In this document: piece by piece, positions 1 to 64,000 of the stretch
Layout of the letters: each line of letters starts with the position of its first letter
How positions within the stretch are numbered: position 1 is the stretch's first letter
Source: Candidatus Methanoperedens nitratireducens
GTDB lineage: Archaea > Halobacteriota > Methanosarcinia > Methanosarcinales > Methanoperedenaceae
DNA length: 64,000 nt
Direction: 5' to 3'
NCBI RefSeq assembly: GCF_000685155.1
Contig: NZ_JMIY01000002.1
Location: forward strand, 57,618 to 121,617
Notes under the pieces: model-generated
The model's input: only the letters and a program-made list of their open reading frames with translations
Database searches by the model: none
What the model was told of the DNA's origin: nothing
Program-made: the position numbers and the translations under genes

Positions 1-416
1 TTCTCAGCTCTGGAAAAGAGCACATACTCAAAGCTTTAGCTTAAAAAAGGTGAGTAGTTACAATCAAAGATGCTATGTTGAATAAATCCTCAGTTTCCCG
101 TCATACTCTACCCCATGCTCTTTAAATTTTTGGGACGCAAAGCATAGCATATTAATCTTCGCTCCCTTTGCGAACTGGTATGAAAAAGTTCAATCTATAT
201 CGCATCTTAGACTCGGATGTGGTTCAGCTAATATAAACAACGAACTGGTACGAACTCGATACGAACTCGGGCTGATGAGTTCGTTTAAGTTCGTTTTGAG
301 TTCGTTGTTAATCGTCTTTTTCATTGTTATCTATGAAACACAGTTCATAGCTGACTTTGCGGTGGGATTGCGACAAGATGTATTCTAAAAAGTGTTAGCT
401 ACTGAAGGTATAACCC
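1..416. other. Gene-free left edge
   Basis: I see no convincing coding frame here. The stretch is AT-rich and holds the inverted-repeat cluster described separately at 236-309. A short stretch resembling its half-sites (gaactggta) also occurs once earlier, near 173. It lies beyond the 3' end of the GAPDH gene, so it may be an intergenic terminator or regulatory zone between that gene and one outside the window. Confidence 0.5.
236..309. repeat. Imperfect palindrome built of repeated cgaact/agttcg half-sites
   Basis: The left half carries cgaact three times (near 241, 251 and 262) and the right half carries agttcg three times (near 278, 288 and 299). The outermost arms aacaacgaact and agttcgttgtt are exact reverse complements. 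The whole could fold as a long imperfect hairpin, or act as an array of protein-binding half-sites. The sequence does not decide between these. Confidence 0.6.
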
Positions 417-1430
417 TCAAATTCCGAGGATTTTATTAGTCTTCGCTATCGATCTTGCTCCGTCCCTTTCCAGCTCAAGCATCGCCCTGATTGCATCCAC
501 GTTCTCAGGAACCACATCAGCCTCCTGGTGTATCGCCTGGAAGAAATAGAGCTCTCCCTTACTGATAGAAATTGAGTCCTTCCATACCACGTTCTCCCAC
601 ACATCACCCCTTGGCCTTCCCATGTCCTTTGCGAATTCCATCGCTTCGGCTGTTGATTTTATCCTGTCACTGCTGCTTACAAGCCTGATGCGCGGGCGTT
701 CTTTGAAGAGATTTATGATAGCATCTTCACCTGGCGTATCTTTTAATTCTATATTGAGCGCGTGAAGATGCATGAGAGTGGTTGATGTCTTCACTGCCAT
801 AGTTGTAACATCAACGTGTGGAAGGATCGAGTTCACATCAGGCCCGTGGTGTGAGGGAAGCTTGATCGGATCAGGAACAAGAGCATTTATGGGGCCTGTT
901 TTTATATCATTCGGGTCTGCTGCCCGCCTCATCAGTGTTACCCTGGCTTTTCTGATGCCGTATGCAGTATCAAGAGCATACAGTACCCTGACAAGCCCTG
1001 TCGTATTGCAGGAGACAACCCTGGCAAAATCCCGTCCTATGGCTTCCTTATAATTTGCCTCTGAATTGAATGAAAAACCTGCCAGTTCATGTTCCTCCCC
1101 ACCCTGCCAGATGGCCTTGATACCGTGTTTGTTATATAATTCCTTATATTCAGCGCCGATATCCCCGGGTGTGGCATCGATCACTATATCTGCTTTATCC
1201 AGAAGATCATCCAGCGTACCGCTGACTTTTATATCTGATTTTTTGAATTGCTCGATATTCTCTCTGGCTGTGGTATATAGGTCGTATCCTTTTTCCTGCG
1301 CGATACGTGCTTCAAAACTCGGTCTTGTTTTCACAACACCTGTAATTTCCATGTCATCCTGAGCAGCCACAGCATCTGCTACGCGTTTCCCTATTGTTCC
1401 GTAACCGTTTATTGCCACTTTAGCTTTCAT
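417..1430 (-). CDS. gap: Glyceraldehyde-3-phosphate dehydrogenase, archaeal (class II) type
   Basis: This enzyme interconverts glyceraldehyde-3-phosphate and 1,3-bisphosphoglycerate with NAD(P) in glycolysis/gluconeogenesis. The product is 337 residues, normal for archaeal phosphorylating GAPDH. The N-terminus has the Rossmann pattern INGYGTIGKRVADAV, and the catalytic cysteine lies in the SCNTTGLVR motif near residue 140. The ATG at 1430 is chosen because it follows a GGAGGAG ribosome-binding site. A longer frame to 1460 would overlap the CooT-like gene upstream. Neighbours are on both strands; the CooT-like gene just upstream on the same strand may be co-transcribed. Identification is by direct motif reading and is secure. 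Confidence 0.95.
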   Translation of the reverse strand: MKAKVAINGYGTIGKRVADAVAAQDDMEITGVVKTRPSFEARIAQEKGYDLYTTARENIEQFKKSDIKVSGTLDDLLDKADIVIDATPGDIGAEYKELYNKHGIKAIWQGGEEHELAGFSFNSEANYKEAIGRDFARVVSCNTTGLVRVLYALDTAYGIRKARVTLMRRAADPNDIKTGPINALVPDPIKLPSHHGPDVNSILPHVDVTTMAVKTSTTLMHLHALNIELKDTPGEDAIINLFKERPRIRLVSSSDRIKSTAEAMEFAKDMGRPRGDVWENVVWKDSISISKGELYFFQAIHQEADVVPENVDAIRAMLELERDGARSIAKTNKILGI

Positions 1431-1456
1431 AATATTCTCCTCCTGATTTAAATTAT

Positions 1457-1630
1457 TCATTCATCTATTATAGCTTCCTGTTTTGTCAGATTAACATCTA
1501 TTATTCTGCCCGGAATGGTTTTTATATCACCCAGTATGCCGTAGAGTTTGATAGAATCCCTGTCAGCAGTTATACGTACAACATCTTCCATTATGGTATT
1601 CCCTTTGAAAATTACCTTGAGTTCACACAT
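1457..1630 (-). CDS. Small CooT-like protein (PF10133 type)
   Basis: This 57-residue frame begins MCELKVIFKG and ends in a GRIIDVNLTKQEAIIDE-like tail. The MCE start, a mid-region GxLGD(I)K turn and a final G-R-I/V strand match the small CooT family, whose bacterial member binds nickel through an N-terminal cysteine for CO dehydrogenase maturation. The family has also been labelled a predicted RNA-binding protein. Residue Cys2 is present. It ends 27 bases upstream of the GAPDH start on the same strand. Nickel handling is inferred from the family only; no nickel enzyme gene is adjacent. Confidence 0.7.
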   Translation of the reverse strand: MCELKVIFKGNTIMEDVVRITADRDSIKLYGILGDIKTIPGRIIDVNLTKQEAIIDE

Positions 1631-1743
1631 GGCATTTAATTCGGTTTGTTAATATTAAGATTTATGATACCCTGTAACTATTATAAGTCGGAGACTTTGC
1701 TATACCCGAATTAAAAGAACTGATCATACCTGAAAATACTGTT

Positions 1744-2586
1744 ATGGAGGAGCACTTCATTATAGTTGACGGTGACGTTGTGGTGGGAAATTATGCAGAG
1801 CTGGGTTTTGGATTGATCGCAAAGACCGTGGTGGCAGGAGAACATGTAAAGATTAACGGCAGCATACTCTCGGAAAACGATGTAAGGATAGATATGTGGT
1901 CTGAGATAGAAGGGGATATTAAGGCCAGGGCAGATGCCTATCTTGGCGAGTTTGTTAATGTCTCAGGAAGACTCCTTGCCGGGAATCTTAATGTAGGAAA
2001 CAATGTGAAGATCAACGGTGGTTACGATGTCAGGGGATGGCTTGTTGTGCGCAACCCTCTCCCTGTAATCATGTTCATATTCTTTTACATAATGGCCCTG
2101 CTGCGTCTGGGCAGTGAGGAGGAGGTTGAGAAAGCACTTGAAGAGCTGTTCTCTGATGATACGCCTCAGAATAAGCTCATGTCAGTACCTGACAGGACAA
2201 AGATCAGCCTTGAGACAATAAAAACTATCACACCTGCCGTGATCGGCAGCAACTGCCGCCTGCTCGGTAATATCCATGCGAGTTCAGCATCCATTGGAAA
2301 CCATGTGACGCTGTTTGGCAGTGTGCGTACAGCAGGCAATATTACTATAGGAAGAAGCTGTACAATCCATGGTAATCTCGTTTCCAGGGAAAAAGTGAGT
2401 ATAGCGAGAAACTCAAAGGTTCTTGGTAAAATAACCGCAGGTTCTATAGTGATGCACGAGACATCCATGGTAGATGGCACTCTAACTGCTGCTGGTGGTG
2501 TGACTGTAGAGAGGGATGATATTGACGGGTTAAATGATATTGAGAAAAGTCTGTTCTACGGGTTCGTGATGCTTGAGGATCAATAA
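1744..2586 (+). CDS. Bactofilin-like polymer-forming protein with beta-helix repeats
   Basis: The 280-residue product is rich in short G-x-V/I repeats typical of left- or right-handed beta-helices (for example VVVGNYAELGFGL, NLNVGNNVKINGG, SIGNHVTLFGSV). A hydrophobic stretch near residues 104-120 (PVIMFIFFYIMALLRLG) and an acidic linker separate two repeat blocks. Archaeal relatives are annotated as polymer-forming cytoskeletal proteins; a cytoskeletal or envelope scaffold role is inferred. The reading frame is open for about 19 codons upstream of this ATG and reads like protein (IPELKELIIPENTV), with GGAG 8 bases before an ATA codon at 1702. The true start may therefore be upstream and non-canonical. 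It converges with the next gene, overlapping by 7 bases. Confidence 0.8.
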   Translation: MEEHFIIVDGDVVVGNYAELGFGLIAKTVVAGEHVKINGSILSENDVRIDMWSEIEGDIKARADAYLGEFVNVSGRLLAGNLNVGNNVKINGGYDVRGWLVVRNPLPVIMFIFFYIMALLRLGSEEEVEKALEELFSDDTPQNKLMSVPDRTKISLETIKTITPAVIGSNCRLLGNIHASSASIGNHVTLFGSVRTAGNITIGRSCTIHGNLVSREKVSIARNSKVLGKITAGSIVMHETSMVDGTLTAAGGVTVERDDIDGLNDIEKSLFYGFVMLEDQ

Positions 2587-3083
2587 ATCGTCACGCTTTT
2601 TACGCCTTCTATTCTGGTAAGGGCATCTATAAGCTCTCCGCTCACCCTGCCTTCTGTTATTATCGTGAGTCTTGGGTCTTCAGTGAGATAGGGATCATCC
2701 GATACAGCCTGTCTGATAATAACCCCGTGTTCTGCTACTGCTGTTGCCACTGCACCCAGGAGTCCTTTTCGGGCTGCGTTCCGGGGCGTGATAACGATCA
2801 CGCCAAGGCCAAGATATGGCGCTACATCCCTGAGAAAAGGGATTGTTCTGATATTCTGGAATATCTCCATAAGCTCTTTATCCCGCAGGATGGTCTCACA
2901 TGTAGCATCAATCACCCTTCTATCAACTCCAATCTCATTCGCTATCTGGGTATGGGCTATCTCGATATTCCCCGAAACGACGCGGCACTGGGCATTTATC
3001 TGGAATCCCCTCTCTAAGAGCAGTCTGACAACTTTTTCCTGTGCGGGATGGTTTTTGAATTTCTCCTGGATTGCACTCCACAT
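2580..3083 (-). CDS. HTH and ACT-domain regulator of amino acid metabolism (COG2150 type)
   Basis: The 167-residue protein has an N-terminal helix-turn-helix-like segment (about residues 10-75, with HTQIANEIGVDRRVIDAT) and a C-terminal ACT-like domain (about 90-167, LGVIVITPRNAARKGLLG and the end strand EGVKSVTIY). This arrangement is that of archaeal proteins described as regulators of amino acid metabolism, where the ACT domain senses an amino acid or similar ligand. Ligand and targets cannot be told from sequence. It converges on the bactofilin-like gene, and its start lies about 150 bases from the divergent peptidase gene. Confidence 0.8.
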   Translation of the reverse strand: MWSAIQEKFKNHPAQEKVVRLLLERGFQINAQCRVVSGNIEIAHTQIANEIGVDRRVIDATCETILRDKELMEIFQNIRTIPFLRDVAPYLGLGVIVITPRNAARKGLLGAVATAVAEHGVIIRQAVSDDPYLTEDPRLTIITEGRVSGELIDALTRIEGVKSVTIY

Positions 3084-3231
3084 TACTCACATTATAGTTG
3101 TGCTTAATACAAATGTTTTATTGTGCGCTGCCCGCCAGTACAGACCGAAAAGTACTTAGTAATAGCAGATATATGGATATTCGTTATTATACGAACATAT
3201 GTGACTATAAGCGGAGATAAAAAAGAACAAC

Positions 3232-3735
3232 ATGAAAAAAGACTTTAATACCCGATTTGAAAATTCAAGGACACTGGCAGATATCTTTGAGGTTGTAAAG
3301 GCATCTGTGTGGGAGAGCATGGAGAAGAAAAGCCGCGGAGGCCTCATGCTTGGCCTTGCGAACCTGGGGAACCACCCGCAGGGATTCCTGGGAGCTTTCT
3401 ACCCTGTCGGCTCCAATATCATAGTGCTGAACAAGGTGCCCCTTCGCAGGATCAAGGAGACAGATCCCCGGCTCTACAAGCCCTATATCTTTCACGTCCT
3501 GCTGCATGAATACCTGCATTCACTGGGATATTTAGATGAAAGCGCAGTAAGGCAAAAGGTCTATGAGATCACCAGAAACACCTTCGGGGAAGACCATCTC
3601 GCTACACGGATGGCTGCAGATACCACTACTTTCTACAAGAACCTTGTGTACCCTGATGCAGTCTGGAAAGCAGATGATATGGGACTTGAGCTTGTAGATG
3701 GTTTTGACAGGTCAAGCGCCAGTTACATAGCTTAA
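3232..3735 (+). CDS. Single-domain HEXXH zinc peptidase (minigluzincin-like)
   Basis: The 167-residue protein contains the zinc motif HEYLH within LLHEYLHSLGYLDE at about residues 97-110, the signature of zinc-dependent peptidases. It has no signal peptide or membrane segment, so it should be cytoplasmic. Size and motif context resemble the small archaeal minigluzincin peptidases; that family link is my inference, and the third zinc ligand cannot be assigned with certainty. The gene stands alone between the ACT regulator and the succinate dehydrogenase operon, reading toward the latter. Substrate is unknown. Confidence 0.75.
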   Translation: MKKDFNTRFENSRTLADIFEVVKASVWESMEKKSRGGLMLGLANLGNHPQGFLGAFYPVGSNIIVLNKVPLRRIKETDPRLYKPYIFHVLLHEYLHSLGYLDESAVRQKVYEITRNTFGEDHLATRMAADTTTFYKNLVYPDAVWKADDMGLELVDGFDRSSASYIA

Positions 3736-3763
3736 ATCTCAAGCGAACAACGGCAAGGTGTGC

Positions 3764-4465
3764 TTACTTAAAAACAGATTTCCTCTTCAAGAACTGGATT
3801 GCCTCTGTGATAGGTATATTCTTGGGGCAGTATTCAGTGCAGCGAAATATCGTGCGGCAGCGCCAGACGCCATCTTCGCCTCTGACTACCTCAAGCCTCT
3901 CCTTTCCTCCTGCATCTCTTGTATCGCGGTTGAACCTGTACACTTTGGTAAGCGCCATGGGTCCTATGTACTTTTCCCTGCTTGTCCAGGATATCGGGCA
4001 GGATGTTTCGCATACTGCACACAGGATGCATTTGATATGGGGTTCTATCAGGTCTACATCCTCCTGCATCTGGATATTCTCTTTATCAGGCATACCTTCC
4101 GGTACAAGGTACGGCTTGATCTTCCTGTAATTATTAAAAAATGGCTCAAGGTCGACAACAAGATCCTTTATAATATCAAGCCCTGGCAGCGGTTCTATGG
4201 TAAGTGTGCCTCTGTATTCAGATATCTGCGTCTTGCAGGCAAGTCTGCACTTGCCATTCAGGGTCATGGCACAGGAGCCACATATAGCCCACCTGCATGA
4301 GTATCTGAATGATAAGGTCCCATCCTGCTCATCAAGCACATTAAAAAGCGCTTCAAGTACGGTCATGCCTGGCTTTGTCTTTACTGTATATGTCTGGTAA
4401 TACGGCTCATGCCTGGCATTCTCTGGATCGAGTCTGAAAATCTTAAGGTTGATCGTATTCCCCAT
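3764..4465 (-). CDS. sdhB: Succinate dehydrogenase / fumarate reductase iron-sulfur subunit
   Basis: This 233-residue subunit carries electrons between the flavoprotein and the membrane anchor. All three cluster motifs are visible: a [2Fe-2S] site around residues 55-75 (CRWAICGSCAM and a later C), a [4Fe-4S] motif CILCAVCETSCP near 146 and a [3Fe-4S]/quinone-proximal motif CTEYCPKNIP near 210. The start ATG abuts the stop of sdhA (one-base overlap), so the gene is translated with it. It is the last gene of the sdhCDAB run. Direction (succinate oxidation or fumarate reduction) cannot be read from sequence. Confidence 0.95.
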   Translation of the reverse strand: MGNTINLKIFRLDPENARHEPYYQTYTVKTKPGMTVLEALFNVLDEQDGTLSFRYSCRWAICGSCAMTLNGKCRLACKTQISEYRGTLTIEPLPGLDIIKDLVVDLEPFFNNYRKIKPYLVPEGMPDKENIQMQEDVDLIEPHIKCILCAVCETSCPISWTSREKYIGPMALTKVYRFNRDTRDAGGKERLEVVRGEDGVWRCRTIFRCTEYCPKNIPITEAIQFLKRKSVFK

Positions 4466-6174
4466 CAGTACACTCTCTTCTCTGGTTTGAATTTTGATAT
4501 CATAACATCCCTGTACTCAATTTTAATTCCATCGGGTGTGTACCGTGCTATCGTATGCTTGAGGAAATTAGCATCATCACGTTCAGGGTAATCTGTTCTG
4601 TAATGTGATCCCCTGCTCTCTTTTCTAAGAAACGCTCCTTTAGCAATCACTTCTGCAAGTGAGAGCATGGCCTCAAGTTCAAAAGCATGTAAAAGATCGA
4701 GGTTGTACACAGTACCACTGCTCACATGCACGTTCTTGAACCTAAGAGATAGCTCACTTACACCATCTATGGCTTCCCTGAGCAGATCTTCCTGTCTGAA
4801 TATCCCCGCTTTTTTGACCATAAGTTGTCCAAGATCCCTGCGTATCGATGCCGGTTTTTCTGCTCCTTCCCTGCCTTTCATCTTCTCATTGGTTTTTTTG
4901 TATTCCTGCTCTATTGCATCCAGGATAACCCGGTCTATTTTATTTTCACCAGATCCCTGTTCACGCACTGCAAAATCAGAAGCAGACTCGCCAACACATT
5001 TGCCAAAGACCAGCGTCTCAAGAAGAGAGTTCCCGCCAAGCCTGTTAGCCCCGTGTACGCTCACGCATGAGCATTCGCCCACGGCATACAGACCTGCTAT
5101 CTCTGTTTCACCGTTTACATTGCAGTCTATGCCTCCCATCGTATAATGCTGTGCAGGCTGGACAGGGATGGGTTCTTTAACAGGGTCTAATCCAATAAAG
5201 TTCAGGCACAATTCCCTGACACCTGGCAGGCGCTCATCGATCATTTTTTCACCAAGATGGCGCAGATCAAGGTACACATACCCATTATTGATGCCTCTTC
5301 CCTCCTTGATCTCTGTGATGATCGACCGTGCCACGATATCCCTTGGTGCAAGCTCCATCATAGAGGGAGCATATCGCTCCATGAACCGCTCACCCCTGCT
5401 GTTTATGAGATAGCCCCCTTCACCTCTTGAGCCCTCTGTGAGCAGGATGTTAGTTCTGTAAAGCGTGGTGGGATGGAACTGCATGAACTCCATGTCCTTT
5501 AATGCTACGCCGGCACGGAACGCAAGGAACATACCAGAACCGCTCATGATCAGGGAGTTGGTGGTTTTTGAATAGATCCTGCCCGCACCTCCTGTGGCAA
5601 GTACGATGGAATGGGCAGCATATGCTTCCAGTTTACCTGTCTGCATGTTCCATGCGATCGCGCCCACGGCCCTTCTGTTCCTGACCACAAGCGAGAGAAC
5701 AAAACGCTCAGGATATACCCTGATATTATTCTTTACAGATTGCTCATTCATGGTATGCAATAGTGCATGGCCTGTAGTATCCTCTGCATAGCATGTCCTG
5801 GGGAATCCTGCTCCTCCGAATGGCCGCTGTGCGATCCGCCCCTCAGGCGTGCGGGAGAACGGCGTGCCCCAGTGCTCCATCTCATATACACGCTCTGAAG
5901 CTTCTTTTGTGAGTATTTCCACTGCATCCTGGTCTGCAAGAAAATCAGAGCCTTTCACAGTATCATAGGCATGTTTTTCCCATGTATCATCCCTGCCCTC
6001 AGGCACGTTCCCGAGCGGTGCATTGACCCCGCCCTGGGCAGCACATGAATGGGACCTGACAGGATAGACCATCGATAGTACAGCTACATCGCAGTACTTC
6101 TTCGCTTCTATTGCCGCGCGAAGGCCTGCAAGACCACCTCCTATCACAAGCACTGGATGGAAAACGGGCTGCAT
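4465..6174 (-). CDS. sdhA: Succinate dehydrogenase / fumarate reductase flavoprotein subunit
   Basis: This is the catalytic FAD subunit (569 residues), which converts succinate and fumarate. It begins with the FAD-binding VIGGGLAGLRAAIEA motif. His42 in SHSCAAQGG is the residue that carries covalent FAD in the family. Substrate-site motifs HPTTLYRTNILLTEGSRGEGG and PRDIVARSI are present, as is the HGANRLGGNSLLE motif that closes the FAD site. Length is normal. It lies between sdhD (one-base overlap) and sdhB in one operon. Confidence 0.96.
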   Translation of the reverse strand: MQPVFHPVLVIGGGLAGLRAAIEAKKYCDVAVLSMVYPVRSHSCAAQGGVNAPLGNVPEGRDDTWEKHAYDTVKGSDFLADQDAVEILTKEASERVYEMEHWGTPFSRTPEGRIAQRPFGGAGFPRTCYAEDTTGHALLHTMNEQSVKNNIRVYPERFVLSLVVRNRRAVGAIAWNMQTGKLEAYAAHSIVLATGGAGRIYSKTTNSLIMSGSGMFLAFRAGVALKDMEFMQFHPTTLYRTNILLTEGSRGEGGYLINSRGERFMERYAPSMMELAPRDIVARSIITEIKEGRGINNGYVYLDLRHLGEKMIDERLPGVRELCLNFIGLDPVKEPIPVQPAQHYTMGGIDCNVNGETEIAGLYAVGECSCVSVHGANRLGGNSLLETLVFGKCVGESASDFAVREQGSGENKIDRVILDAIEQEYKKTNEKMKGREGAEKPASIRRDLGQLMVKKAGIFRQEDLLREAIDGVSELSLRFKNVHVSSGTVYNLDLLHAFELEAMLSLAEVIAKGAFLRKESRGSHYRTDYPERDDANFLKHTIARYTPDGIKIEYRDVMISKFKPEKRVY

Positions 6175-6527
6175 TATCCACCTCCTGTTATAAATGGATA
6201 CAATGCATAGATACCGAAAATAACAGTTGCGATTCCGATGATGAACAGGATAAGCGAGATAGGCCTGTTATGCGGTAAGAATGCAGGATAATCAAGAATG
6301 ATATTTCTAACTCCGTTTAGACCATGAAATACTACTAACATAAGGAGGATAAGATCTATGGTTATAAATACAGTGCTCTGGAGCCGCATCTGCACACCTG
6401 CAAATGTTATGGGCTCACCCCAGTCTGCATAGTGTCCTACCCAGAAATGGACGGCCAGGAGAACAACAAGAACAGCGCCGCTTATGCGCTGCAGCAGCCA
6501 CGGGATAGTACTAAAATATCTGTTCAT
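6174..6527 (-). CDS. sdhD: Succinate dehydrogenase membrane anchor subunit D
   Basis: The 117-residue protein has three hydrophobic segments (about residues 8-25, 50-68 and 90-110). Motifs LLQRISGAVLVVLLAVHFW and FHGLNGVRNII are typical of the anchor subunits that bind haem b and quinone, so His residues in HFW and FHG are candidate haem ligands. The ATG at 6527 is preferred over a longer frame because it follows a GGAGGGGTGAT ribosome-binding site. The stop overlaps the sdhA start by one base, and the start follows closely on sdhC. Confidence 0.9.
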   Translation of the reverse strand: MNRYFSTIPWLLQRISGAVLVVLLAVHFWVGHYADWGEPITFAGVQMRLQSTVFITIDLILLMLVVFHGLNGVRNIILDYPAFLPHNRPISLILFIIGIATVIFGIYALYPFITGGG

Positions 6528-6528
6528 A

Positions 6529-6927
6529 TCACCCCTCCCCAAAGATTACCGGGACCAGAAGTTTTGCCGCAAGTAGTGCGATGATGACGGTCAGTACAAT
6601 AGCCAGTATAAAACCCAGCTTCTGTCTTTTTATTCCTATCCCCGTATCGAAAAATATTATCCGCACTCCATTAAGGGCATGGAAAGAGGCTGCTGCAAGA
6701 AGAGCAACATCAAGGACAAGAAACAGAGGCCGGCTGAACGCTCCCAGTTTCATATCAAATGCAGCAGGTGATATGGTTGAACTGGAGATCGTCCATATAT
6801 GCAAAAAAAGATAACCTGCCAGAATAATGCCTGTCAGGCGGTGAAACACATACGCAAGGGTACCTGGTTCATCGGAATTGAGAATTGTCCTGAGAAGTAT
6901 TTTAAGCTGTGAATCTTTCAATGACAT
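6529..6927 (-). CDS. sdhC: Succinate dehydrogenase cytochrome b-type subunit C
   Basis: The 132-residue anchor has three transmembrane segments. The N-terminal motif YVFHRLTGIILAGYLFLH is the classic SdhC signature with paired histidines, and FHALNGVRIIFFD matches the partner motif in SdhD. Together the two anchors would hold a haem b and a site for a membrane electron carrier (a quinone or methanophenazine). It is the first gene of the minus-strand operon and is divergent from mtrE, with 240 bases between them. Confidence 0.92.
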   Translation of the reverse strand: MSLKDSQLKILLRTILNSDEPGTLAYVFHRLTGIILAGYLFLHIWTISSSTISPAAFDMKLGAFSRPLFLVLDVALLAAASFHALNGVRIIFFDTGIGIKRQKLGFILAIVLTVIIALLAAKLLVPVIFGEG

Positions 6928-7094
6928 ACTTTTGCTTTGATGATTTCTTTGCCTGTCATATCTTCATTATTTATAATTGTAAATTGTATCTCTTATAGGG
7001 GATCATATCACTTATATGTTTCTTTTATAGAGCAGACCCGTAAAAAGTGCGAGGGCAAGCGCAAGATAGTCCTTTTAGGGCAATTATAACAGAA

Positions 7095-7116
7095 AATTAT
7101 CCTTTTTAGGATAATT
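7095..7116. promoter_or_regulatory. Inverted repeat in the sdhC-mtrE divergent promoter region
   Basis: The arms aattatcc and ggataatt flank a 6-base spacer (ttttta) and are exact reverse complements. A related sequence (ccttttagggcaattat, 7071-7087) lies 30 bases upstream of the matching part at 7101-7118. Downstream, a TATA-like stretch (tatatagtatata, about 7137-7149) is well placed for the mtrE start at 7168. The repeat is a candidate operator for the methyltransferase operon and perhaps sdh. No protein can be assigned to it. Confidence 0.5.
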
Positions 7117-7167
7117 ATTATTCAAAACTCGAAACGTATATAGTATATATCTTTTGTTTGTGCTCTC

Positions 7168-8049
7168 ATGTTACCGTTACTTGGAGCTGCATTGTCAGGT
7201 CTGCTTGCCTTCCTCGCAGGCATCTTTGAAGACAGCGAATCCAACGCTGGCTCTGCAAGCAACCCAAACTCGCAGGTGCAACTGGCTCCTCAGATCGGGC
7301 ATCGCCACAGGTATTTTAATAAAGCTATCTCAGGGGAGCCGCCCGCGAATGCTCTCTGGGTTACCACGGCTGCAACCGTCGCTGTTCTTCTTTCAGTAAG
7401 GCTTGAGGCTATGGGCACTTTATATTCTGTAATTCTTTCTTCGGTTATTGGCGCTCTTGTTTCTGCACTTCTCCTCGGTCTTTACGGTATCCTTGCCCAT
7501 ATTTCAAGGATCGCAAGTATGAGGACATTCAGGCAGCCACTGTACTGGGATGCAATATTCTCTGCGCTTCCTCTTGGCATTTCTTTCGGGTTTTTAACTG
7601 CTTTCTCTCTAACGCTTCTTTCATTCACAGCAGGAATGATGCTTAATAACCCATTCTCAGTCCCGCTTATCGCTTTATTGCTGGGCATTACAATAGGTTC
7701 GATTGGTTCTGCCACAGGAGATATTCACTATGGCGCTGAGAGGCTTTACCAGCATTACATGTTCGGCTCAGGCATACCTATCGCAAAGCAGGGAGATATC
7801 GATATCAAAGGAGAATATGGATATCGTAATTCGGTAGATACTCCTTATTTCACCCTGAGATTCGGGGCAATGGTAACCGCTTTTGCTTTTGGACTGCTAA
7901 TATTCCTTGATTCTCTATCAAGAGTTTTTGATTTCGCAGGCGTCTGGACATCGGTCATTGTAGAGCTTGGTATAATCCTTATCATATTTATTGTAACTGT
8001 GCGTCTTGAGAAATATACAAGAGATAAATACGGACCCTTTATGAGGTAA
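7168..8049 (+). CDS. mtrE: Methyl-H4MPT:coenzyme M methyltransferase subunit E
   Basis: This is an integral membrane subunit of the sodium-translocating Mtr complex, which couples methyl transfer between tetrahydromethanopterin and coenzyme M to sodium movement. The 293-residue protein has about six hydrophobic segments and the family's GSGIPIAKQGDI and YRNSVDTPYFTLRFG stretches in a loop before the last membrane helices. It is the first gene of mtrEDCBAFGH, the order found in methanogens, and is followed by mtrD two bases later. Confidence 0.97.
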   Translation: MLPLLGAALSGLLAFLAGIFEDSESNAGSASNPNSQVQLAPQIGHRHRYFNKAISGEPPANALWVTTAATVAVLLSVRLEAMGTLYSVILSSVIGALVSALLLGLYGILAHISRIASMRTFRQPLYWDAIFSALPLGISFGFLTAFSLTLLSFTAGMMLNNPFSVPLIALLLGITIGSIGSATGDIHYGAERLYQHYMFGSGIPIAKQGDIDIKGEYGYRNSVDTPYFTLRFGAMVTAFAFGLLIFLDSLSRVFDFAGVWTSVIVELGIILIIFIVTVRLEKYTRDKYGPFMR

Positions 8050-8051
8050 AA

Positions 8052-8774
8052 ATGGAACCAGTAACAGCATTCTTCGCAATAATTCTGGGAGGTGTGCTTG
8101 TTGGCATATGCGTGCACTTTATCCCTGCAAGCGCAACAGGAGCTATGTCAGCCGCAACTGGTATAGCCACAGGTCCAAGCATGTTGTCGGCAGGAGCAGG
8201 GATGGCTGGTCTTCTCTCAGCCTCGTATTCAATCGACAGTGGTTTGAGCGTGGTCCTGGCCTCTGGCGCTACTGCCTCTGCCCTCATGGTAGCATTGACC
8301 ATTCTGAGTGGAAATATTGCCAATGCATTCGGCACAGGTGTTCCCCCGGCATCAGGTCAAACTGCTTCAGGGCAGAGCATAACAGGAAAAAGCACAAAGG
8401 ATGCGATCTCAGGCTGGGACCAGAAACCGTATATATCCCCGGGCACGGATGGTCATGGGATGCCGGTTCAGACCAATTTCAGCGGGCTTATCGGGGCGTT
8501 CATCGGAGGAACAGGGGGCGCGCTTGTATTATTTGCGGTATATACGCTCCTTGTTCCGATTTTAAGACAGGATGCGGCATTCACGATATCAGGCTTTATC
8601 GCCGGCGGGGTTTTCTTAATAAACTGTGTCCTTCCTGCATACACGCTTGTTGGAAAGACTGAAGGCATGTTTGATCAGAAGATCAGAAAAACCCCAAAGA
8701 CCCTGGTATCATGTTTTATCGTAAGCTCGGTAATTGCAATGATCATATATATCGCGGCAGTGGTGATACAATGA
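8052..8774 (+). CDS. mtrD: Methyl-H4MPT:coenzyme M methyltransferase subunit D
   Basis: This membrane subunit of the Mtr complex has 240 residues and six or so hydrophobic helices. The small-residue-rich segments (IPASATGAMSAATGIATGPSM, and GLIGAFIGGTGGALVLFAVY) are typical of MtrD. With MtrC and MtrE it forms the sodium-conducting core. The stop codon overlaps the mtrC start (ATGA), so translation is coupled. Confidence 0.97.
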   Translation: MEPVTAFFAIILGGVLVGICVHFIPASATGAMSAATGIATGPSMLSAGAGMAGLLSASYSIDSGLSVVLASGATASALMVALTILSGNIANAFGTGVPPASGQTASGQSITGKSTKDAISGWDQKPYISPGTDGHGMPVQTNFSGLIGAFIGGTGGALVLFAVYTLLVPILRQDAAFTISGFIAGGVFLINCVLPAYTLVGKTEGMFDQKIRKTPKTLVSCFIVSSVIAMIIYIAAVVIQ

Positions 8775-9553
8775 GCACTGACATGAAAAAAGAATTCACA
8801 TCTCAAGAGCTTTATTTTATTGCTCTTGTCCCTGGAATAATTGCGATATTAATGGTAAAGTTTTACCACCCCGTAACACCCATTGCCGTTATTCTGATAT
8901 GGCCGGCATTCCTGAGCGGCGCAAATGCAGTCCGCAGCGTTGCCAGATACGGGCTTGGCACGGGAACGGCATCCATTGGGTACTGGGGTACAGCAGTCGG
9001 GGCGACCATTGCTTTCATATCCCAGTTCATCAACCCTGCCTATAACTTCGTAAGCCCCTATTTTGAGATCCTAAGCGCCCTTATAGTGGGCGCTGTTACG
9101 GGCATCTGCGCCCAGAGAATAATTAAAATGAAGATACCTGTGATGATACGCGATAGCGCCATTCTTGCCTCATCAACAGCTATTATAGCCATGTTCCTTC
9201 TGGGCATGCTGACCGAGTATTCCGCCAGTGTTACAACTGTTGATGCTTACATCACCTACCCGCTTATATACATCGCTACTACACTTGCTATCCTCCATCC
9301 CTTTAACGGCAGCATGGGGGCAGGAGAGAACCAGCGCAGGACGCTTCGTTTAAGCGCAGTCGAGGCAAGCATGACCACCGCGTTATTTGGATTGATCGCT
9401 CTTTTGTTCTCAGAGGCTCTATTTTTTACAGGTATTTCGGTAATCATAGTGAGCGCGGCAGGCTTTGTTATATTTGTTAAGAGATGGTTCTCTGCTGTGA
9501 AAGAAGATACCTATGAATTTGCATGGACAGGCTATCCGCCTGCGGAGCATTGA
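8771..9553 (+). CDS. mtrC: Methyl-H4MPT:coenzyme M methyltransferase subunit C
   Basis: This 260-residue membrane subunit has multiple hydrophobic helices and conserved stretches such as FLSGANAVRSVARYGLGTGTASIGYWG and PFNGSMGAGENQRRTLRLS. The start is taken at the ATG that overlaps the mtrD stop; a longer frame to 8711 would lie inside mtrD. It acts in the membrane core of Mtr. mtrB begins one base after its stop. Confidence 0.96.
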   Translation: MSTDMKKEFTSQELYFIALVPGIIAILMVKFYHPVTPIAVILIWPAFLSGANAVRSVARYGLGTGTASIGYWGTAVGATIAFISQFINPAYNFVSPYFEILSALIVGAVTGICAQRIIKMKIPVMIRDSAILASSTAIIAMFLLGMLTEYSASVTTVDAYITYPLIYIATTLAILHPFNGSMGAGENQRRTLRLSAVEASMTTALFGLIALLFSEALFFTGISVIIVSAAGFVIFVKRWFSAVKEDTYEFAWTGYPPAEH

Positions 9554-9554
9554 G

Positions 9555-9860
9555 ATGTACGCCATAATAGATGAAGATGTTCCGGCTGCCATTGACCCAT
9601 ATTCGGGTACAGTAGCTGAGATGGCTTCTGAGAAGGTTGCTGTTAATCTTGCTCCAGTCATGGATAAGATCGACAGGCTTGAAGATATTGCCAACGATCT
9701 ATTCAGGTCGCTTGACCCCATGACAGCGCCTCTTGTCTCATATCCTAACAGGGAGGGAATTTATCTTAATCTTGGCAGGTTTACAAATTTCATTTATGGA
9801 TTCATGGCAGGACTTCTCATCGCAATTTTCATAATCCTTGCTCTGGGGGTGAACCTGTGA
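9555..9860 (+). CDS. mtrB: Methyl-H4MPT:coenzyme M methyltransferase subunit B
   Basis: This small subunit (101 residues) has a soluble N-terminal part (MYAIIDEDVPAAIDPYSGTV) and a single C-terminal membrane helix (about residues 76-99, FIYGFMAGLLIAIFIILALG). MtrB is one of the short single-helix subunits that surround the Mtr core. The ATG is one base after the mtrC stop, and its own stop overlaps the GTG start of mtrA. Confidence 0.95.
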   Translation: MYAIIDEDVPAAIDPYSGTVAEMASEKVAVNLAPVMDKIDRLEDIANDLFRSLDPMTAPLVSYPNREGIYLNLGRFTNFIYGFMAGLLIAIFIILALGVNL

Positions 9861-10552
9861 CCTCTGTACCGGACTGGCCGCCTGTGCGCGGGGAATACAC
9901 AGCAGGGGACCCGAATAAGCAGGTTGCGATAGTTACGCTTGCAAGCGAGCTTGATAAGAACAGGCTGATAAAGAGAGCAGCCATAGTCGGCACGATGAAG
10001 ACGGAGAACATAGGTATTGAGAAGGTGGTAGCCAACATCATATCAAATACCAGCATCAGGTATCTTGTGGTATGCGGGGCAGAGGTGCACGGGCATCTCT
10101 CAGGGGATGCGATAATAGCTCTCAAGAAAAGCGGCATCGATAAAGAAGGGCGGATTACAGGGGCAAAAGGCGCGATACCATACATCAGTAACATCCCGGA
10201 AGACCAGATCAATATCTGGAGGGAGCAGGTTGAAATTATAGACCTGATGAATATTGAGAATATTGACAGTATAGAAAAAACCATAGATTCCCTGACAGCA
10301 AAAGAACCCTGCAAATGGGAGCCTGTTCTTGTAACGATGGGAGCGGCTAAAGAAGAAAAACAAGAGGGCGTAACAACAGTATCTCCTGAGCTTGTTGCTA
10401 TCGAGGCAAGGGTGCGTGCTATAGAGGGCGAGGTAAAAGACCTGGGAAAAGTGCAGAAGGTAATGTCAGGTCTTACATCAGGCTTATTCCAGGGCTTTGT
10501 TGCAGGTTTTGTTGTAACTTTAGTGCTTTTTGCTATCATGAGGCTTTTATGA
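9857..10552 (+). CDS. mtrA: Methyl-H4MPT:coenzyme M methyltransferase corrinoid subunit A
   Basis: MtrA carries the corrinoid that receives the methyl group from methyl-H4MPT and passes it to coenzyme M. The 231-residue protein has the family's CGAEVHGHLSGDA motif; one of His78/His80 is the lower axial cobalt ligand known in MtrA. A C-terminal membrane anchor (about 208-229) is present. It starts with GTG overlapping the mtrB stop, and its stop overlaps the mtrF start, so the operon is tightly coupled here. Confidence 0.97.
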   Translation: MTSVPDWPPVRGEYTAGDPNKQVAIVTLASELDKNRLIKRAAIVGTMKTENIGIEKVVANIISNTSIRYLVVCGAEVHGHLSGDAIIALKKSGIDKEGRITGAKGAIPYISNIPEDQINIWREQVEIIDLMNIENIDSIEKTIDSLTAKEPCKWEPVLVTMGAAKEEKQEGVTTVSPELVAIEARVRAIEGEVKDLGKVQKVMSGLTSGLFQGFVAGFVVTLVLFAIMRLL

Positions 10553-10752
10553 ACGAGAAGATACCTTTGCTTGTGTCTCCAAATGCAAGAGAACTGAACC
10601 GCATGGTGAGCGAGCTTGAGAGGCGCGTCATGATCATCGGAAGAGACCAGAGGACATTTTCCGGTATTTTCAATCTGAGAGCAAGAGCCTATTTTGTTTT
10701 CGGGTTTTTGCTTGCTCTCGGGCTTGTTTTTCTGGCAATGGTTATGAGGTGA
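10549..10752 (+). CDS. mtrF: Methyl-H4MPT:coenzyme M methyltransferase subunit F
   Basis: This 67-residue single-helix subunit has a soluble N-terminus (PNARELNRMVSELERRVMIIGRDQRTFSGIF) and a C-terminal membrane helix (about 47-66). The N-terminal segment resembles part of MtrA's C-terminal region, as is usual for MtrF. It overlaps the end of mtrA by 4 bases and precedes mtrG by 4 bases. Confidence 0.95.
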   Translation: MNEKIPLLVSPNARELNRMVSELERRVMIIGRDQRTFSGIFNLRARAYFVFGFLLALGLVFLAMVMR

Positions 10753-10756
10753 GAAT

Positions 10757-10921
10757 ATGGATTACGACAGCATAATGGAGCGGCTGGATAAGATCGAGGA
10801 AAAAGTTGAGTTCTCATCTGCGGAGATACTACAGCAGCGCGGAACGATCATCGGGAGATGGATAGGGTTCTTATATGGAGTAGTTGTGGCGATGTTGATA
10901 ATTAGTCTTTTAGGATTATAG
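10757..10921 (+). CDS. mtrG: Methyl-H4MPT:coenzyme M methyltransferase subunit G
   Basis: A short frame encodes 54 residues starting MDYDSIMERLDKIEEKVEF and ending in a membrane helix (IGFLYGVVVAMLIISLLGL). Its position between mtrF and mtrH, its length and the charged coiled helix followed by one membrane span are those of MtrG. It completes the eight-subunit set. Confidence 0.95.
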   Translation: MDYDSIMERLDKIEEKVEFSSAEILQQRGTIIGRWIGFLYGVVVAMLIISLLGL

Positions 10922-10930
10922 GAGGCAGGT

Positions 10931-13571
<2,641 letters not shown>

Positions 13572-13649
13572 TTGAAGAAAGAGCTCCAGGGAAGTGATCA
13601 CTATTACAACCCATTAAATATAAGCACAATGCTTGACTAAAATAGGGAC

Positions 13650-15227
13650 ATGAAGTACATTATAGTCACCGGCGGTGTGATGAGCGGGCTTGGAAAAGGC
13701 ATCACAGCAGCCTCCATCGGTCGTATCCTGAAAAACAAGGGTTTCAATATAACTGCTATCAAGATAGATCCATACATCAATATTGATGCAGGAACCATGA
13801 ACCCGTACCAGCACGGTGAGGTATTTGTACTCAAGGACGGGGCAGAGGTCGATCTTGACCTTGGCAATTATGAGCGTTTCCTTGATATCGAGCTTACATG
13901 TGACCATAACATCACCACAGGCAAGGTCTATCTGAGCGTTATTGAAAAAGAGCGCCGCGGAGATTACCTCGGGAAGACGGTGCAGATCATCCCGCATATA
14001 ACCAATGAGATAAAAGAGCGTATCAGAAGAGTGGCTAAAAAAAGCGGTGCAGATATCTGTATCATAGAGGTGGGCGGCACGGTCGGAGACATTGAGAGCA
14101 TGCCTTTCCTTGAATCCATGCGCCAGATGCACAGCGAAGAGAAAGAAGAGGATATAGCTTTCGTACATGTGACCCTGGTACCGCTGGATACGCAGGGTGA
14201 GCAGAAGACAAAGCCCACTCAGCATTCAGTAAAAGAACTTAGAAGCCTGGGACTTCAACCTGATGCAATAGTAGTGCGGTGTAAAGAACCCCTGCTTGCA
14301 GATACCAAATCAAAGGTTGCCCTGTTCTGCGATGTTCCAGTATCAGCAGTAATAAGCGCGCATGATGCCCAGGATATATACAATGTTCCAACCCTCATGG
14401 AGCAGGAAGGGCTTTCAGATTATCTAATGCAGAAGCTCAAACTTACTCCAAAGGAAGCATCGCATGAATGGGATGAACTGATGGGAAAGATGGCATCCAT
14501 CAACAGGGAGATATGCGTTGCAGTAGTTGGAAAATACGCACATCTTGAGGATTCTTACATAAGCATAAACGAGGCACTCAAGCACGCAGGGATAGAATGC
14601 GGCTGCAGGGTTAAGATCGACTGGCTTGATGCTGAGACGTTTGAGAAAAACCCGGATGCTGTCAATATGCTTAAGAAATACAGCGGGATTTTAGTTCCTG
14701 GCGGCTTTGGTGTGCGCGGGACAGAGGGCAAGATACTTGCAATAAAGTACGTGCGTGAGCATAACATACCATACCTTGGATTGTGCCTTGGCATGCAGCT
14801 TGCTGTGATCGAATTTTCAAGGAATGTGGTAGGGCTTAAGGATGCAAACAGCTCAGAGCTTGCAAATACCGATCATCCTGTGATCGATCTTTTGCCTGAG
14901 CAGGAGAATATCAGGAGTATGGGAGGTACCATGCGTCTTGGTAATTGTGAAGCTGTACTGACAGAAGGCTCACTTGCAAGCAAACTGTACGGGGATAATC
15001 ATCTCATAGAACGCCACAGGCACAGGTATGAGGTGAACCCGAAGTACATATTACAGATCGAGGCAAAGGGCATGAGGTTCACAGGCAGGAACGACCACAG
15101 GATGGAGATTGCCGAGATACCGGACCATAAGTTCTTCTTTAGCTCGCAGTTCCACCCTGAGTTCAGATCAAGACCAGGAAAGCCCTCACCTCCATTTCTG
15201 GCATTTGTGAAGGCAGCGCTTGATTGA
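13650..15227 (+). CDS. pyrG: CTP synthase
   Basis: PyrG aminates UTP to CTP using glutamine. The 525-residue protein has the N-terminal synthase domain starting [23 protein letters not shown], the [16 protein letters not shown] motif, and a C-terminal class I glutamine amidotransferase with the nucleophile in [10 protein letters not shown] and the His/Glu pair in FHPEF. Length is normal. A TATA-like stretch (ttaaatata, about 13615) lies close upstream, separating it from the mtr transcript. Confidence 0.97.
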
Positions 15228-15230
15228 ATA

Positions 15231-16178
15231 TTAACGTCTCAGTCTTCGCACCAGGAGATAACCTGTGAGCAGCGTCGCTGTTGCCAGTATACCTCCGAAC
15301 CCGGGGATTTCCGCATTCCCTGCTTCCTGGGTTGTTTCTGTTATCACCGGTTCCACACCACTTGTATTCTGGGCTGAGGGTTCCTCAGATTTAGGCGGTG
15401 TAGCTTTCGGTCCTGACAACCCCGACTCTCCCGGGTGACAGACCGAGCACTTCAATCCGCTCGCGGATGTTAATTTTCCTATCTTGTTAAAAGCATGAAG
15501 GTTATCTATATTATGGCATTTGGTGCATTGAGGGACTATCACATTTTTATTCTCTTCATGGCATCCTTTACAGTCTACCTTTGCTGCATGGATCACATGC
15601 GGTATCTCACTACCGTCTGCCTTTGAGGTTCCTTTGTGGCAGTTATAGCACCCTTTCTTCTCATCTGCCCCACCGTGTATGGTCGCCACGCTTGTCTGAG
15701 GGTGGCAGTTCTGGCATACCAGTACCATACCTTCTGCTTTTAAGGGTTTCACGATCTCAGGAGGGGATTTATGGCATTTTGTACATGAATCATCACTCCC
15801 GTGGACTTCTGTCAGGTTACTGTGGCAGTGTGCGCATACAGCATCGCTGATCTGGGCATTATGCACTGAATCTATGTTTTTATGACAATAAGAACAAGTC
15901 TGGGTGCCCACTTTCCCGGCATGTACCTTGTGAATTGGCCCATCATGGCACTTTGTACACTGAGGTATTGATACAGACTGTTTATCTCCATGGCAATTAG
16001 CGCAATCCACTGGTTTTTTGACATGGATTATATGCGGGGTATCCGCATGGCATTTTTTACAATCGACATCACCTGCTGTCAGGGAAGATGCTGAAAAATT
16101 CGGTTCTGCTGCATATGCTGACACCGTGAGTACGGCAGTCATTATGGCTATTAAACATATTATTCTTAGTATTCCCAT
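15231..16178 (-). CDS. Secreted 11-haem cytochrome c with C-terminal membrane sorting tail
   Basis: The 315-residue protein has a signal peptide (residues 1-23, cut near SAYA-AEP) and eleven CxxCH motifs (CKKCH, CANCH, CTKCH, CSYCH, CAHCH, CTKCH, CQNCH, CYNCH, CKGCH, CTKCH, CSVCH). A Ser/Thr/Pro-rich linker precedes a C-terminal IPGFGGI segment, a hydrophobic helix and a final RRLRR. That tail resembles PGF-type archaeosortase signals, so it is probably anchored at the cell surface and used for extracellular or periplasm-like electron transfer. It converges with pyrG, 4 bases apart. Confidence 0.92.
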   Translation of the reverse strand: MGILRIICLIAIMTAVLTVSAYAAEPNFSASSLTAGDVDCKKCHADTPHIIHVKKPVDCANCHGDKQSVSIPQCTKCHDGPIHKVHAGKVGTQTCSYCHKNIDSVHNAQISDAVCAHCHSNLTEVHGSDDSCTKCHKSPPEIVKPLKAEGMVLVCQNCHPQTSVATIHGGADEKKGCYNCHKGTSKADGSEIPHVIHAAKVDCKGCHEENKNVIVPQCTKCHNIDNLHAFNKIGKLTSASGLKCSVCHPGESGLSGPKATPPKSEEPSAQNTSGVEPVITETTQEAGNAEIPGFGGILATATLLTGYLLVRRLRR

Positions 16179-16263
16179 ATCCTACACCGTTGTGCTTAAT
16201 AATATGTTATGTATTATAGTTATATATTTGTTTTGATTTACAGGGCAATTCCTGTTCTATATT

Positions 16264-16482
16264 TCATAATCCATTCTCATCCGCAAATTTGATAAGCGCC
16301 TCGCCCAGCGCCCTTGCGTACTTGGGATTGAGATTGAACCTTCCGCGCTTCTGCCCGCCCCTTTCCTTTGCTATCTCCACGTATTCCTTCTCTCCCTCAA
16401 ATCGGTCACTTTTCTGAAGCGAGATGGTCATATACCAGCCTGCGCTCATTTTTATTTCCATAAAACCCTTTTCATCGTTCAT
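16264..16482 (-). CDS. Small conserved-looking protein, function unknown
   Basis: A 72-residue soluble protein (MNDEKGFMEIKMSAGWYM, then a charged middle and LNPKYARALGEALIKFAD at the end). I do not recognise the family. Its start overlaps the stop of the aconitase-X small subunit gene by 4 bases, so the two are co-translated. It has no membrane segment and no metal motif. Confidence 0.65.
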   Translation of the reverse strand: MNDEKGFMEIKMSAGWYMTISLQKSDRFEGEKEYVEIAKERGGQKRGRFNLNPKYARALGEALIKFADENGL

Positions 16483-16880
16483 AGAATCTCCACATTTCCT
16501 ACAATCGCATCCACTAAAACCTTATCCCCTGTTTTTATTGTGGTAACAGGGTTCTTCTCCACCTTATCCACAAGCGGTATATCGGATATTATGGCACCGA
16601 CTGCAACGATGGGCTCAGCTTTTATGTTTATCATGGCAGAGGGTGCTGCACCGTTCTTCTTGAGCTGGTAGATCACATACGAGCCCACGGTTGAGCCCTT
16701 CCCGCCGGGGAAGACCAGTATTTTCCCTTTTATGCTAGCTCCAGCAAGCTCATGCCCTTTCTCAACCACAGTTCCTGTCCTCGGGTCAACGCTTCCCAGA
16801 AATGATATTGGCTGGGAGGTTACCAGCGCCTCTCCTTCGGCGCGGCCGCGGGAGACGATATGGGCATGGAATTTAATCAT
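16479..16880 (-). CDS. Aconitase X small subunit (DUF126), probable phosphomevalonate dehydratase swivel subunit
   Basis: The 133-residue protein matches the DUF126/aconitase-X swivelling domain: RGRAEGEALVTSQPISFLGSVD, then GKILVFPGGKGSTVGSYVIYQL and a final GDKVLVDAIVG. In archaea the two-subunit aconitase X dehydrates mevalonate-5-phosphate in the modified mevalonate pathway to isoprenoid precursors. The large subunit is not in this window. The link to isoprenoid supply is relevant to the prenyl genes at 50-52 kb but is not physical. Confidence 0.85.
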   Translation of the reverse strand: MIKFHAHIVSRGRAEGEALVTSQPISFLGSVDPRTGTVVEKGHELAGASIKGKILVFPGGKGSTVGSYVIYQLKKNGAAPSAMINIKAEPIVAVGAIISDIPLVDKVEKNPVTTIKTGDKVLVDAIVGNVEIL

Positions 16881-16916
16881 GTTAATTAATTCATATCGTT
16901 CCCACAGTATATATTT

Positions 16917-18143
16917 CTACGTCCTCTTTTTTCTACTCAGTAATACCGCTGCTACCATGATTGCAATGAATCCAGCCCATCCTGCTGTCGGCGCCTCTTT
17001 CGGAGTACTCACTATCTCTACTGCTGCTGCTCTGCTGAGCAATGTTGTTCCTTCATTCTTCGCTATTTCCACGTTCATGGATTCCACTGATCTGGTGATT
17101 ATCTCTGCATTGAGCTGGTAGATCAGCGTGGCCTGAGTATTCAGTTTGCTGATCCCCTCCGGCATCTCGAACTCGAACACTTCGATTCTGCTCTCTTTTG
17201 GCTTGATCCTATTATCCCGGGCTATAGATGCTGCCTTCCAGAAATCATTTACTTCATTGCCATATGTATCAAGAAGGGTCTTTGCATAGACCCTCTGATC
17301 GCTGAAGATAATTTTTCCCTGTCCATCACTTGCTTTGAAATCCAGGATCACTTTTCGCGATGGAAAGCCGCTTGGAACCATGTGGCCAACGTTGCTGTTG
17401 GTAACGTTGAGCGTTACTATGATCTTATCTCCTATCTGCTGAACTCTGGACTCTATCTGGAAAGCCTTCTCCAGAAACTGCCCTGAGTGTCCACCATACC
17501 AGAAGTGCTGGTAAACCTTCTCTCTGACAGGTCCGTCCTTTGCAGCAACTCCTGACTTTGTTTCCATATGGCAATCCTGGCACTGTTTGCCCTCGGCTGC
17601 ATAGGGACTTTCCTTCCACTCAGTATATGTCTCATAGACAGGTACCCCGTTTATAGAGAATTCATGGCACACGGCGCAGAACTCCGATGTTGTGAGCAGA
17701 GGAGAGTATGCTGAGTCGTGTGCATCTGTATTTGAATCATCATAGGGGCCTTGCATAGGGTTGCTCTGATTAAAGACATAGCTGTTATTCTCAATTCCAG
17801 TGACCGTATGACAGAAGCTGCATGTAACGCCCTCAATAGATACTGATTTTGTTAAGTTAAAGTCGTTTGTTTTTATCGTTGTTGGAGAATGACAGGTCAG
17901 GCAGTAGTACCTGTATTCGGGATCGGATTTAAGCGCCCTGATATAGGCTGCCTCAAAGACAGGATCGCTCACTGCAATAGCGTGCATTGAACGCGCCCAT
18001 TCATTATACCTGTCTTGATGACAGTCTATGCAGGAATAGCTAATCTGGAATTCTTCCACGGCATGCGCCACCTGAATAAGCAGCAGTGCCATTAAACCAA
18101 ATACTGTACCAGCTATTACTTTAAGCCACTTTCTTGATATCAT
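16917..18143 (-). CDS. Secreted pentahaem cytochrome c with C-terminal membrane anchor
   Basis: The 408-residue protein has a signal peptide (about residues 1-29, ending QVAHAVE) and five CxxCH sites: CIDCH, CLTCH, CSFCH, CAVCH and CQDCH. The N-terminal haem half resembles cytochrome c554-type proteins; residues about 230-370 are a beta-rich, haem-free domain. The C-terminus has PTAGW, a hydrophobic helix and a final RKKRT, like a sorting or anchoring tail. The ATG at 18143 follows GGAG, which is better supported than a start 7 codons earlier. The divergent archaeosortase is 265 bases away. Confidence 0.9.
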   Translation of the reverse strand: MISRKWLKVIAGTVFGLMALLLIQVAHAVEEFQISYSCIDCHQDRYNEWARSMHAIAVSDPVFEAAYIRALKSDPEYRYYCLTCHSPTTIKTNDFNLTKSVSIEGVTCSFCHTVTGIENNSYVFNQSNPMQGPYDDSNTDAHDSAYSPLLTTSEFCAVCHEFSINGVPVYETYTEWKESPYAAEGKQCQDCHMETKSGVAAKDGPVREKVYQHFWYGGHSGQFLEKAFQIESRVQQIGDKIIVTLNVTNSNVGHMVPSGFPSRKVILDFKASDGQGKIIFSDQRVYAKTLLDTYGNEVNDFWKAASIARDNRIKPKESRIEVFEFEMPEGISKLNTQATLIYQLNAEIITRSVESMNVEIAKNEGTTLLSRAAAVEIVSTPKEAPTAGWAGFIAIMVAAVLLSRKKRT

Positions 18144-18408
18144 AATATATCTCCAATCAATCACTCAGTCCACTGTCTGCTACTATCTCGTATGAAGTTA
18201 CATGATATAAATTAATTTGTTATAATTAATAATTAAAACCGTAAAATTAACTATAGTTGATAGGTGCCGTATTGAACATAAATACCCTGAGTTTTTTCCA
18301 ATAGAAAGTGAAAAGTATTTAAACAAATCTGGTATTCAGTAGATATGTGGAATCTTGGGAAAACTGGGATTTGACAGTTCTAAAAAAAGTTGGCTAGAGG
18401 TGTGAGTT

Positions 18409-19224
18409 ATGACATACATTCTGCTTATACTCATTGCAGTAGCAGGAGTTTTCTATTATGATACTTTAAGGTGGCTGATTGATTCGTGGTTATACAATCC
18501 GTATTATACCCACGGCTTTCTTGTGCCTGTTGTCTCAGGATATATTATATGGAATATGCGACAGGAGCTTGCCGGTATAGAGAAAAAGCAATCTATGGAA
18601 GGCCTTGTGCTCTTTGTCAGCGGTATCATACTGCACAGCATCGGGGCTAACTGGACCGCACCTTCCATATCTGGCATATCCCTTATAGCAACGATCTCAG
18701 GTGCGATATTATTCCTGTTTGGATGGGAGTTCATAAAAAAGATCAAGTTTCCACTCTTGTTCTTGTTATTTATGATCCCCATCCCTTTCGTGGATACTGC
18801 TGCTCCGCCCATACAGACAGGCTCAGCAATACTATCCTCAAACCTGGCGAATATATTCGGGATACCTGTAGAGAGGGATGGACTGCAGCTCATTCTCCCC
18901 GCAGGCACATTTGAGGTCGGGCTTGAATGCAGCGGTCTTAGATCAATAATATCATTGCTGACAATCGCGGCCATATATGCCTTTATCCTGGAGGGCGGGA
19001 TGCTGATGAGGTCTATAATCGTTATATCAGCAATCCCTTTAGCACTGGTGGCAAACGTAATTCGGATTACATCAGTGCTGGCGATTGCCAATGCATACGA
19101 TCAGGAGACTGCGATCAATTTTTTCCATGATTTCTCAAGCCTTCTCTTATTCAGTGTTGCTCTTGTGGGATTATTCCTTGTAGGGAGGTGTTTTGGACGG
19201 CTACGATTCAAAAGAATATTTTAA
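18409..19224 (+). CDS. Archaeosortase/exosortase family membrane transpeptidase
   Basis: The 271-residue protein has about eight hydrophobic helices and the family's catalytic triad: Cys174 in GLECSGLRS, Arg219 in VANVIRIT and His240 in FFHDFSS. Archaeosortases cut C-terminal tripartite signals of secreted proteins and attach them to a lipid or the envelope. The N-terminal YNPYYTHGFLVP motif is also typical. It is followed by an EpsI-type gene with a 37-base overlap, and lies close to two cytochromes with possible sorting tails. A TATA-like tatttaa at about 18317 lies upstream. Confidence 0.9.
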   Translation: MTYILLILIAVAGVFYYDTLRWLIDSWLYNPYYTHGFLVPVVSGYIIWNMRQELAGIEKKQSMEGLVLFVSGIILHSIGANWTAPSISGISLIATISGAILFLFGWEFIKKIKFPLLFLLFMIPIPFVDTAAPPIQTGSAILSSNLANIFGIPVERDGLQLILPAGTFEVGLECSGLRSIISLLTIAAIYAFILEGGMLMRSIIVISAIPLALVANVIRITSVLAIANAYDQETAINFFHDFSSLLLFSVALVGLFLVGRCFGRLRFKRIF

Positions 19225-19982
19225 TACTGGCGGGCATTTTAGCCCTATCCTATGTTCTGATATTCCTGCTTGCCCCGAAGAACGTCGCAGATTATACAAT
19301 AGCCGATACTGAGTACTGGCGTGAGACAGGGAACCGCCTTTTGCTTAAAACAGTATACGAATATAATTCCAAGGAAGATATCAAGGGTTTCCCAAAGACC
19401 ATTGGAGAATGGGATAGCATTGATTTCAAATACTCCGATGCAGTTTATGCAAAATTGAATGCGGACATACTCATGAGCAGGGCATATAAGCGGGATAAAG
19501 ACCTGATCTGGATGGATATCATAAACAGCAAGGTGGGTGAGAGTTTTCATAAGCAGAAGATATGTGTAGAAGGCGCAGGATGGAATATAGATAGAGAGAG
19601 CATTGCACAATTCACGATTGCAGATGAACCAAATCCATATACAAAACTCTATGCAAACAGGCTTGATATAAGCAAAGAAGGTAAAAAACAGATAATGGTT
19701 TACTGGTTTATGTTCAAGAAGTTTGGCTCAGGTAATGACGCAGTTACTATGATACGTATCTCTGCCCCTATTTTGAGTAGCGAAACTGAGACCTTTGATT
19801 ACATAAAGGATTTTGTGGAGGACAGGCTATTTAATACCATGTACGAAGATGCAATACAGGAGGATGTCACTGTCGCAGAGTATATGGTTTCAGAATACGG
19901 GAAGCTCGGGATCTTTGCTATAATACTGATGGTTTTAGTGCCCATCGGTATAGTATTTATAGGAATCAGACAAAAAGATTAG
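19188..19982 (+). CDS. EpsI-domain exosortase partner protein
   Basis: The 264-residue protein has one membrane helix near the N-terminus (about 8-30), an extracytoplasmic domain, and a second helix near the end (about 240-260). The motifs FPKTIGEWDS, SFHKQKICVEGAGWNI and MVYWFMF follow the EpsI family, often fused or next to exosortases. Its job is not established; it may help processing or assembly of sorted proteins. The GTG start overlaps the end of the archaeosortase gene, just after GGAGG, so the exact start is uncertain. Confidence 0.8.
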   Translation: MFWTATIQKNILILAGILALSYVLIFLLAPKNVADYTIADTEYWRETGNRLLLKTVYEYNSKEDIKGFPKTIGEWDSIDFKYSDAVYAKLNADILMSRAYKRDKDLIWMDIINSKVGESFHKQKICVEGAGWNIDRESIAQFTIADEPNPYTKLYANRLDISKEGKKQIMVYWFMFKKFGSGNDAVTMIRISAPILSSETETFDYIKDFVEDRLFNTMYEDAIQEDVTVAEYMVSEYGKLGIFAIILMVLVPIGIVFIGIRQKD

Positions 19983-20001
19983 TTAAAAAAGGAAAGGTTA
20001 T

Positions 20002-20235
20002 ATGGGAATTATAGCTGCAGTCTCGAACACTCAAACCTCTTTCTCCTTCGAGGTAATATCCCAGGGTGGAGCCTTTGCAACAGTCTCCCTCATCGTTTCT
20101 CTCTCCATCGCTCTGCTGATATCAGATTCCAGATACTGGAACGAGTGGGCTTCAAGTACACTTGGTGCCTGCTCCAATCCCCTTCTTCTGACATTTGCGG
20201 CAATAGTTGTCTTTAAGGTCATGCTGATACTATAG
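20002..20235 (+). CDS. Small membrane protein next to the archaeosortase pair
   Basis: A 77-residue protein with two hydrophobic segments (about 24-42 and 58-76). I do not recognise the family. It follows the EpsI-like gene by 19 bases, with an AAAGGAAAGG ribosome-binding site, so it is probably the third gene of the archaeosortase operon. Confidence 0.65.
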   Translation: MGIIAAVSNTQTSFSFEVISQGGAFATVSLIVSLSIALLISDSRYWNEWASSTLGACSNPLLLTFAAIVVFKVMLIL

Positions 20236-20376
20236 GCAGCAGACCAAATAAGAGCACATTTGCAGTACTGTGGATTGATTGGGAATATGGTTATAAGATA
20301 GGAAATGGATTTCCATACATAAAAAAATGCAAAGATATAAGTAATGATTAAACATGGTTTATGAACCCTGATAAAT

Positions 20377-21534
20377 ATGTCCAATTACTCTAAAAACAGC
20401 CTGATGCAATTCATTAATCCAAAACCGGATGATATCGAGATATGTGATGTTACTCTAAGAGACGGTGAACAAACGCCTGGTGTAGTCTTCAGTAGAGAAG
20501 AGAAAATTGTTATAGCAGAAAAACTGGATAGTATTGGAATAGAGGCAATCGAGGCAGGCTTTCCTGTGGTTTCAGAGGAAGAGGAAGCTACAGTAAGGGA
20601 GATAGCGCATCTTGGACTCGATGCCAGGATATGCTGTCTTGCACGTTCAGTGGCGAAAGATATTGATGTTGCGCTTCGGTGCGATGTTGATTTTGTGAGC
20701 ATCTTTATTGCAACATCTGATCTGCACCTGAAGTATAAATACCATAAGACGTTCGAGGAAGCAAAATCCTGTGCCCTTGATGTACTTGATTATGCAAAAG
20801 ATCATGGTCTTACAGTCAGGTTTGCTGCTGAGGATGCTACACGTACGGATATCAACATCTTAAAATCCATTTTTAAATCGGCCGAAGAGCATGGCGCAGA
20901 TTACGTCAGCATTGCGGATACTGTAGGGATATTGAGTCCCCGCACAGCATTCTACCTTGTCAGCGAGATTAAAAAAACAATCAGAACAAAGGTATGTATC
21001 CACTGCCACAACGATCTGGGTATGGCTGTTGCAAATACCATCAGTGGAGCCGAAGCAGGAGCTTTTCAGCTCCATACCACTATCAATGGAATCGGAGAGA
21101 GGTGCGGAAATGCCTCACTTGAGGAACTGCTTGTGAGCCTGCGCGTGCAGTACGGTATAGAGAGATACGATATAAGCCAGATCGTGGAACTGTCAGGACT
21201 GGTTGAACAGTACTCTGGTATTCCGGTCCCCAGGATAAAGCCGATTGTGGGGGCGAATGCCTTTTCACACGAATCAGGGATACATGTGGCTGCTGTTCTT
21301 GAAGAACCCATGACCTATGAACTATTTGCCCCTGAGATGGTGGGCGCAAAGCGGGAAATAATCGTAGGTAAGCATACAGGCAGCAAGGCATTAAAAGGTG
21401 TTGTGCAGAAAATGGGTTACGATCTTACGAATGAGCAGATGTGCGTCCTTCTGGATAAGGTCAAAAAATGCGGCGAGGCCAAGAGAAAGGTTACATGCGA
21501 TAGGTTGAGTGAGTTTATAAGTGAACTTGAATGA
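20377..21534 (+). CDS. aksA: Homocitrate synthase-type enzyme, probable AksA
   Basis: The 385-residue protein is a DRE-TIM acyltransferase: DVTLRDGEQTPGVVFS at the N-terminus, VCIHCHNDLGMAVANTISG and ERCGNASLEELL in the barrel, and HESGIHVAAVLEE near residue 290. It condenses a 2-oxo acid with acetyl-CoA. In methane-metabolising archaea AksA makes the 2-oxoacid chain of coenzyme B; isopropylmalate and citramalate synthases are close relatives. The short C-terminus without a LeuA regulatory domain favours AksA. It is monocistronic as far as I can see. Confidence 0.85.
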   Translation: MSNYSKNSLMQFINPKPDDIEICDVTLRDGEQTPGVVFSREEKIVIAEKLDSIGIEAIEAGFPVVSEEEEATVREIAHLGLDARICCLARSVAKDIDVALRCDVDFVSIFIATSDLHLKYKYHKTFEEAKSCALDVLDYAKDHGLTVRFAAEDATRTDINILKSIFKSAEEHGADYVSIADTVGILSPRTAFYLVSEIKKTIRTKVCIHCHNDLGMAVANTISGAEAGAFQLHTTINGIGERCGNASLEELLVSLRVQYGIERYDISQIVELSGLVEQYSGIPVPRIKPIVGANAFSHESGIHVAAVLEEPMTYELFAPEMVGAKREIIVGKHTGSKALKGVVQKMGYDLTNEQMCVLLDKVKKCGEAKRKVTCDRLSEFISELE

Positions 21535-21665
21535 TCTGCTTTTAAGTAATCCACACAACTAAAAACCACATTGTTTATTATATATGAGATACTAAATAAC
21601 AGCAAGGGGGAGTTAGTGATATTCGATTACACCAACGAACCAAAACGTAGCATTAAGGTGGAAAA

Positions 21666-22049
21666 ATGCAGATATTAAAAATCATGGAAAAAACCTTTGA
21701 ATCTGAGTCCAACGAGGTTGCCCTGTACCTTGCAATGTCGCAAAGAGCTGATGAGGAGGGACATCCTGAGGTTGCGCAGTACCTGCGGCAGATTGCCATG
21801 GATGAGGCATGGCACGCAGCCGAGTTTGCACTACTTCTTGGAAAGATAAAGGATACGAGATCAAACCTTGAGATTATGCTGGAAGGGGAGATAAAGGAAG
21901 AAAAAGATAAAGAAGAGGCCGCAAGAGTTGCACTTTCTGAGGGGGAAGAAAATGCTTTCAGGATTTTTACGTGGTCGATGCACAGTGAGCGCAGCCATAA
22001 AGAGGTAATAAGAAAAATGCTCTTAAAATTACAGGAAAAGATTAAGTAA
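21666..22049 (+). CDS. Rubrerythrin-type diiron protein without rubredoxin domain
   Basis: The 127-residue four-helix protein has paired E...ExxH motifs (ESNEVALYLAMSQRADEEGH, MDEAWHAAEF, and MHSERSHKEV), matching a ferritin-like diiron site that reduces peroxide in rubrerythrins. The rubredoxin tail of full rubrerythrins is absent. It heads a run of small redox and stress genes extending to 24.9 kb. Confidence 0.85.
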   Translation: MQILKIMEKTFESESNEVALYLAMSQRADEEGHPEVAQYLRQIAMDEAWHAAEFALLLGKIKDTRSNLEIMLEGEIKEEKDKEEAARVALSEGEENAFRIFTWSMHSERSHKEVIRKMLLKLQEKIK

Positions 22050-22080
22050 TTGATAACCAATCAATAGTTAGGTGCTTATT

Positions 22081-22473
22081 ATGGAACCCAAAAAAGTGAT
22101 TCGAAGCATAGACGAAAAAATGGGATTTACCCCTGAGATCATGAATATGATGGGTGAGATGAACCCCGAACTGTTTGAACATTATAAAAAATGTGATGAC
22201 GGCATACAGCAGGATGGCGCTCTTCCCGCAAAAATAAAGGTACTGATGTCTCTGGCAGTAATGGCATCACAAAGATGTGAGCCCTGCTGCGAATCCCAGT
22301 TGAGGAGTGCGTTGAACCACGGAGCCACGAAAGAAGAGATAATGGAAACAATGAACGTAATTTTTATCACATCAGGAGCGCCGGGTGTAGCTGCGTGCAG
22401 AAAAGCCCTGAACCTGCTACAGGGTGAAAAAGGACATGACGGTCATGGCTGCGTGCCTGGCAGAAGAAAATGA
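22081..22473 (+). CDS. Carboxymuconolactone decarboxylase / AhpD-like protein
   Basis: The 130-residue protein has the AhpD-like core [31 protein letters not shown] with a CxxC pair (CEPC) and a following helix rich in A/G. AhpD-type proteins are thiol peroxidase partners. The ATG at 22081 is preferred to a GTG nine bases earlier. A glycine/histidine-rich tail (GHDGHGC) could bind metal. It sits between two ferritin-like genes, in keeping with an oxidative stress role. Confidence 0.85.
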
Positions 22474-22560
22474 AGAGGGCTAAAAAAAGTTAAAATACTT
22501 TCATGTTCATTGGATTATTGTTCATTGAGTTATCAATGAGATTAATTTGAGGGAGGAGTT

Positions 22561-22980
22561 ATGAACGAAAAAATAATAGATGCATTGAACAAAGACCGTG
22601 AACAAGAACTGAGTGCCATAATACAGTATATGAAGCATCATTATGAGGGCCAGGGGATGGAGAGCCCGGAGATCCTTGATAAAGAGAGAGAAATCGCTAT
22701 AGCCGAGATGAGGCATGCTGAGAGTCTGGGTGAGCGCATCAACTACCTGGGCGGAGTCCCGACAAAGAGTGTATCCCATATAGCAGAGGGCGGCGACTTG
22801 AGGAAAATGATCCAGGATGACCTTGCAAAGGAGAATACAGCAATCAAACAATATAAAGAGCATATTAAATTAGCCGCTGAAGAGGGCGATATCACGACAA
22901 GGGTTATGCTTGAACAGATCCTAAAAGAAGAAGAAGACCACGCTAATACGTGGGAAACAGTACTTGGAGTTAAGAAATAA
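22561..22980 (+). CDS. Ferritin-like (bacterioferritin-type) protein
   Basis: The 139-residue protein is helical with repeated acidic iron-binding motifs: DREQELSAIIQYMKHHYEGQG, EMRHAESLGERI and EEEDHANTWE. These match the ferritin-like fold with two ExxH sites. It probably stores iron or reduces oxidants. A GGGAGGAG ribosome-binding site precedes the ATG. The next gene (McrC) begins two bases after its stop, so the two are coupled. Confidence 0.85.
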   Translation: MNEKIIDALNKDREQELSAIIQYMKHHYEGQGMESPEILDKEREIAIAEMRHAESLGERINYLGGVPTKSVSHIAEGGDLRKMIQDDLAKENTAIKQYKEHIKLAAEEGDITTRVMLEQILKEEEDHANTWETVLGVKK

Positions 22981-22982
22981 AA

Positions 22983-23678
22983 ATGTTTGGAAGAGAAACA
23001 CAACTGGTAGATTGCAGAGAGGCAATGGGGCTTGGCCGCGGAGGAGGTCTGGCACAGCGCGGGACACTATCTGAGGCTGCAAGGCCTGATGTTGTTGCGA
23101 TCGCTATGACACCAGGCCGGCGGCATATCACCAAGCCTGTATGCGAGATAACACAGGGATTGAGAAGAGAAGGTATACAGGTAAGTGTTCTTGTGCTTGA
23201 GGCAGGAGCTGGCATTCCAATGGATGAGGTCGGTTCATCCACCTCATCAAGGGGCTATGGAGCTTCATTCGGTCTGACTGCAAAAGAGATTGAACAGATC
23301 GCAAGGCACAGACTTGTATTGTTACATATGGGGAATGTCAATTCCCACATTATTTTTAAGACAAAAAAAATTTTAAAGTATATCAACATACCTGCTGTCA
23401 TTGCCTGTGAGTATCCCATTGATTTTGAGGATTTCGCAAAAGCAGGGATCAGGACAAAATTCGTAAGACCTAAGAACCCTGAGACTGAAGGAACTGTAGT
23501 CGCTATAGTGAGCGGAATAACCAGGGGCGAGACCTGTTCAAGGATAAAACTTAATGAATTGGCCAAGAATATCCGCTATGTATTGAGCACTAAAGCTGAG
23601 GAAACACATGCGGTCAGAAGCGATTTATTGATAAGTGAAGGGCTTCTGGCACCGGATGAAGAGCCTGGCGGAGAGTGA
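22983..23678 (+). CDS. mcrC: McrC-type protein (methyl-coenzyme M reductase operon protein C family)
   Basis: The N-terminus MFGRETQLVDCREAMGLGRGGGLAQRG and the core VAIAMTPGRRHITKPVCEIT are signatures of McrC, a component of the ATP-dependent complex that reductively activates methyl-coenzyme M reductase. The 231 residues include a C-terminal extension (about 190-231) beyond the usual core. Here it is not beside mcrBDGA but in an operon with redox proteins: a ferritin upstream, and DUF2180, glutaredoxin and ferredoxin-thioredoxin reductase downstream. That suggests a role in redox control of the reductase, which is inference. It could also be a paralogue of the operon-encoded McrC. Confidence 0.88.
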   Translation: MFGRETQLVDCREAMGLGRGGGLAQRGTLSEAARPDVVAIAMTPGRRHITKPVCEITQGLRREGIQVSVLVLEAGAGIPMDEVGSSTSSRGYGASFGLTAKEIEQIARHRLVLLHMGNVNSHIIFKTKKILKYINIPAVIACEYPIDFEDFAKAGIRTKFVRPKNPETEGTVVAIVSGITRGETCSRIKLNELAKNIRYVLSTKAEETHAVRSDLLISEGLLAPDEEPGGE

Positions 23679-23896
23679 ATAATTTGAAATGTTATTTGTG
23701 CGCTAAAATGGGAAAAAATGAAGATGCAGTGGCTGTCTGTATAGTATGCGGAATGGGTGTATGCATGGAACATGCTATCAGGGAAATAACGCCTGTATGG
23801 AGGGGCGATTATCCCGTAAGGCTTGAGAAGGATCTAGAAAACGTAAGACGAATCCTGTGCCAGCCCTGTCATGAGGCTCTCAAAGAGAACTGGTGA
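23675..23896 (+). CDS. DUF2180 small zinc-finger protein (copy 1)
   Basis: This 73-residue protein has CYLC, CIVC, CMEH and CQPC motifs, matching a two-site zinc finger of the DUF2180 family common in methanogens. Function is unknown. It overlaps the stop of mcrC by 4 bases (GTGA) and is followed by a second copy; the two are recognisably related but diverged. Confidence 0.82.
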   Translation: MNNLKCYLCAKMGKNEDAVAVCIVCGMGVCMEHAIREITPVWRGDYPVRLEKDLENVRRILCQPCHEALKENW

Positions 23897-23901
23897 TTGC
23901 T

Positions 23902-24123
23902 ATGTTGAGATGTTACCTTTGTGCAGAAAACAATGTTAAAAATGAAGCGGTCTCAGTATGTATAATGTGCGGCATGGGACTATGTATTGAACATGCCAAG
24001 CGTATAGATCTTCCGATATGGGAAGGAGGGTACCCTGCGCCTGTCAAGGTCCTGAAAAAGGGTCTACCAAGGTTCGTATGCAGCGAATGCGGGAATATTT
24101 TGATGCCCGGGGCATGTGAATAG
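23902..24123 (+). CDS. DUF2180 small zinc-finger protein (copy 2)
   Basis: This 73-residue paralogue of the preceding gene shares CYLC, CIMCGMG, CIEH and a C-terminal CSEC. The ATG at 23902 follows GGTGA by five bases; a GTG nine bases earlier is an alternative. A tandem duplication of the pair is the simplest explanation. No function can be given. Confidence 0.8.
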   Translation: MLRCYLCAENNVKNEAVSVCIMCGMGLCIEHAKRIDLPIWEGGYPAPVKVLKKGLPRFVCSECGNILMPGACE

Positions 24124-24129
24124 AAAGCC

Positions 24130-24381
24130 ATGGGGATAAAGCCAAAACTCTATACGCTCAGCACCTGCATGCATTGCAGGGCAGCAAAGCGGTTTTTAAA
24201 AGCAAATGGGATCGAGTACGACTATGTTGATGTTGATAAATTAGGTGGTAAGGAAAAAGAAGAGGTTAGTTCAGAAGTAATTAAAATAAGCGGAGGATTG
24301 AGATTCCCGACCATCGTAATCGGCGATAAGGTAATAGTAGGGTTCTACGAGAATAAATTGAGAGAGGCCCTGGGTTTATGA
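24130..24381 (+). CDS. Glutaredoxin-like thiol protein
   Basis: The 83-residue protein has the thioredoxin fold with active site CMHC in LYTLSTCMHCRAAKRFL and the cis-proline motif GLRFPTIVIGDKVIVG. It should reduce disulfides or carry electrons to thiol proteins. Its stop overlaps the start of the ferredoxin-thioredoxin reductase gene, so the two are likely partners, as in known FTR-glutaredoxin gene pairs. Confidence 0.9.
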   Translation: MGIKPKLYTLSTCMHCRAAKRFLKANGIEYDYVDVDKLGGKEKEEVSSEVIKISGGLRFPTIVIGDKVIVGFYENKLREALGL

Positions 24382-24869
24382 GAACTATTGAAGAAATGTT
24401 CGCCGGGATGAAGAAAATAGCAGATGAGGAAGACTACCAGTTCAATCCTGTCAAAGAAGAGTTAGATGATATCCTTCAGGGGCTCTGGGAGAACGAGCAC
24501 AGGTATGGCTATCCCTCATGTCCCTGCAGGATCGCAAGCGGTATGCTTGCAGATGATATGGATATGATCTGCCCGTGCAACTATCGTGATCCAGATCTGG
24601 AGGAATATGGCTGCTGCTTATGCGTGCTGTATGTGAGCGATGATTGGGCAGATAGAAAACACGATCCGATACCTGAGCGGCGCCCCCAGGAGTATTATGA
24701 GAGAGGTTATCCGAGTATATTAGAGCAAAAAGGAGCAGGAGGAAAAGAGATGGTTCAGGTTTACAGGTGCATGGTATGCGGTTATCTCTGCGCAAGGGAA
24801 GAACCGCCCGATCTTTGTCCGGTCTGCAGGGCAAAGAAAGAGAGGTTTGAGACTTTCGAGATTGGATAA
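24378..24869 (+). CDS. Ferredoxin:thioredoxin reductase catalytic subunit fused to a rubredoxin-like domain
   Basis: The 163-residue protein has the FTR beta core (about 1-110) with SCPCR, ICPCNYRD and GCCLCVLYV motifs that hold a [4Fe-4S] cluster and the active disulfide. Residues about 125-163 form a rubredoxin-like end, YRCMVCGYLC and DLCPVCRAKKERFE. It passes ferredoxin electrons to a thioredoxin or glutaredoxin, here the gene just upstream. The fused rubredoxin domain is a known variant. Confidence 0.9.
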   Translation: MRTIEEMFAGMKKIADEEDYQFNPVKEELDDILQGLWENEHRYGYPSCPCRIASGMLADDMDMICPCNYRDPDLEEYGCCLCVLYVSDDWADRKHDPIPERRPQEYYERGYPSILEQKGAGGKEMVQVYRCMVCGYLCAREEPPDLCPVCRAKKERFETFEIG

Positions 24870-25393
24870 AGCATTGCAAAGTTGAGGGCTAAGGAGGAAA
24901 AGGAAAACCCTCTAACCTTGCGCTGCTATTGCATAAATCGCTCTGAAGATGGGGAATAAACTGGCCGGGAACTACCCCACCACTCCTCTTTCCTCCCGAA
25001 AGAGCATAGCTCCCGTCCACTGGATAGGCGCATCTAATGTTCAGATTCCACCGATCTGCGATCTGTAGTCACTTTGACGCCATTCAGTTCGGCATCATAT
25101 TCCAGGTTCCAGTTGTTAAAAGCAATGGTAATAGGCACTACGGATTGGAAGGAATTCTGTGCTGCTCTGCAGCCCTTATTTACTTATTCCAATGGCCCAT
25201 ACTCCCCCTCCGATGTGCCTGTCACCATGCTTACTATGAACGACCAGCCTATTCCCGTTTTCCCGTAATCCCGCCAAAGCGCAGGCGATTACCCACATAT
25301 ACATATAAGAGTATTATGGATAAATACTCTTAAGAAACAAGAGCATATGCCTTAACATATGCAAGATACATATAGTGAACTACCTGAGGATTC
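24870..25393. other. Gene-poor stretch, possible degraded gene on the minus strand
   Basis: I see no intact gene. On the minus strand from about 25286 to 25034 one frame reads like protein, with one in-frame stop and the end ITIAFNNWNLEYDAELNGVK, resembling a beta-rich late-embryogenesis-type domain. It has no start and no ribosome-binding site, so it may be a broken gene. The rest of the stretch holds nothing I can name. Confidence 0.35.
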
Positions 25394-25666
25394 TTATCCT
25401 AACATTTCACCTACAGTCCTTATCTCATCCACATTTTTCAATCTTTCCAGCAACTCCATTCCCTTTTCTGTGATCTCATAACTGTCCTCAGGATTATTGC
25501 ATTTTGCTATAAAACCCTTTTCTAATAATAATTTGAAATATTTCTGGAAGTTTCTCCAATCAAGATACGCCCTTTGCATGATCCGTGTCTTTTTAGCACT
25601 TCTCTCCTCAAGTGTTACCTTAAGCAAGTCGTAAATGAGTTCCCATCTGCTTCTTTTCTTTACCAC
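25394..25666 (-). CDS. Winged-helix-type small regulator
   Basis: The 90-residue protein has a helix-turn-helix region (SRWELIYDLLKVTLEERSAKKTRIMQRAYLDWRNFQKYFKLLLEKGFIAK) followed by the wing-like YEITEKGMELLERL. This is the pattern of archaeal single-domain winged-helix regulators. It starts with GTG after GGAG. It stands alone on the minus strand with no obvious partner. Confidence 0.8.
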   Translation of the reverse strand: MVKKRSRWELIYDLLKVTLEERSAKKTRIMQRAYLDWRNFQKYFKLLLEKGFIAKCNNPEDSYEITEKGMELLERLKNVDEIRTVGEMLG

Positions 25667-26008
25667 CGCATCTATCTCCCCATCTTCTTATCTTCCGAAT
25701 CACCATATTTCCCATTATTGTACATGCTCTATAATTGCATCTCTCCTGGATGACAGTATCACCCACGTATATGGAACATCCTGCAGATGCATCCATTGTA
25801 AAAGTTATTCCTCTGCAGGATAATTAGCTTACCGAATGCTATTTCATGTTATCCGAGAGTTAACAACTCCTTATCAACTCCTTATATATAAGATAGGGTC
25901 GCAGTTCTATAAATACCTTTTTGCAATACTTCCGCAAGTACTGTCATACCTGCAGAAGTGCTGAAAAAGTAAAAAAATATAAATAGTAGTACCACAGATA
26001 GATATAAT
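25667..26008. promoter_or_regulatory. Gap with a TATA box placed for a leaderless DUF1699 transcript
   Basis: No coding frame is apparent. TATAAATA at 25979-25986 lies about 26 bases upstream of the ATG at 26009. In archaea transcription starts roughly 25 bases after the TATA centre, so the message would begin at or next to the start codon and have no ribosome-binding site; none is visible. The repeated gcaagtac/cagaagtgc-like stretches near 25934-25962 could be regulatory but are weak. Confidence 0.5.
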
Positions 26009-26290
26009 ATGAAAGAAGTTTTCAGAATTATAGGCTCTGAAAAAGACCTCGCAGATCTTAATACGGGTGAGGAGAACGTACATTTTTGCTTTAGGCCATC
26101 TGAAAAAAACATCCTTGAACTTGTTAAGAGATGCCCGAAGCTTAAAAGGATTCAGTTGCCTTCCTCATATCACAAGACAATTTCGAACACAACAAAAATG
26201 TTTTTAAATTTAAGCAATGTAAAATTGATTATGGGGGATATCTGGGGCCACAGGACAGATATTGATAGATTCGCAGAGATAGAGGTTTAA
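26009..26290 (+). CDS. DUF1699 protein, function unknown
   Basis: The 93-residue soluble protein matches DUF1699 of Methanosarcina relatives: VHFCFRPSEKNILELVKRCP, IQLPSSYHKTISNT and the end MGDIWGHRTDIDRFAEIEV. It has no known activity. It is probably read from a leaderless message and converges on the second archaeosortase gene, 19 bases downstream. Confidence 0.82.
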   Translation: MKEVFRIIGSEKDLADLNTGEENVHFCFRPSEKNILELVKRCPKLKRIQLPSSYHKTISNTTKMFLNLSNVKLIMGDIWGHRTDIDRFAEIEV

Positions 26291-26309
26291 CTCAATATTT
26301 CATAAGATA

Positions 26310-27146
26310 TTACCTCAAATAAAAATATGCTATAGGCAGGACTATAGCTGCAAAAAGTGCCCATCCCAGGAAGGTATGGAATATCTGCATGGTCTCAAGG
26401 CCGTAGTAATAACCTATAGACACCAGGCTTATTATCCTGAACAGGTTTGCCAGATAGGAGGCAATAATCAGTACCACAGTTATTTTTATTATGCTGTGGG
26501 AGTGGTTCTTCCTGGGTGAAGTGAGCCTGTATGCAAAAACAGTACTTATTATAAGGATCATAGAATAGAAGCCAAAGCATCCCAGGTCTATTTTATAATA
26601 TATATCCTCTATTCCGTATACATGGAATGTGACAAGAGAATCCATATGCAGAGAAATATCCATAGAGCGGAGTATAAATAATGCTGGCAGGGTTGTTGCA
26701 TAGTAGCCATAATCATCATATATATTTGAGCCCAGACGAGAGGGCATGGCATATACACTTATAAACAATAGAAGGAAGATAGAGGAAAAATAAGCGCCAA
26801 ATTCACCCATATTGCTGATGCTGCTATTTTTTATGTTAAGTGAGATCAGGGATATTCCCAGGAATATGAGCATGGTATCCAGGGTCTGGAAATCAGAGCC
26901 TGCCCTGACATTATAAATAATATCAGCTATTATTATAAAGCCTCCCAGCAGTGAAAGTTTTTTTGAGGGCTTCAACCTTGTCTCTCCTGTTCCCTTAAGC
27001 TTAGCAAGAATAATTAATGCAATTATAAAAAAAACAAGAGCCAGGTAGCCTGAGCTTCCAAAGCCACCAAAAGTAAGCTCAACATAGGATGCTATGAGGA
27101 ACGTTATAAATAGTACCAGAAGAAAGGAAGGATTTTTAAGATTCAT
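26310..27146 (-). CDS. Second archaeosortase-family membrane protein
   Basis: The 278-residue protein has about eight hydrophobic helices. The exosortase triad is visible as Cys190 in LGCFGFYS, Arg237 in ANLFRII and His257 in FHTFLGW. It differs in sequence from the archaeosortase at 18.4 kb and would have a different substrate class. Near genes are a DUF1616 protein, a BshC-like protein and a VanZ-like protein across a 326-base divergent gap. Transpeptidase function is inferred from the triad and topology. Confidence 0.82.
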   Translation of the reverse strand: MNLKNPSFLLVLFITFLIASYVELTFGGFGSSGYLALVFFIIALIILAKLKGTGETRLKPSKKLSLLGGFIIIADIIYNVRAGSDFQTLDTMLIFLGISLISLNIKNSSISNMGEFGAYFSSIFLLLFISVYAMPSRLGSNIYDDYGYYATTLPALFILRSMDISLHMDSLVTFHVYGIEDIYYKIDLGCFGFYSMILIISTVFAYRLTSPRKNHSHSIIKITVVLIIASYLANLFRIISLVSIGYYYGLETMQIFHTFLGWALFAAIVLPIAYFYLR

Positions 27147-27472
27147 ACTTTTATATCAGGTCGAATGATTCCCAGTCACCTGAATACAATATATTCCCCA
27201 CACTTTTCAGATACACTGCTATTACCATTACAGAATTAGATAATATATTCCTTTTTATATTAATCACTCCATTTTGGATATGTTCCCCAATCCTATCTCT
27301 TCAATAGAGATTATCATAGAAATAGTTTCTGCTCTTTTGCTGTATATATTTAGGTGAGTCATTCATTGGTCGGCAAAGCTTCGATGATGCCCATTGAAGA
27401 AACTTAGAAATTTTATGGAGATACCTGTGATATGCAAAAATCTATTAATTAGTAGTAACATTTAGAGCTATA
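27147..27472. other. Divergent intergenic stretch
   Basis: This AT-rich 326-base gap separates the minus-strand archaeosortase from the plus-strand DUF1616 gene, so promoters for both should lie here. I see no open frame of note, no clear palindrome and no RNA gene. Confidence 0.4.
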
Positions 27473-27841
27473 ATGATTGTGGAGTTGGTAAGGGTAGTTG
27501 TAGGCCTAGTCCTTATATTATTTGTTTCAGGATATGCTTTAAGCTGGGCTTTTTTCCCCAAAAATGAAGATATAGCTGGCGATGAGAGGATTGCCCTCTC
27601 TTTTGTGCTCAGTATAGCAGGTGTTATATTCTCTGTACTTTTCATCGACCTGATGCTTGGCATAGACACCACGCCTTCAAACATAGTAGTAACAATTGTT
27701 GCTCTTATACTCCTGTCTCTACTCGTATGGAAGGTACACCTGTACATGATCAACAGGAGATTAAAGCAAACAATAGTTAAAAGGACTTTAGGCTACATGG
27801 ATAAGATCATCAGGGTAATTAGACTGAGGTGGCATGCCTGA
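27473..27841 (+). CDS. DUF1616-like small membrane protein
   Basis: The 122-residue protein has three hydrophobic helices (about 4-27, 42-63 and 72-91). The stretch LFVSGYALSWAFFPKNEDI followed by DERIALSFVLSIAGV matches the start of DUF1616 proteins. Those are found near archaeosortase and surface-glycan genes; function is unknown. Its stop overlaps the next gene's ATG by 8 bases. Confidence 0.75.
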   Translation: MIVELVRVVVGLVLILFVSGYALSWAFFPKNEDIAGDERIALSFVLSIAGVIFSVLFIDLMLGIDTTPSNIVVTIVALILLSLLVWKVHLYMINRRLKQTIVKRTLGYMDKIIRVIRLRWHA

Positions 27842-29276
27842 GCTTAATAGAAGCCAGCTCTCAAATATAGAATTAATCCTCAAGATCACTGAGGATTTCA
27901 GTCACGACGCAGAGATAGATTTCAAATATTCCTCTCCAGATAAAAAGACCCTGGTTATTGAATCAGGCCACCAGCCTAACTTCCTTCCTCATGCAGGACT
28001 TTTAAAAAAAATATTCATGCTTCATCTCTGCAGGAAAAGAGCTAATGATAAAGGCAGAGATGCGATAGCCCTCTTTGGATTCTCTGATTACAACCTGTGC
28101 ACAACAAAGCTTCTCACCCAGAATAAGTTTCCTGCATTTAACAAGCTTGGATATGAAAGGCTTGGCTTTAAGATCACAGAGAGGGATGTATGGAAAAGAT
28201 TTGATTATCTTATGAAGCCCACGGAAGATGAGTGGGAGAGAGCAGTACAAAAAATATCCTCTCATTATAAAAGATATCCAATCACCCCAGATACAGAACT
28301 GAGACTGACTGATATAATAGAGACTCTGGAGGATTGCTATAAAAGAGCAAAAAATTTCTCTGATATAAATGCATTCTTCATATCAAAAATAAGTAATAAA
28401 CTTGCTCTTAACGTGAGCTTCTTCAGGTATTCAGATATTCAAAGAAAAGGAATATTCATAGAGCGGTGGAATGATATTATCTCAGACCCGGGGCAGTACA
28501 ACAGCATTTACAATAGTTCCATAGAGCACCATCATCTGGATATACCGCTTTGCGACACGGATTCTTTGCCCTTCTGGTACCACTGCCCATGCGGTGCTAA
28601 GGTTCAGGTCATGCTCAATCAGGGGTATGCAACAGGCATATGCAGGATTTGTACTAAAAAGCATGAGATAGACCTGAATAAGCTAAAAGATGTATTCAAA
28701 GATTTGAGCCCGAACGCTGTAGCCAGAAATGTTATTTTTTCTGAGGGTATGGGAACCCATATATTTATTTCTGGAACAGGTGGATGGCTTGAATACAGCA
28801 AGATCTCAGATAATATCTCACGGAGGTATGGGTTCAACCTGCCAGTTACAATCTCATGGAAGGGCAGGGATTACTATACAGGCCCTGCCCATGAAGCAGC
28901 TTTGACTGAGCTTGCAAGGATTTGCGGGATTAAGAGAGCTAATATTTTAATAGAGGATATAACCAGGACGATAAAAGATAAAAGAAAAGAGCTTGAGGAA
29001 AGAGCAGCAGATGCAAGAGAGAAGGGGAAGAAGAATGAGATAAAGAAATACGATGGGGATCATAAAAATATAAGCACATCGATAGATATTAGTAAAGCAA
29101 TATTTACAAGTACACCTTCTTTTATAGATATTCTTGTATCGCAGGGTATTAAGAAGATCGGAGAATCCTGGATACAGACCCTGGATGAGAATAATGATGG
29201 GTCGGTTATAATTAAGGATGTGGTTTATGATTCCGAAGCTTTTAACATATATAAAAAAATTGAAGGGATCGTATGA
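27834..29276 (+). CDS. BshC-like protein with an inserted zinc-ribbon segment
   Basis: The 480-residue soluble protein begins with IESGHQPNFLPHAGLLKKI and later has SGTGGWLEYSKISDNISRRYGF. The order and spacing resemble BshC, the bacillithiol cysteine-adding enzyme (GxQ...GPLYTIYK and YVGGPGEIAY). Between them is a cysteine pair segment (CPCGAKV at about 251-257 and CRIC at about 272-275) that could bind zinc. A charged coiled segment (about 385-415) follows. The match is distant and by pattern only; a cysteine ligase or glycosyltransferase-like role is possible. It overlaps the genes on both sides. Confidence 0.6.
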   Translation: MPELNRSQLSNIELILKITEDFSHDAEIDFKYSSPDKKTLVIESGHQPNFLPHAGLLKKIFMLHLCRKRANDKGRDAIALFGFSDYNLCTTKLLTQNKFPAFNKLGYERLGFKITERDVWKRFDYLMKPTEDEWERAVQKISSHYKRYPITPDTELRLTDIIETLEDCYKRAKNFSDINAFFISKISNKLALNVSFFRYSDIQRKGIFIERWNDIISDPGQYNSIYNSSIEHHHLDIPLCDTDSLPFWYHCPCGAKVQVMLNQGYATGICRICTKKHEIDLNKLKDVFKDLSPNAVARNVIFSEGMGTHIFISGTGGWLEYSKISDNISRRYGFNLPVTISWKGRDYYTGPAHEAALTELARICGIKRANILIEDITRTIKDKRKELEERAADAREKGKKNEIKKYDGDHKNISTSIDISKAIFTSTPSFIDILVSQGIKKIGESWIQTLDENNDGSVIIKDVVYDSEAFNIYKKIEGIV

Positions 29277-29778
29277 TCAAGGAAAGCGCACGGGACTAAT
29301 ATTCAAAATATTCCTCAGTCTCACAATTCTATATGCCTTTTTGATATTCTACCTGTCCTCACTATCCGACCTCAGGATTCCTGAGGAGTTGCTTATTCTG
29401 TTTAATAGTTCTATTCGTTCCCCGAATCATAGCGATTATTTAATACTGCTTGCACCCCTCTATCCTCTAATAAAACAGCCAGATAAGGTTGCTCATATCC
29501 TGCTCTATTTCGGGTTTGGGATTTTACTTTTTCTGACCATGAGGAGCATGCATAATACTATCAGCAGGGCCGTGATTCTTGCTTTACTCATCGGGTTACT
29601 GTACGGGGCAAGTGATGAGTTCCACCAGATGTTTGTTGATGGAAGAACCTCCAGTATAATGGATCTGGTGGCAGATATAACAGGATTGATATTAGCACAG
29701 GTCATAATTCTTATAGCCTATGCAATCATAGCCATATTCTCACACGTATGGACAGGATTCTGGAAGCTTTCTGAATAG
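29227..29778 (+). CDS. VanZ-like membrane protein
   Basis: The protein has about four hydrophobic segments with the VanZ-like signature DKVAHILLYFGFGILLFL and LLYGASDEFHQMFVDGRTSSIMDLVADITG. Function of the family is not settled; members occur near exopolysaccharide and exosortase genes. The ATG at 29227 is chosen for an upstream AAGGATG; a TTG at 29260 or GTG at 29218 is possible. It overlaps the BshC-like gene by about 50 bases, and the four genes 27473-29778 look co-transcribed or nearly so. Confidence 0.8.
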   Translation: MIPKLLTYIKKLKGSYDQGKRTGLIFKIFLSLTILYAFLIFYLSSLSDLRIPEELLILFNSSIRSPNHSDYLILLAPLYPLIKQPDKVAHILLYFGFGILLFLTMRSMHNTISRAVILALLIGLLYGASDEFHQMFVDGRTSSIMDLVADITGLILAQVIILIAYAIIAIFSHVWTGFWKLSE

Positions 29779-29808
29779 TATAAATAGAGGCGAGAAAATT
29801 AGATTAAA

Positions 29809-30867
29809 GTGATAGCTTTGAGTAAAATAATATTCAAAAGTGCAAAAATCACAAGACCGGAAGATAATCAGCCTGAGCAGATAAAAAAGATCTTTCCTTA
29901 TATTTCGCCGCTGAAGCAGGGGGATATCGTGGCGATAAAAATACATCCTGGAGAATACGGAAATACAACCCACATAAGACCGGTAATTGTGAGAACTGTC
30001 GTTGATCTTGTGATAAAAGCCGGAGGGATACCTTTTGTTACGGATACCACCACGTTATACAGGGGTATGAAACTTAACGCTGCTGACCTGATAAATGGTG
30101 CTGCTATGAACGGTTTTACTCATGCAAGCATGAACGCCCCGTTTATTGTGGCAGATGGTTTAAGGGGGAATGATGCAAAAGAAGTACAGATCAACGGAGA
30201 AGTGCTTGAGAGCATCACGGTTGCATCTGCCATTGCAGAGGCAGATTCAATGATAGTGATATCACATGGTAAGGGTCACCCTGGCTCAGGATTCGGTGCA
30301 GCGGTGAAACATCTGGGCATGGGATGTCTTGATCGGGCAGGCAAGATAAAGATCCATGAGGTGGGCAGGCCTTCCATTGACACTGATAAATGTATGCAAT
30401 GCGGTGCTTGCGTTGAGATATGCCCGTGGGGAGCTATAGCACCGCCATATATCGATCATTCAAAATGCTGCGGTGAACTATCATGTGCAGATACCTGTCC
30501 AGAAGAGGCAATCATTCCACCTCCTGACGCTACTGACAAGATGCAGAAAAGGTTAGGCGAGGCAGCACTTGGACCGATAAAAGCACTAAAAGGGCGGATT
30601 GGATATATCAACTGGGTGTATGACCTGACACCTGGATGTGATTGCTTTAATTTTTCAGGTGAGAGGTTTGTTGAGGATATAGGGATACTCGCCGGACATG
30701 ACCCTGTTGCTATAGACTCAGCAACGATAGATTTAATCAATGAAAGAATGAAAACAAACGGCGGATCAATACATACTGTGTGGGGAATAGACCCCCGGGT
30801 ACATATCAAAGCTGCTGAAAAAATAGGATGTGGCAGCCGGGAATATACAATAACTGACACAATATAA
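29809..30867 (+). CDS. DUF362 protein with 4Fe-4S ferredoxin motifs
   Basis: The 352-residue protein has an N-terminal DUF362 domain (VAIKIHPGEYGNTTHIRPVIVR, GGIPFVTDTTTLYRG, SHGKGHPGSGFGAAVKHLGMGCLDR) and two cluster motifs, CMQCGACVEICPWGA and CCGELSCADTCPEEA, between about residues 195 and 240. The second is unusual in spacing. DUF362 proteins have no assigned reaction. It starts with GTG at 29809 or TTG at 29818. It is the first of three DUF362 genes in the window. Confidence 0.85.
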   Translation: MIALSKIIFKSAKITRPEDNQPEQIKKIFPYISPLKQGDIVAIKIHPGEYGNTTHIRPVIVRTVVDLVIKAGGIPFVTDTTTLYRGMKLNAADLINGAAMNGFTHASMNAPFIVADGLRGNDAKEVQINGEVLESITVASAIAEADSMIVISHGKGHPGSGFGAAVKHLGMGCLDRAGKIKIHEVGRPSIDTDKCMQCGACVEICPWGAIAPPYIDHSKCCGELSCADTCPEEAIIPPPDATDKMQKRLGEAALGPIKALKGRIGYINWVYDLTPGCDCFNFSGERFVEDIGILAGHDPVAIDSATIDLINERMKTNGGSIHTVWGIDPRVHIKAAEKIGCGSREYTITDTI

Positions 30868-30948
30868 GATCCAGGAATGGGATTACTGATGATTAATCCT
30901 GTTTTCAAATAGCAATTTACTTATACGTAATCATCTCTATGTGAGGTC

Positions 30949-31797
30949 ATGAAAAAATTCTTAATTCTTTTCCTTGCCGCTATAGTATTGTTCAGCGGCT
31001 GTGTTGATCAGAGAACAGTAAAAAGTGGGGATAAAATCTCAGTTGATTATACTGGAAGCATCAAGGATGGAGAGGTTTTTGATACTTCAATTGAGGATGT
31101 GGCAAAACAGAATAATATTTACACACAGGGCAGACAATATAAACCTCTCCAGTTTACTGTTGGAAAAGGGGAAGTCATTCCAGGATTTGATGAGGGTGTG
31201 ATAGGGATGAAGGTCGGAGATACAAAGACATTAGATATCCCGCCAGAGGAAGCTTATGGCCCGATTAATCCTGAGGCAATTCAAGTCATCCCGATAATCG
31301 AGGAAATACCTGTAACAAGGACTTTCCCAAAGGAACTTGAGCTTCCAGTTGGCCAGTTTGAGAGGATATTTGGTCCAAATCACACGGTTGGTGATAATGT
31401 TAGTATCCCGGAGACTAACATTAATTTGACAGTCCAGAATATCTCCTCCAACGTATCATTGTCCTATGATCTCACGATTGGATCCAGTATTGTTGGCTCA
31501 GGAGCACCATGGAACGAGACCGTAGTAAATATTGACGATAAGAACATTACAGCAAGAGCCGATGTGAAGAAGGACGATATAATTCAGTTAGAGGAGGCTC
31601 CATGGAATACTACCGTGATTGATGTAACTGATACGAATATTACCCTGAGACATAATGCTATTCCTGATACAGAGCTTCAAACCATGTTTGGTCCGATAAA
31701 AATACACTTCAATGAAACCTCTATAACAATGGACCAGAACCCTGAGCTTGCAGGTAAGACATTAATCTTTGAGGTGACTCTGATATCAATCGACTGA
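30949..31797 (+). CDS. Membrane-attached FKBP-type peptidyl-prolyl isomerase (SlyD-like)
   Basis: The 282-residue protein starts with a lipoprotein-like signal (FLILFLAAIVLFSGC, Cys at about 18). The FKBP domain begins KSGDKISVDYTGSIKDGEVFDTS, with GKGEVIPGFDEGVIGMKVGD, as in archaeal long FKBPs. A large IF-like insert and C-terminal extension follow (about 115-282). It would help folding of secreted proteins on the outside of the cell. It is monocistronic. Confidence 0.9.
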   Translation: MKKFLILFLAAIVLFSGCVDQRTVKSGDKISVDYTGSIKDGEVFDTSIEDVAKQNNIYTQGRQYKPLQFTVGKGEVIPGFDEGVIGMKVGDTKTLDIPPEEAYGPINPEAIQVIPIIEEIPVTRTFPKELELPVGQFERIFGPNHTVGDNVSIPETNINLTVQNISSNVSLSYDLTIGSSIVGSGAPWNETVVNIDDKNITARADVKKDDIIQLEEAPWNTTVIDVTDTNITLRHNAIPDTELQTMFGPIKIHFNETSITMDQNPELAGKTLIFEVTLISID

Positions 31798-31840
31798 TAG
31801 TATAGAAAGATTTACTTTGGATTAGAATAAGTAGGGATAT

Positions 31841-32953
31841 ATGAAAATTACAGTAAGTTTAATTAAAGCAGATGTGGGTGGCTACCCCGGCCATGCAAGC
31901 GTGCATCCAGAGCTGATTGAGACCGCAAAAAAAGAACTTGAAGAAGCAAAGAATAGCAGGCTTATAGCGGATTATCACGTTCTCGCTGCAGGCGATGACC
32001 TTGAGCTTTTGATGAGCCACACAAGAGGCTGCGACAACAGCGAAATCCACGAGCTGGCATGGAATACCTTTAAGGCTGCTACAGAGATTGCAAAAGACCT
32101 GAAACTCTATGGGGCAGGGCAGGACCTGCTAAGCGATGCTTTCTCAGGCAACATCCGGGGTATGGGTCCGGGATCTGCCGAGATTGAGTTCACAGAGCGT
32201 AAGGCTGAGCCCCTGATCGCTTTCATGATGGATAAAACAGAACCCGGGGCGTTCAATCTCCCGATATACAAGATGTTCGCTTCTCCTGAGAACACTGCCG
32301 GACTGGTGATCGATCCGAGCTGCCACAGTGGTTTCAGATTCGAAGTATGGGACATAGTAGAACATAAGCGTGTTTTCATGAATGCACCTGAGGAGATATA
32401 CTCAATGCTTGCACTCATAGGTGCAAAATCCCGCTATGTTATAAAGCGTGTTTTCCCGAAGGAGGGTGGAAAGCTTCCATCTGATGAGCCTGCAGCAGCG
32501 GTGAGCACAGAGAAGCTCTACCAGATAGCAGGTGAATACGTGGGCAAGGATGACCCGGTAGCACTGGTGCGCGGGCAATCAGGCTTACCTGCGGTGGGTG
32601 AGATCCTTGAGGCCTTTGCTTTCCCGCACCTTGTGAGCGGATGGATGCGCGGCTCACACAACGGCCCGCTTATGCCTGTCTCGTTCAAGGATGCAAGGTG
32701 CACGCGCTTTGACGGTCCGCCACGCGTTATCGCTGCAGGATTCCAGCTCAGCAACGGAAGGTTGATCGGGCCTGTGGATATGTTCGATGATCCTGCCTTT
32801 GATTATACACGCACAAAAGCGCAGGAGATAACAGAGTACATGCGCCGTCACGGTGCCTTTGAGCCGCATAGGCTTCCTCTTGAGGATATGGAGTACACAA
32901 CACTGCCCGGGGTCATGGAGAAGCTCAAAGAGAGGTTTGAAGGTATTAAGTGA
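31841..32953 (+). CDS. fbp: Bifunctional fructose-1,6-bisphosphate aldolase/phosphatase
   Basis: This archaeal gluconeogenic enzyme joins triose phosphates and dephosphorylates the product to fructose-6-phosphate. The 370-residue length is standard. The N-terminus MKITVSLIKADVGGYPGHAS has the conserved Asp and His of the active site, and the segments DLLSDAFSGNIRGMGPG and FDDPAFDYTRTKAQEI are family-specific. The GTG of the next gene overlaps its stop. Confidence 0.95.
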   Translation: MKITVSLIKADVGGYPGHASVHPELIETAKKELEEAKNSRLIADYHVLAAGDDLELLMSHTRGCDNSEIHELAWNTFKAATEIAKDLKLYGAGQDLLSDAFSGNIRGMGPGSAEIEFTERKAEPLIAFMMDKTEPGAFNLPIYKMFASPENTAGLVIDPSCHSGFRFEVWDIVEHKRVFMNAPEEIYSMLALIGAKSRYVIKRVFPKEGGKLPSDEPAAAVSTEKLYQIAGEYVGKDDPVALVRGQSGLPAVGEILEAFAFPHLVSGWMRGSHNGPLMPVSFKDARCTRFDGPPRVIAAGFQLSNGRLIGPVDMFDDPAFDYTRTKAQEITEYMRRHGAFEPHRLPLEDMEYTTLPGVMEKLKERFEGIK

Positions 32954-33381
32954 TAATGGATGGAGATAAAGACATCTCCATACGCTTTATACAGATCCTC
33001 AACAGAAGTCTTCCCGCAAAAAAGAAAACGCTCAAAGAGCTTCTTCTTGAAGATAAACCGAGCATAAAAAACAGGGACGGTTCAACCCACTTATTCGATA
33101 GAAAAGAACTTGAAAAACTTGCAGCTATGGTTCCTGAACAGGAGCGCGGGAGGCTAAGGCTGCCTCTCTATCTTGAGATGAGCGCCTCGATGGAGAGGGG
33201 GAGCATAAAAATCTCAGGCAGGCTTGAGTGTATGATAATTAAAAAGATTTTATACGGGGATGAGCCATCTAAAGACAAATATGCGGAGGATATTAAAGAC
33301 TATATGATTATCTACTATCCCCATCTATTGAAAATACGAAAAGAACTGGAAACAACAACACAGTTTATGTTTACAATATAA
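32950..33381 (+). CDS. UPF0216-type protein
   Basis: The 143-residue protein matches the archaeal UPF0216 family (LNRSLPAKKKTLKELLLEDKPS, LPLYLEMS). Function is unknown. The GTG start overlaps the stop of the aldolase/phosphatase (an ATG at 32956 is an alternative), so it is co-translated. The next gene starts two bases after its stop. Confidence 0.82.
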   Translation: MIMDGDKDISIRFIQILNRSLPAKKKTLKELLLEDKPSIKNRDGSTHLFDRKELEKLAAMVPEQERGRLRLPLYLEMSASMERGSIKISGRLECMIIKKILYGDEPSKDKYAEDIKDYMIIYYPHLLKIRKELETTTQFMFTI

Positions 33382-33382
33382 A

Positions 33383-33760
33383 ATGATGCAGAAAGAAGAG
33401 AAAATAGTAATAGTCCTGCTGGTCATGGCAGTGCTCACTCTGACTATAGGCTATCTTGGTTTCTCTTCACAGCCTGCTGCCTACTCAAAGGATTCAAAGC
33501 CTGGTGAGCGCGTATATGTTGAAGGCACAGTACTCTCAAAACAGATGACAAAGACCGGTGATCATCTTATCATGACAATCTCAAACCTCAATATCAATGT
33601 GTTCATACCGAAGAATAATGGGGCAAAGGAAGTATATGATTCTGTAAAAATAGGGGATAGGGTAAGGATAAATGGTAAGGTTGAGGAATATAAAAATACA
33701 AAGGAGATCGTTGTGGAGAGTGCGAAGGATGTTGTAAGGTTGTCAGCTACTCAGCCCTAA
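33383..33760 (+). CDS. Membrane-anchored OB-fold protein
   Basis: The 125-residue protein has an N-terminal membrane helix (about 7-28) and an OB-fold-like beta barrel (about 42-120, GERVYVEGTVLSKQMTKTGDHLIMTI and GDRVRINGKVEEYKNTKEIVV). This pattern is common in small nucleic-acid-binding or haem-binding secreted domains; no ligand can be assigned. It is the last gene of the fbp run. Confidence 0.78.
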   Translation: MMQKEEKIVIVLLVMAVLTLTIGYLGFSSQPAAYSKDSKPGERVYVEGTVLSKQMTKTGDHLIMTISNLNINVFIPKNNGAKEVYDSVKIGDRVRINGKVEEYKNTKEIVVESAKDVVRLSATQP

Positions 33761-34082
33761 AGGGCAGTAGCTTCCTGCTATTATAGTTAAGTGCTTGAAT
33801 AACAGTAAATAAAGAACCGCAGATAAACGTGGATGAATGCAGATGCAGGTTATCTACATTCATCGGCGGTTAATAAAATAGAACATAAATTACGGGAATT
33901 TAAGAAATAGGCTATAGGATATCCCTGCTCATCTAAGAACTCAATCCATTTGCTATAGTTAGTAATCACTTTAAAATAGGGATTCCAATCGGTAATTTGA
34001 TTCAATTTATATAATTAAGCGAAGGATTTAAATATAGTGAAGTGAAATAAAACTCGATAGTTTCGAATGGAGCTGATAGAGT
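33761..34082. other. Gap containing an imperfect inverted repeat
   Basis: No gene is visible in these 322 bases. They hold the repeat at 33815-33871 and a TATA-like tttaaatata (about 34027-34036), which probably serves the TTG-started gene at 34083. Confidence 0.5.
33815..33871. repeat. Imperfect inverted repeat of the aaccgcagataaacg type
   Basis: The element begins aaccgc and ends gcggtt, with partly complementary arms (gatgaatg and cattcatc inside). Similar aaccgcaga-containing palindromes are scattered in Methanosarcina genomes and many bacteria, so this is a small interspersed repeat by recognition. I cannot count further copies beyond the window. Confidence 0.45.
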
Positions 34083-34469
34083 TTGTTAGAATTTGTAAAA
34101 AAGATTTTTCTAATGCGCTGGCTCTGGAGTATATTCGCGGGTTTTTATCTTGTAGCGTACGCATTCTGGGTTCCTAATTTGTTTAATAATCTATTGACTA
34201 TTATAATCGTAATTGCGATAACCCTGATTGCAGGATTGGGTCTGCTCTACGATGGCTTTTCAAAAGCATTAGAATTAGATACAGGTAAAGCCCTGCTGGC
34301 TTTACCTATCATGTGGCTATGGAGGGCTCTGGGTGCAATACTCCTGTTCGGTTATTTATTAGTCTATATTCCACCCGAAGGACGAATAGTAGCCCATTGG
34401 CCGCTGGACCTGGCCATAACGCTGGTTGCTGGAATAGTAATGCTGGCATACCTGATACTAAAATATTAA
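34083..34469 (+). CDS. Four-helix membrane protein, family unknown
   Basis: The 128-residue protein has four hydrophobic segments (about 10-32, 35-53, 64-95 and 108-127). I do not recognise the family. It starts with TTG downstream of a TATA-like box; no strong ribosome-binding site is seen. Confidence 0.65.
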   Translation: MLEFVKKIFLMRWLWSIFAGFYLVAYAFWVPNLFNNLLTIIIVIAITLIAGLGLLYDGFSKALELDTGKALLALPIMWLWRALGAILLFGYLLVYIPPEGRIVAHWPLDLAITLVAGIVMLAYLILKY

Positions 34470-34524
34470 ATAGAGTTTTGCACAATTCTTCACCTTATCT
34501 GGAAATTATAATGGAGCGATGTGT

Positions 34525-35586
34525 ATGGAGAATGTGGTTGTACGTATAACAAAGAAAGACGATGATAGTGACCGATTTACTGTGCTAGAACAGGTACTTG
34601 AAGAAGCGGGTTTCTGGGATAAGCTCGAAAAGCGCTTTGTTGAGTCAGGTAAATCAAAAAAGGATTTTCTTATCGCAGTAAAACCCAACCTGATGATGTA
34701 TTATAAAAAAAATGATATTAACGTCATTACAGAGCCAGCGCTCGTAGAACACCTGATTAATAAAATCGCAGCTAAAGGCTATACCAACATAGCGCTTGTT
34801 GAATCGCAGAACGTATTTGGTAACTGGTTTGAAAACAGAGATGTTTTAAATGTAGCAGATCAAGCAGGGTATAACCCAATTAATTACCGTATAGTAGATC
34901 TGACAATGGATGTAGTAGCCCACGTTTACAAAGGTTCTCTTGGCACATATCTGGTGGGAAAGACCTGGAAAGATGCGGATTTTAGAATCTCGTTTGCCAA
35001 GAATAAAACCCACATCTCCTGCTACTATACTTTGACCATAAAAAACATCTATGGCACCACACCCGAACAGAACAAGTTCCGCGAGTACCATGTGGATCGT
35101 GAGATAGATATTGTCACAATTGAAATGATCAAAGAATTTCCCGTCCACTTTGGGATAGTTGATGGTATCTGGTCCGCGGATGGTATTCTGGGACTTAAAG
35201 CAGACTATAAACCCAACCACACTAAAACTCTCATTGCAGGTGAAAACATAATTGCAGTGGATATAGTGGGTGGAAAGAAAATGGGACTTGATCCTATGAA
35301 AAATAGTTTTGTGAGGCTTGCTGTAGAAACCTTCGGCAAACCAGAGATTTTCCCACATGCAGACACCACAGAATATAAGGACTGGAAAAATGTAGGAATA
35401 CTTGCCCCCCACATACTGGATTACGGTGAAGAATTTTATGATATAGCAAATAAACTCGGTTATATATGTTCAGAAATGGATACTGTGGCTTTTCCGAAAA
35501 AATATGAAGAAAGCTGGTTCAAAGAGAATGTACGTTATATATTTCTTAATATATTTAGGGTATTGAATAAAGCGGGTATTCTATGA
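34525..35586 (+). CDS. DUF362 protein without ferredoxin domain
   Basis: The 353-residue protein has the DUF362 core (LIAVKPNLMMYYKKND, DFRISFAKNKTHISCYYTLTIKNIYG, GIVDGIWSADG) with no 4Fe-4S motif. It is a second type beside the two ferredoxin-bearing copies. The ATG at 34525 follows GGAG by eight bases; the ATG six bases earlier is too close to it. Function is unknown. Confidence 0.82.
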   Translation: MENVVVRITKKDDDSDRFTVLEQVLEEAGFWDKLEKRFVESGKSKKDFLIAVKPNLMMYYKKNDINVITEPALVEHLINKIAAKGYTNIALVESQNVFGNWFENRDVLNVADQAGYNPINYRIVDLTMDVVAHVYKGSLGTYLVGKTWKDADFRISFAKNKTHISCYYTLTIKNIYGTTPEQNKFREYHVDREIDIVTIEMIKEFPVHFGIVDGIWSADGILGLKADYKPNHTKTLIAGENIIAVDIVGGKKMGLDPMKNSFVRLAVETFGKPEIFPHADTTEYKDWKNVGILAPHILDYGEEFYDIANKLGYICSEMDTVAFPKKYEESWFKENVRYIFLNIFRVLNKAGIL

Positions 35587-35622
35587 TATACAATTTATAT
35601 TCCAGGTTTGATCGGTGATCAT

Positions 35623-35973
35623 ATGAGTTTTCTATTAGACCCCCCGGCTCTATTCATTACAGGCATCGCATTCTATTACGTAGGTAACAAATGGGGGCTT
35701 GTGAAACTTGTAAGGATTGCCATCAGTCTGTTCATTGTTCTTTCTTTTGTCTTTTTCAGCCTGCTGCTTTATTATGATGCTCTCCCCTGTTTTTTACCTG
35801 TAATCTGCAACAACTTGAGCGGTTCGGAGTTTATGTTCCACTCTAACATTACTGGCATTTACAAGAAAGATGTACCTTTGGTTGCAGTGATTTTACTATT
35901 CTCCCTGTATCCCCTCTGGTATTATCTGGGCTATGCTTCAGCACGAAAGTTCTCAAAACGCGGTTCTAAATAG
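35623..35973 (+). CDS. Small membrane protein, family unknown
   Basis: The 116-residue protein has three hydrophobic segments (about 6-22, 28-52 and 85-105) and a cysteine pair in the middle loop. It starts at the ATG in gatcatatgag; a TTG fifteen bases earlier is possible. It follows the DUF362 gene by 36 bases and converges with the regulator gene, overlapping it by 8 bases. Confidence 0.65.
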   Translation: MSFLLDPPALFITGIAFYYVGNKWGLVKLVRIAISLFIVLSFVFFSLLLYYDALPCFLPVICNNLSGSEFMFHSNITGIYKKDVPLVAVILLFSLYPLWYYLGYASARKFSKRGSK

Positions 35974-37048
35974 GTTCTATGCGAAGAACTTCATTAACGT
36001 GATTCTGTAATGGTTGGCTTCGAGTTAATATTGTTATTTTATCGCTTTTCTTGAGCATGAAGTTCTGACCTGACATTCTCAATGTATTGATAAGGGTGTC
36101 ATTAATTGTATTGATAACGCCCTCGTCATTGAACTTATGATATATCTTTATCTCATTATCGTTATATTCTATTTTATGAATTAATCCACTCGTCTTACAT
36201 ATTTCCTCAATAAATTCGGTGATATGCTGATAATCGGTATCCTCAATTGACACGCTATATACGGTAGAAATGAGATTGTTTAGCTGCTCGGAAAAATCAT
36301 GGTATTTTAAAAGCTGAAGTAAAATGTCCCTGCTTATAATGACATCTTCGTAGTGGTCCGCTTTGATGATACGGGTGATGTTCCTCCAGAATTGGAAGTT
36401 ACTCTGGATCTCATCTAAGATCAACTGGTTGTATCCGAAATGTTCCATTACTGACCTGTGTGCCTCTTCTTCATTGTTGCATTGCTCGTAGTCGATTATG
36501 AAGAGGTTTGGTGATTCCATAAACTTTCTAATCTTCAATTTGATGGGGTGATGGGCCAGCATGCATGAGTAGATAACGACCGTACTTTTCAGGTGATCTG
36601 GATCTTCAGCTTCGAATGAGATACGGACATTCTTGAGATCAGGACTCATCTCTATATTCTGGCTTATTTTGTATCCAAATATATCGACATGTTTATTGAT
36701 CATATTGATATAGTCATTAAAAGAGAAACTGTCCATTCCCAGCAGCTTTGTATACTTCGCCATGATGACCCTGAAGATACCCAGAGGAGGCACCCCCAGG
36801 TTCGTTTTAAGCAGCCACCTGATCAGAGGAACAGGCATAAGCACTGCTATCCTGTTTTCAATAATTTTATTTCTTAGCATAATTATCTTCTGCTGATCAC
36901 CGGTCATACTGTTCATATTTGTCTCTTGTCTGTAATGGTCAATCAGATGTCTTAGGGCCAGACTAAGATTATTATCACTGGCGTTTAAAAACGGCTTCAA
37001 GGTTTCCAAGTCACTCTTATCTATAGAAATTGTCCTGCGAATTTTCAT
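35966..37048 (-). CDS. Ribbon-helix-helix regulator with a large ligand-type domain
   Basis: The first 45 residues (MKIRRTISIDKSDLETLKPFLNASDNNLSLALRHLIDHY) have the beta-strand/helix/helix pattern of a ribbon-helix-helix DNA-binding domain. The remaining 315 residues are of unknown fold with many charged and aromatic residues and no membrane segment. It is transcribed divergently from the 14-gene biosynthetic run, and a perfect palindrome lies between them. It is the likely regulator of that cluster and of itself. I do not recognise the C-terminal domain. Confidence 0.75.
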   Translation of the reverse strand: MKIRRTISIDKSDLETLKPFLNASDNNLSLALRHLIDHYRQETNMNSMTGDQQKIIMLRNKIIENRIAVLMPVPLIRWLLKTNLGVPPLGIFRVIMAKYTKLLGMDSFSFNDYINMINKHVDIFGYKISQNIEMSPDLKNVRISFEAEDPDHLKSTVVIYSCMLAHHPIKLKIRKFMESPNLFIIDYEQCNNEEEAHRSVMEHFGYNQLILDEIQSNFQFWRNITRIIKADHYEDVIISRDILLQLLKYHDFSEQLNNLISTVYSVSIEDTDYQHITEFIEEICKTSGLIHKIEYNDNEIKIYHKFNDEGVINTINDTLINTLRMSGQNFMLKKSDKITILTRSQPLQNHVNEVLRIEPI

Positions 37049-37115
37049 ATCTCCATTCTCCGCAATATTACACCTACGCTCTATTTTTGGACATTAATCG
37101 CTACAGGTTTATAAG

Positions 37116-37129
37116 TATTACGCGTAATA
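37116..37129. promoter_or_regulatory. Perfect 14-base palindrome, candidate operator
   Basis: The sequence tattacgcgtaata is its own reverse complement. The half-site cgtaataaa recurs at 37123-37131 and 37165-37173, 42 bases apart, about four helical turns. It lies between the ribbon-helix-helix gene and the biosynthetic cluster. Cooperative binding by that regulator is inferred. Confidence 0.6.
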
Positions 37130-37252
37130 AAATTAGTATAGAATTAATATCTGAATGATGTTTTCGTAATAAATTGTTCATAATTAATTTTAAGTATAGT
37201 ATGATTTCATCGGCGAGCCTGGCATACATCAAAAAATGTTTAGGTGGTAAAA

Positions 37253-38275
37253 ATGGCAGATATCATACTGGTTGGCTGTGGCAAAGCAGGTTCAATTCAT
37301 TGCAAGTGCTATGCTAAGCTCAAAGATTTAAATGTCAATATCGTGGCACTGGTTGACAGCAATCCGGCTCGTCTCAAAAGGTTCCATTCACTGTATAAAA
37401 CATTCAACGAAGGAGAAGATCCACTGGCGGCGATTTCTCTTGAAGAAGTTTCCAGACAAATGGACATAGGAGACGCTATTATAGACCTGTGTGTACCCAA
37501 CGATGTTCACTACCAGTGTGCCAGGGAAGCAATTGATCTAAGCGCAAAAAAAATAATAATCGAAAAACCAATTGCAAATAGTATAACAGATGCCAGAAAA
37601 ATAGAAATGCTCAATGCGAGTATCGCTATTACAGAAAATTATGTCTACTCAAAAGTGACAGAACAGCTGAGAGAAACAATAGAAAAATACCAGCTTAAGC
37701 CCAAGTTTGTCAGAACAGAATTTTCAAAAGACAGGCGCAATGATACAACAAAAGGCAGGGGCTTCCTCAAAACAGGCCCTCCCCATGTATTTACAGTAGA
37801 AATACCGCATCAGATTGCAATAGTAAATTATCTGTTCGGCAGTCCCATAGATAATTTTGGAGCATGGTGTGAGGATATGGTAATGGGAAACAGGCGGTTC
37901 TATGAGCATGGTGAAGGTGCTATAACTCTCCTCCACGAGAACGGGACGATCTCCTATAATTTTTCAAGTCTTGATGGCTACAAGCACTTGCCTCTAAGAC
38001 ACAGGAGCATTATGCTACATTGCGAGGGTGGTATAAGGGTAAGTGCCCACTATCCGGCTGGTGGGGACGATGCATTATTTGGCGCTATTACCGTTTTCGA
38101 AAACAACCACATCAGTGAGAAGCTTGTGATTCCTGATGATACAATGGTTGAAACTCTTAAAATGATAATCAAGCGATTTGAGGAAAGTGAAGAGCAAATA
38201 ACTGATGCGACTTTTGGGCGTGAAATTATGGAAAAAATTAACGAGAGTATCCATTTAGCTAGAATAAATGGGTGA
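37253..38275 (+). CDS. Gfo/Idh/MocA family dehydrogenase
   Basis: The 340-residue protein has an N-terminal Rossmann motif ILVGCGKAGSIHCKCYAKL and the family motif IIIEKPIANS (about residues 97-106), then a C-terminal alpha/beta domain with HEN and YPAGGDDALFG segments. These enzymes use NAD(P) to oxidise or reduce hydroxyls on sugars, inositols or cyclic alcohols. The ATG at 37253 follows GGTGG. It opens the biosynthetic cluster and is followed by the cupin gene in 5 bases. Confidence 0.88.
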   Translation: MADIILVGCGKAGSIHCKCYAKLKDLNVNIVALVDSNPARLKRFHSLYKTFNEGEDPLAAISLEEVSRQMDIGDAIIDLCVPNDVHYQCAREAIDLSAKKIIIEKPIANSITDARKIEMLNASIAITENYVYSKVTEQLRETIEKYQLKPKFVRTEFSKDRRNDTTKGRGFLKTGPPHVFTVEIPHQIAIVNYLFGSPIDNFGAWCEDMVMGNRRFYEHGEGAITLLHENGTISYNFSSLDGYKHLPLRHRSIMLHCEGGIRVSAHYPAGGDDALFGAITVFENNHISEKLVIPDDTMVETLKMIIKRFEESEEQITDATFGREIMEKINESIHLARING

Positions 38276-38279
38276 AATT

Positions 38280-38645
38280 ATGAAAAATGAAGAACAGATT
38301 ATTGTCAGGAAACTAAAAGAAACACAGATGGAAAGAGGATCATGCGGGATGAGGAGGCGTCTCATTACTGATAAAGACTGCGATACAGTGGCATTCTCGC
38401 ACCTGAAAATCTCGGATGCAAAGAAACACTATCATGAAAAAACCACAGAGTTTTATTATGTACTGAAAGGCGAAGGGCTGCTTGAGGTCGACGGTGAGTC
38501 GATCTCTCTCACTGAAGGCACACTCGTGATGATAAGACCTGGTATGGCACACAGGGCAGTTTCCAGCGGAGGGCTGGAGGTGCTGATAGCGATGACACCG
38601 CCACTGGCAGAAGCAGGCGATTATGTCAGCAGTAAAGGAGGATAA
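38280..38645 (+). CDS. Cupin-domain protein
   Basis: The 121-residue protein has the two cupin metal motifs: HYHEKTTEFYYVLKGEG (His, His, Glu) and GTLVMIRPGMAHRA (His). It should bind a metal ion and may be a small-molecule isomerase, oxygen-independent lyase or sensor. It sits between the dehydrogenase and the flavoprotein genes, 2-4 bases from each. Confidence 0.85.
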   Translation: MKNEEQIIVRKLKETQMERGSCGMRRRLITDKDCDTVAFSHLKISDAKKHYHEKTTEFYYVLKGEGLLEVDGESISLTEGTLVMIRPGMAHRAVSSGGLEVLIAMTPPLAEAGDYVSSKGG

Positions 38646-38647
38646 AT

Positions 38648-39991
38648 ATGAGAGCTGTAGTCGTAGGAGGTGGGATCGGAGGACTGTCCTGCGCGATAGG
38701 ATTGATGGATTGCGGTTTTGACGTTTCGCTTTTTGATAAAAACAATAAGCTCGGCGGTGTTGCTCGTACACTTCATAACACTGATTATATATGTGATACC
38801 GGTCTGCATTATTTCTTTGAGCATTATACTGAATGTATGAGTTTGCTGAAAAAATGCAACGCAGATAAGGAGATTTTTTGGATAGAGGACAGGATGCTCT
38901 TTATGAGGGCTGACAGTAAAAAAGGAATGTACTCCCATCTACCGTTGCCGGGTGCATTGAGGGGTGCATCCGCCATTGCAAGATTCAATTTGCTCAATTT
39001 CAGCGACAGACTGAAGCTTCTTGGCTTATTTGCAAAAATGGCATTCTTAAAAGATGAACAGCTATCTGAGATGGATAATAAAACCCTTGAAGAATGGGTT
39101 CTGGAAAATGGGGGGAATGCGGAAATAATATCGAATTATTTCGACCCTATCTCCAGGTCACTGACATTTATGGGTGCATCTGAAATCTCAGCTCAGACCA
39201 TAATCGTCTGGTTCAATGGAATTCGCAAACAGAACAAAATACGATTTGGCATCGCGGTATCAGGACTCAGCGAATCTGTGATAGAACCTCTGAAAAATTA
39301 CCTTCTCTCCAGGGGATGTAAAATTTACACAGGATGTGAGATTAAAAGCATCACGATTAACGACGGAAAGGTGCATGGCGTTAACTTCAAGGATAGTTTC
39401 GAGCAGCGTTTTATTGATGCAGATGTAGTAGTACTGGCAGTTTCACCGGCTCAGGTGAATAAGATTCTCAGGAACAGTCCCACGGCAGGAAAACAATCTC
39501 TTATACAGATGGACGAGGGCACACCTGTGATTGTTGTTAACCTGCTTCTGTCATCGAATTTAACGGATGAAAAAATAGTGATGTTCGGCGTGAACACATG
39601 TTTTAATATTTTTATGGAAATTACAAACGTTTCCAGGAATTATTCTGAGAACCATTCACTTGTTACGCTGATCATGAACTCAACTGAAGATCAGCTTCAT
39701 ATGAGCGAGGGGGAAATCCAGAGTATTGTATTAAATGACCTTGAGTCTTCACTGGGCTATTCGATCAGAGAAAAAATCGCTGACTGCGAGATTTTCAGAC
39801 TGAACGATGTCGTGACAAAACAGGTTCCAGGGCATTCCAGGTCAAGAGTGGATAATAAAACAGACATTGAAGGATTATATCTATCAGGGGATTATACCGC
39901 CGGGATTCAACCGTCGGGTATGAATGCTTCGGTACATAGTGCCAATACATGCGTTTTAAAAATTAAAAACGATTTCAGGGTGGTTGCATGA
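38648..39991 (+). CDS. Phytoene-desaturase-like FAD oxidoreductase
   Basis: The 447-residue protein begins MRAVVVGGGIGGLSCAIGLMDCGFDVSLFDKN, an FAD-binding Rossmann motif, and ends with GLYLSGDYTAGIQPSGMNASVHSANTC, the C-terminal FAD motif of the amine oxidase/carotenoid desaturase group. A mid-domain (about 100-260) would hold the substrate. It could desaturate, isomerise or reduce an isoprenoid or ring substrate. It overlaps the next gene by 4 bases. Confidence 0.85.
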   Translation: MRAVVVGGGIGGLSCAIGLMDCGFDVSLFDKNNKLGGVARTLHNTDYICDTGLHYFFEHYTECMSLLKKCNADKEIFWIEDRMLFMRADSKKGMYSHLPLPGALRGASAIARFNLLNFSDRLKLLGLFAKMAFLKDEQLSEMDNKTLEEWVLENGGNAEIISNYFDPISRSLTFMGASEISAQTIIVWFNGIRKQNKIRFGIAVSGLSESVIEPLKNYLLSRGCKIYTGCEIKSITINDGKVHGVNFKDSFEQRFIDADVVVLAVSPAQVNKILRNSPTAGKQSLIQMDEGTPVIVVNLLLSSNLTDEKIVMFGVNTCFNIFMEITNVSRNYSENHSLVTLIMNSTEDQLHMSEGEIQSIVLNDLESSLGYSIREKIADCEIFRLNDVVTKQVPGHSRSRVDNKTDIEGLYLSGDYTAGIQPSGMNASVHSANTCVLKIKNDFRVVA

Positions 39992-40494
39992 ATCCTCTTT
40001 TCAGGTATTATTTAAAGATCTTTGGGCTGCCTACCAGAATGAAATACGAGAAATCTCTCCGAGAATGGATGGGACTTACAGCCAAAACCACAGCGTATCT
40101 TTACAATAAGTACGGGGCTGAGGAGGCTGCAAACTTCTGGAAATACAATATAGAAGTAATGAAACCCTTCTGGGAAAAACTCGGGATTGAGGGCACTCAG
40201 GGATTTACTGATGCGATGGTGGCTCTTGCAGATGTTATGAAAAACGAAATCGTAGTTTTAGAGAATAGCAAATCACAGGCATCAGGAATTGTTTTAAAAT
40301 GCGGGATAAAGGACGCGGTTAAAGAGTACCACCACCTGAAACTTCCAGAAACATTTCCATGTGAGATCTGGTGCGAACCTTTCTGGAAACGGATTTCTAT
40401 GTCTCTGGGACTTGAAAGTACAAGGGAAGTCCTGGAAAAGGGATGCAGATTTACTGTAATACAAAAGGAGCATGTTGATGGAGCCAGAAATTAG
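39988..40494 (+). CDS. Small protein resembling an L-2-amino-thiazoline-4-carboxylate hydrolase-type domain
   Basis: The 168-residue soluble protein has a C-terminal half with spaced cysteines (KCGIKDAVKEYH, CEIWCEPFW, GCRFTV). This pattern loosely recalls the small hydrolase/V4R-like ligand-binding domains. I cannot assign a function. It overlaps both neighbours: the flavoprotein by 4 bases and the Fe-S protein by 17, so its translation is coupled. Confidence 0.6.
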   Translation: MNPLFRYYLKIFGLPTRMKYEKSLREWMGLTAKTTAYLYNKYGAEEAANFWKYNIEVMKPFWEKLGIEGTQGFTDAMVALADVMKNEIVVLENSKSQASGIVLKCGIKDAVKEYHHLKLPETFPCEIWCEPFWKRISMSLGLESTREVLEKGCRFTVIQKEHVDGARN

Positions 40495-41512
40495 AGATGC
40501 AGTAAAATGCTCTGGATGCAACGTATGTTTGAATGAATGCCCGGTATATGAGTATTACCACTGTGAAGCCTTCGGGTCAAGAGGCAAAATGGACATGCTG
40601 CGACTATGGCAGTCCGGACTTATTAAAATAGAGGATATGCAGAACATTTTTGAGGCATGTACAATATGCAAAAGATGTGAGAATGTATGTACACAGGGCA
40701 TTGAAACATCGCCGATATTTAGAGATATGCGGCACCATCTGATCCAAAATAAGATCAAAAATCCAGACATCGAAGCTGTCAAGGTTCGTATCAATAAAAC
40801 CGGGAGCCCTTATAACAATGATCGTACAATCATAGTGCCGGATGGTTATACTGTCAACCGTAAGGATACTCTTTTATGGCTGGGCTGTACAATCAGGCAT
40901 TTAGGGCTTGCTGAGAGATGGCTGAAATTCCTTGTCAGAATTAATTATATGCCGGTAATCCTTGAGACTGAAAATTGCTGCGGATCTTTTCTTAATAACT
41001 GTGGTTACAGCGACGATTACAGGAAGGTAATGGATAAGAACATAGAGATACTCTCGCAGTACAAGAACATAATAGCCCTCTGTCCTTCCTGTTATTCAGC
41101 TTTTAAAAATGATGGGCGGTTAAACAACGTATTTTTTATAACTACAGTTCTGGACAGGTTCAAAGACAGACTTCACATCTCAAAATCCTTAAAAAAACCT
41201 GTTCTTCTTTTTGAGCCATGTCATTTGAGAAATAGTTTTCCCGGAGAAAGATATACAGATGTAATCCAGGAAATCTTCAATAAAGATAAGTATGATTATA
41301 TATTGAGCAGCGATATATTTGGAGCAAAATGCTGTGGAAGCGGTGGAGGTTTATTTATATCTTCCTCAGACATCCCTGTGAAAAATACAAGGAGAATACT
41401 TGAGGAAACTGACGCTTGCAGCGTTGTTACATTATGTCCTTTTTGTTTTAGATCTTTTAGCAACGTCACAGATGATGTAAAACAGGTGGTGGATGTATTT
41501 TTAATAAATTAA
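40478..41512 (+). CDS. HdrD/GlpC-type Fe-S oxidoreductase
   Basis: The 344-residue protein has two N-terminal 4Fe-4S motifs (CSGCNVCLNECP and CTICKRCENVC) and two C-terminal cysteine-rich CCG domains (ENCCGSF with CPSC, and EPCHL with GAKCCGSGGG and CPFC). This is the architecture of the electron-transfer partner in glycolate/lactate oxidases and in heterodisulfide reductase D. The FAD oxidase gene downstream is the probable partner. ATG at 40478 is preferred, eight bases from GGAG. Confidence 0.88.
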   Translation: MEPEIRDAVKCSGCNVCLNECPVYEYYHCEAFGSRGKMDMLRLWQSGLIKIEDMQNIFEACTICKRCENVCTQGIETSPIFRDMRHHLIQNKIKNPDIEAVKVRINKTGSPYNNDRTIIVPDGYTVNRKDTLLWLGCTIRHLGLAERWLKFLVRINYMPVILETENCCGSFLNNCGYSDDYRKVMDKNIEILSQYKNIIALCPSCYSAFKNDGRLNNVFFITTVLDRFKDRLHISKSLKKPVLLFEPCHLRNSFPGERYTDVIQEIFNKDKYDYILSSDIFGAKCCGSGGGLFISSSDIPVKNTRRILEETDACSVVTLCPFCFRSFSNVTDDVKQVVDVFLIN

Positions 41513-41526
41513 AAAATATCTGTACA

Positions 41527-42900
41527 GTGTGGGATGAAGAAAAAATCCGACTCGTATATGAGAGCGATACTGGTCGTCTCAAAAGCGGGATTCCCGATAT
41601 TGTTGTGATTCCCAGGACCGCGGAAGAGGTCAGCAGCATATTGAAGTTCGCCAATGAAACAAAAACAAAGGTGACTGTAAAGGGAGGTGGAACTACCTGG
41701 GAAGGTGAAACTGTTGCTGACGGCGGTATACTGCTGGATATGAAGGGCATGAACAGATTAATTGAAGTAAATCCTGCGCAAGGCTGGATTACAGCAGAAG
41801 CTGGAATAACATGGATCAAATTATATAGCGAGCTTAAAAGAAAGGGCATGACGTTCAGAGGTGCTCCGGACAATCTTGTCTCCACGCTTGGAGGTGCTAT
41901 CTCCACCAGCGGCTATAGCTATCACTGCACAAAATATGGAAGTATAGCGGACCAGGTTCTGCAGCTTGAGGTCGTATTGCCCGGCGGAGATATAATAAAC
42001 TGCGGATCAAATAAGATCGGCGGAAGGGTCTACGGTGCAGATCCGCTTCCACTCTTCAAGACCTCGCTCGGTACCTTCGGGATTATCACGAAAGTGACTC
42101 TGAGGGCTTACCAGTACACCAGTCACAATCCAGCATATATTACAGGGTTCATATATGATGATATCGAAAAGGCTGTCAGTGATCTCCCGGTAATCGCAGA
42201 AAAATGCAGCCCGGATATCCTCTTTTTCGGTTCAAATACCAGAGAATTTACGATGAAGTACAGGGAAGTGCTGATCGAAGAAACAAAAAAACTTGGATGT
42301 TCATACTCCAGAAAAATCCCATATCTTGTTCAGCTTTACTCAAATTATGCCAACCTGGTGAAAAAAGAAATGCCAGAGCGAATCAATTTTATTTTCACAG
42401 GCTATGAGGGGACAAAAAAGGGGACAAAAAAATTAAGCTCTGCAGCAAAAGGAAAGAGGTTTATTGAGTATTCTGTCGAGGATGAATACATAGTAAGAGG
42501 TAAGGCTCTGTGGAGGATGCTTACCTTAGGTGGGCATGTTCCAGCGCTATGTGATTGTGTCGTACCCAGAGAGAGAGCCGGAGAAATTATCCGGTCTGGT
42601 ATTGAAGAATTTGAGAAAACCGGTTTTAATCCTGTGGTTTATGGACTTTTACTTCCAGGACACTTTTCGATAGGGATTGGTTTTTACACCAGCGTGCAGC
42701 GTTCTCAGATCCAAAAGTATGAGAACGTGAGGAGAGAGATTTACGAGAAGACATTAAGCCTTGGAGGAACAGCTTACAAATACGGTGGTTTAAGAAAAAG
42801 TGTTGCAGAAAGATCGATAGGTAGTGGGTTTTACCTTATGGATCGTTTTAAAAAATATATTGATCGAAATAATATTTTGAATTGTGATGTTCTATTCTAA
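41527..42900 (+). CDS. GlcD-like FAD-linked oxidase
   Basis: The 457-residue protein has a PCMH-type FAD domain: VVIPRTAEEVSSILKFANE, VKGGGTTWEGETVADGGILLDM, and GAPDNLVSTLGGAISTSGYSYHCTKYGSIADQVLQLEVVLPGG. A C-terminal linked-oxidase domain follows. It probably oxidises a 2-hydroxy acid or similar group and passes electrons to the Fe-S protein upstream. The frame is open 10 or more codons before the GTG with protein-like residues (NKLKNICTV), so an ATT start near 41497 is possible. Confidence 0.85.
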   Translation: MWDEEKIRLVYESDTGRLKSGIPDIVVIPRTAEEVSSILKFANETKTKVTVKGGGTTWEGETVADGGILLDMKGMNRLIEVNPAQGWITAEAGITWIKLYSELKRKGMTFRGAPDNLVSTLGGAISTSGYSYHCTKYGSIADQVLQLEVVLPGGDIINCGSNKIGGRVYGADPLPLFKTSLGTFGIITKVTLRAYQYTSHNPAYITGFIYDDIEKAVSDLPVIAEKCSPDILFFGSNTREFTMKYREVLIEETKKLGCSYSRKIPYLVQLYSNYANLVKKEMPERINFIFTGYEGTKKGTKKLSSAAKGKRFIEYSVEDEYIVRGKALWRMLTLGGHVPALCDCVVPRERAGEIIRSGIEEFEKTGFNPVVYGLLLPGHFSIGIGFYTSVQRSQIQKYENVRREIYEKTLSLGGTAYKYGGLRKSVAERSIGSGFYLMDRFKKYIDRNNILNCDVLF

Positions 42901-42918
42901 AAAACAGGAGGAAATAAA

Positions 42919-45699
42919 TTGTTAAATAAAAACCATAATAAAAAACGAATAGATGTAGAGCACAGGGGCAGGGTAATATTGCTCGTTGTGCTGGTAGTTC
43001 TTGGATTTTCAGTCGTGTCGTCTGCGACACCGATGTCCAGGATACTGCTGGACCCGCCGGTAATTGAAGTCCCTGGAGGCGAAACGGTGAACCTTGAATT
43101 TAACATCTATGGTGTCAACGTTGACCCGTACATGCCAGGACTTTATACTTTTCAAATCGAGGACAATGAGAACACTCCGATCAACGATCTGGATATAATA
43201 AAAGATTACAGTGTAAAACAACCTATGATGGTCGGACCAATGGTCGGTCGTCTCTCTACTCAGACCACTACATTAATTATAACAACCAATAGTAACGCAG
43301 CCCAGGGTACATACAAACCAGTCTTGAAAGTGGTAAACCCCATAAGCATGGCTACCCTTGAAACAATGGAATTTACAATAATCTCCAGTAACCGCTTTCC
43401 AATACAGAAATTTGAAAACATAACCTACGACTTCATGAACATCCAGTTTTTGATGGCTCCAACCAGGGAACTATACAAACATGTACCTGCTGATTTCCAG
43501 GTCATAACTACAGCCAATCCGGATGTTGGTATTTTACTTCCTATAACCGTAAGTGTAACAAATTCACCATTCGGTCCTTACAGGGCTGTATTCCTTATGG
43601 TACCGGTTTTACAGTACTCAACTGCGCCGGTGGGTGAAGAATGGTTCTACCCCATATACACATATACAGATAACCCTGCTTTTAAGGAATATATACAGCG
43701 TGAATGGAATACCGACGAGATTGAACTTGCCGAAATAGATACAAAGCAGAACATTTACAACGATACATCAAGAGATACATGCGTAGGGTGCCACGTTTTA
43801 TCTAACCCCGGTGCAAACCGTGTAGTCGAGGACCGCGCTGTTTTGAAGGACTCAAGCGGGATTCTGATGGAGATATCAGGGAAATCCAGAGGGAAAGATG
43901 GCGGCAATGCCGGAATATATCCTATATATGAAAAGTTCGTCCACAGCGCCTATCACGCTATCGATAAGAATAACCTGAGCGTGATGCAGCTTGACAGGTC
44001 GCATACGGAAATGCAGGCGCTCCAGAATTATGACGTGAAGGTCAAGAAGAATTCACGCATCTGGAATCTGATAGGAGGGAACGATCCAAATTTCTGCAAT
44101 AACTGCCATACAGATAATAGCGGAATAAAGGATCATAAATCACCTGCAAAACAAAAAGTATCGATAAATAATTACTACCCCCATGTAATAAGGAGCGTGT
44201 CAGAGATAGATGTAAAAGAGACACAGTTGCTCTACAGGGTGACGAGGACGCCGATACCCATGCCTCTGTTCGCCGAGCAGTATAATTTCACTTTCATGGA
44301 TTCCCAGGTGTTCGAAGTGCCGTCATCCGAGCTTGTTAAATATATCCCGCCTGAGTTTCCGATTGAGGAGGTAAGACCGGGTATAGCTGCTGTCAGGGTA
44401 GTTATCGCATATGAGGACAATCCTATATGGGGACCGTTCAGCGATCTCCAGGTGCTCGTGCCAATACAGGAGATATATACTACTGACCCTGAGCACTACT
44501 ACATTCCCATCACAGTCAACAGCTATTACGTCATCGAGGATTATATCGATAACGAGATAGCGCTTGAGGGCTCAAGAAGGCTGGGATACCCGGTGCTTCC
44601 CGCAAACATCACCCATGAGCTGACACAGGTCAATGATACGTTCTACATGCTCAAGACGGTGGTGCGCGACGACAGCGGTGTACTGTATTCAACGGAAGGA
44701 AGCTATACAAAAGCGTACCCGATCATAAACGAAATGATAAAGAGGTTCGTCAAGGATACCGTCAGGCTGGATACTCTGAACCAGGAGACCTTCGTCCCTG
44801 TAGAGAGGCCTGCAATAACCATAAGAGAGGGCTCAGCACTGTGGAACATCACAAAAGGAACATCAAGCTACAGCATGCAGCAGAGCTCGGTGTTCATGAA
44901 CAACTCGGATCTCATACTGGTATTCAGGTACAGAAAGCCCGAGCTGCCTCCGACAGGAAATAACCTTGTGGAAAAGGCGCTATCTCTGGACCAGAAGTAT
45001 GATTTCAATTACATACAGATGTACGGGATGCCGACAGATATTCTCTCAAATTACATTCCTGCTGACAAGGTTCTGCTTGAGCCCATCCCCGGCATAGGGA
45101 TATCCGGAACGATGATCGGACACGTTAATAGCTCGCCCCTTGGTGCATACAGCTTCATGTGGGTGTTCGTATCCATAAACCAGCCCACAGAGGTGCTCCT
45201 GCCGCAGGATCCAGGGATGAATTATCTGTTAAGGGTATATACAGACAGCGAGATATATAAGAGGGAGCTGGACAGAGTATACGATAATTCCCTCGATGTG
45301 AGGCTGGCAAAGTTCGACTTTGAGCAGGAAATAGAGCAGCCAGCGTGGTGGAATATATCTGTCAGGCAGTACGTAAATATAAGCGACGCCAGCGGCATAA
45401 TCTTTGAGCTTTCGACGAACGCGAGCAGACCGATGCCGTCCCACGAGGTACACTACATGTACAGGGACATAGACGCAGACAGATCCGTTATTCTGCGGGA
45501 TAATTTTACCACCCTGCAGGTAATATCCCAGCCGTATGATCCTGTCAGGATCAATGTCGGATCTGACGACCTTGCCATGATCATAGGGAAAGAACCGATG
45601 GTGTTCGTGGGAGCGGCAGAACTTGTCTCTGAGGAGATACAGGATTTCTTTATTCTAACGAACCAGAGTACAACGGCGAAGAAAGGAAAGAAGAAGTGA
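42919..45699 (+). CDS. Secreted dihaem protein with three acetoacetate-decarboxylase-like repeats
   Basis: The 926-residue protein starts with a signal segment (about residues 17-36) and a beta-sandwich-like region to about 160. Three related repeats follow, near 165-450, 453-690 and 692-890. Each has a core like the acetoacetate decarboxylase fold (VPSSELVKYIPPEF, PGIAAVRVVIAY, NPIWGPFSDLQVLVPI), ending GYP in copy 2; the catalytic Lys of that family is not there. Copy 1 alone has two haem sites, C288-H292 (CVGCH) and C393-H397 (CNNCH). Each copy also has a DSSGILMEIS-like strand. The family match is by pattern. A TTG start follows AGGAGG; no C-terminal anchor is seen. Confidence 0.82.
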   Translation: MLNKNHNKKRIDVEHRGRVILLVVLVVLGFSVVSSATPMSRILLDPPVIEVPGGETVNLEFNIYGVNVDPYMPGLYTFQIEDNENTPINDLDIIKDYSVKQPMMVGPMVGRLSTQTTTLIITTNSNAAQGTYKPVLKVVNPISMATLETMEFTIISSNRFPIQKFENITYDFMNIQFLMAPTRELYKHVPADFQVITTANPDVGILLPITVSVTNSPFGPYRAVFLMVPVLQYSTAPVGEEWFYPIYTYTDNPAFKEYIQREWNTDEIELAEIDTKQNIYNDTSRDTCVGCHVLSNPGANRVVEDRAVLKDSSGILMEISGKSRGKDGGNAGIYPIYEKFVHSAYHAIDKNNLSVMQLDRSHTEMQALQNYDVKVKKNSRIWNLIGGNDPNFCNNCHTDNSGIKDHKSPAKQKVSINNYYPHVIRSVSEIDVKETQLLYRVTRTPIPMPLFAEQYNFTFMDSQVFEVPSSELVKYIPPEFPIEEVRPGIAAVRVVIAYEDNPIWGPFSDLQVLVPIQEIYTTDPEHYYIPITVNSYYVIEDYIDNEIALEGSRRLGYPVLPANITHELTQVNDTFYMLKTVVRDDSGVLYSTEGSYTKAYPIINEMIKRFVKDTVRLDTLNQETFVPVERPAITIREGSALWNITKGTSSYSMQQSSVFMNNSDLILVFRYRKPELPPTGNNLVEKALSLDQKYDFNYIQMYGMPTDILSNYIPADKVLLEPIPGIGISGTMIGHVNSSPLGAYSFMWVFVSINQPTEVLLPQDPGMNYLLRVYTDSEIYKRELDRVYDNSLDVRLAKFDFEQEIEQPAWWNISVRQYVNISDASGIIFELSTNASRPMPSHEVHYMYRDIDADRSVILRDNFTTLQVISQPYDPVRINVGSDDLAMIIGKEPMVFVGAAELVSEEIQDFFILTNQSTTAKKGKKK

Positions 45700-45703
45700 A
45701 GTT

Positions 45704-45728
45704 GAGGGCTTTTTGCCCTCGATTTTTT
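45704..45728 (+). terminator. Hairpin plus T-run between cluster genes
   Basis: gagggc (45704-45709) pairs with gccctc (45715-45720) over a five-T loop, then a T run follows at 45723-45728. This looks like an intrinsic terminator or attenuator. It lies 4 bases after the dihaem protein gene and before the 4-helix membrane protein gene, so it may reduce expression of the later cluster genes. Confidence 0.6.
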
Positions 45729-45749
45729 ATGATATGAAGGAGGATAAAA

Positions 45750-46172
45750 ATGGAAATAACGCCTTATAAACTGCATGCGATTTTCGGACTTGTCCTGATA
45801 CTGGCAGGATTTGTTTTCGATTTTGCCTTTGTCACAAGGAATTTTACGGAAGCGTTTAAAAGCGACCCGGCATCATATCTTAACTCGTGGGGAAAATACG
45901 TTTATGAGCTTGTTAAATTCTATCTCATTGTCCTGGGCTTTTTGAACATCTCACTGGCTCTGCTGATTTCCAGGTCGGGCAATCCCGGACAGATAGAATG
46001 GATTATTTTCAGCCTGATGGCGATAGGTTCCGTACTTTTCATAATCGGAGGGATCTGGGAAGGACTGATAGGGCCCATCTTTAAAATGGAGCCGCCATGT
46101 TATGTTTTAGGAATAGGGTTAACAGGCATCCTGCTCAGCCTTGTTCTTAAGATATACTCGTTCGTGAGGTGA
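45750..46172 (+). CDS. Four-helix membrane protein in the biosynthetic cluster
   Basis: The 140-residue protein has four hydrophobic segments (about 8-30, 49-70, 80-103 and 115-136). I do not recognise the family. A GAAGGAGGATAA ribosome-binding site precedes the ATG. The next gene starts 5 bases after its stop, so they form a pair. Confidence 0.7.
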   Translation: MEITPYKLHAIFGLVLILAGFVFDFAFVTRNFTEAFKSDPASYLNSWGKYVYELVKFYLIVLGFLNISLALLISRSGNPGQIEWIIFSLMAIGSVLFIIGGIWEGLIGPIFKMEPPCYVLGIGLTGILLSLVLKIYSFVR

Positions 46173-46177
46173 GATAG

Positions 46178-46846
46178 TTGGATAGCCGCTCCTCCAACTG
46201 GCTTATTGCAGGGTTCATTATATGGATAATCACAGTCCCTCTGCTCACCGGGATTTCTGAGAGTCCTGCAAAAACCATGGGTATAATAGTTATCTGGCTC
46301 CTTTTCCCGCTCTTATATGGTTTTATGAGCCGTGACTGGAGAGGTATAGGGTTTGCAAAAGAAAATATATGGAAACCAGTACAGGGGATGCTTATAGCGA
46401 CAATTGTTTATTCAGTGGTACGCAACCTTTTGATAGTATTTATTCCTGTCAGCATTCCCTATACAGCGGCAAGTGCTATACAAGTGGCAGAGTTGTTAAA
46501 GCAAGGGCAGTTCGGAAACATCACCGGGTCTTTTTCACAGCTCTTTCCACTGATGCTGTTTATGACCTTTATAGCAGCGTTCTCCAATGAGCTATTTTAC
46601 AGGGGGTTCCTGTTTACCCGACTCAGACAGTTAATCGACTGGAAGCTTGCTGCAGTAATATCAGCACTTCTATTCGGGATTTATCATTATTTCAACGCGG
46701 GAATCAGTGGATTTGTGATGGGAGTGATCGTAAGTCTTGTATCAGGTGCTCTTATGCAGAGATACAATAACATTATTGCACCGGCGCTGTTCCATTTCCT
46801 GCAATATATCTCGACTATAATGGTATTTTATTATTTCGTAATATAG
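46178..46846 (+). CDS. CPBP-family membrane protease/prenyl-protein-type protein
   Basis: The 222-residue protein has about six helices with CPBP motifs: SNELFYRGFLF (usual EExxYRG with the first Glu replaced by Asn), FGIYHYF (FxxxH) and PALFHFLQ. CPBP (Rce1-like) proteins are intramembrane proteases or maturation factors, sometimes linked to prenylated substrates. The missing first Glu could alter activity. It starts with TTG. The next gene follows in 8 bases. Confidence 0.82.
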   Translation: MDSRSSNWLIAGFIIWIITVPLLTGISESPAKTMGIIVIWLLFPLLYGFMSRDWRGIGFAKENIWKPVQGMLIATIVYSVVRNLLIVFIPVSIPYTAASAIQVAELLKQGQFGNITGSFSQLFPLMLFMTFIAAFSNELFYRGFLFTRLRQLIDWKLAAVISALLFGIYHYFNAGISGFVMGVIVSLVSGALMQRYNNIIAPALFHFLQYISTIMVFYYFVI

Positions 46847-46854
46847 GAGGTACA

Positions 46855-48003
46855 ATGGCAAAAGTTTCAATTTTAAGGTGTAAAGACTATGAACATGAGC
46901 ACGTTAAAAGTGCTATACTTGAGAGTCTTGAATTAATCGGTGGGATCAAAAAAGTAGTAAAGACAGGCGACAATGTGTTGCTCAAGGTAAACGTGATCGT
47001 GGGCTTCCCTCCGGAGCGGGCAGCTACGACGCATCCCTCAGTTGTCAAAGCGATGGTGGAGATCGTAAAAGAGGCGGGAGGGAATCCCTGGGTTGGAGAT
47101 AGCTCCGGTGCTTATGGTTTTACTGCACAGTCTCTTGAGTTGTCTGGAATCAAGAGGGCTGTAGAGGAATCAGGGGGCAGGCTGATAAACTTTGAATCAA
47201 CTGGCACGTATTCAGTGAAAATCGAGGGCACGGTTTTGACGGCAGCAAATATAGCAAAACCAGTAATTGATTGCGATGTCCTTGTTTCTTTGCCAAAACT
47301 GAAAACTCATATGATGACAAAGTATACAGGTGCTGTAAAGAATTTTTATGGTGTACTGCCAGGGCCCAGCAAATCAATGATTCACAGGCAGGCCCCAACT
47401 GAAGAGAGCTTCAGCCACGCTGTAGTGGATATATATTCTGCTCTGAAACCAAAACTCGCAGTTATGGACGGCGTAATCGGTATGGAAGGAGAAGGTGCAA
47501 CGAATGGAACCCCGGTAGCATCCAGCGTTATTCTATCAAGCATGGATTGTGTCGCTTTAGATGCTGTATCTTCGGAAGTTATAGGATTTCATCACAAAGA
47601 CATTCTGACCACACGTTTCGCACATGAACGTGACCTCGGTGTTGGTGAACTTAACCAGATAGAGATTTTAGGAGAACAAATTAGCGATGTAAAGATAGAC
47701 TTTAAAAAATCCAGGCACATCTATTACAAGTTGCCAAAATTCTTGAGTAATTTTGTGTTCAAGAATGTAGAGAATATATCAAAAGTAGAGATATCCCCGG
47801 ATGAATGCAAGAAATGCAAAATCTGTTTAAATAGCTGTCCTGCATCAGCAATTACGCTTGAGTCCCGTCCGTATATAGATCAGAAGAAATGCATCAAATG
47901 CTACTGCTGCCATGAATTGTGCAGGAATGGCGCTGTGAAACTGAAGACATCTTTTCTGGGAAAACAATTACTGAAAGGCTTGATGTACCAGTCAGAAAGG
48001 TGA
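46855..48003 (+). CDS. DUF362 protein with C-terminal 2x[4Fe-4S] ferredoxin
   Basis: The 382-residue protein has the DUF362 core (LLKVNVIVGFPPERAATTHP, GGNPWVGDSSGAYG, SLPKLKTHMMTKYTGAVKNFYG) and two cluster motifs, CKKCKICLNSCPASA (about 318) and CIKCYCCHELCRNGA (about 346). An iron-sulfur electron input to an unknown reaction is likely. A TAGGAGGTAC ribosome-binding site precedes the ATG. Its stop overlaps the GTG start of the aldehyde oxidoreductase, so the two may work together. Confidence 0.88.
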   Translation: MAKVSILRCKDYEHEHVKSAILESLELIGGIKKVVKTGDNVLLKVNVIVGFPPERAATTHPSVVKAMVEIVKEAGGNPWVGDSSGAYGFTAQSLELSGIKRAVEESGGRLINFESTGTYSVKIEGTVLTAANIAKPVIDCDVLVSLPKLKTHMMTKYTGAVKNFYGVLPGPSKSMIHRQAPTEESFSHAVVDIYSALKPKLAVMDGVIGMEGEGATNGTPVASSVILSSMDCVALDAVSSEVIGFHHKDILTTRFAHERDLGVGELNQIEILGEQISDVKIDFKKSRHIYYKLPKFLSNFVFKNVENISKVEISPDECKKCKICLNSCPASAITLESRPYIDQKKCIKCYCCHELCRNGAVKLKTSFLGKQLLKGLMYQSER

Positions 48004-49883
48004 TTTTAACGACGCTAATCAGAACTGCAGCGAGAATAGATCTATCAAGAAAAAAAATACTAAGGCAATCCTTAGACAAAGCGCTTGTAGCCAGATTTGT
48101 CGGGGGCCGTGGGATTAATTCTGCAATACTGTACGAGGAAGTGTCCGCCGGCATAGACCCGTATTCGCCGGAGAACAGGATAATCTTCGGAACAGGCCCT
48201 TTAACAGGCACGCTCTCTCCGGGCTCCGGACGATATACAGTGACCTCCAAATCCCCGCTCACAGGCATCCACGGCGACTCCAATGCAGGCGGTTTCTGGG
48301 GACCTGAGTTGAGATTCGCAGGGTATGATCATCTGGTTATCCAGGGTAGAGCAGAGAAGCCCGTGTATCTGTGGATTAATGACGGGACTATAGAGATCAG
48401 GGACGCATCACATATCTGGGGGAAGACGACATGGGAGACAGAGCTGATGATAAAAGAAGAGCTTGAAGACCCTGATATCCAGGTCGCAAGCATAGGACCG
48501 GCTGGCGAGAACCTTGTAAGGTATGCCTGCATAATCAATAACCTCTGGAGGGCTGCCGGCAGGACTGGCATGGGAGCTGTCATGGGCTCCAAGAACCTGA
48601 AAGCCATTGCGGTCAGGGGAACAAAGGAGGTGAGTGTTGAAAAACCAGATGAATTAATGGAATATGTTAGAGAACTGAATAATCTGATTTTAAAAGACCC
48701 TGCCTACAGACTATGGTCTAAATATGGCACTCCAGGTCTTATCAATCCCGCCAATATGCTCGGCATCCTGGTTTCTGAAAATGACAGGCGTTCCACGTTC
48801 GCAGATGCGGACAAGATCAGTGGGGAAACTTTTTGCGAAAAATATGCGGTCAGATCGAATGCATGCTTCAACTGTCCCATGCACTGCGGCCACTTTTACG
48901 TTGTCGATAGTGAAAATATAATCTCTGGAGGTGGACCTCAGTTCGCTGCTCTTGCAAATCTGGGATCAAGATGCAATAATAGCGATCTTGAATCCATCCT
49001 GAGAATGAATACAATGTGCAATCAGCAGGGATTAGATGTCTGCTCTGCAGGGGTTGCTCTTTCTTTTTCCATGGAATGCTTTGAGCGGGGTATAATCACC
49101 TGCTATGATACGGACGGACTGGAGCTTGACTGGGGAAATTCACAATCAATGATAACAGTGCTTGAGAAGATCTCATGCAGAGAAGGATTTGGTGATCTCC
49201 TGGCAGAGGGTGCGTGGCGTGCAAGCCAGATTATCGGAAAAAACTCCCAAAAGTATGCCATGACCATAAAAGGCGCCGATAGCCCAGACTATGATCCAAG
49301 GGCATTGAAAGGCTGGGGACTGGCATACGCTGTATCCACAAGGGGTGGGGACCATCTTCGGGCACTGCCTGCATTAGAATTGTTAAATGCCCCAGAAGAA
49401 TACAAAAAATTGGAATTGCCCGCGATTGGTGATAGGTTCTCTTACGACAAGAAAGCTGTCATGGTAAAATGGCACGAAGATGTTCGTGCTATCGCAGACT
49501 CGCTAGAAATATGTAAATTCTTAACAAGAACCACACTTCTATCTCCAGAATATCTGGTAAATCTGCTCAGGCTCGTTACTGGTATTACAATGACGTCCGA
49601 TCAGTTGCTCAGAGCGGGGGAGAGGACAATTAATATTGAGCGCATGTTCTGCGTAAGAGAAGGTATTTCCCGTCAGCATGATACTTTGCCGGAACGATAT
49701 AAAAAAGAGCCCTTACCAGATGGCCCTGGAAAAGGAGAAACAATTAATATCGAAAAAATGCTGGATGAATATTATACAGAGCGGGGATGGGATTTGAAGA
49801 CCGGAATTCCAACAATCAAAAAATTAAACGAAATTGGTCTAAATAAGATCTCTGAAAGCTTTCAAACAAAGGGATTAATATGA
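48000..49883 (+). CDS. Tungsten/molybdenum aldehyde ferredoxin oxidoreductase
   Basis: The 627-residue protein belongs to the aldehyde ferredoxin oxidoreductase family, which uses tungstopterin to convert acids and aldehydes or to reduce other substrates such as aromatic acyl groups. The N-terminal domain has RFVGGRGINSAILYEE and GTGPLTGTLSPGSGRYTVTSKSPL; the cluster ligands are CFNCPMHC and the C in DSLEICKFL. Length is standard. Start is GTG overlapping the DUF362 stop. It is coupled to UbiA (4-base overlap). Substrate is unknown. Confidence 0.92.
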   Translation: MILTTLIRTAARIDLSRKKILRQSLDKALVARFVGGRGINSAILYEEVSAGIDPYSPENRIIFGTGPLTGTLSPGSGRYTVTSKSPLTGIHGDSNAGGFWGPELRFAGYDHLVIQGRAEKPVYLWINDGTIEIRDASHIWGKTTWETELMIKEELEDPDIQVASIGPAGENLVRYACIINNLWRAAGRTGMGAVMGSKNLKAIAVRGTKEVSVEKPDELMEYVRELNNLILKDPAYRLWSKYGTPGLINPANMLGILVSENDRRSTFADADKISGETFCEKYAVRSNACFNCPMHCGHFYVVDSENIISGGGPQFAALANLGSRCNNSDLESILRMNTMCNQQGLDVCSAGVALSFSMECFERGIITCYDTDGLELDWGNSQSMITVLEKISCREGFGDLLAEGAWRASQIIGKNSQKYAMTIKGADSPDYDPRALKGWGLAYAVSTRGGDHLRALPALELLNAPEEYKKLELPAIGDRFSYDKKAVMVKWHEDVRAIADSLEICKFLTRTTLLSPEYLVNLLRLVTGITMTSDQLLRAGERTINIERMFCVREGISRQHDTLPERYKKEPLPDGPGKGETINIEKMLDEYYTERGWDLKTGIPTIKKLNEIGLNKISESFQTKGLI

Positions 49884-50755
49884 AAAAATTTTTGATATAT
49901 TTAAAAGCAACCCGCCCTGAGATATTCATTATGGACTGGTCAATGATATGGGTAGCTTTTTTTCTCGTTGAAACTGAAATCAACACATACTTCATTATTA
50001 CAATTTTGATTCTCATGTTGATATCCGGGCCTTTTATCCATGGTGCAGTTGATATAATAAATGATTATTTCGATTACAGGATAGATGTTAAAAATAAGAG
50101 AACGGATAAGTTGCTTGTAACCGGAGAAATAACCGCCAGCGAAATGCTGTATCTTACTGTAGCGCTTCTTATTATCGGAAATTTTATGGCTCTCCTGCTG
50201 TTGCCGCCTCTTTTTGCTTTCCTTATGATTCTAAGTTCAATCATTGGTGTGCTGTATTCTGTCCCACCAGTTAGATTCAGAGAATATTATCCTTTGTCTG
50301 CGATACTACCTTCGATCCCATATTTTCTTATCTCGCCGATAGCATGGTACGTTTTCACCGGTGCCGTACCAGATAAAGGGTTATTGATAGGATTAATTCT
50401 CGCTGTTAATATGTTCCTGGGGCTAACTCTGAAAGATATTTATGATTATCTGGGAGACCTGCAGCATGGTGTAAAATCGATTGTATACTGGTTAAATCCG
50501 GTTAAAGCAAGGTATTTTGTTATTCTGGTCACATTTGTGAGCCCAAGCCTGATCGTATTAGGCATACTTTTAAATGTTTTTAGCAATTTCGGGTTATTGG
50601 TGGCGTTTTCTCAGTACTTAATAACGCTTTTATCATCAAAATTCATTATTTCTGGAGAATGGAGTCCGGGTATATCGTATAAACTATTTTATCCCACCTA
50701 CAGATTGGGGTGTTTTATTCTGCTCTCTTTATTAGGATTATTAAAATTGATTTAA
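49880..50755 (+). CDS. UbiA-family prenyltransferase
   Basis: The 291-residue membrane protein has about nine helices with both metal-binding motifs of the family: NDYFDYRID (about 61-69) and KDIYDYLGD (about 187-195). It moves a prenyl chain from a prenyl diphosphate to an acceptor such as a quinone ring, haem or glycerol phosphate. The gene lies between the aldehyde oxidoreductase and ferredoxin genes, with the prenyl synthase nearby, which points to a prenylated product made in this cluster. Acceptor is not known. Confidence 0.92.
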   Translation: MKKFLIYLKATRPEIFIMDWSMIWVAFFLVETEINTYFIITILILMLISGPFIHGAVDIINDYFDYRIDVKNKRTDKLLVTGEITASEMLYLTVALLIIGNFMALLLLPPLFAFLMILSSIIGVLYSVPPVRFREYYPLSAILPSIPYFLISPIAWYVFTGAVPDKGLLIGLILAVNMFLGLTLKDIYDYLGDLQHGVKSIVYWLNPVKARYFVILVTFVSPSLIVLGILLNVFSNFGLLVAFSQYLITLLSSKFIISGEWSPGISYKLFYPTYRLGCFILLSLLGLLKLI

Positions 50756-50767
50756 GAGGAGAGGGAA

Positions 50768-51073
50768 ATGAATAAAAATATATTAATCGTAAATCCAGAT
50801 AGATGTACTGGTTGTAGAACATGTGAAATAGTTTGTCAGATGAAAAATCAATCTTCTTATATAAAAATATTGAAGAATGAGCTTTTCGATGTCAATATTC
50901 CGACAGTTTCCATAAAATGCAATCTGTGTCTGGAAAAGCCTTTGTGTGTAAAGTTTTGTGTAGCGGGGGCATTACAACTCGCAAGTTTTGATGAAGCTGC
51001 GATACTGAGAAAGGAATGTAAGATAGGTCTGTTTCCTGTTCCTTTGACCATTGGGGATAAAAGGGTGAGGTGA
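50768..51073 (+). CDS. 4Fe-4S ferredoxin-like protein, probable AOR electron partner
   Basis: The 101-residue protein has CTGCRTCEIVC (about 13-23) and CNLCLEKPLCVKFC (about 51-64), enough for one or two [4Fe-4S] clusters, followed by a short tail. Similar small proteins serve aldehyde oxidoreductases. It follows UbiA after 12 bases and overlaps the prenyl synthase by 4. Confidence 0.82.
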   Translation: MNKNILIVNPDRCTGCRTCEIVCQMKNQSSYIKILKNELFDVNIPTVSIKCNLCLEKPLCVKFCVAGALQLASFDEAAILRKECKIGLFPVPLTIGDKRVR

Positions 51074-52164
51074 GTAGCTTGAGTATCAGAAGATCCATAA
51101 ATGTGCGACAAATGTTCGGGACTCTGAAGGAAAATGAGTTGCAGAGTAACATAAAAATATCGGGATTCCACCTTGGCAAGATACTGCCAGCTAAATGCGA
51201 ATATCAAAACATGTACTTACAGGAAAAAGCAAAACTTGTGGATAAATCCATACCGAAATTTGTACCAATAACCCATCCAGATGGGATGTATTATGCTATG
51301 CGCCATCTGCTTGATGCTGGAGGAAAAAGGCTTCGGCCTTCAGCATTATTACTGGCTGCTGAAGCAGTAGGCGGCAGAGCAGAAAATGTACTCCCTGCAG
51401 CAGTAGCACTTGAATTGATTCATAATTTCACTTTGATTCATGATGATATCATGGATGAAGCAGACCTTCGAAGAGGTATACCGACAGTTCATAAAAAATG
51501 GGGAGTACCAAAGGCGATCATCGCCGGTGATGCTCTCTACTCCAAAGCTATTGAGGTCTTATCGTCCGCTAAAAGTGAGCCGTCGCATATTATTGAAAGC
51601 ATTGAGCTTCTATCTAAAACCTGCGTCGATTTATGTGAAGGCCAGTGGATGGATATGGATTTCCAGGACAGAAAAGATGTGACAGAGGAGGAATATATGA
51701 CCATGGTGGAGAAGAAAACTGCTGCCCTTTTCGCTGCTGCCTTGAAAATCGGTGCCATATTATCGGGTGCAAAAAGAGACGTATCGCAGGCTTTATGGGA
51801 TTATGGCTTCCTGGCAGGTACAGGATTCCAGATATACGACGATGTGATAGATCTTATAACACCAGAAGAGATACTTGGAAAAGCGCAGGGTGGGGATATA
51901 ATCGAAGGAAAAAGGACTCTTATTATAATAAACGCATTTTCAAAAGGAGTTACCATAGACATACTTGGGAAAAGCAATGCCACAAGAAGCGAAATGTCTG
52001 CAGCTATAACTGCTTTGAAGGAATCAGGTTCAATTGATTACGCTATAAATAAGGCTATCAGCTTTATTGAGGAGGGTAAATCTGTACTAAAGATACTTCC
52101 TAATTCTGAGGCTAAAAAGATGCTTATCGGGCTTGCAGATTATATGATTGCGCGCAAATATTGA
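51070..52164 (+). CDS. trans-Prenyl diphosphate synthase with N-terminal extension
   Basis: The 364-residue protein has the first aspartate-rich motif DDIMD in LIHNFTLIHDDIMDEADLRRG and the second as DDVID, with GGKRLRP for substrate binding. The residue five places before the first motif is Phe, which in archaeal enzymes tends to stop the chain near C20. A 47-residue N-terminal stretch precedes the usual start region (Met48 at 51211); the GTG at 51070 has a GGTGAG ribosome-binding site, while 51211 has none. It makes the chain for the UbiA enzyme in the same cluster. Confidence 0.92.
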   Translation: MSSLSIRRSINVRQMFGTLKENELQSNIKISGFHLGKILPAKCEYQNMYLQEKAKLVDKSIPKFVPITHPDGMYYAMRHLLDAGGKRLRPSALLLAAEAVGGRAENVLPAAVALELIHNFTLIHDDIMDEADLRRGIPTVHKKWGVPKAIIAGDALYSKAIEVLSSAKSEPSHIIESIELLSKTCVDLCEGQWMDMDFQDRKDVTEEEYMTMVEKKTAALFAAALKIGAILSGAKRDVSQALWDYGFLAGTGFQIYDDVIDLITPEEILGKAQGGDIIEGKRTLIIINAFSKGVTIDILGKSNATRSEMSAAITALKESGSIDYAINKAISFIEEGKSVLKILPNSEAKKMLIGLADYMIARKY

Positions 52165-52357
52165 GATTCGACAGCGAGGTAAGAAAATATATCTGTGCTT
52201 TTCTAACCTGAGATTCAGGGTTTTATAGACTACGTTCAAGAAAGAAGCTTATCCAATAGTCTCTTTTTGTTCCTTCGTAAGAACAGTGATTTTACGTTTG
52301 CGCCACAAGACGCCCCCTATAAGTAGAAGAACGCAAATCTATATTGGGGGCCAAGCC

Positions 52358-52972
52358 ATGTCGGTAAATCAGGATGGAGTTAGTGAATTAAGAAGCGTAT
52401 GGATAAAGACTGCTGAACAGCAACTTTTCCATGAGTTAGAAGTAGAATACGGTTTTCCAAGAGCAACCTGCAGATCTCTTATTCAATTAATGCATGAATT
52501 CATCGATCAGAATTATGGCAATCTACGAGATGACAGACAGGTAATCTATCATGCAGTCAGTAAAGATGAACCAGCAGGAAGACAACTGGATAAGATAAAA
52601 GCAGTACCTGTAAGACTTACCGTTTCCCATCCGGATGGTTCTGAGGTTTTGGAGAAAAAAGGGATTCAAGGATTGCGCCAGCATAAGCTGATACGGTTTG
52701 AATCTGAGGCATATGCCCAGAACGGTGTTCTATCGCAAGCTGATGTGGCAGAATTGCTCGGTGTTAGTGTTGGAACTATAGGTAGAGATAGCAGGGAGTA
52801 TCAGATGGAGAACCAGGTAGTGCTGCCTTATAGAGGTACAATACATGATATCGATAGGGCGATTACTCATAAGAGGATCATTATTGGTTATTATCTGAAG
52901 AACTTACCCACTCCTGATATTTCAAGATTCAAATTAGAAATCAGCAGGGCATCATTTGTCGGCATTAGGTAG
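52358..52972 (+). pseudogene. Truncated DUF1670-family protein gene
   Basis: The 204-residue product matches DUF1670 over most of its length, including a helix-turn-helix (GVLSQADVAELLGVSVGTIGRDSREY) and HKRIIIGYYLKNLPTPDIS. The usual following segment (HS..A..RY...F.RV) is not there; the frame runs on with unrelated residues and stops. DUF1670 genes recur in many copies in archaea and may be mobile-element related. It is probably broken. The ATG at 52358 lies just after GGGGG. Confidence 0.6.
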
Positions 52973-53011
52973 GCTATAGAGCTTTATTCTTTTCACTCAT
53001 AGAAGACTACT

Positions 53012-53977
53012 ATGGTTATAAAAACCGAAGGTCTTACCAAAAAATACGGGAAAATAGCAGCATTAGATGATCTGAACCTGGAGGTTGAAGAAGGTGAGAT
53101 CTTCGGGCTTCTCGGTCCGAACGGCGCTGGCAAAACAACCATTATCTCAATGCTCTGCACTATCTTAAAACCAACATCCGGTAGAGCGTGGGTGAATGGT
53201 TTTGATATAGTAAAAGAATCTTCAAAGGTCAGAAAGTCGATAGGCATAGTGTTCCAGCAGCCAAGCGTGGATGATCTTCTCACAGGGAGGGAGAACCTCG
53301 CCATGCACAACCTTCTCTTCGGGGTGCCAAGGGAATTAAGAAAACAGCGCATAGATGAAGTACTGTCCCTTGTCAATCTTGAGAAAAGGGCCGATGATCT
53401 TGTCAATACATACTCTGGTGGCATGCGGCGGCGCCTTGAGCTTGCACGCGGTATAATGCACCATCCAAAGATTCTTTTTCTTGATGAGCCAACACTTGGT
53501 CTTGATCCTCAGACAAGAGAACATATCTGGGAATATATACAGAACCTTGCTGAGAAGGAGTGCATGACCGTGATGCTGACAACGCACTATATGGAAGAGG
53601 CAGAGCAGTTATGCGATCGGGTCGCAATTATAGATTACGGGAAAATAGTGGCTCTTGATCCACCGCAGATATTAAAAAGCCAGATAGTCGGGGACGTGGT
53701 TAAACTAAAGCTGAAACAAGAACAAAAGAACCCGGCTATACAGAGAATAAGAGAGCTTGATTATGTAAAGAACGTGAAGGAAAAAGATGGTATGCTGTAC
53801 CTGTCTATTGAAGATGCAGGCAGGCATCTCCAGGACCTTCTTACCCATACAGGTCAGATCGATTTTGTAGAAGTAAGAAGAGGAACGCTCAGTGACGTAT
53901 TTTTACATTACACAGGAAGAGAGATACGCGAGGCTGAAGCAGAGGGCGGCTACTGGGAGAGAGTGATGAAGAAATGA
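53012..53977 (+). CDS. ABC transporter ATP-binding protein (DrrA/ABC-2 type)
   Basis: The 321-residue ATPase has Walker A (LLGPNGAGKTT), signature (NTYSGGMRRRLELARG), Walker B (ILFLDEPTLGLDP) and H-loop (LTTHYMEE). The C-terminal extension is typical of DrrA-type export ATPases. The permease start overlaps its stop, so they form one exporter for a lipid, drug or polysaccharide; cargo is unknown. Confidence 0.94.
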   Translation: MVIKTEGLTKKYGKIAALDDLNLEVEEGEIFGLLGPNGAGKTTIISMLCTILKPTSGRAWVNGFDIVKESSKVRKSIGIVFQQPSVDDLLTGRENLAMHNLLFGVPRELRKQRIDEVLSLVNLEKRADDLVNTYSGGMRRRLELARGIMHHPKILFLDEPTLGLDPQTREHIWEYIQNLAEKECMTVMLTTHYMEEAEQLCDRVAIIDYGKIVALDPPQILKSQIVGDVVKLKLKQEQKNPAIQRIRELDYVKNVKEKDGMLYLSIEDAGRHLQDLLTHTGQIDFVEVRRGTLSDVFLHYTGREIREAEAEGGYWERVMKK

Positions 53978-54717
53978 GTGAGATTGAAGGTATATATGCA
54001 ATATGGCTGCGTGAGACAAAGATATACATCAGGGAAAAGGAGCGGTTAATCGCATCTATAATCTCACCACTCCTGTGGATATTCGCTTTTGGGGCAGGTC
54101 TTGGCTCAACCGTGGATATCGAAGGGTACAATTATCAGATTTTTATCTATCCAGGGGTAATGGCCATGACCGTACTCTTCACATCCCTTTTCTACGGCAT
54201 ATATGTCATCTGGGACAGGAAGCTTGATTTTCTAAAAGAGGTGCTCGTAGCGCCTGTATCAAGGGCAAGTGTATTTGCAGGAAAGATGTTCGGTGGCGCA
54301 ACTGATGTAATGGTTGAGGCTGTGATCCTTCTCATAATAGGTTTTTTTCTGGATATTCCGTTTACACTTACAGTTATCATCGGATCAGCCCTCATGCTTC
54401 TGTTGATCTCAATCGCCATGGTGAGTATCGGGCTTGTCATAGGCGCAAACCTCAGGAGCCCTGAGGGGTTCAATCTTGTGATCGGGTTTGTCATGTGGCC
54501 CATGTTCTTCTTCAGCGGCGCTCTGTTTCCGGTTGATAATCTTTCGCCGTGGCTCACTGCCATAACTTATATAGATCCCCTGACCTACGGCGTGGATGCG
54601 CTGCGCGGTATCATCCTTGGTATAAACAGGTTCCCGATCTATCTTGATGTCGGGGTGATGCTGGTTTTTTCAATGGTAATGATGGGCATCGGTGTGTTGA
54701 GTTTCAGGAGAATGTGA
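53974..54717 (+). CDS. ABC-2 type transporter permease
   Basis: The 247-residue protein has six hydrophobic helices (roughly from residue 25 on) with the ABC-2 features FGAGLGSTVDI, MFFFSGALFPVDNLSPW and YIDPLTYGVDALRG. It pairs with the ATPase just upstream (4-base overlap). Confidence 0.93.
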   Translation: MSEIEGIYAIWLRETKIYIREKERLIASIISPLLWIFAFGAGLGSTVDIEGYNYQIFIYPGVMAMTVLFTSLFYGIYVIWDRKLDFLKEVLVAPVSRASVFAGKMFGGATDVMVEAVILLIIGFFLDIPFTLTVIIGSALMLLLISIAMVSIGLVIGANLRSPEGFNLVIGFVMWPMFFFSGALFPVDNLSPWLTAITYIDPLTYGVDALRGIILGINRFPIYLDVGVMLVFSMVMMGIGVLSFRRM

Positions 54718-54720
54718 TAC

Positions 54721-55056
54721 TCAAACCCTCTTGATCTGCATCTCTCGCTTCTTTGGCTGCAACTGTAGAAGCAGCGCCTTGAGTTTGGCATCGTCTATCT
54801 TTGTCGTAAGCCTTCCACTCTGCGCAAGAGCGACCAGTTGCGCCTCAACACTTGCCACAAGATCTGGCTTTGTCATCCTGAGAGTATTTAACCTCTCCCT
54901 TGCCTCAGGTGTGAGTATCTGGCGCAGGATCGCCTGCTTCTTCGCCTCGTACTCGGCGCGTGCCTGCTCCTGCTGGGCTGCCTGCGCCTGGGCACCGTAC
55001 TGCTGCTGTAACTGCTCAAGCTTGCGCCTTTTTATTTCCTCGATATCTTCATCCAT
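54721..55056 (-). CDS. PDCD5-like DNA/RNA-associated protein
   Basis: The 111-residue protein matches the archaeal/eukaryotic PDCD5 (TFAR19) family: [19 protein letters not shown], then an alanine/glutamine-rich helix, [21 protein letters not shown] and the end [14 protein letters not shown] chaperonin- or chromatin-linked role is proposed for relatives. It follows the S19e gene in the archaeal ribosomal arrangement. Confidence 0.93.
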
Positions 55057-55059
55057 ATT

Positions 55060-55509
55060 CTAATATTTGGCCATAGCCGGGTTTGTTTTGGTGAGTTCCT
55101 CTTTAACTTCATGCGCGGCGTTATCTAAAAACGACTGCCCCTGCGGTGAGATTGTCCTGCCGGTCTTCTGGGCCTTAATGAACCCGGACTTCTCAAGCTG
55201 CTGCAGTGCTTCCCTTGCAATGGAGCCGCTTCCTTTTGAGAAGTGTACAGGCATTACTCCATTCCTGTGCCGGCCTCCGTAGAAACTCCGCAGCCGTGAA
55301 ACACCCACAGGTCCGTCGATATAGATGCGCCTTAATATTGATGCGCATCTAACGAACCACCAGTCGGCATTATCAGGCGAGAGTTCTTTATGGGCGCCTG
55401 TCTTGGCAAAACGTGCCCATTCAGGTGGCTTAACTTTCTGATCTTTTTTTAATTTATCTGCTACGCTATTTATGAGCATCTCTGCGGGCACATCATATAC
55501 TGTTGTCAA
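55060..55509 (-). CDS. rps19e: Ribosomal protein S19e
   Basis: The 149-residue protein matches S19e throughout: VYDVPAEMLINSVADKLK, WWFVRCASILRRIYIDGPVGVSRLRSFYGGR and GRTISPQGQSFLD. It is a small-subunit assembly protein shared by archaea and eukaryotes. Its gene is 3 bases from PDCD5. Confidence 0.96.
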   Translation of the reverse strand: MTTVYDVPAEMLINSVADKLKKDQKVKPPEWARFAKTGAHKELSPDNADWWFVRCASILRRIYIDGPVGVSRLRSFYGGRHRNGVMPVHFSKGSGSIAREALQQLEKSGFIKAQKTGRTISPQGQSFLDNAAHEVKEELTKTNPAMAKY

Positions 55510-55571
55510 TGTTGATCCTCCGTAAAATCATCTTGTATGTAATGAAGGGTGATTAATCTATCGGATAGTAT

Positions 55572-55826
55572 TTACCTTTTTCGGCGAAATACAGCCGTAT
55601 TTCCTCTGACCTCAATAAGCTCCGAATCAGTCAGGGCTGCCAGTCTCTCTGATAGTTCCTGTTTGTTGCCCTCAATAAAAGCTGTCCTGAGAAATTTTAC
55701 TTTAATTAGCTTCTTAAGCTTCAATTGTTTTTTTAACTCTTCCACAACAGGCTCTATGCCTGACTTACCGATATGGATAGTAGGCTCAAGCACTGTAGAT
55801 TCTGCTCTATAATCTTGTTTATTCAT
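55572..55826 (-). CDS. YhbY/CRM-domain RNA-binding protein
   Basis: The 84-residue protein matches the CRS1-YhbY domain: PTIHIGKSGIEPVVEELKKQL, IKVKFLRTAF and ELIEVRGNTAVFRRK. It binds ribosomal RNA precursors in relatives. Its start overlaps the roadblock gene stop by 4 bases, linking the signalling genes to the ribosomal genes. Confidence 0.93.
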   Translation of the reverse strand: MNKQDYRAESTVLEPTIHIGKSGIEPVVEELKKQLKLKKLIKVKFLRTAFIEGNKQELSERLAALTDSELIEVRGNTAVFRRKR

Positions 55827-56191
55827 ATTAATAGCTCTTTGAGCTTTTTTGCTGCTTTCTCAAGCTCTATAAGGACCAGTCCAAGTCCGGTATCCGAATC
55901 TACAGTAACAACGAGCAGTGCTCTGGGTCCTGCACCAACTGCAACTAATCGTCCCTGTCCAGATTCTACAATAACCCGGTGAGGTATACCCTTTCCAAGC
56001 TCTACAGTAGCGGTCTCGGCTGCTCCGAGCATAGTTGCTGACATAGCAGCAAAGGATTCAGCAAATTGCCAGTTCTGCACAATAGCACGAATAAGCAATC
56101 CATCACGACTTACAGCAGCGCATGCCTCTACCCCACCAACATTCTTCATATCAGTCAGTATTTTATCTATCATATCAATAGTGTCTGGCAT
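55823..56191 (-). CDS. Roadblock/LC7-domain protein
   Basis: The 122-residue protein has the roadblock fold: EACAAVSRDGLLIRAIV, AAMSATMLGAAETATVELGKG, and HRVIVESGQGRLVAVGAGPRALLVVTVD. Such proteins act as regulators or GAPs of small GTPases, as MglB does for MglA. The start overlaps the stop of the GTPase-fusion gene just upstream by one base, so the two are co-expressed partners. Confidence 0.9.
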   Translation of the reverse strand: MPDTIDMIDKILTDMKNVGGVEACAAVSRDGLLIRAIVQNWQFAESFAAMSATMLGAAETATVELGKGIPHRVIVESGQGRLVAVGAGPRALLVVTVDSDTGLGLVLIELEKAAKKLKELLI

Positions 56192-57360
56192 TATATCCCC
56201 CCTGTGACACTATCTATCAATACCTCAAATGCCTCGTAGACACCGATCTTATCCTTTGCTACTGCAGGGATGATAGGAACATCTTCAGGAAGGTCAAATT
56301 GTTCTCTTACTTCTTCAGGAGTTAAAGCCCCGTCCAGATCCTGCTTATTAGCTATAATAACATACGGCAATCCATAGGACATAGTAATCTTAAGCATCTG
56401 TTTTGCTCTGGTAAAATCTGACGGGTTTGTGGAATCTATAACCAGAAAAACGCCCATTGATTCACCACTTAATAATCTTATGATAGGATCAAACCGCTCC
56501 TGGCCAGGTGTGCCAAAAATATCCGCACTAAAACCTTTGTAATCCACATGACCATGGTCGAGTGCTATTGTTGTTCCAAGCCGATCAACCGATATAGCTC
56601 TGGTCGAGAGTGCATGCACAAATGTGGATTTTCCTGAATCAAACGGCCCTGTAACAAGTATCTTTGGTATGTATAACTTTATTCCACCCGGTCTAAGTAC
56701 CCTGAAAAGCATGGATCTTTTTATTTCTTTTGTCCAGTCCGATTTAAGTATCTCGAAATACTGCCCGAATATGACCCGCTCCACTATCCCGCCAATAGAT
56801 ATGACAGCATTGAATAATTCACCTTTCATTAAGTCCAATGTCTCCTGAGAGTATGGCCATGCCGTAAAATTATATACCATAACATGATCATAAAGCATTG
56901 CCATTTTATTCCATATCCTGACCGCTTCGATAACTTTCCTCTCGCCGCATAGATCCATTATGGTAGAGAGAGAACCGAATACAATGGTGCTTGGAGGTAG
57001 CTGTTTTATTATATCTACTATTATCCTGCTAAACTCTTCAATATTATCCGGGTTTGAGACAATGTACTTCTCTTTGGAGGGAGCACCGATTAATGGATTG
57101 TAGGCATCAACAGAGATGAATTTATTATTAAATTGATTGATATCCCAGCCAAACTCCTTGAACTGACCTCTCGTAATATCCGGTATAGTGCTCGATGCCA
57201 CGAGAACACAGTTTCCTCCATCTTTTAGAGCACTATAGATTGTTTGCATCCCAAAAACCTCCCCTTCCACACCTGGCTGCATATAATAGACAAGACTTTT
57301 GCCTTTAGGTATTCCACCATCAAGGAATTCATCCAGCTTTGGGATACCGGTCTTGATCAT
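56191..57360 (-). CDS. RecA/KaiC-like domain fused to a Ras-like small GTPase
   Basis: The 389-residue protein has an N-terminal KaiC/RecA-like domain (about 1-220, GIPKLDEFLDGGIPKGKSLVYYMQPG) whose Walker A lacks the GK[ST] triad, and a C-terminal Ras-like GTPase (about 225-389) with TGPFDSGKST (G1), DIFGTPGQERF (G3) and NKQDLDG (G4) intact. This fusion is unusual. It lies directly after a stand-alone KaiC-like gene and before roadblock, so the operon looks like a GTP-regulated signalling switch. Confidence 0.88.
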   Translation of the reverse strand: MIKTGIPKLDEFLDGGIPKGKSLVYYMQPGVEGEVFGMQTIYSALKDGGNCVLVASSTIPDITRGQFKEFGWDINQFNNKFISVDAYNPLIGAPSKEKYIVSNPDNIEEFSRIIVDIIKQLPPSTIVFGSLSTIMDLCGERKVIEAVRIWNKMAMLYDHVMVYNFTAWPYSQETLDLMKGELFNAVISIGGIVERVIFGQYFEILKSDWTKEIKRSMLFRVLRPGGIKLYIPKILVTGPFDSGKSTFVHALSTRAISVDRLGTTIALDHGHVDYKGFSADIFGTPGQERFDPIIRLLSGESMGVFLVIDSTNPSDFTRAKQMLKITMSYGLPYVIIANKQDLDGALTPEEVREQFDLPEDVPIIPAVAKDKIGVYEAFEVLIDSVTGGI

Positions 57361-57361
57361 A

Positions 57362-58063
57362 TTATTTTCTCCCTACTATCCTTACATTAGCTCCTTCGAT
57401 CTCATACTCAAACCATGGAGTGGGCTTTGTAGAGAGCCCTACTATTCTTATGAAGTTCTTATCATCCTCGGATTTTATCTCTATCACGCCGTCAAGTAGC
57501 TGTTTTAAGGTCGCAATAGCCTGCTCATCATGCATACCGCTCTCTATAACATATATTCCCATAGCCCCCATTGCCTTGATACGTCCTGTAAAAACATGAA
57601 GAAACCTGAAAACTGTTTGTATGTTTGAATACATCAATATTGTAGAAAGCGAATTTATATGAAGCTGAACTTTTCGTATATTCTTTTTCATGAAGTATTC
57701 TTCAAGGAACTGGCTGATTTTCACTCCTATCCCGGTTAGATCAACAGGACTACTTGCTATTTTAATGTTTTCACTCTCAACAACTGTACCGACAAACGTT
57801 TTTGTAACACAATCAACCATTCCAACTCTTGATAACGGCATATCTAATTCGTGCTCTTTGAACCATTCTAAAATATGAGTTGCCGATTCACGGGTTGTTA
57901 CCGTTATTATTGCATTATCATTCTTAACACCTTGGTACATTATATAATACAGGATAACCTCTTTTCCGCTCATAGGAGGGCCGATTAGCATGATATTCGA
58001 GCCCTTCTTTATACCCCCGATCGCGTTATCCAGTTCCTTTATACCAAGTATATAGTCACTCAT
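57362..58063 (-). CDS. KaiC/RadA-like ATPase-related protein
   Basis: The 233-residue protein has a RecA-type core beginning ILGIKELDNAIGGIKKGSNIMLIGPPMSGKEV. The P-loop reads GKE in place of GK[ST], so nucleotide hydrolysis may be lost or altered. The length and strand pattern (FIRIVGLSTKPTPWFEYEI at the end) match KaiC-like single-domain proteins of archaea. It is the first gene of the operon; the GTPase fusion begins one base after its stop. Confidence 0.85.
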   Translation of the reverse strand: MSDYILGIKELDNAIGGIKKGSNIMLIGPPMSGKEVILYYIMYQGVKNDNAIITVTTRESATHILEWFKEHELDMPLSRVGMVDCVTKTFVGTVVESENIKIASSPVDLTGIGVKISQFLEEYFMKKNIRKVQLHINSLSTILMYSNIQTVFRFLHVFTGRIKAMGAMGIYVIESGMHDEQAIATLKQLLDGVIEIKSEDDKNFIRIVGLSTKPTPWFEYEIEGANVRIVGRK

Positions 58064-58193
58064 TGTTTCGCCTTTGTGCTGATTATACTATTTAAATTTT
58101 AGTATATCTAATTACCTATGGGGCATATAAAAACGCTGGTAGAACAATATGACCGGGAAATCTTGAATAAACTTAATTCCAGACATCGAAATT

Positions 58194-58598
58194 TTATATA
58201 TCCCTATATAAATAAAACCTTGCCGCTCTGTAGTTCAACAATGTATAATTCTTATACACCTTCTTAAAATCTGCCTTTTCATTCCCAAAAGGCCTGATCA
58301 GCAAATCAGCCCCGACCTGTTTTGCTACCTTTGCTATTGCTTCCTGAATGTCTGTTGGCGGTCTTATTGAGTATATAAGGGCGGCGTTTTTATATATATT
58401 CATATCAGGATCGAATATATCATCCCTGCAGAACCTGATATCTGCATATTTCTGTTCGTTGATGTCGGTCACAACAACATCCATACTATCTTTTAATAAA
58501 AGTGCGACCTGCGGTCTGCTACCCACCCCGACTTCCACTACCTTATTTCTGTAATTCCTCAGAATATACTCTGCCAGGTCCTGGTAATCTGAAATCAT
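58194..58598 (-). CDS. UPF0146 protein
   Basis: The 134-residue protein matches archaeal UPF0146, a small Rossmann-like fold: KVVEVGVGSRPQVALLLKD, VVVTDINEQKYADIRFCRDDIFDPD and ALIYSIRPPTDIQEAI. It resembles a reduced methyltransferase fold; no activity is known. Confidence 0.9.
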   Translation of the reverse strand: MISDYQDLAEYILRNYRNKVVEVGVGSRPQVALLLKDSMDVVVTDINEQKYADIRFCRDDIFDPDMNIYKNAALIYSIRPPTDIQEAIAKVAKQVGADLLIRPFGNEKADFKKVYKNYTLLNYRAARFYLYRDI

Positions 58599-58698
58599 TG
58601 AATAAACACTATTATTAATCTTTATGAAACTATCGGATAGTATGCTATTTCGTTGATCTTAGATAAATTTAAAATAGGTATACATAGTATGTAGCCAT

Positions 58699-59778
58699 AT
58701 GGGCTTAAGTAGTGTATATAAACCTTTAGATATAAACAACATCAGCCTGCCTAACCGTGTTGTTTTCCCTGCTTTCCAGGCAAACTTTGCAACATCAGAT
58801 GGATTTGTTACTGAACGATTGCTGCGTATGTATGGAAAAATCGCAGAAGGAGGTTGCGGTTTAATAATAGCAGGGTGCATGGCGGTCTCGGATGATGGAG
58901 TCCCGAATACAAATACTCTAAGAATAAACCATGATAAGCATATAGCTCCGCTAAAAGAGCTCTTTGCCGTCATCAAGAAAAATGGCGCAGTGCCGGCTGC
59001 CCAGCTGATACATGCAGGGCGGCAGACCTTATCTGTAATGACCGGCCATCAGCTTGTTGCACCATCGGCGATACCCTGTCCTGTCATGAAGGAGACACCT
59101 GTTGAACTTGATGAGCAGGGGATAAAAAGGATCCAGGACGATTTTGCTGATGCTGCACTGAGAGCAAAGAGGGCAGGAGCAGAATTAATTGAACTTCACG
59201 GCGCCTTTGGCTACCTGATCGGCGGATTCCTCTCACCATACTCAAATAAACGCACAGATAAATACGGCACGGATAGATCACTGTTTTTTACACAGATCAT
59301 TGAAGCGGTCAAAAGTAAAATCGGGGATACGCCGATATCATGCCGTATCAGTGCTGATGAATTCGTTGATGGTGGCCTTGTGCTGAATGATACAAAAAAG
59401 ATCGCCACCAGGCTTGTAGATGCCGGGGCCGATGTTATAAGTGTAGCTGCAGGGACGTATGCAAGTATGAATCATATGTCTCCCACAATCAACATGGGCG
59501 AAGGTATCCATGCGAACCTTGCCAGAGGTATCAAGGATGCTGTGGACGTACCTGTTATATGCTCTGATAATATACGAAATCTGGAGTTTGCAGACTCTAT
59601 TATTTCAGAAAATAAAGCCGATCTTGTTGCAATATGCAGATCACAGGTAGCTGACCCGTTCTTTGTTAAAAAATCCCTGAATAAACAGCAGATCACTGAA
59701 TGTACCGATTGCATGACCTGCCTGTACTTTTTAAGGGGCGCAAAAGCTGCATCATGCCCTCAGAACCCGCAACTTTAA
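58699..59778 (+). CDS. Old Yellow Enzyme-family FMN oxidoreductase
   Basis: The 359-residue protein is an OYE-type barrel: [70 protein letters not shown]. It ends in a short cysteine stretch ([14 protein letters not shown]) of the kind that binds a 4Fe-4S cluster in dienoyl-CoA reductase relatives, without the extra flavin domains. It reduces an unsaturated carbonyl; substrate unknown. purD starts 11 bases after its stop. Confidence 0.9.
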
Positions 59779-59789
59779 AGGTTGAGAGC

Positions 59790-61112
59790 ATGAGAGTACT
59801 TTTAATCGGAGGCGGAGGGCGGGAGCATGCCATTGCAGAGGCTATCGCCCGAAGTAAGAAAAATCCGCAGCTTTTTGCAGCCATGAGCAAGAAAAACCCT
59901 GGTATTGCTCGCCTGTGCAGGGATTTTCTGCTCGTAAAGGAGACAGACCCTGCAATCGTTGATTATGCCCTTGTGAACAAAATCGAGCTTGCGGTTATAG
60001 GCCCGGAAGCTCCTCTTGCTGCAGGTATTCCTGATTCCCTCTGGAATGCTGGAATCCCGGTCGTCGGGCCGCGCAGACCTGCAGCGCAGATTGAATTTGA
60101 TAAAGCGTGGGCGCGCAATTTCATGAAGAAATACAATATTGCAGGCTGCCCTGAGTTCAGGGTGTTCAGGAAAGGTGAGACGGGTACTGATGAGTTTATT
60201 GATGAACTCGGGGATGTTGTTATCAAACCCGCTGGTTTAACAGGTGGAAAAGGCGTACGTGTGATGGGTGATCATTTCGATATAGATGGAGCCAGGGCCT
60301 ATGCCAGAGAAGTCCTGAAGAACGATGGCCTTGTTATTGAGAAGCGGCTAATTGGTGAGGAATTCACAGTCCAGGCATTTGTTGATGGCAGAACCCTTGC
60401 ATTTGCCCCTGCTGTTCAGGATCATAAAAGAGCATATGAAGGTGATAAAGGGCCAAATACAGGCGGGATGGGATCCTACAGCGATTCAAAAGATATACTG
60501 CCTTTTATGATAGAATCTGATTATACTGATGCAAAAAAGATAATGGAAGATACAGTCCATGCCATCTGGAAAGAGACCGGTGTTCCATACCAGGGCATAC
60601 TGTACGGCCAGTTCATGGCAACTGAGAAAGGTATCTCTGTCATTGAGTTCAATGCACGCTTTGGAGACCCTGAGGCCATGAATACTCTTCCTCTTCTTGA
60701 TAATGATTTTCTTGATGTATGCACAGGCATTGTGAAAGGGACGCTTGATAGTATCAGGGTCATGTTTAAGAAGCAATCTACTGTGTGCAAATACGCAGTC
60801 CCTGAAGGCTACCCGGATAATCCGGTCAAGGATTCGGTCATAGAAACCACGGGTGTAAATAATGCGCTTCTTTTCTATTCCAGTGTATATGAAAAAGATA
60901 GTATAATATATACGACAGGTTCAAGGGCACTTGCAGTCCTGGGCATTGCAGGCACTATCAGGGAAGCTGAGAAAATAGCTCAGGCTGGTCTATCAGGTTT
61001 GAGGGGTAAGCTTTACAGCAGGCAGGATATAGGAACTGATGAACTCATCAATAAAAGAGTGCGACATATGGAGGATCTGAGAATTAAGGCCAGATACCAT
61101 AATATGCATTAA
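59790..61112 (+). CDS. purD: Phosphoribosylamine-glycine ligase
   Basis: PurD makes glycinamide ribonucleotide in purine synthesis. The 440-residue protein starts [29 protein letters not shown] and has the ATP-grasp parts [32 protein letters not shown] and [19 protein letters not shown] at 59790 is chosen; a frame to 59700 would overlap the preceding gene and has no family support. Its 3' end overlaps the sec61-beta gene on the other strand by 29 bases. Confidence 0.95.
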
Positions 61113-61254
61113 GTGCCAGAACAGCCAGTCCTATAACTATCGCCACTGAGAATACTGTTTTAGGATTTATTAGTACTGCAGTCTCTTCTGCATCGTAATA
61201 TCTCATTAAGCCGGCTGAGGACATCAGGCCGCTTCCTTCTTTCTTTTTTGCCAT
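61084..61254 (-). CDS. Sec61-beta preprotein translocase subunit
   Basis: The 56-residue frame begins [24 protein letters not shown] and ends in a membrane helix ([19 protein letters not shown]). The MSSAGLxRYYD motif and the C-terminal helix are those of the archaeal SecG/Sec61-beta subunit. It is convergent with purD, with a 29-base overlap. Confidence 0.9.
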
Positions 61255-61697
61255 GATCACTACCTATGTTTTAATAGCATTTGAATCTATCGCGTTCTCA
61301 GAACTCCTCAGAGCTCTTATTCTTATAGCATTGGGGTCAAGGGGTAGAGAAAAACCGCTTGATTTACAAGGATTGCGCCCCTTAAGGACGCATCCACGTA
61401 TGCAAGCGCATCTGGCATACGTGTGCACGGTGTCAACTGACGTGACAGTTGTGGATACGCAATCGACTGGCGTGACAGTCGGCGGGATAAAGCGCCTACG
61501 GTACACTTCGTGAACGTACCCCTTGCGTTAGATATATATGTTCTCATGACAATCAATCTCCTTAGTATGCGTTACACTACAGGCTATAAAAGGTCCTGGA
61601 AATAATAATTTAGAGAAAACAACTGTGTAATTAAAATATTAAGTGTGGCATATATAATAGTTTACAGCAATGAAATAGATATAGTTATCTTCATTAT
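61255..61697. other. Gap with four tandem hairpin-forming repeats
   Basis: I see no gene in these 443 bases. Between 61395 and 61520 lie four inverted repeats, listed next. A TATA-like stretch near 61650-61660 could serve the secreted protein gene at 61698. Nothing else is nameable. Confidence 0.5.
61395..61520. repeat. Four consecutive inverted repeats, two with compensatory changes
   Basis: The repeats are cacgtatgc/gcatacgtg (61395-61423), caactg/cagttg (61434-61451), cgactg/cagtcg (61464-61481) and ggtac/gtacc (61500-61520). The second and third are copies of one 18-base pattern, CRACTGRCGTGACAGTYG, in which an A:T pair in one becomes G:C in the other. Such paired change is expected if the hairpin is a structure that matters, as RNA or DNA. 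Confidence 0.6.
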
Positions 61698-63419
61698 ATG
61701 AATGCGAGGAATAAGCGTCATGGATTAGCCAGAGGGGTTATAATGCTCCTGATTATATCAGGATCTATTAGCTCTGTTTATGCCTTCGAGACCTCTAAAC
61801 TTCAGTGGAGTGAAGGTATATCAGATACGCTCGAGCGAGGAGAGGTAATTTCATATAATGAATACTCAGTGAAAGTTGTAGCGTTTCCTCCACCCGTAGA
61901 ATCAGATAAATATATAGAAAGACCAAGTGAACCGGTTGAACCGTATGTGGGATTAAATATATCTAAAAATGGTAGTTTCATTAATACAACTGTCCTCAAA
62001 CTGGATGAATCATATATCTCGCCTGATGGTGAATTGAGGGTCACGGCAAAAGAACTACCATCCAGAAGTGCCACAGAATGGCTTTTTCAAAGTTATAATC
62101 CCTGGGCGACAATAGAACTCAATCCGAGGGGAATACCCGATCTTGAGCTATCAGTAGACACAGATAAAAGTAAATACGCACCTTCACAGGATCAAGAGAT
62201 TGTCGCAACCGTGAGCTTGGAGAATACTGGATCGGCTGATGCGTTTAATGTTGATATGGACATTAAGACCGAACTTCCAGTAAAGAGAGGTAGTCTAAAA
62301 TATCATTACGAGAAGATCGGAAAAGGTGAATCTATAACAGAAACTATTACATTCGCATTACCTCTTCTCACGGAAGAGAAGATCTATAGCATATCCGCAA
62401 ATACCAGCGGATATGATGCTCTGGATATAGCATATGCAGCACAGATCACACAGATCATCTCGACAGCAATCAATCCTGAGTGGAGCATGTCCCTGAGGAA
62501 GAGCACACATGATAAGATGTATCTAAAGGATTCAGTGATGGTCTCACTTTCCTTAAAAAACAATGGTAAATATGATATCAGGAGTGTGAGCATTAATGAT
62601 TTCCTTCCAGATGGTTTTAAACTCGTGAGTAATGTATCGCTGCAATGGGTAGTTAATATTTCTGCTGGTGGAGAATGGGACTATCGCTATCTGATAAAAC
62701 CACAGGAGCCGAACACTGAAGGCGTTTTATTTCCCCCTGCTACCGCACAGTTCAAAGTAAGGAACGAACTATACGGCATACGATCAAACCAGCCAAAAAT
62801 CGTAGTATATGGACCTAAGATTGTGCTCGATAAGCAGATAGATGTCCCTGATGTCAACCCGGGTGATACTGTGATTGTGACTGTAACTGCAGAGAACACC
62901 GGGAATACCCCTACAAAAGTCGTTATCAAGGATCAATTGCCCGAAGATGCGGCTTTGATCAGTGGCAGCACTGATTATGAGGAGTTTTTAGAAGCAAACA
63001 AGATAGCAAGTTTCAGCTATACTCTTAAGACAGGTTCTACATATCCAATTAAACTTCCACCTGCAACTGCCCAGTATTATGAACTTGGCACCAGAGGTGA
63101 AAAGATCAGCACTGAGAGTCAGGAACTTGAGATAGGGATTAAATCCCAGGATGAAACCAGTACAGACGTACCTGTCTCTAAAATTACAGCATTACCTGCA
63201 GAGCCTGCAACTCCTGTGCCCACCATCGATGATTCTGATGATACTGACAATTCAAATGCTACAGATGGGTTTGATGGATCTGGACCAGATGAACCCGAAT
63301 CAGTTAAGCCTTCAAATGAAATTGATACCTTTTTGAATTCTATACTGGGTTGCGATGATAATGGCATTGACCGCTATGGTTCTGCATATGATATCTGCGA
63401 CTTTTTAAGAGAGGATTAG
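61698..63419 (+). CDS. Secreted protein with DUF11/CARDB-like repeats
   Basis: The 573-residue protein has a signal peptide (about residues 12-29, ending SVYAFE). Beta-sandwich domains follow with DUF11-like turns ([58 protein letters not shown]). The Asp/Ser-rich tail (about 495-545) precedes an unusual C-terminus with two cysteines and no membrane helix. It is probably a cell surface or extracellular structural protein. Confidence 0.85.
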
Positions 63420-63534
63420 ATCCTCCTATCCGAAAAATCAATCAATAGTGTATTTCCGGACTCTGCACCGAATAAATACTTCCAAAATCTATATGAATAA
63501 TGGGGTTGTATGCGAAGAAAAATGGAGAAAGATC

Positions 63535-63735
63535 ATGGGAAATATCAGACCTAATTATATCAAATCATTAGCAAACCAGTTACTTGAAGAACGCGGCGAT
63601 GCTTTCAGCACCGATTTTGCACAGAACAAGGAGAATGTCACCAAATATACCAATATTGAGAGCAAAGTTATCAGAAACCGTGTAGCAGGATATATAGTAC
63701 GTGCCTTGAGAGTACAGGCTACAAGAAGAAAGTAG
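63535..63735 (+). CDS. rps17e: Ribosomal protein S17e
   Basis: The 66-residue protein reads [21 protein letters not shown], then [15 protein letters not shown] and [13 protein letters not shown], matching archaeal S17e in full. The ATG at 63535 follows GGAGAAAG; a longer frame from 63448 is not supported. In related archaea rps17e sits before dapA, as here. Confidence 0.95.
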
Positions 63736-63741
63736 AGGTTT

Positions 63742-64000
63742 ATGTTTGAAGGTGTTCTGCCTGCTCTTATTACTCCGTTCACAAAGGAGAGTAAGGTAGA
63801 TAAAGAAGGTCTGCAACAGAATATCGGTTTTTTAATTGAAAATGGGGTATCTGGTATCGTTCCATGTGGGACAACCGGTGAAGCTGCAACACTTTCTATA
63901 GAGGAACATGAGAAGGTAATTGAAATAGCAGTTGAATGTTCTACTGTTCCTGTTGTAGCAGGTACGGGCTCCAATAACACAGCCGAAGCCATTGAGCTAA
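63742..64000 (+). CDS. dapA: 4-Hydroxy-tetrahydrodipicolinate synthase (partial)
   Basis: The first 86 codons are in the window: [20 protein letters not shown], then [19 protein letters not shown] with the phosphate-binding GTTGE motif, and [16 protein letters not shown]. This is DapA, the first committed lysine/diaminopimelate enzyme. The gene runs off the right edge. It begins 6 bases after the rps17e stop, so they form one operon. Confidence 0.94.

Follow-up and report, generated by a model that had tools for sequence, protein, structure and literature searches.

In the archaea related to 'Candidatus Methanoperedens', electron carriers connect intracellular methane oxidation with acceptors outside the cell, and the carrier used in the Methanoperedens family is believed to be menaquinone. 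The futalosine pathway to menaquinone has been published across the family (PMC7327174), and methanophenazine is reported to be absent from 'Ca. M. nitroreducens' enrichments (PMC5244752). The proposed supply of methanophenazine by a GFPP synthase in Methanosarcina combines a prenyl synthase with a UbiA prenyltransferase, an idea shared by the locus described here. This locus lies in a 64,000-nucleotide stretch of 'Ca. Methanoperedens nitratireducens' DNA (the window), where an operon of 14 genes probably serves the synthesis and handling of a C20-prenylated compound; that the genomic island carrying it encodes a pathway for a geranylgeranylated (C20) compound, and also a secreted haem protein for its handling, we consider about evenly balanced. 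Our literature searches found no report of aldehyde:ferredoxin oxidoreductase (AOR) genes clustered with UbiA, nor of DUF362 with prenyltransferases.

The fourteen open reading frames listed in the first-pass annotation are confirmed, all on the + strand between 37,253 and 52,164, with intergenic gaps of -23 to +50 bases up to the last gene. The families it named–Gfo/Idh/MocA, cupin, AOR, UbiA, ferredoxins and polyprenyl synthetase–are borne out by Pfam and NCBIfam, and so are an amine-oxidase/phytoene-desaturase-like flavoprotein, a CCG protein with two Fer4 domains, an FAD_binding_4/FAD-oxidase_C protein, a CPBP protein, and a DUF362 protein with a ferredoxin domain. The AOR gene probably starts at the GTG at 48,000, not at 47,919. 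The last gene, coding for a GGPP synthase, has a leader of 137 bases if translation begins at the conserved Met (51,211) and not at the GTG (51,070) where its reading frame opens, and with this leader it may form a separate unit. Among the smaller products are a 168-aa protein of no family (39988–40494), for which the single-sequence model is poor (pLDDT 44), a 140-aa membrane protein with about four predicted transmembrane helices (45750–46172), and a member of the CPBP (Rce1-like) intramembrane protease family (46178–46846; PF02517, E 2e-17).

The real unit is larger than the 14-gene cluster and is a 19.3-kb insertion of 19 genes (window 33,755–53,014). In blastn comparison with G024, the closest congener compared, matches stop at 33,754 and restart at 53,015; the flanking genes are about 150 bases apart in G024, where the island is missing, and are also adjacent in most other congeners read. 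Beyond the cluster, the island holds a 128-aa protein (34083–34469) and a 121-aa protein (35608–35973), each on the + strand with about three predicted transmembrane helices and no family; a second, rightwards-transcribed DUF362 gene (34519–35586; PF04015, E 2e-25), whose product is without the ferredoxin domain, contains only three Cys and lacks the cysteine motif; a 360-aa protein (35966–37048) encoded by the sole minus-strand gene and without a Pfam, NCBIfam or PHROGs match at E<0.001; and, at the right end, a DUF1670 protein (52286–52972, + strand; PF07900, E 1e-48). The cluster is an accessory insertion, absent from this site in every relative examined, and the empty site in congeners together with the island boundaries indicates that its genes travel together. 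The island ends are without a tRNA gene, and the only repeat that they share is a 10-mer expected by chance. Viral contigs contain no relatives of the five cluster proteins searched, and among plasmids the UbiA matches are only weak and mostly ChlG, with none for the flavoprotein.

The best reading is that the island, with a dedicated pathway for a geranylgeranylated and redox-tailored compound, was acquired recently and in a lineage-specific manner by this one Methanosarcinales archaeon. An assembly chimera, with foreign DNA fused into the contig, could account for an island known from one genome only and with slightly lower G+C (0.414 against 0.450), but it is highly improbable: the shift in composition is only slight, the island GGPP synthase lies inside a Methanoperedens-like clade (100/100 with the family, 86/86 with the genus), and the contig, one of 10 in the assembly, is 546 kb long and syntenic on either side of the island.

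Apart from the prenyl synthase, the cluster genes have no orthologues in the relatives searched, where they are absent and not scattered as the first-pass annotation had considered they might be, and the searches made revealed the cluster nowhere else. Among 393 genomes of the phylum none has a UbiA orthologue (the best match has 34% identity), no AOR orthologue occurs in the genomes of 295 relatives (best 47%), and neither the best 80 AOR loci listed from GTDB species genomes nor 20 longer AOR/UbiA stretches include a comparable UbiA/GGPP synthase/AOR neighborhood. Two congeners, G017 and G021, have a different cassette, in which a GGPP synthase and a UbiA are joined by a geranylgeranyl-reductase-like FAD protein and a terpene-cyclase-like protein; accessory cassettes for prenyl lipids are thus a recurring feature of the genus.

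The island GGPP synthase (51211–52164; PF00348, E 4e-73) is 80.6% identical to the housekeeping GGPP synthase of the same genome and about 80% identical to that of the genus, and is the sole cluster gene with an orthologue among the relatives searched. A Phe is located five residues before the first Asp motif (DDxxD), as in the housekeeping copy; Phe at this position is read as the C20 type, and the prediction that the enzyme is of the C20 (GGPP) and not the C25 type is well supported.

The UbiA protein (49880–50755; PF01040, E 1e-29) has both Asp motifs intact (N61-D65-D69, and DIYDYLGD at 186). The nearest profile models are BchG/ChlG and the best PDB match is chlorophyll a synthase (E 2e-5), but the scores fall below the cut-offs both for BchG (65.5 bits against 212.3) and for DGGGP synthase (35 bits against 296). 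The first-pass annotation had regarded grouping with DGGGP synthase or MenA as an argument against a dedicated pathway; in the tree, UbiA, with a tentative deep placement, is outside the DGGGP-synthase and MqnP groups, but AU tests do not reject joins with DGGGP synthase (p 0.066), with E. coli MenA or with BchG (p 0.49). The nearest characterized UbiA-type enzymes prenylate an oxygen (carboxylate or alcohol), and for this reason an O-prenyl product is slightly favored. Housekeeping UbiAs, DGGGP-synthase-like and MqnP-like, and other prenyl synthases are encoded elsewhere in the genome, as are MqnA/D homologues, and the island set is therefore surplus to known needs.

It is rather unlikely that the island serves membrane-lipid modification, making an unusual ether- or ester-linked C20 lipid or a prenylated sugar and not a redox carrier, with the oxidoreductases shaping only the polar head or the chain. 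Such a role would agree with the UbiA scores nearest ChlG and DGGGP-synthase-type models, with the duplication of a lipid-supply enzyme by the island GGPP synthase, and with the accessory cassettes of G017 and G021, but it leaves the protein with two CxxCH motifs and the several proteins of low-potential electron transfer difficult to explain.

The first-pass annotation proposed a dedicated cluster for a prenylated compound, with a methanophenazine-like lipid as a candidate. The operon layout, the pairing of an intact UbiA with a GGPP synthase belonging to the cluster, the redox enzymes and the co-inheritance as an island speak for the dedicated cluster; the methanophenazine candidate falls. 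It was suggested by the prenyl synthase and UbiA occurring together with redox genes, but is rejected because Methanosarcina-type methanogens are without the cluster: in Methanosarcinaceae (family assigned by inference), which use methanophenazine, there are no orthologues, with the best UbiA at about 30% identity, the best AOR at 44%, and the 926-aa protein of the cluster absent. The C20-type synthase also argues against it, as do menaquinone genes elsewhere in the genome, with MqnA/D homologues at C5 and C1 and an MqnP-like UbiA at C5, and the two published reports cited above. Methanophenazine or menaquinone is a very unlikely product, and we give biosynthesis of methanophenazine, or of a menaquinone variant, almost no weight. 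The futalosine pathway itself was set aside, the cluster being without mqn genes. A carotenoid or hopanoid-squalene route was likewise discarded because the genome lacks a squalene/phytoene synthase (SQS_PSY, PF00494, present in 7 of 14 controls).

The left part of the cluster begins with a Gfo/Idh/MocA-family dehydrogenase (37253–38275; PF01408, E 2e-11), a cupin (38268–38645; PF07883, E 2.5e-13) and an FAD amine-oxidase-fold flavoprotein (38648–39991; PF01593, E 3e-32), for which the sequences suggest assignments at family level only; the flavoprotein is nearest to HpnE and plant-type phytoene desaturase models, below their cut-offs (TIGR03467, 162 bits vs 283). An HdrD/GlcF/TfrB-like protein (40472–41512; PF02754, PF13183) has two CxxCxxCxxxC ferredoxin motifs and two CCG motifs, all intact, and is the presumed partner of the GlcD-type FAD oxidoreductase that follows (41527–42900; FAD_binding_4 and FAD-oxidase_C; PF01565, E 6e-40). 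A DprE1/DPPR-synthase-like arabinose pathway was dropped, as the C-terminal domain of this GlcD is FAD-oxidase_C and UbiA has no DPPR-model match. Further right are a DUF362 protein with a C-terminal 2x[4Fe-4S] ferredoxin (46855–48003; PF04015, E 5e-58; motifs at residues 318 and 346), the tungsten AOR family member (48000–49883; PF01314/PF02730) and, beyond UbiA, a 101-aa 2x[4Fe-4S] ferredoxin (50768–51073) resembling small Fe-S proteins adjoining AORs elsewhere. The AOR has both AFOR_N and AFOR_C domains and the [4Fe-4S] cysteines; in the 1aor alignment with P. furiosus AOR, three clustered Cys, a fourth Cys and the equivalent of active-site His448 are kept. The active-site Glu (Pfu E313), which is Glu in 109 of the 129 relatives surveyed, is Ala, and Pfu E311 is Gln, neither substitution being common among those relatives.

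The AOR and the GlcD/CCG pair also fit catabolism, and the island could have two functions, with aldehyde/2-hydroxy acid catabolism (AOR and ferredoxin, GlcD and CCG, MocA) delivering electrons to a secreted cytochrome and the GGPP synthase and UbiA unrelated to it. GlcD with CCG is the usual glycolate/lactate oxidase pair, the GGPP synthase gene has its own leader, and in the neighborhoods of AOR relatives that were compared, no UbiA or prenyl synthase was found. We consider this division unlikely, as the UbiA gene overlaps the AOR gene by 4 bases and sits between it and its likely ferredoxin, and the AOR is without the active-site Glu of aldehyde oxidizers.

An unusual feature is the 926-aa protein (42919–45699), which has a signal helix, an N-terminal segment with no assignment and three tandem repeats (z 8.7–21.9). 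It had been annotated as a secreted dihaem protein, and the N-terminal signal helix and two CxxCH motifs (residues 288 and 393, together holding all four Cys of the protein) agree with this, but the three repeats have a predicted acetoacetate-decarboxylase (ADC)-like fold. No Pfam, NCBIfam or PDB match was found by sequence and no homologue in the genomes of 197 relatives; the fold search alone matched, with all 19 PDB matches under E 0.001 in Foldseek belonging to the ADC superfamily (AF2 model, pTM 0.68, pLDDT 65). As far as these searches show, three tandem ADC-fold domains with two CxxCH motifs would be a new architecture, unusual in itself.

In the pathway that we propose for a C20 compound, the GGPP synthase would provide the all-trans C20 diphosphate, a well supported step, and the ChlG/DGGGPS-like UbiA, judged by its family, would move the chain to an acceptor at the membrane. 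This acceptor must come from elsewhere, as the cluster has no ring-forming, methyltransferase or hydroxylase gene. The MocA, cupin, desaturase-like flavoprotein, GlcD/CCG pair, and AOR with its ferredoxins may form or adjust the head group through low-potential electron transfer, and the 926-aa protein could bind the compound outside the membrane in its ADC-fold cavities and pass electrons through two putative c-type haems. We infer that the compound is redox-active, and a role as redox carrier is possible; the full proposal of a new, horizontally acquired C20-prenylated membrane carrier beside menaquinone, docking the secreted dihaem triple-ADC-fold protein and sending electrons outward, is quite unlikely. 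If true, the acquisition of an operon for a prenyl compound, complete with a secreted dihaem protein, would point to gene transfer as a way of enlarging the pool of carriers. Should the product be a lipid instead, presence and absence of the island still make a clean test, with otherwise syntenic genomes, about 95% identical, that have or lack it.

The cluster departs from the known systems that it resembles. In contrast to methanophenazine supply in Methanosarcina, its synthase is of C20 type; this enzyme agrees with archaeal GGPP synthases of the IdsA type in the residues that precede the first Asp motif and is a second copy, located in the island. UbiA has the fold and both Asp motifs of the ChlG/BchG and DGGGP-synthase branch of its superfamily, but is only about 25% identical to its members, far under all equivalog cut-offs, and apart in the tree. 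The AOR shares its domains, Cys and His with P. furiosus AOR, but has different gene neighbors. The 926-aa protein shares a predicted fold with the ADC superfamily (3cmb, MppR, Swit_4259), but shows no apparent Lys at the presumed catalytic place in an alignment by eye, repeat 2 reading GYPVL where PKK with the Schiff-base Lys is expected, and differs further in having three tandem domains, an export signal and two CxxCH motifs.

The fourteen open reading frames at 37,253-52,164 lie on the same (forward) strand, as the first-pass annotation had described, and their family assignments hold. Neighboring genes overlap or are at most 50 bases apart, with the exception of the last, where 137 bases precede the prenyl synthase, a distance that depends on setting its start at the conserved position, 51,211, most likely the correct one; for the tungsten aldehyde:ferredoxin oxidoreductase-family gene (AOR), the most likely start is 48,000. 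The layout resembles an operon rather than a chance run of genes.

The cluster sits within a 19-gene island. In the closest congener, G024, DNA matches (93-96%) end at 33,754 and restart at 53,015, and about 150 bases separate the two flanking blocks at that site; the OB-fold gene (33,383-33,760) also directly adjoins the ABC transporter gene in most other congeners read. The empty site and this adjacency argue that the lineage of this genome most likely gained 33,755-53,014 by insertion. The ABC transporter gene, which follows the cluster, is present in all 31 congeneric genomes examined. A tRNA gene, terminal repeats and a recognizable integrase were looked for at the island ends, and none marks either. 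Just outside, a 143-residue reading frame (32950-33381) between an FBPase-like gene (31841-32953) and the OB-fold gene is absent from G024, where these two genes adjoin. Three DUF362-type genes occur inside 18 kb, two within the island (34519-35586 and 46855-48003) and one outside it (29809-30867, assigned by eye) that is conserved in G024.

A chimeric assembly would be another source of the island, which is found on a 546-kb contig belonging to a highly complete genome of 3.2 Mb. Its GGPP synthase is 80.6% identical to the genome's housekeeping copy and falls inside the family clade (100/100), grouped with the genus (86/86), so that at least this gene derives from a Methanoperedens-like genome, which speaks against a chimera. 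In archaeal GGPP synthases, a Phe five residues ahead of the first Asp motif caps the chain at C20; the island enzyme and the housekeeping copy have it, and it is missing from the genome's two other prenyl synthases. This residue and the likeness to the housekeeping copy show that the island provides its own GGPP through a C20-type synthase. Congeners G021 (L241:6163-11646) and G017 (L242:8918-14302) carry a different accessory prenyl cassette, with a diverged GGPP synthase (a search puts it at 66% to the island copy), a geranylgeranyl-reductase-like FAD protein, a DUF116 plus ferredoxin protein, a terpene-cyclase-like protein and a divergent UbiA, and prenyl-compound cassettes seem recurrent in the genus.

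The GGPP synthase is the exception among cluster genes, which otherwise have no orthologue in the relatives searched. A further copy of the cluster was sought in relatives, in genomes of the phylum and among the matches listed for GTDB species genomes, and none was found; no comparable gene set surrounds the AOR and UbiA matches whose neighborhoods were read. For the UbiA-family prenyltransferase (UbiA), 60 relatives yield no orthologue, and the best matches across 393 genomes of the phylum show about 25-34% identity. AOR identity peaks at 47% across 295 genomes of the phylum and at 51% among the matches listed in a scan of GTDB species genomes; the next best match of the flavoprotein within the family is 27%, and the 926-residue protein has no match in 197 genomes. 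The proposed joint function draws on gene order and co-inheritance in a single known example, the main weakness of the proposal.

MqnA/D-family genes and an MqnP-like UbiA lie outside the cluster in this genome, and the futalosine pathway is reported to be family-wide except in the most basal member (PMC7327174), which makes menaquinone unlikely as the product. Carotenoids are unlikely, since the genome has no squalene/phytoene synthase. Methanophenazine, to which the first-pass annotation likened a candidate product, is likewise unlikely: the cluster is absent from Methanosarcinaceae, the synthase is C20-type by its Phe, and methanophenazine is reported absent from 'Ca. M. nitroreducens' enrichments (PMC5244752).

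The "secreted dihaem protein" (42,919-45,699; 926 residues) is indeed exported with two CxxCH motifs, which account for all four of its cysteines, but the label is far too plain for so unusual a protein. It contains three repeats of about 200 residues each (mutual match z 8.7 to 21.9 over shuffles), and a structure model built from them (pLDDT 65, pTM 0.68) matches 19 PDB chains below E 0.001, every one of them from the acetoacetate-decarboxylase superfamily, a relationship not revealed by sequence searches with the protein. Repeat 2 has GYPVL at the position of the decarboxylase catalytic lysine (placement by eye). Our inference is that it binds a ligand and carries electrons outside the membrane, and does not act as a decarboxylase. 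Upstream are two secreted CxxCH proteins (15231-16178 and 16917-18164), followed by an apparent archaeosortase-like gene pair (18409-19982, by eye only).

At the sequence level, the locus presents one operon in one island, with a C20-type synthase, an intact UbiA, low-potential redox partners and an exported two-CxxCH protein. In the pathway we propose, an acceptor would be prenylated, the MocA, cupin and flavoprotein, GlcD/CCG and AOR would carry out redox tailoring, and the compound would be handled externally by the putative dihaem protein.

UbiA retains both Asp motifs. Its best models are BchG/ChlG, far under the cut-off (65 versus 212 bits), and among solved structures its best relatives are the chlorophyll a synthases. 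A tree built with references and seven paralogues from the same genome places it among long branches, outside the DGGGP-synthase and MqnP groups; AU tests firmly reject neither a join with DGGGP synthase (p 0.066) nor one with MqnP/UbiA (p 0.11). Clustering with DGGGP synthase or MenA, which the first-pass annotation held would argue against a dedicated pathway, was not seen in the tree for the former; the AU tests did not tell MenA and BchG joins apart. Tree position, profile scores and AU results together point to a distinct enzyme. The genome has eight UbiA-family genes (L001-L008; contigs C1, C2, C4, C5 and C7), three of which (L004, L007 and L008) make up a single divergent group close to NCBIfam PRK13591.

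A subgroup of the AOR relatives (L074, L042, L043, L046 and L048) carries GPDYD and Asn in place of the Pyrococcus furiosus GPEYE and His448, pointing to a further active-site variant. The island AOR retains the cluster cysteines and the His448 equivalent, but in the alignment Glu311 and Glu313 of the P. furiosus enzyme are replaced by Gln and Ala. Gln occurs at the first position in none of 129 relatives, and Glu is found at the second in 109 of them; with both glutamates replaced, the chemistry of the island enzyme may differ from plain aldehyde oxidation.
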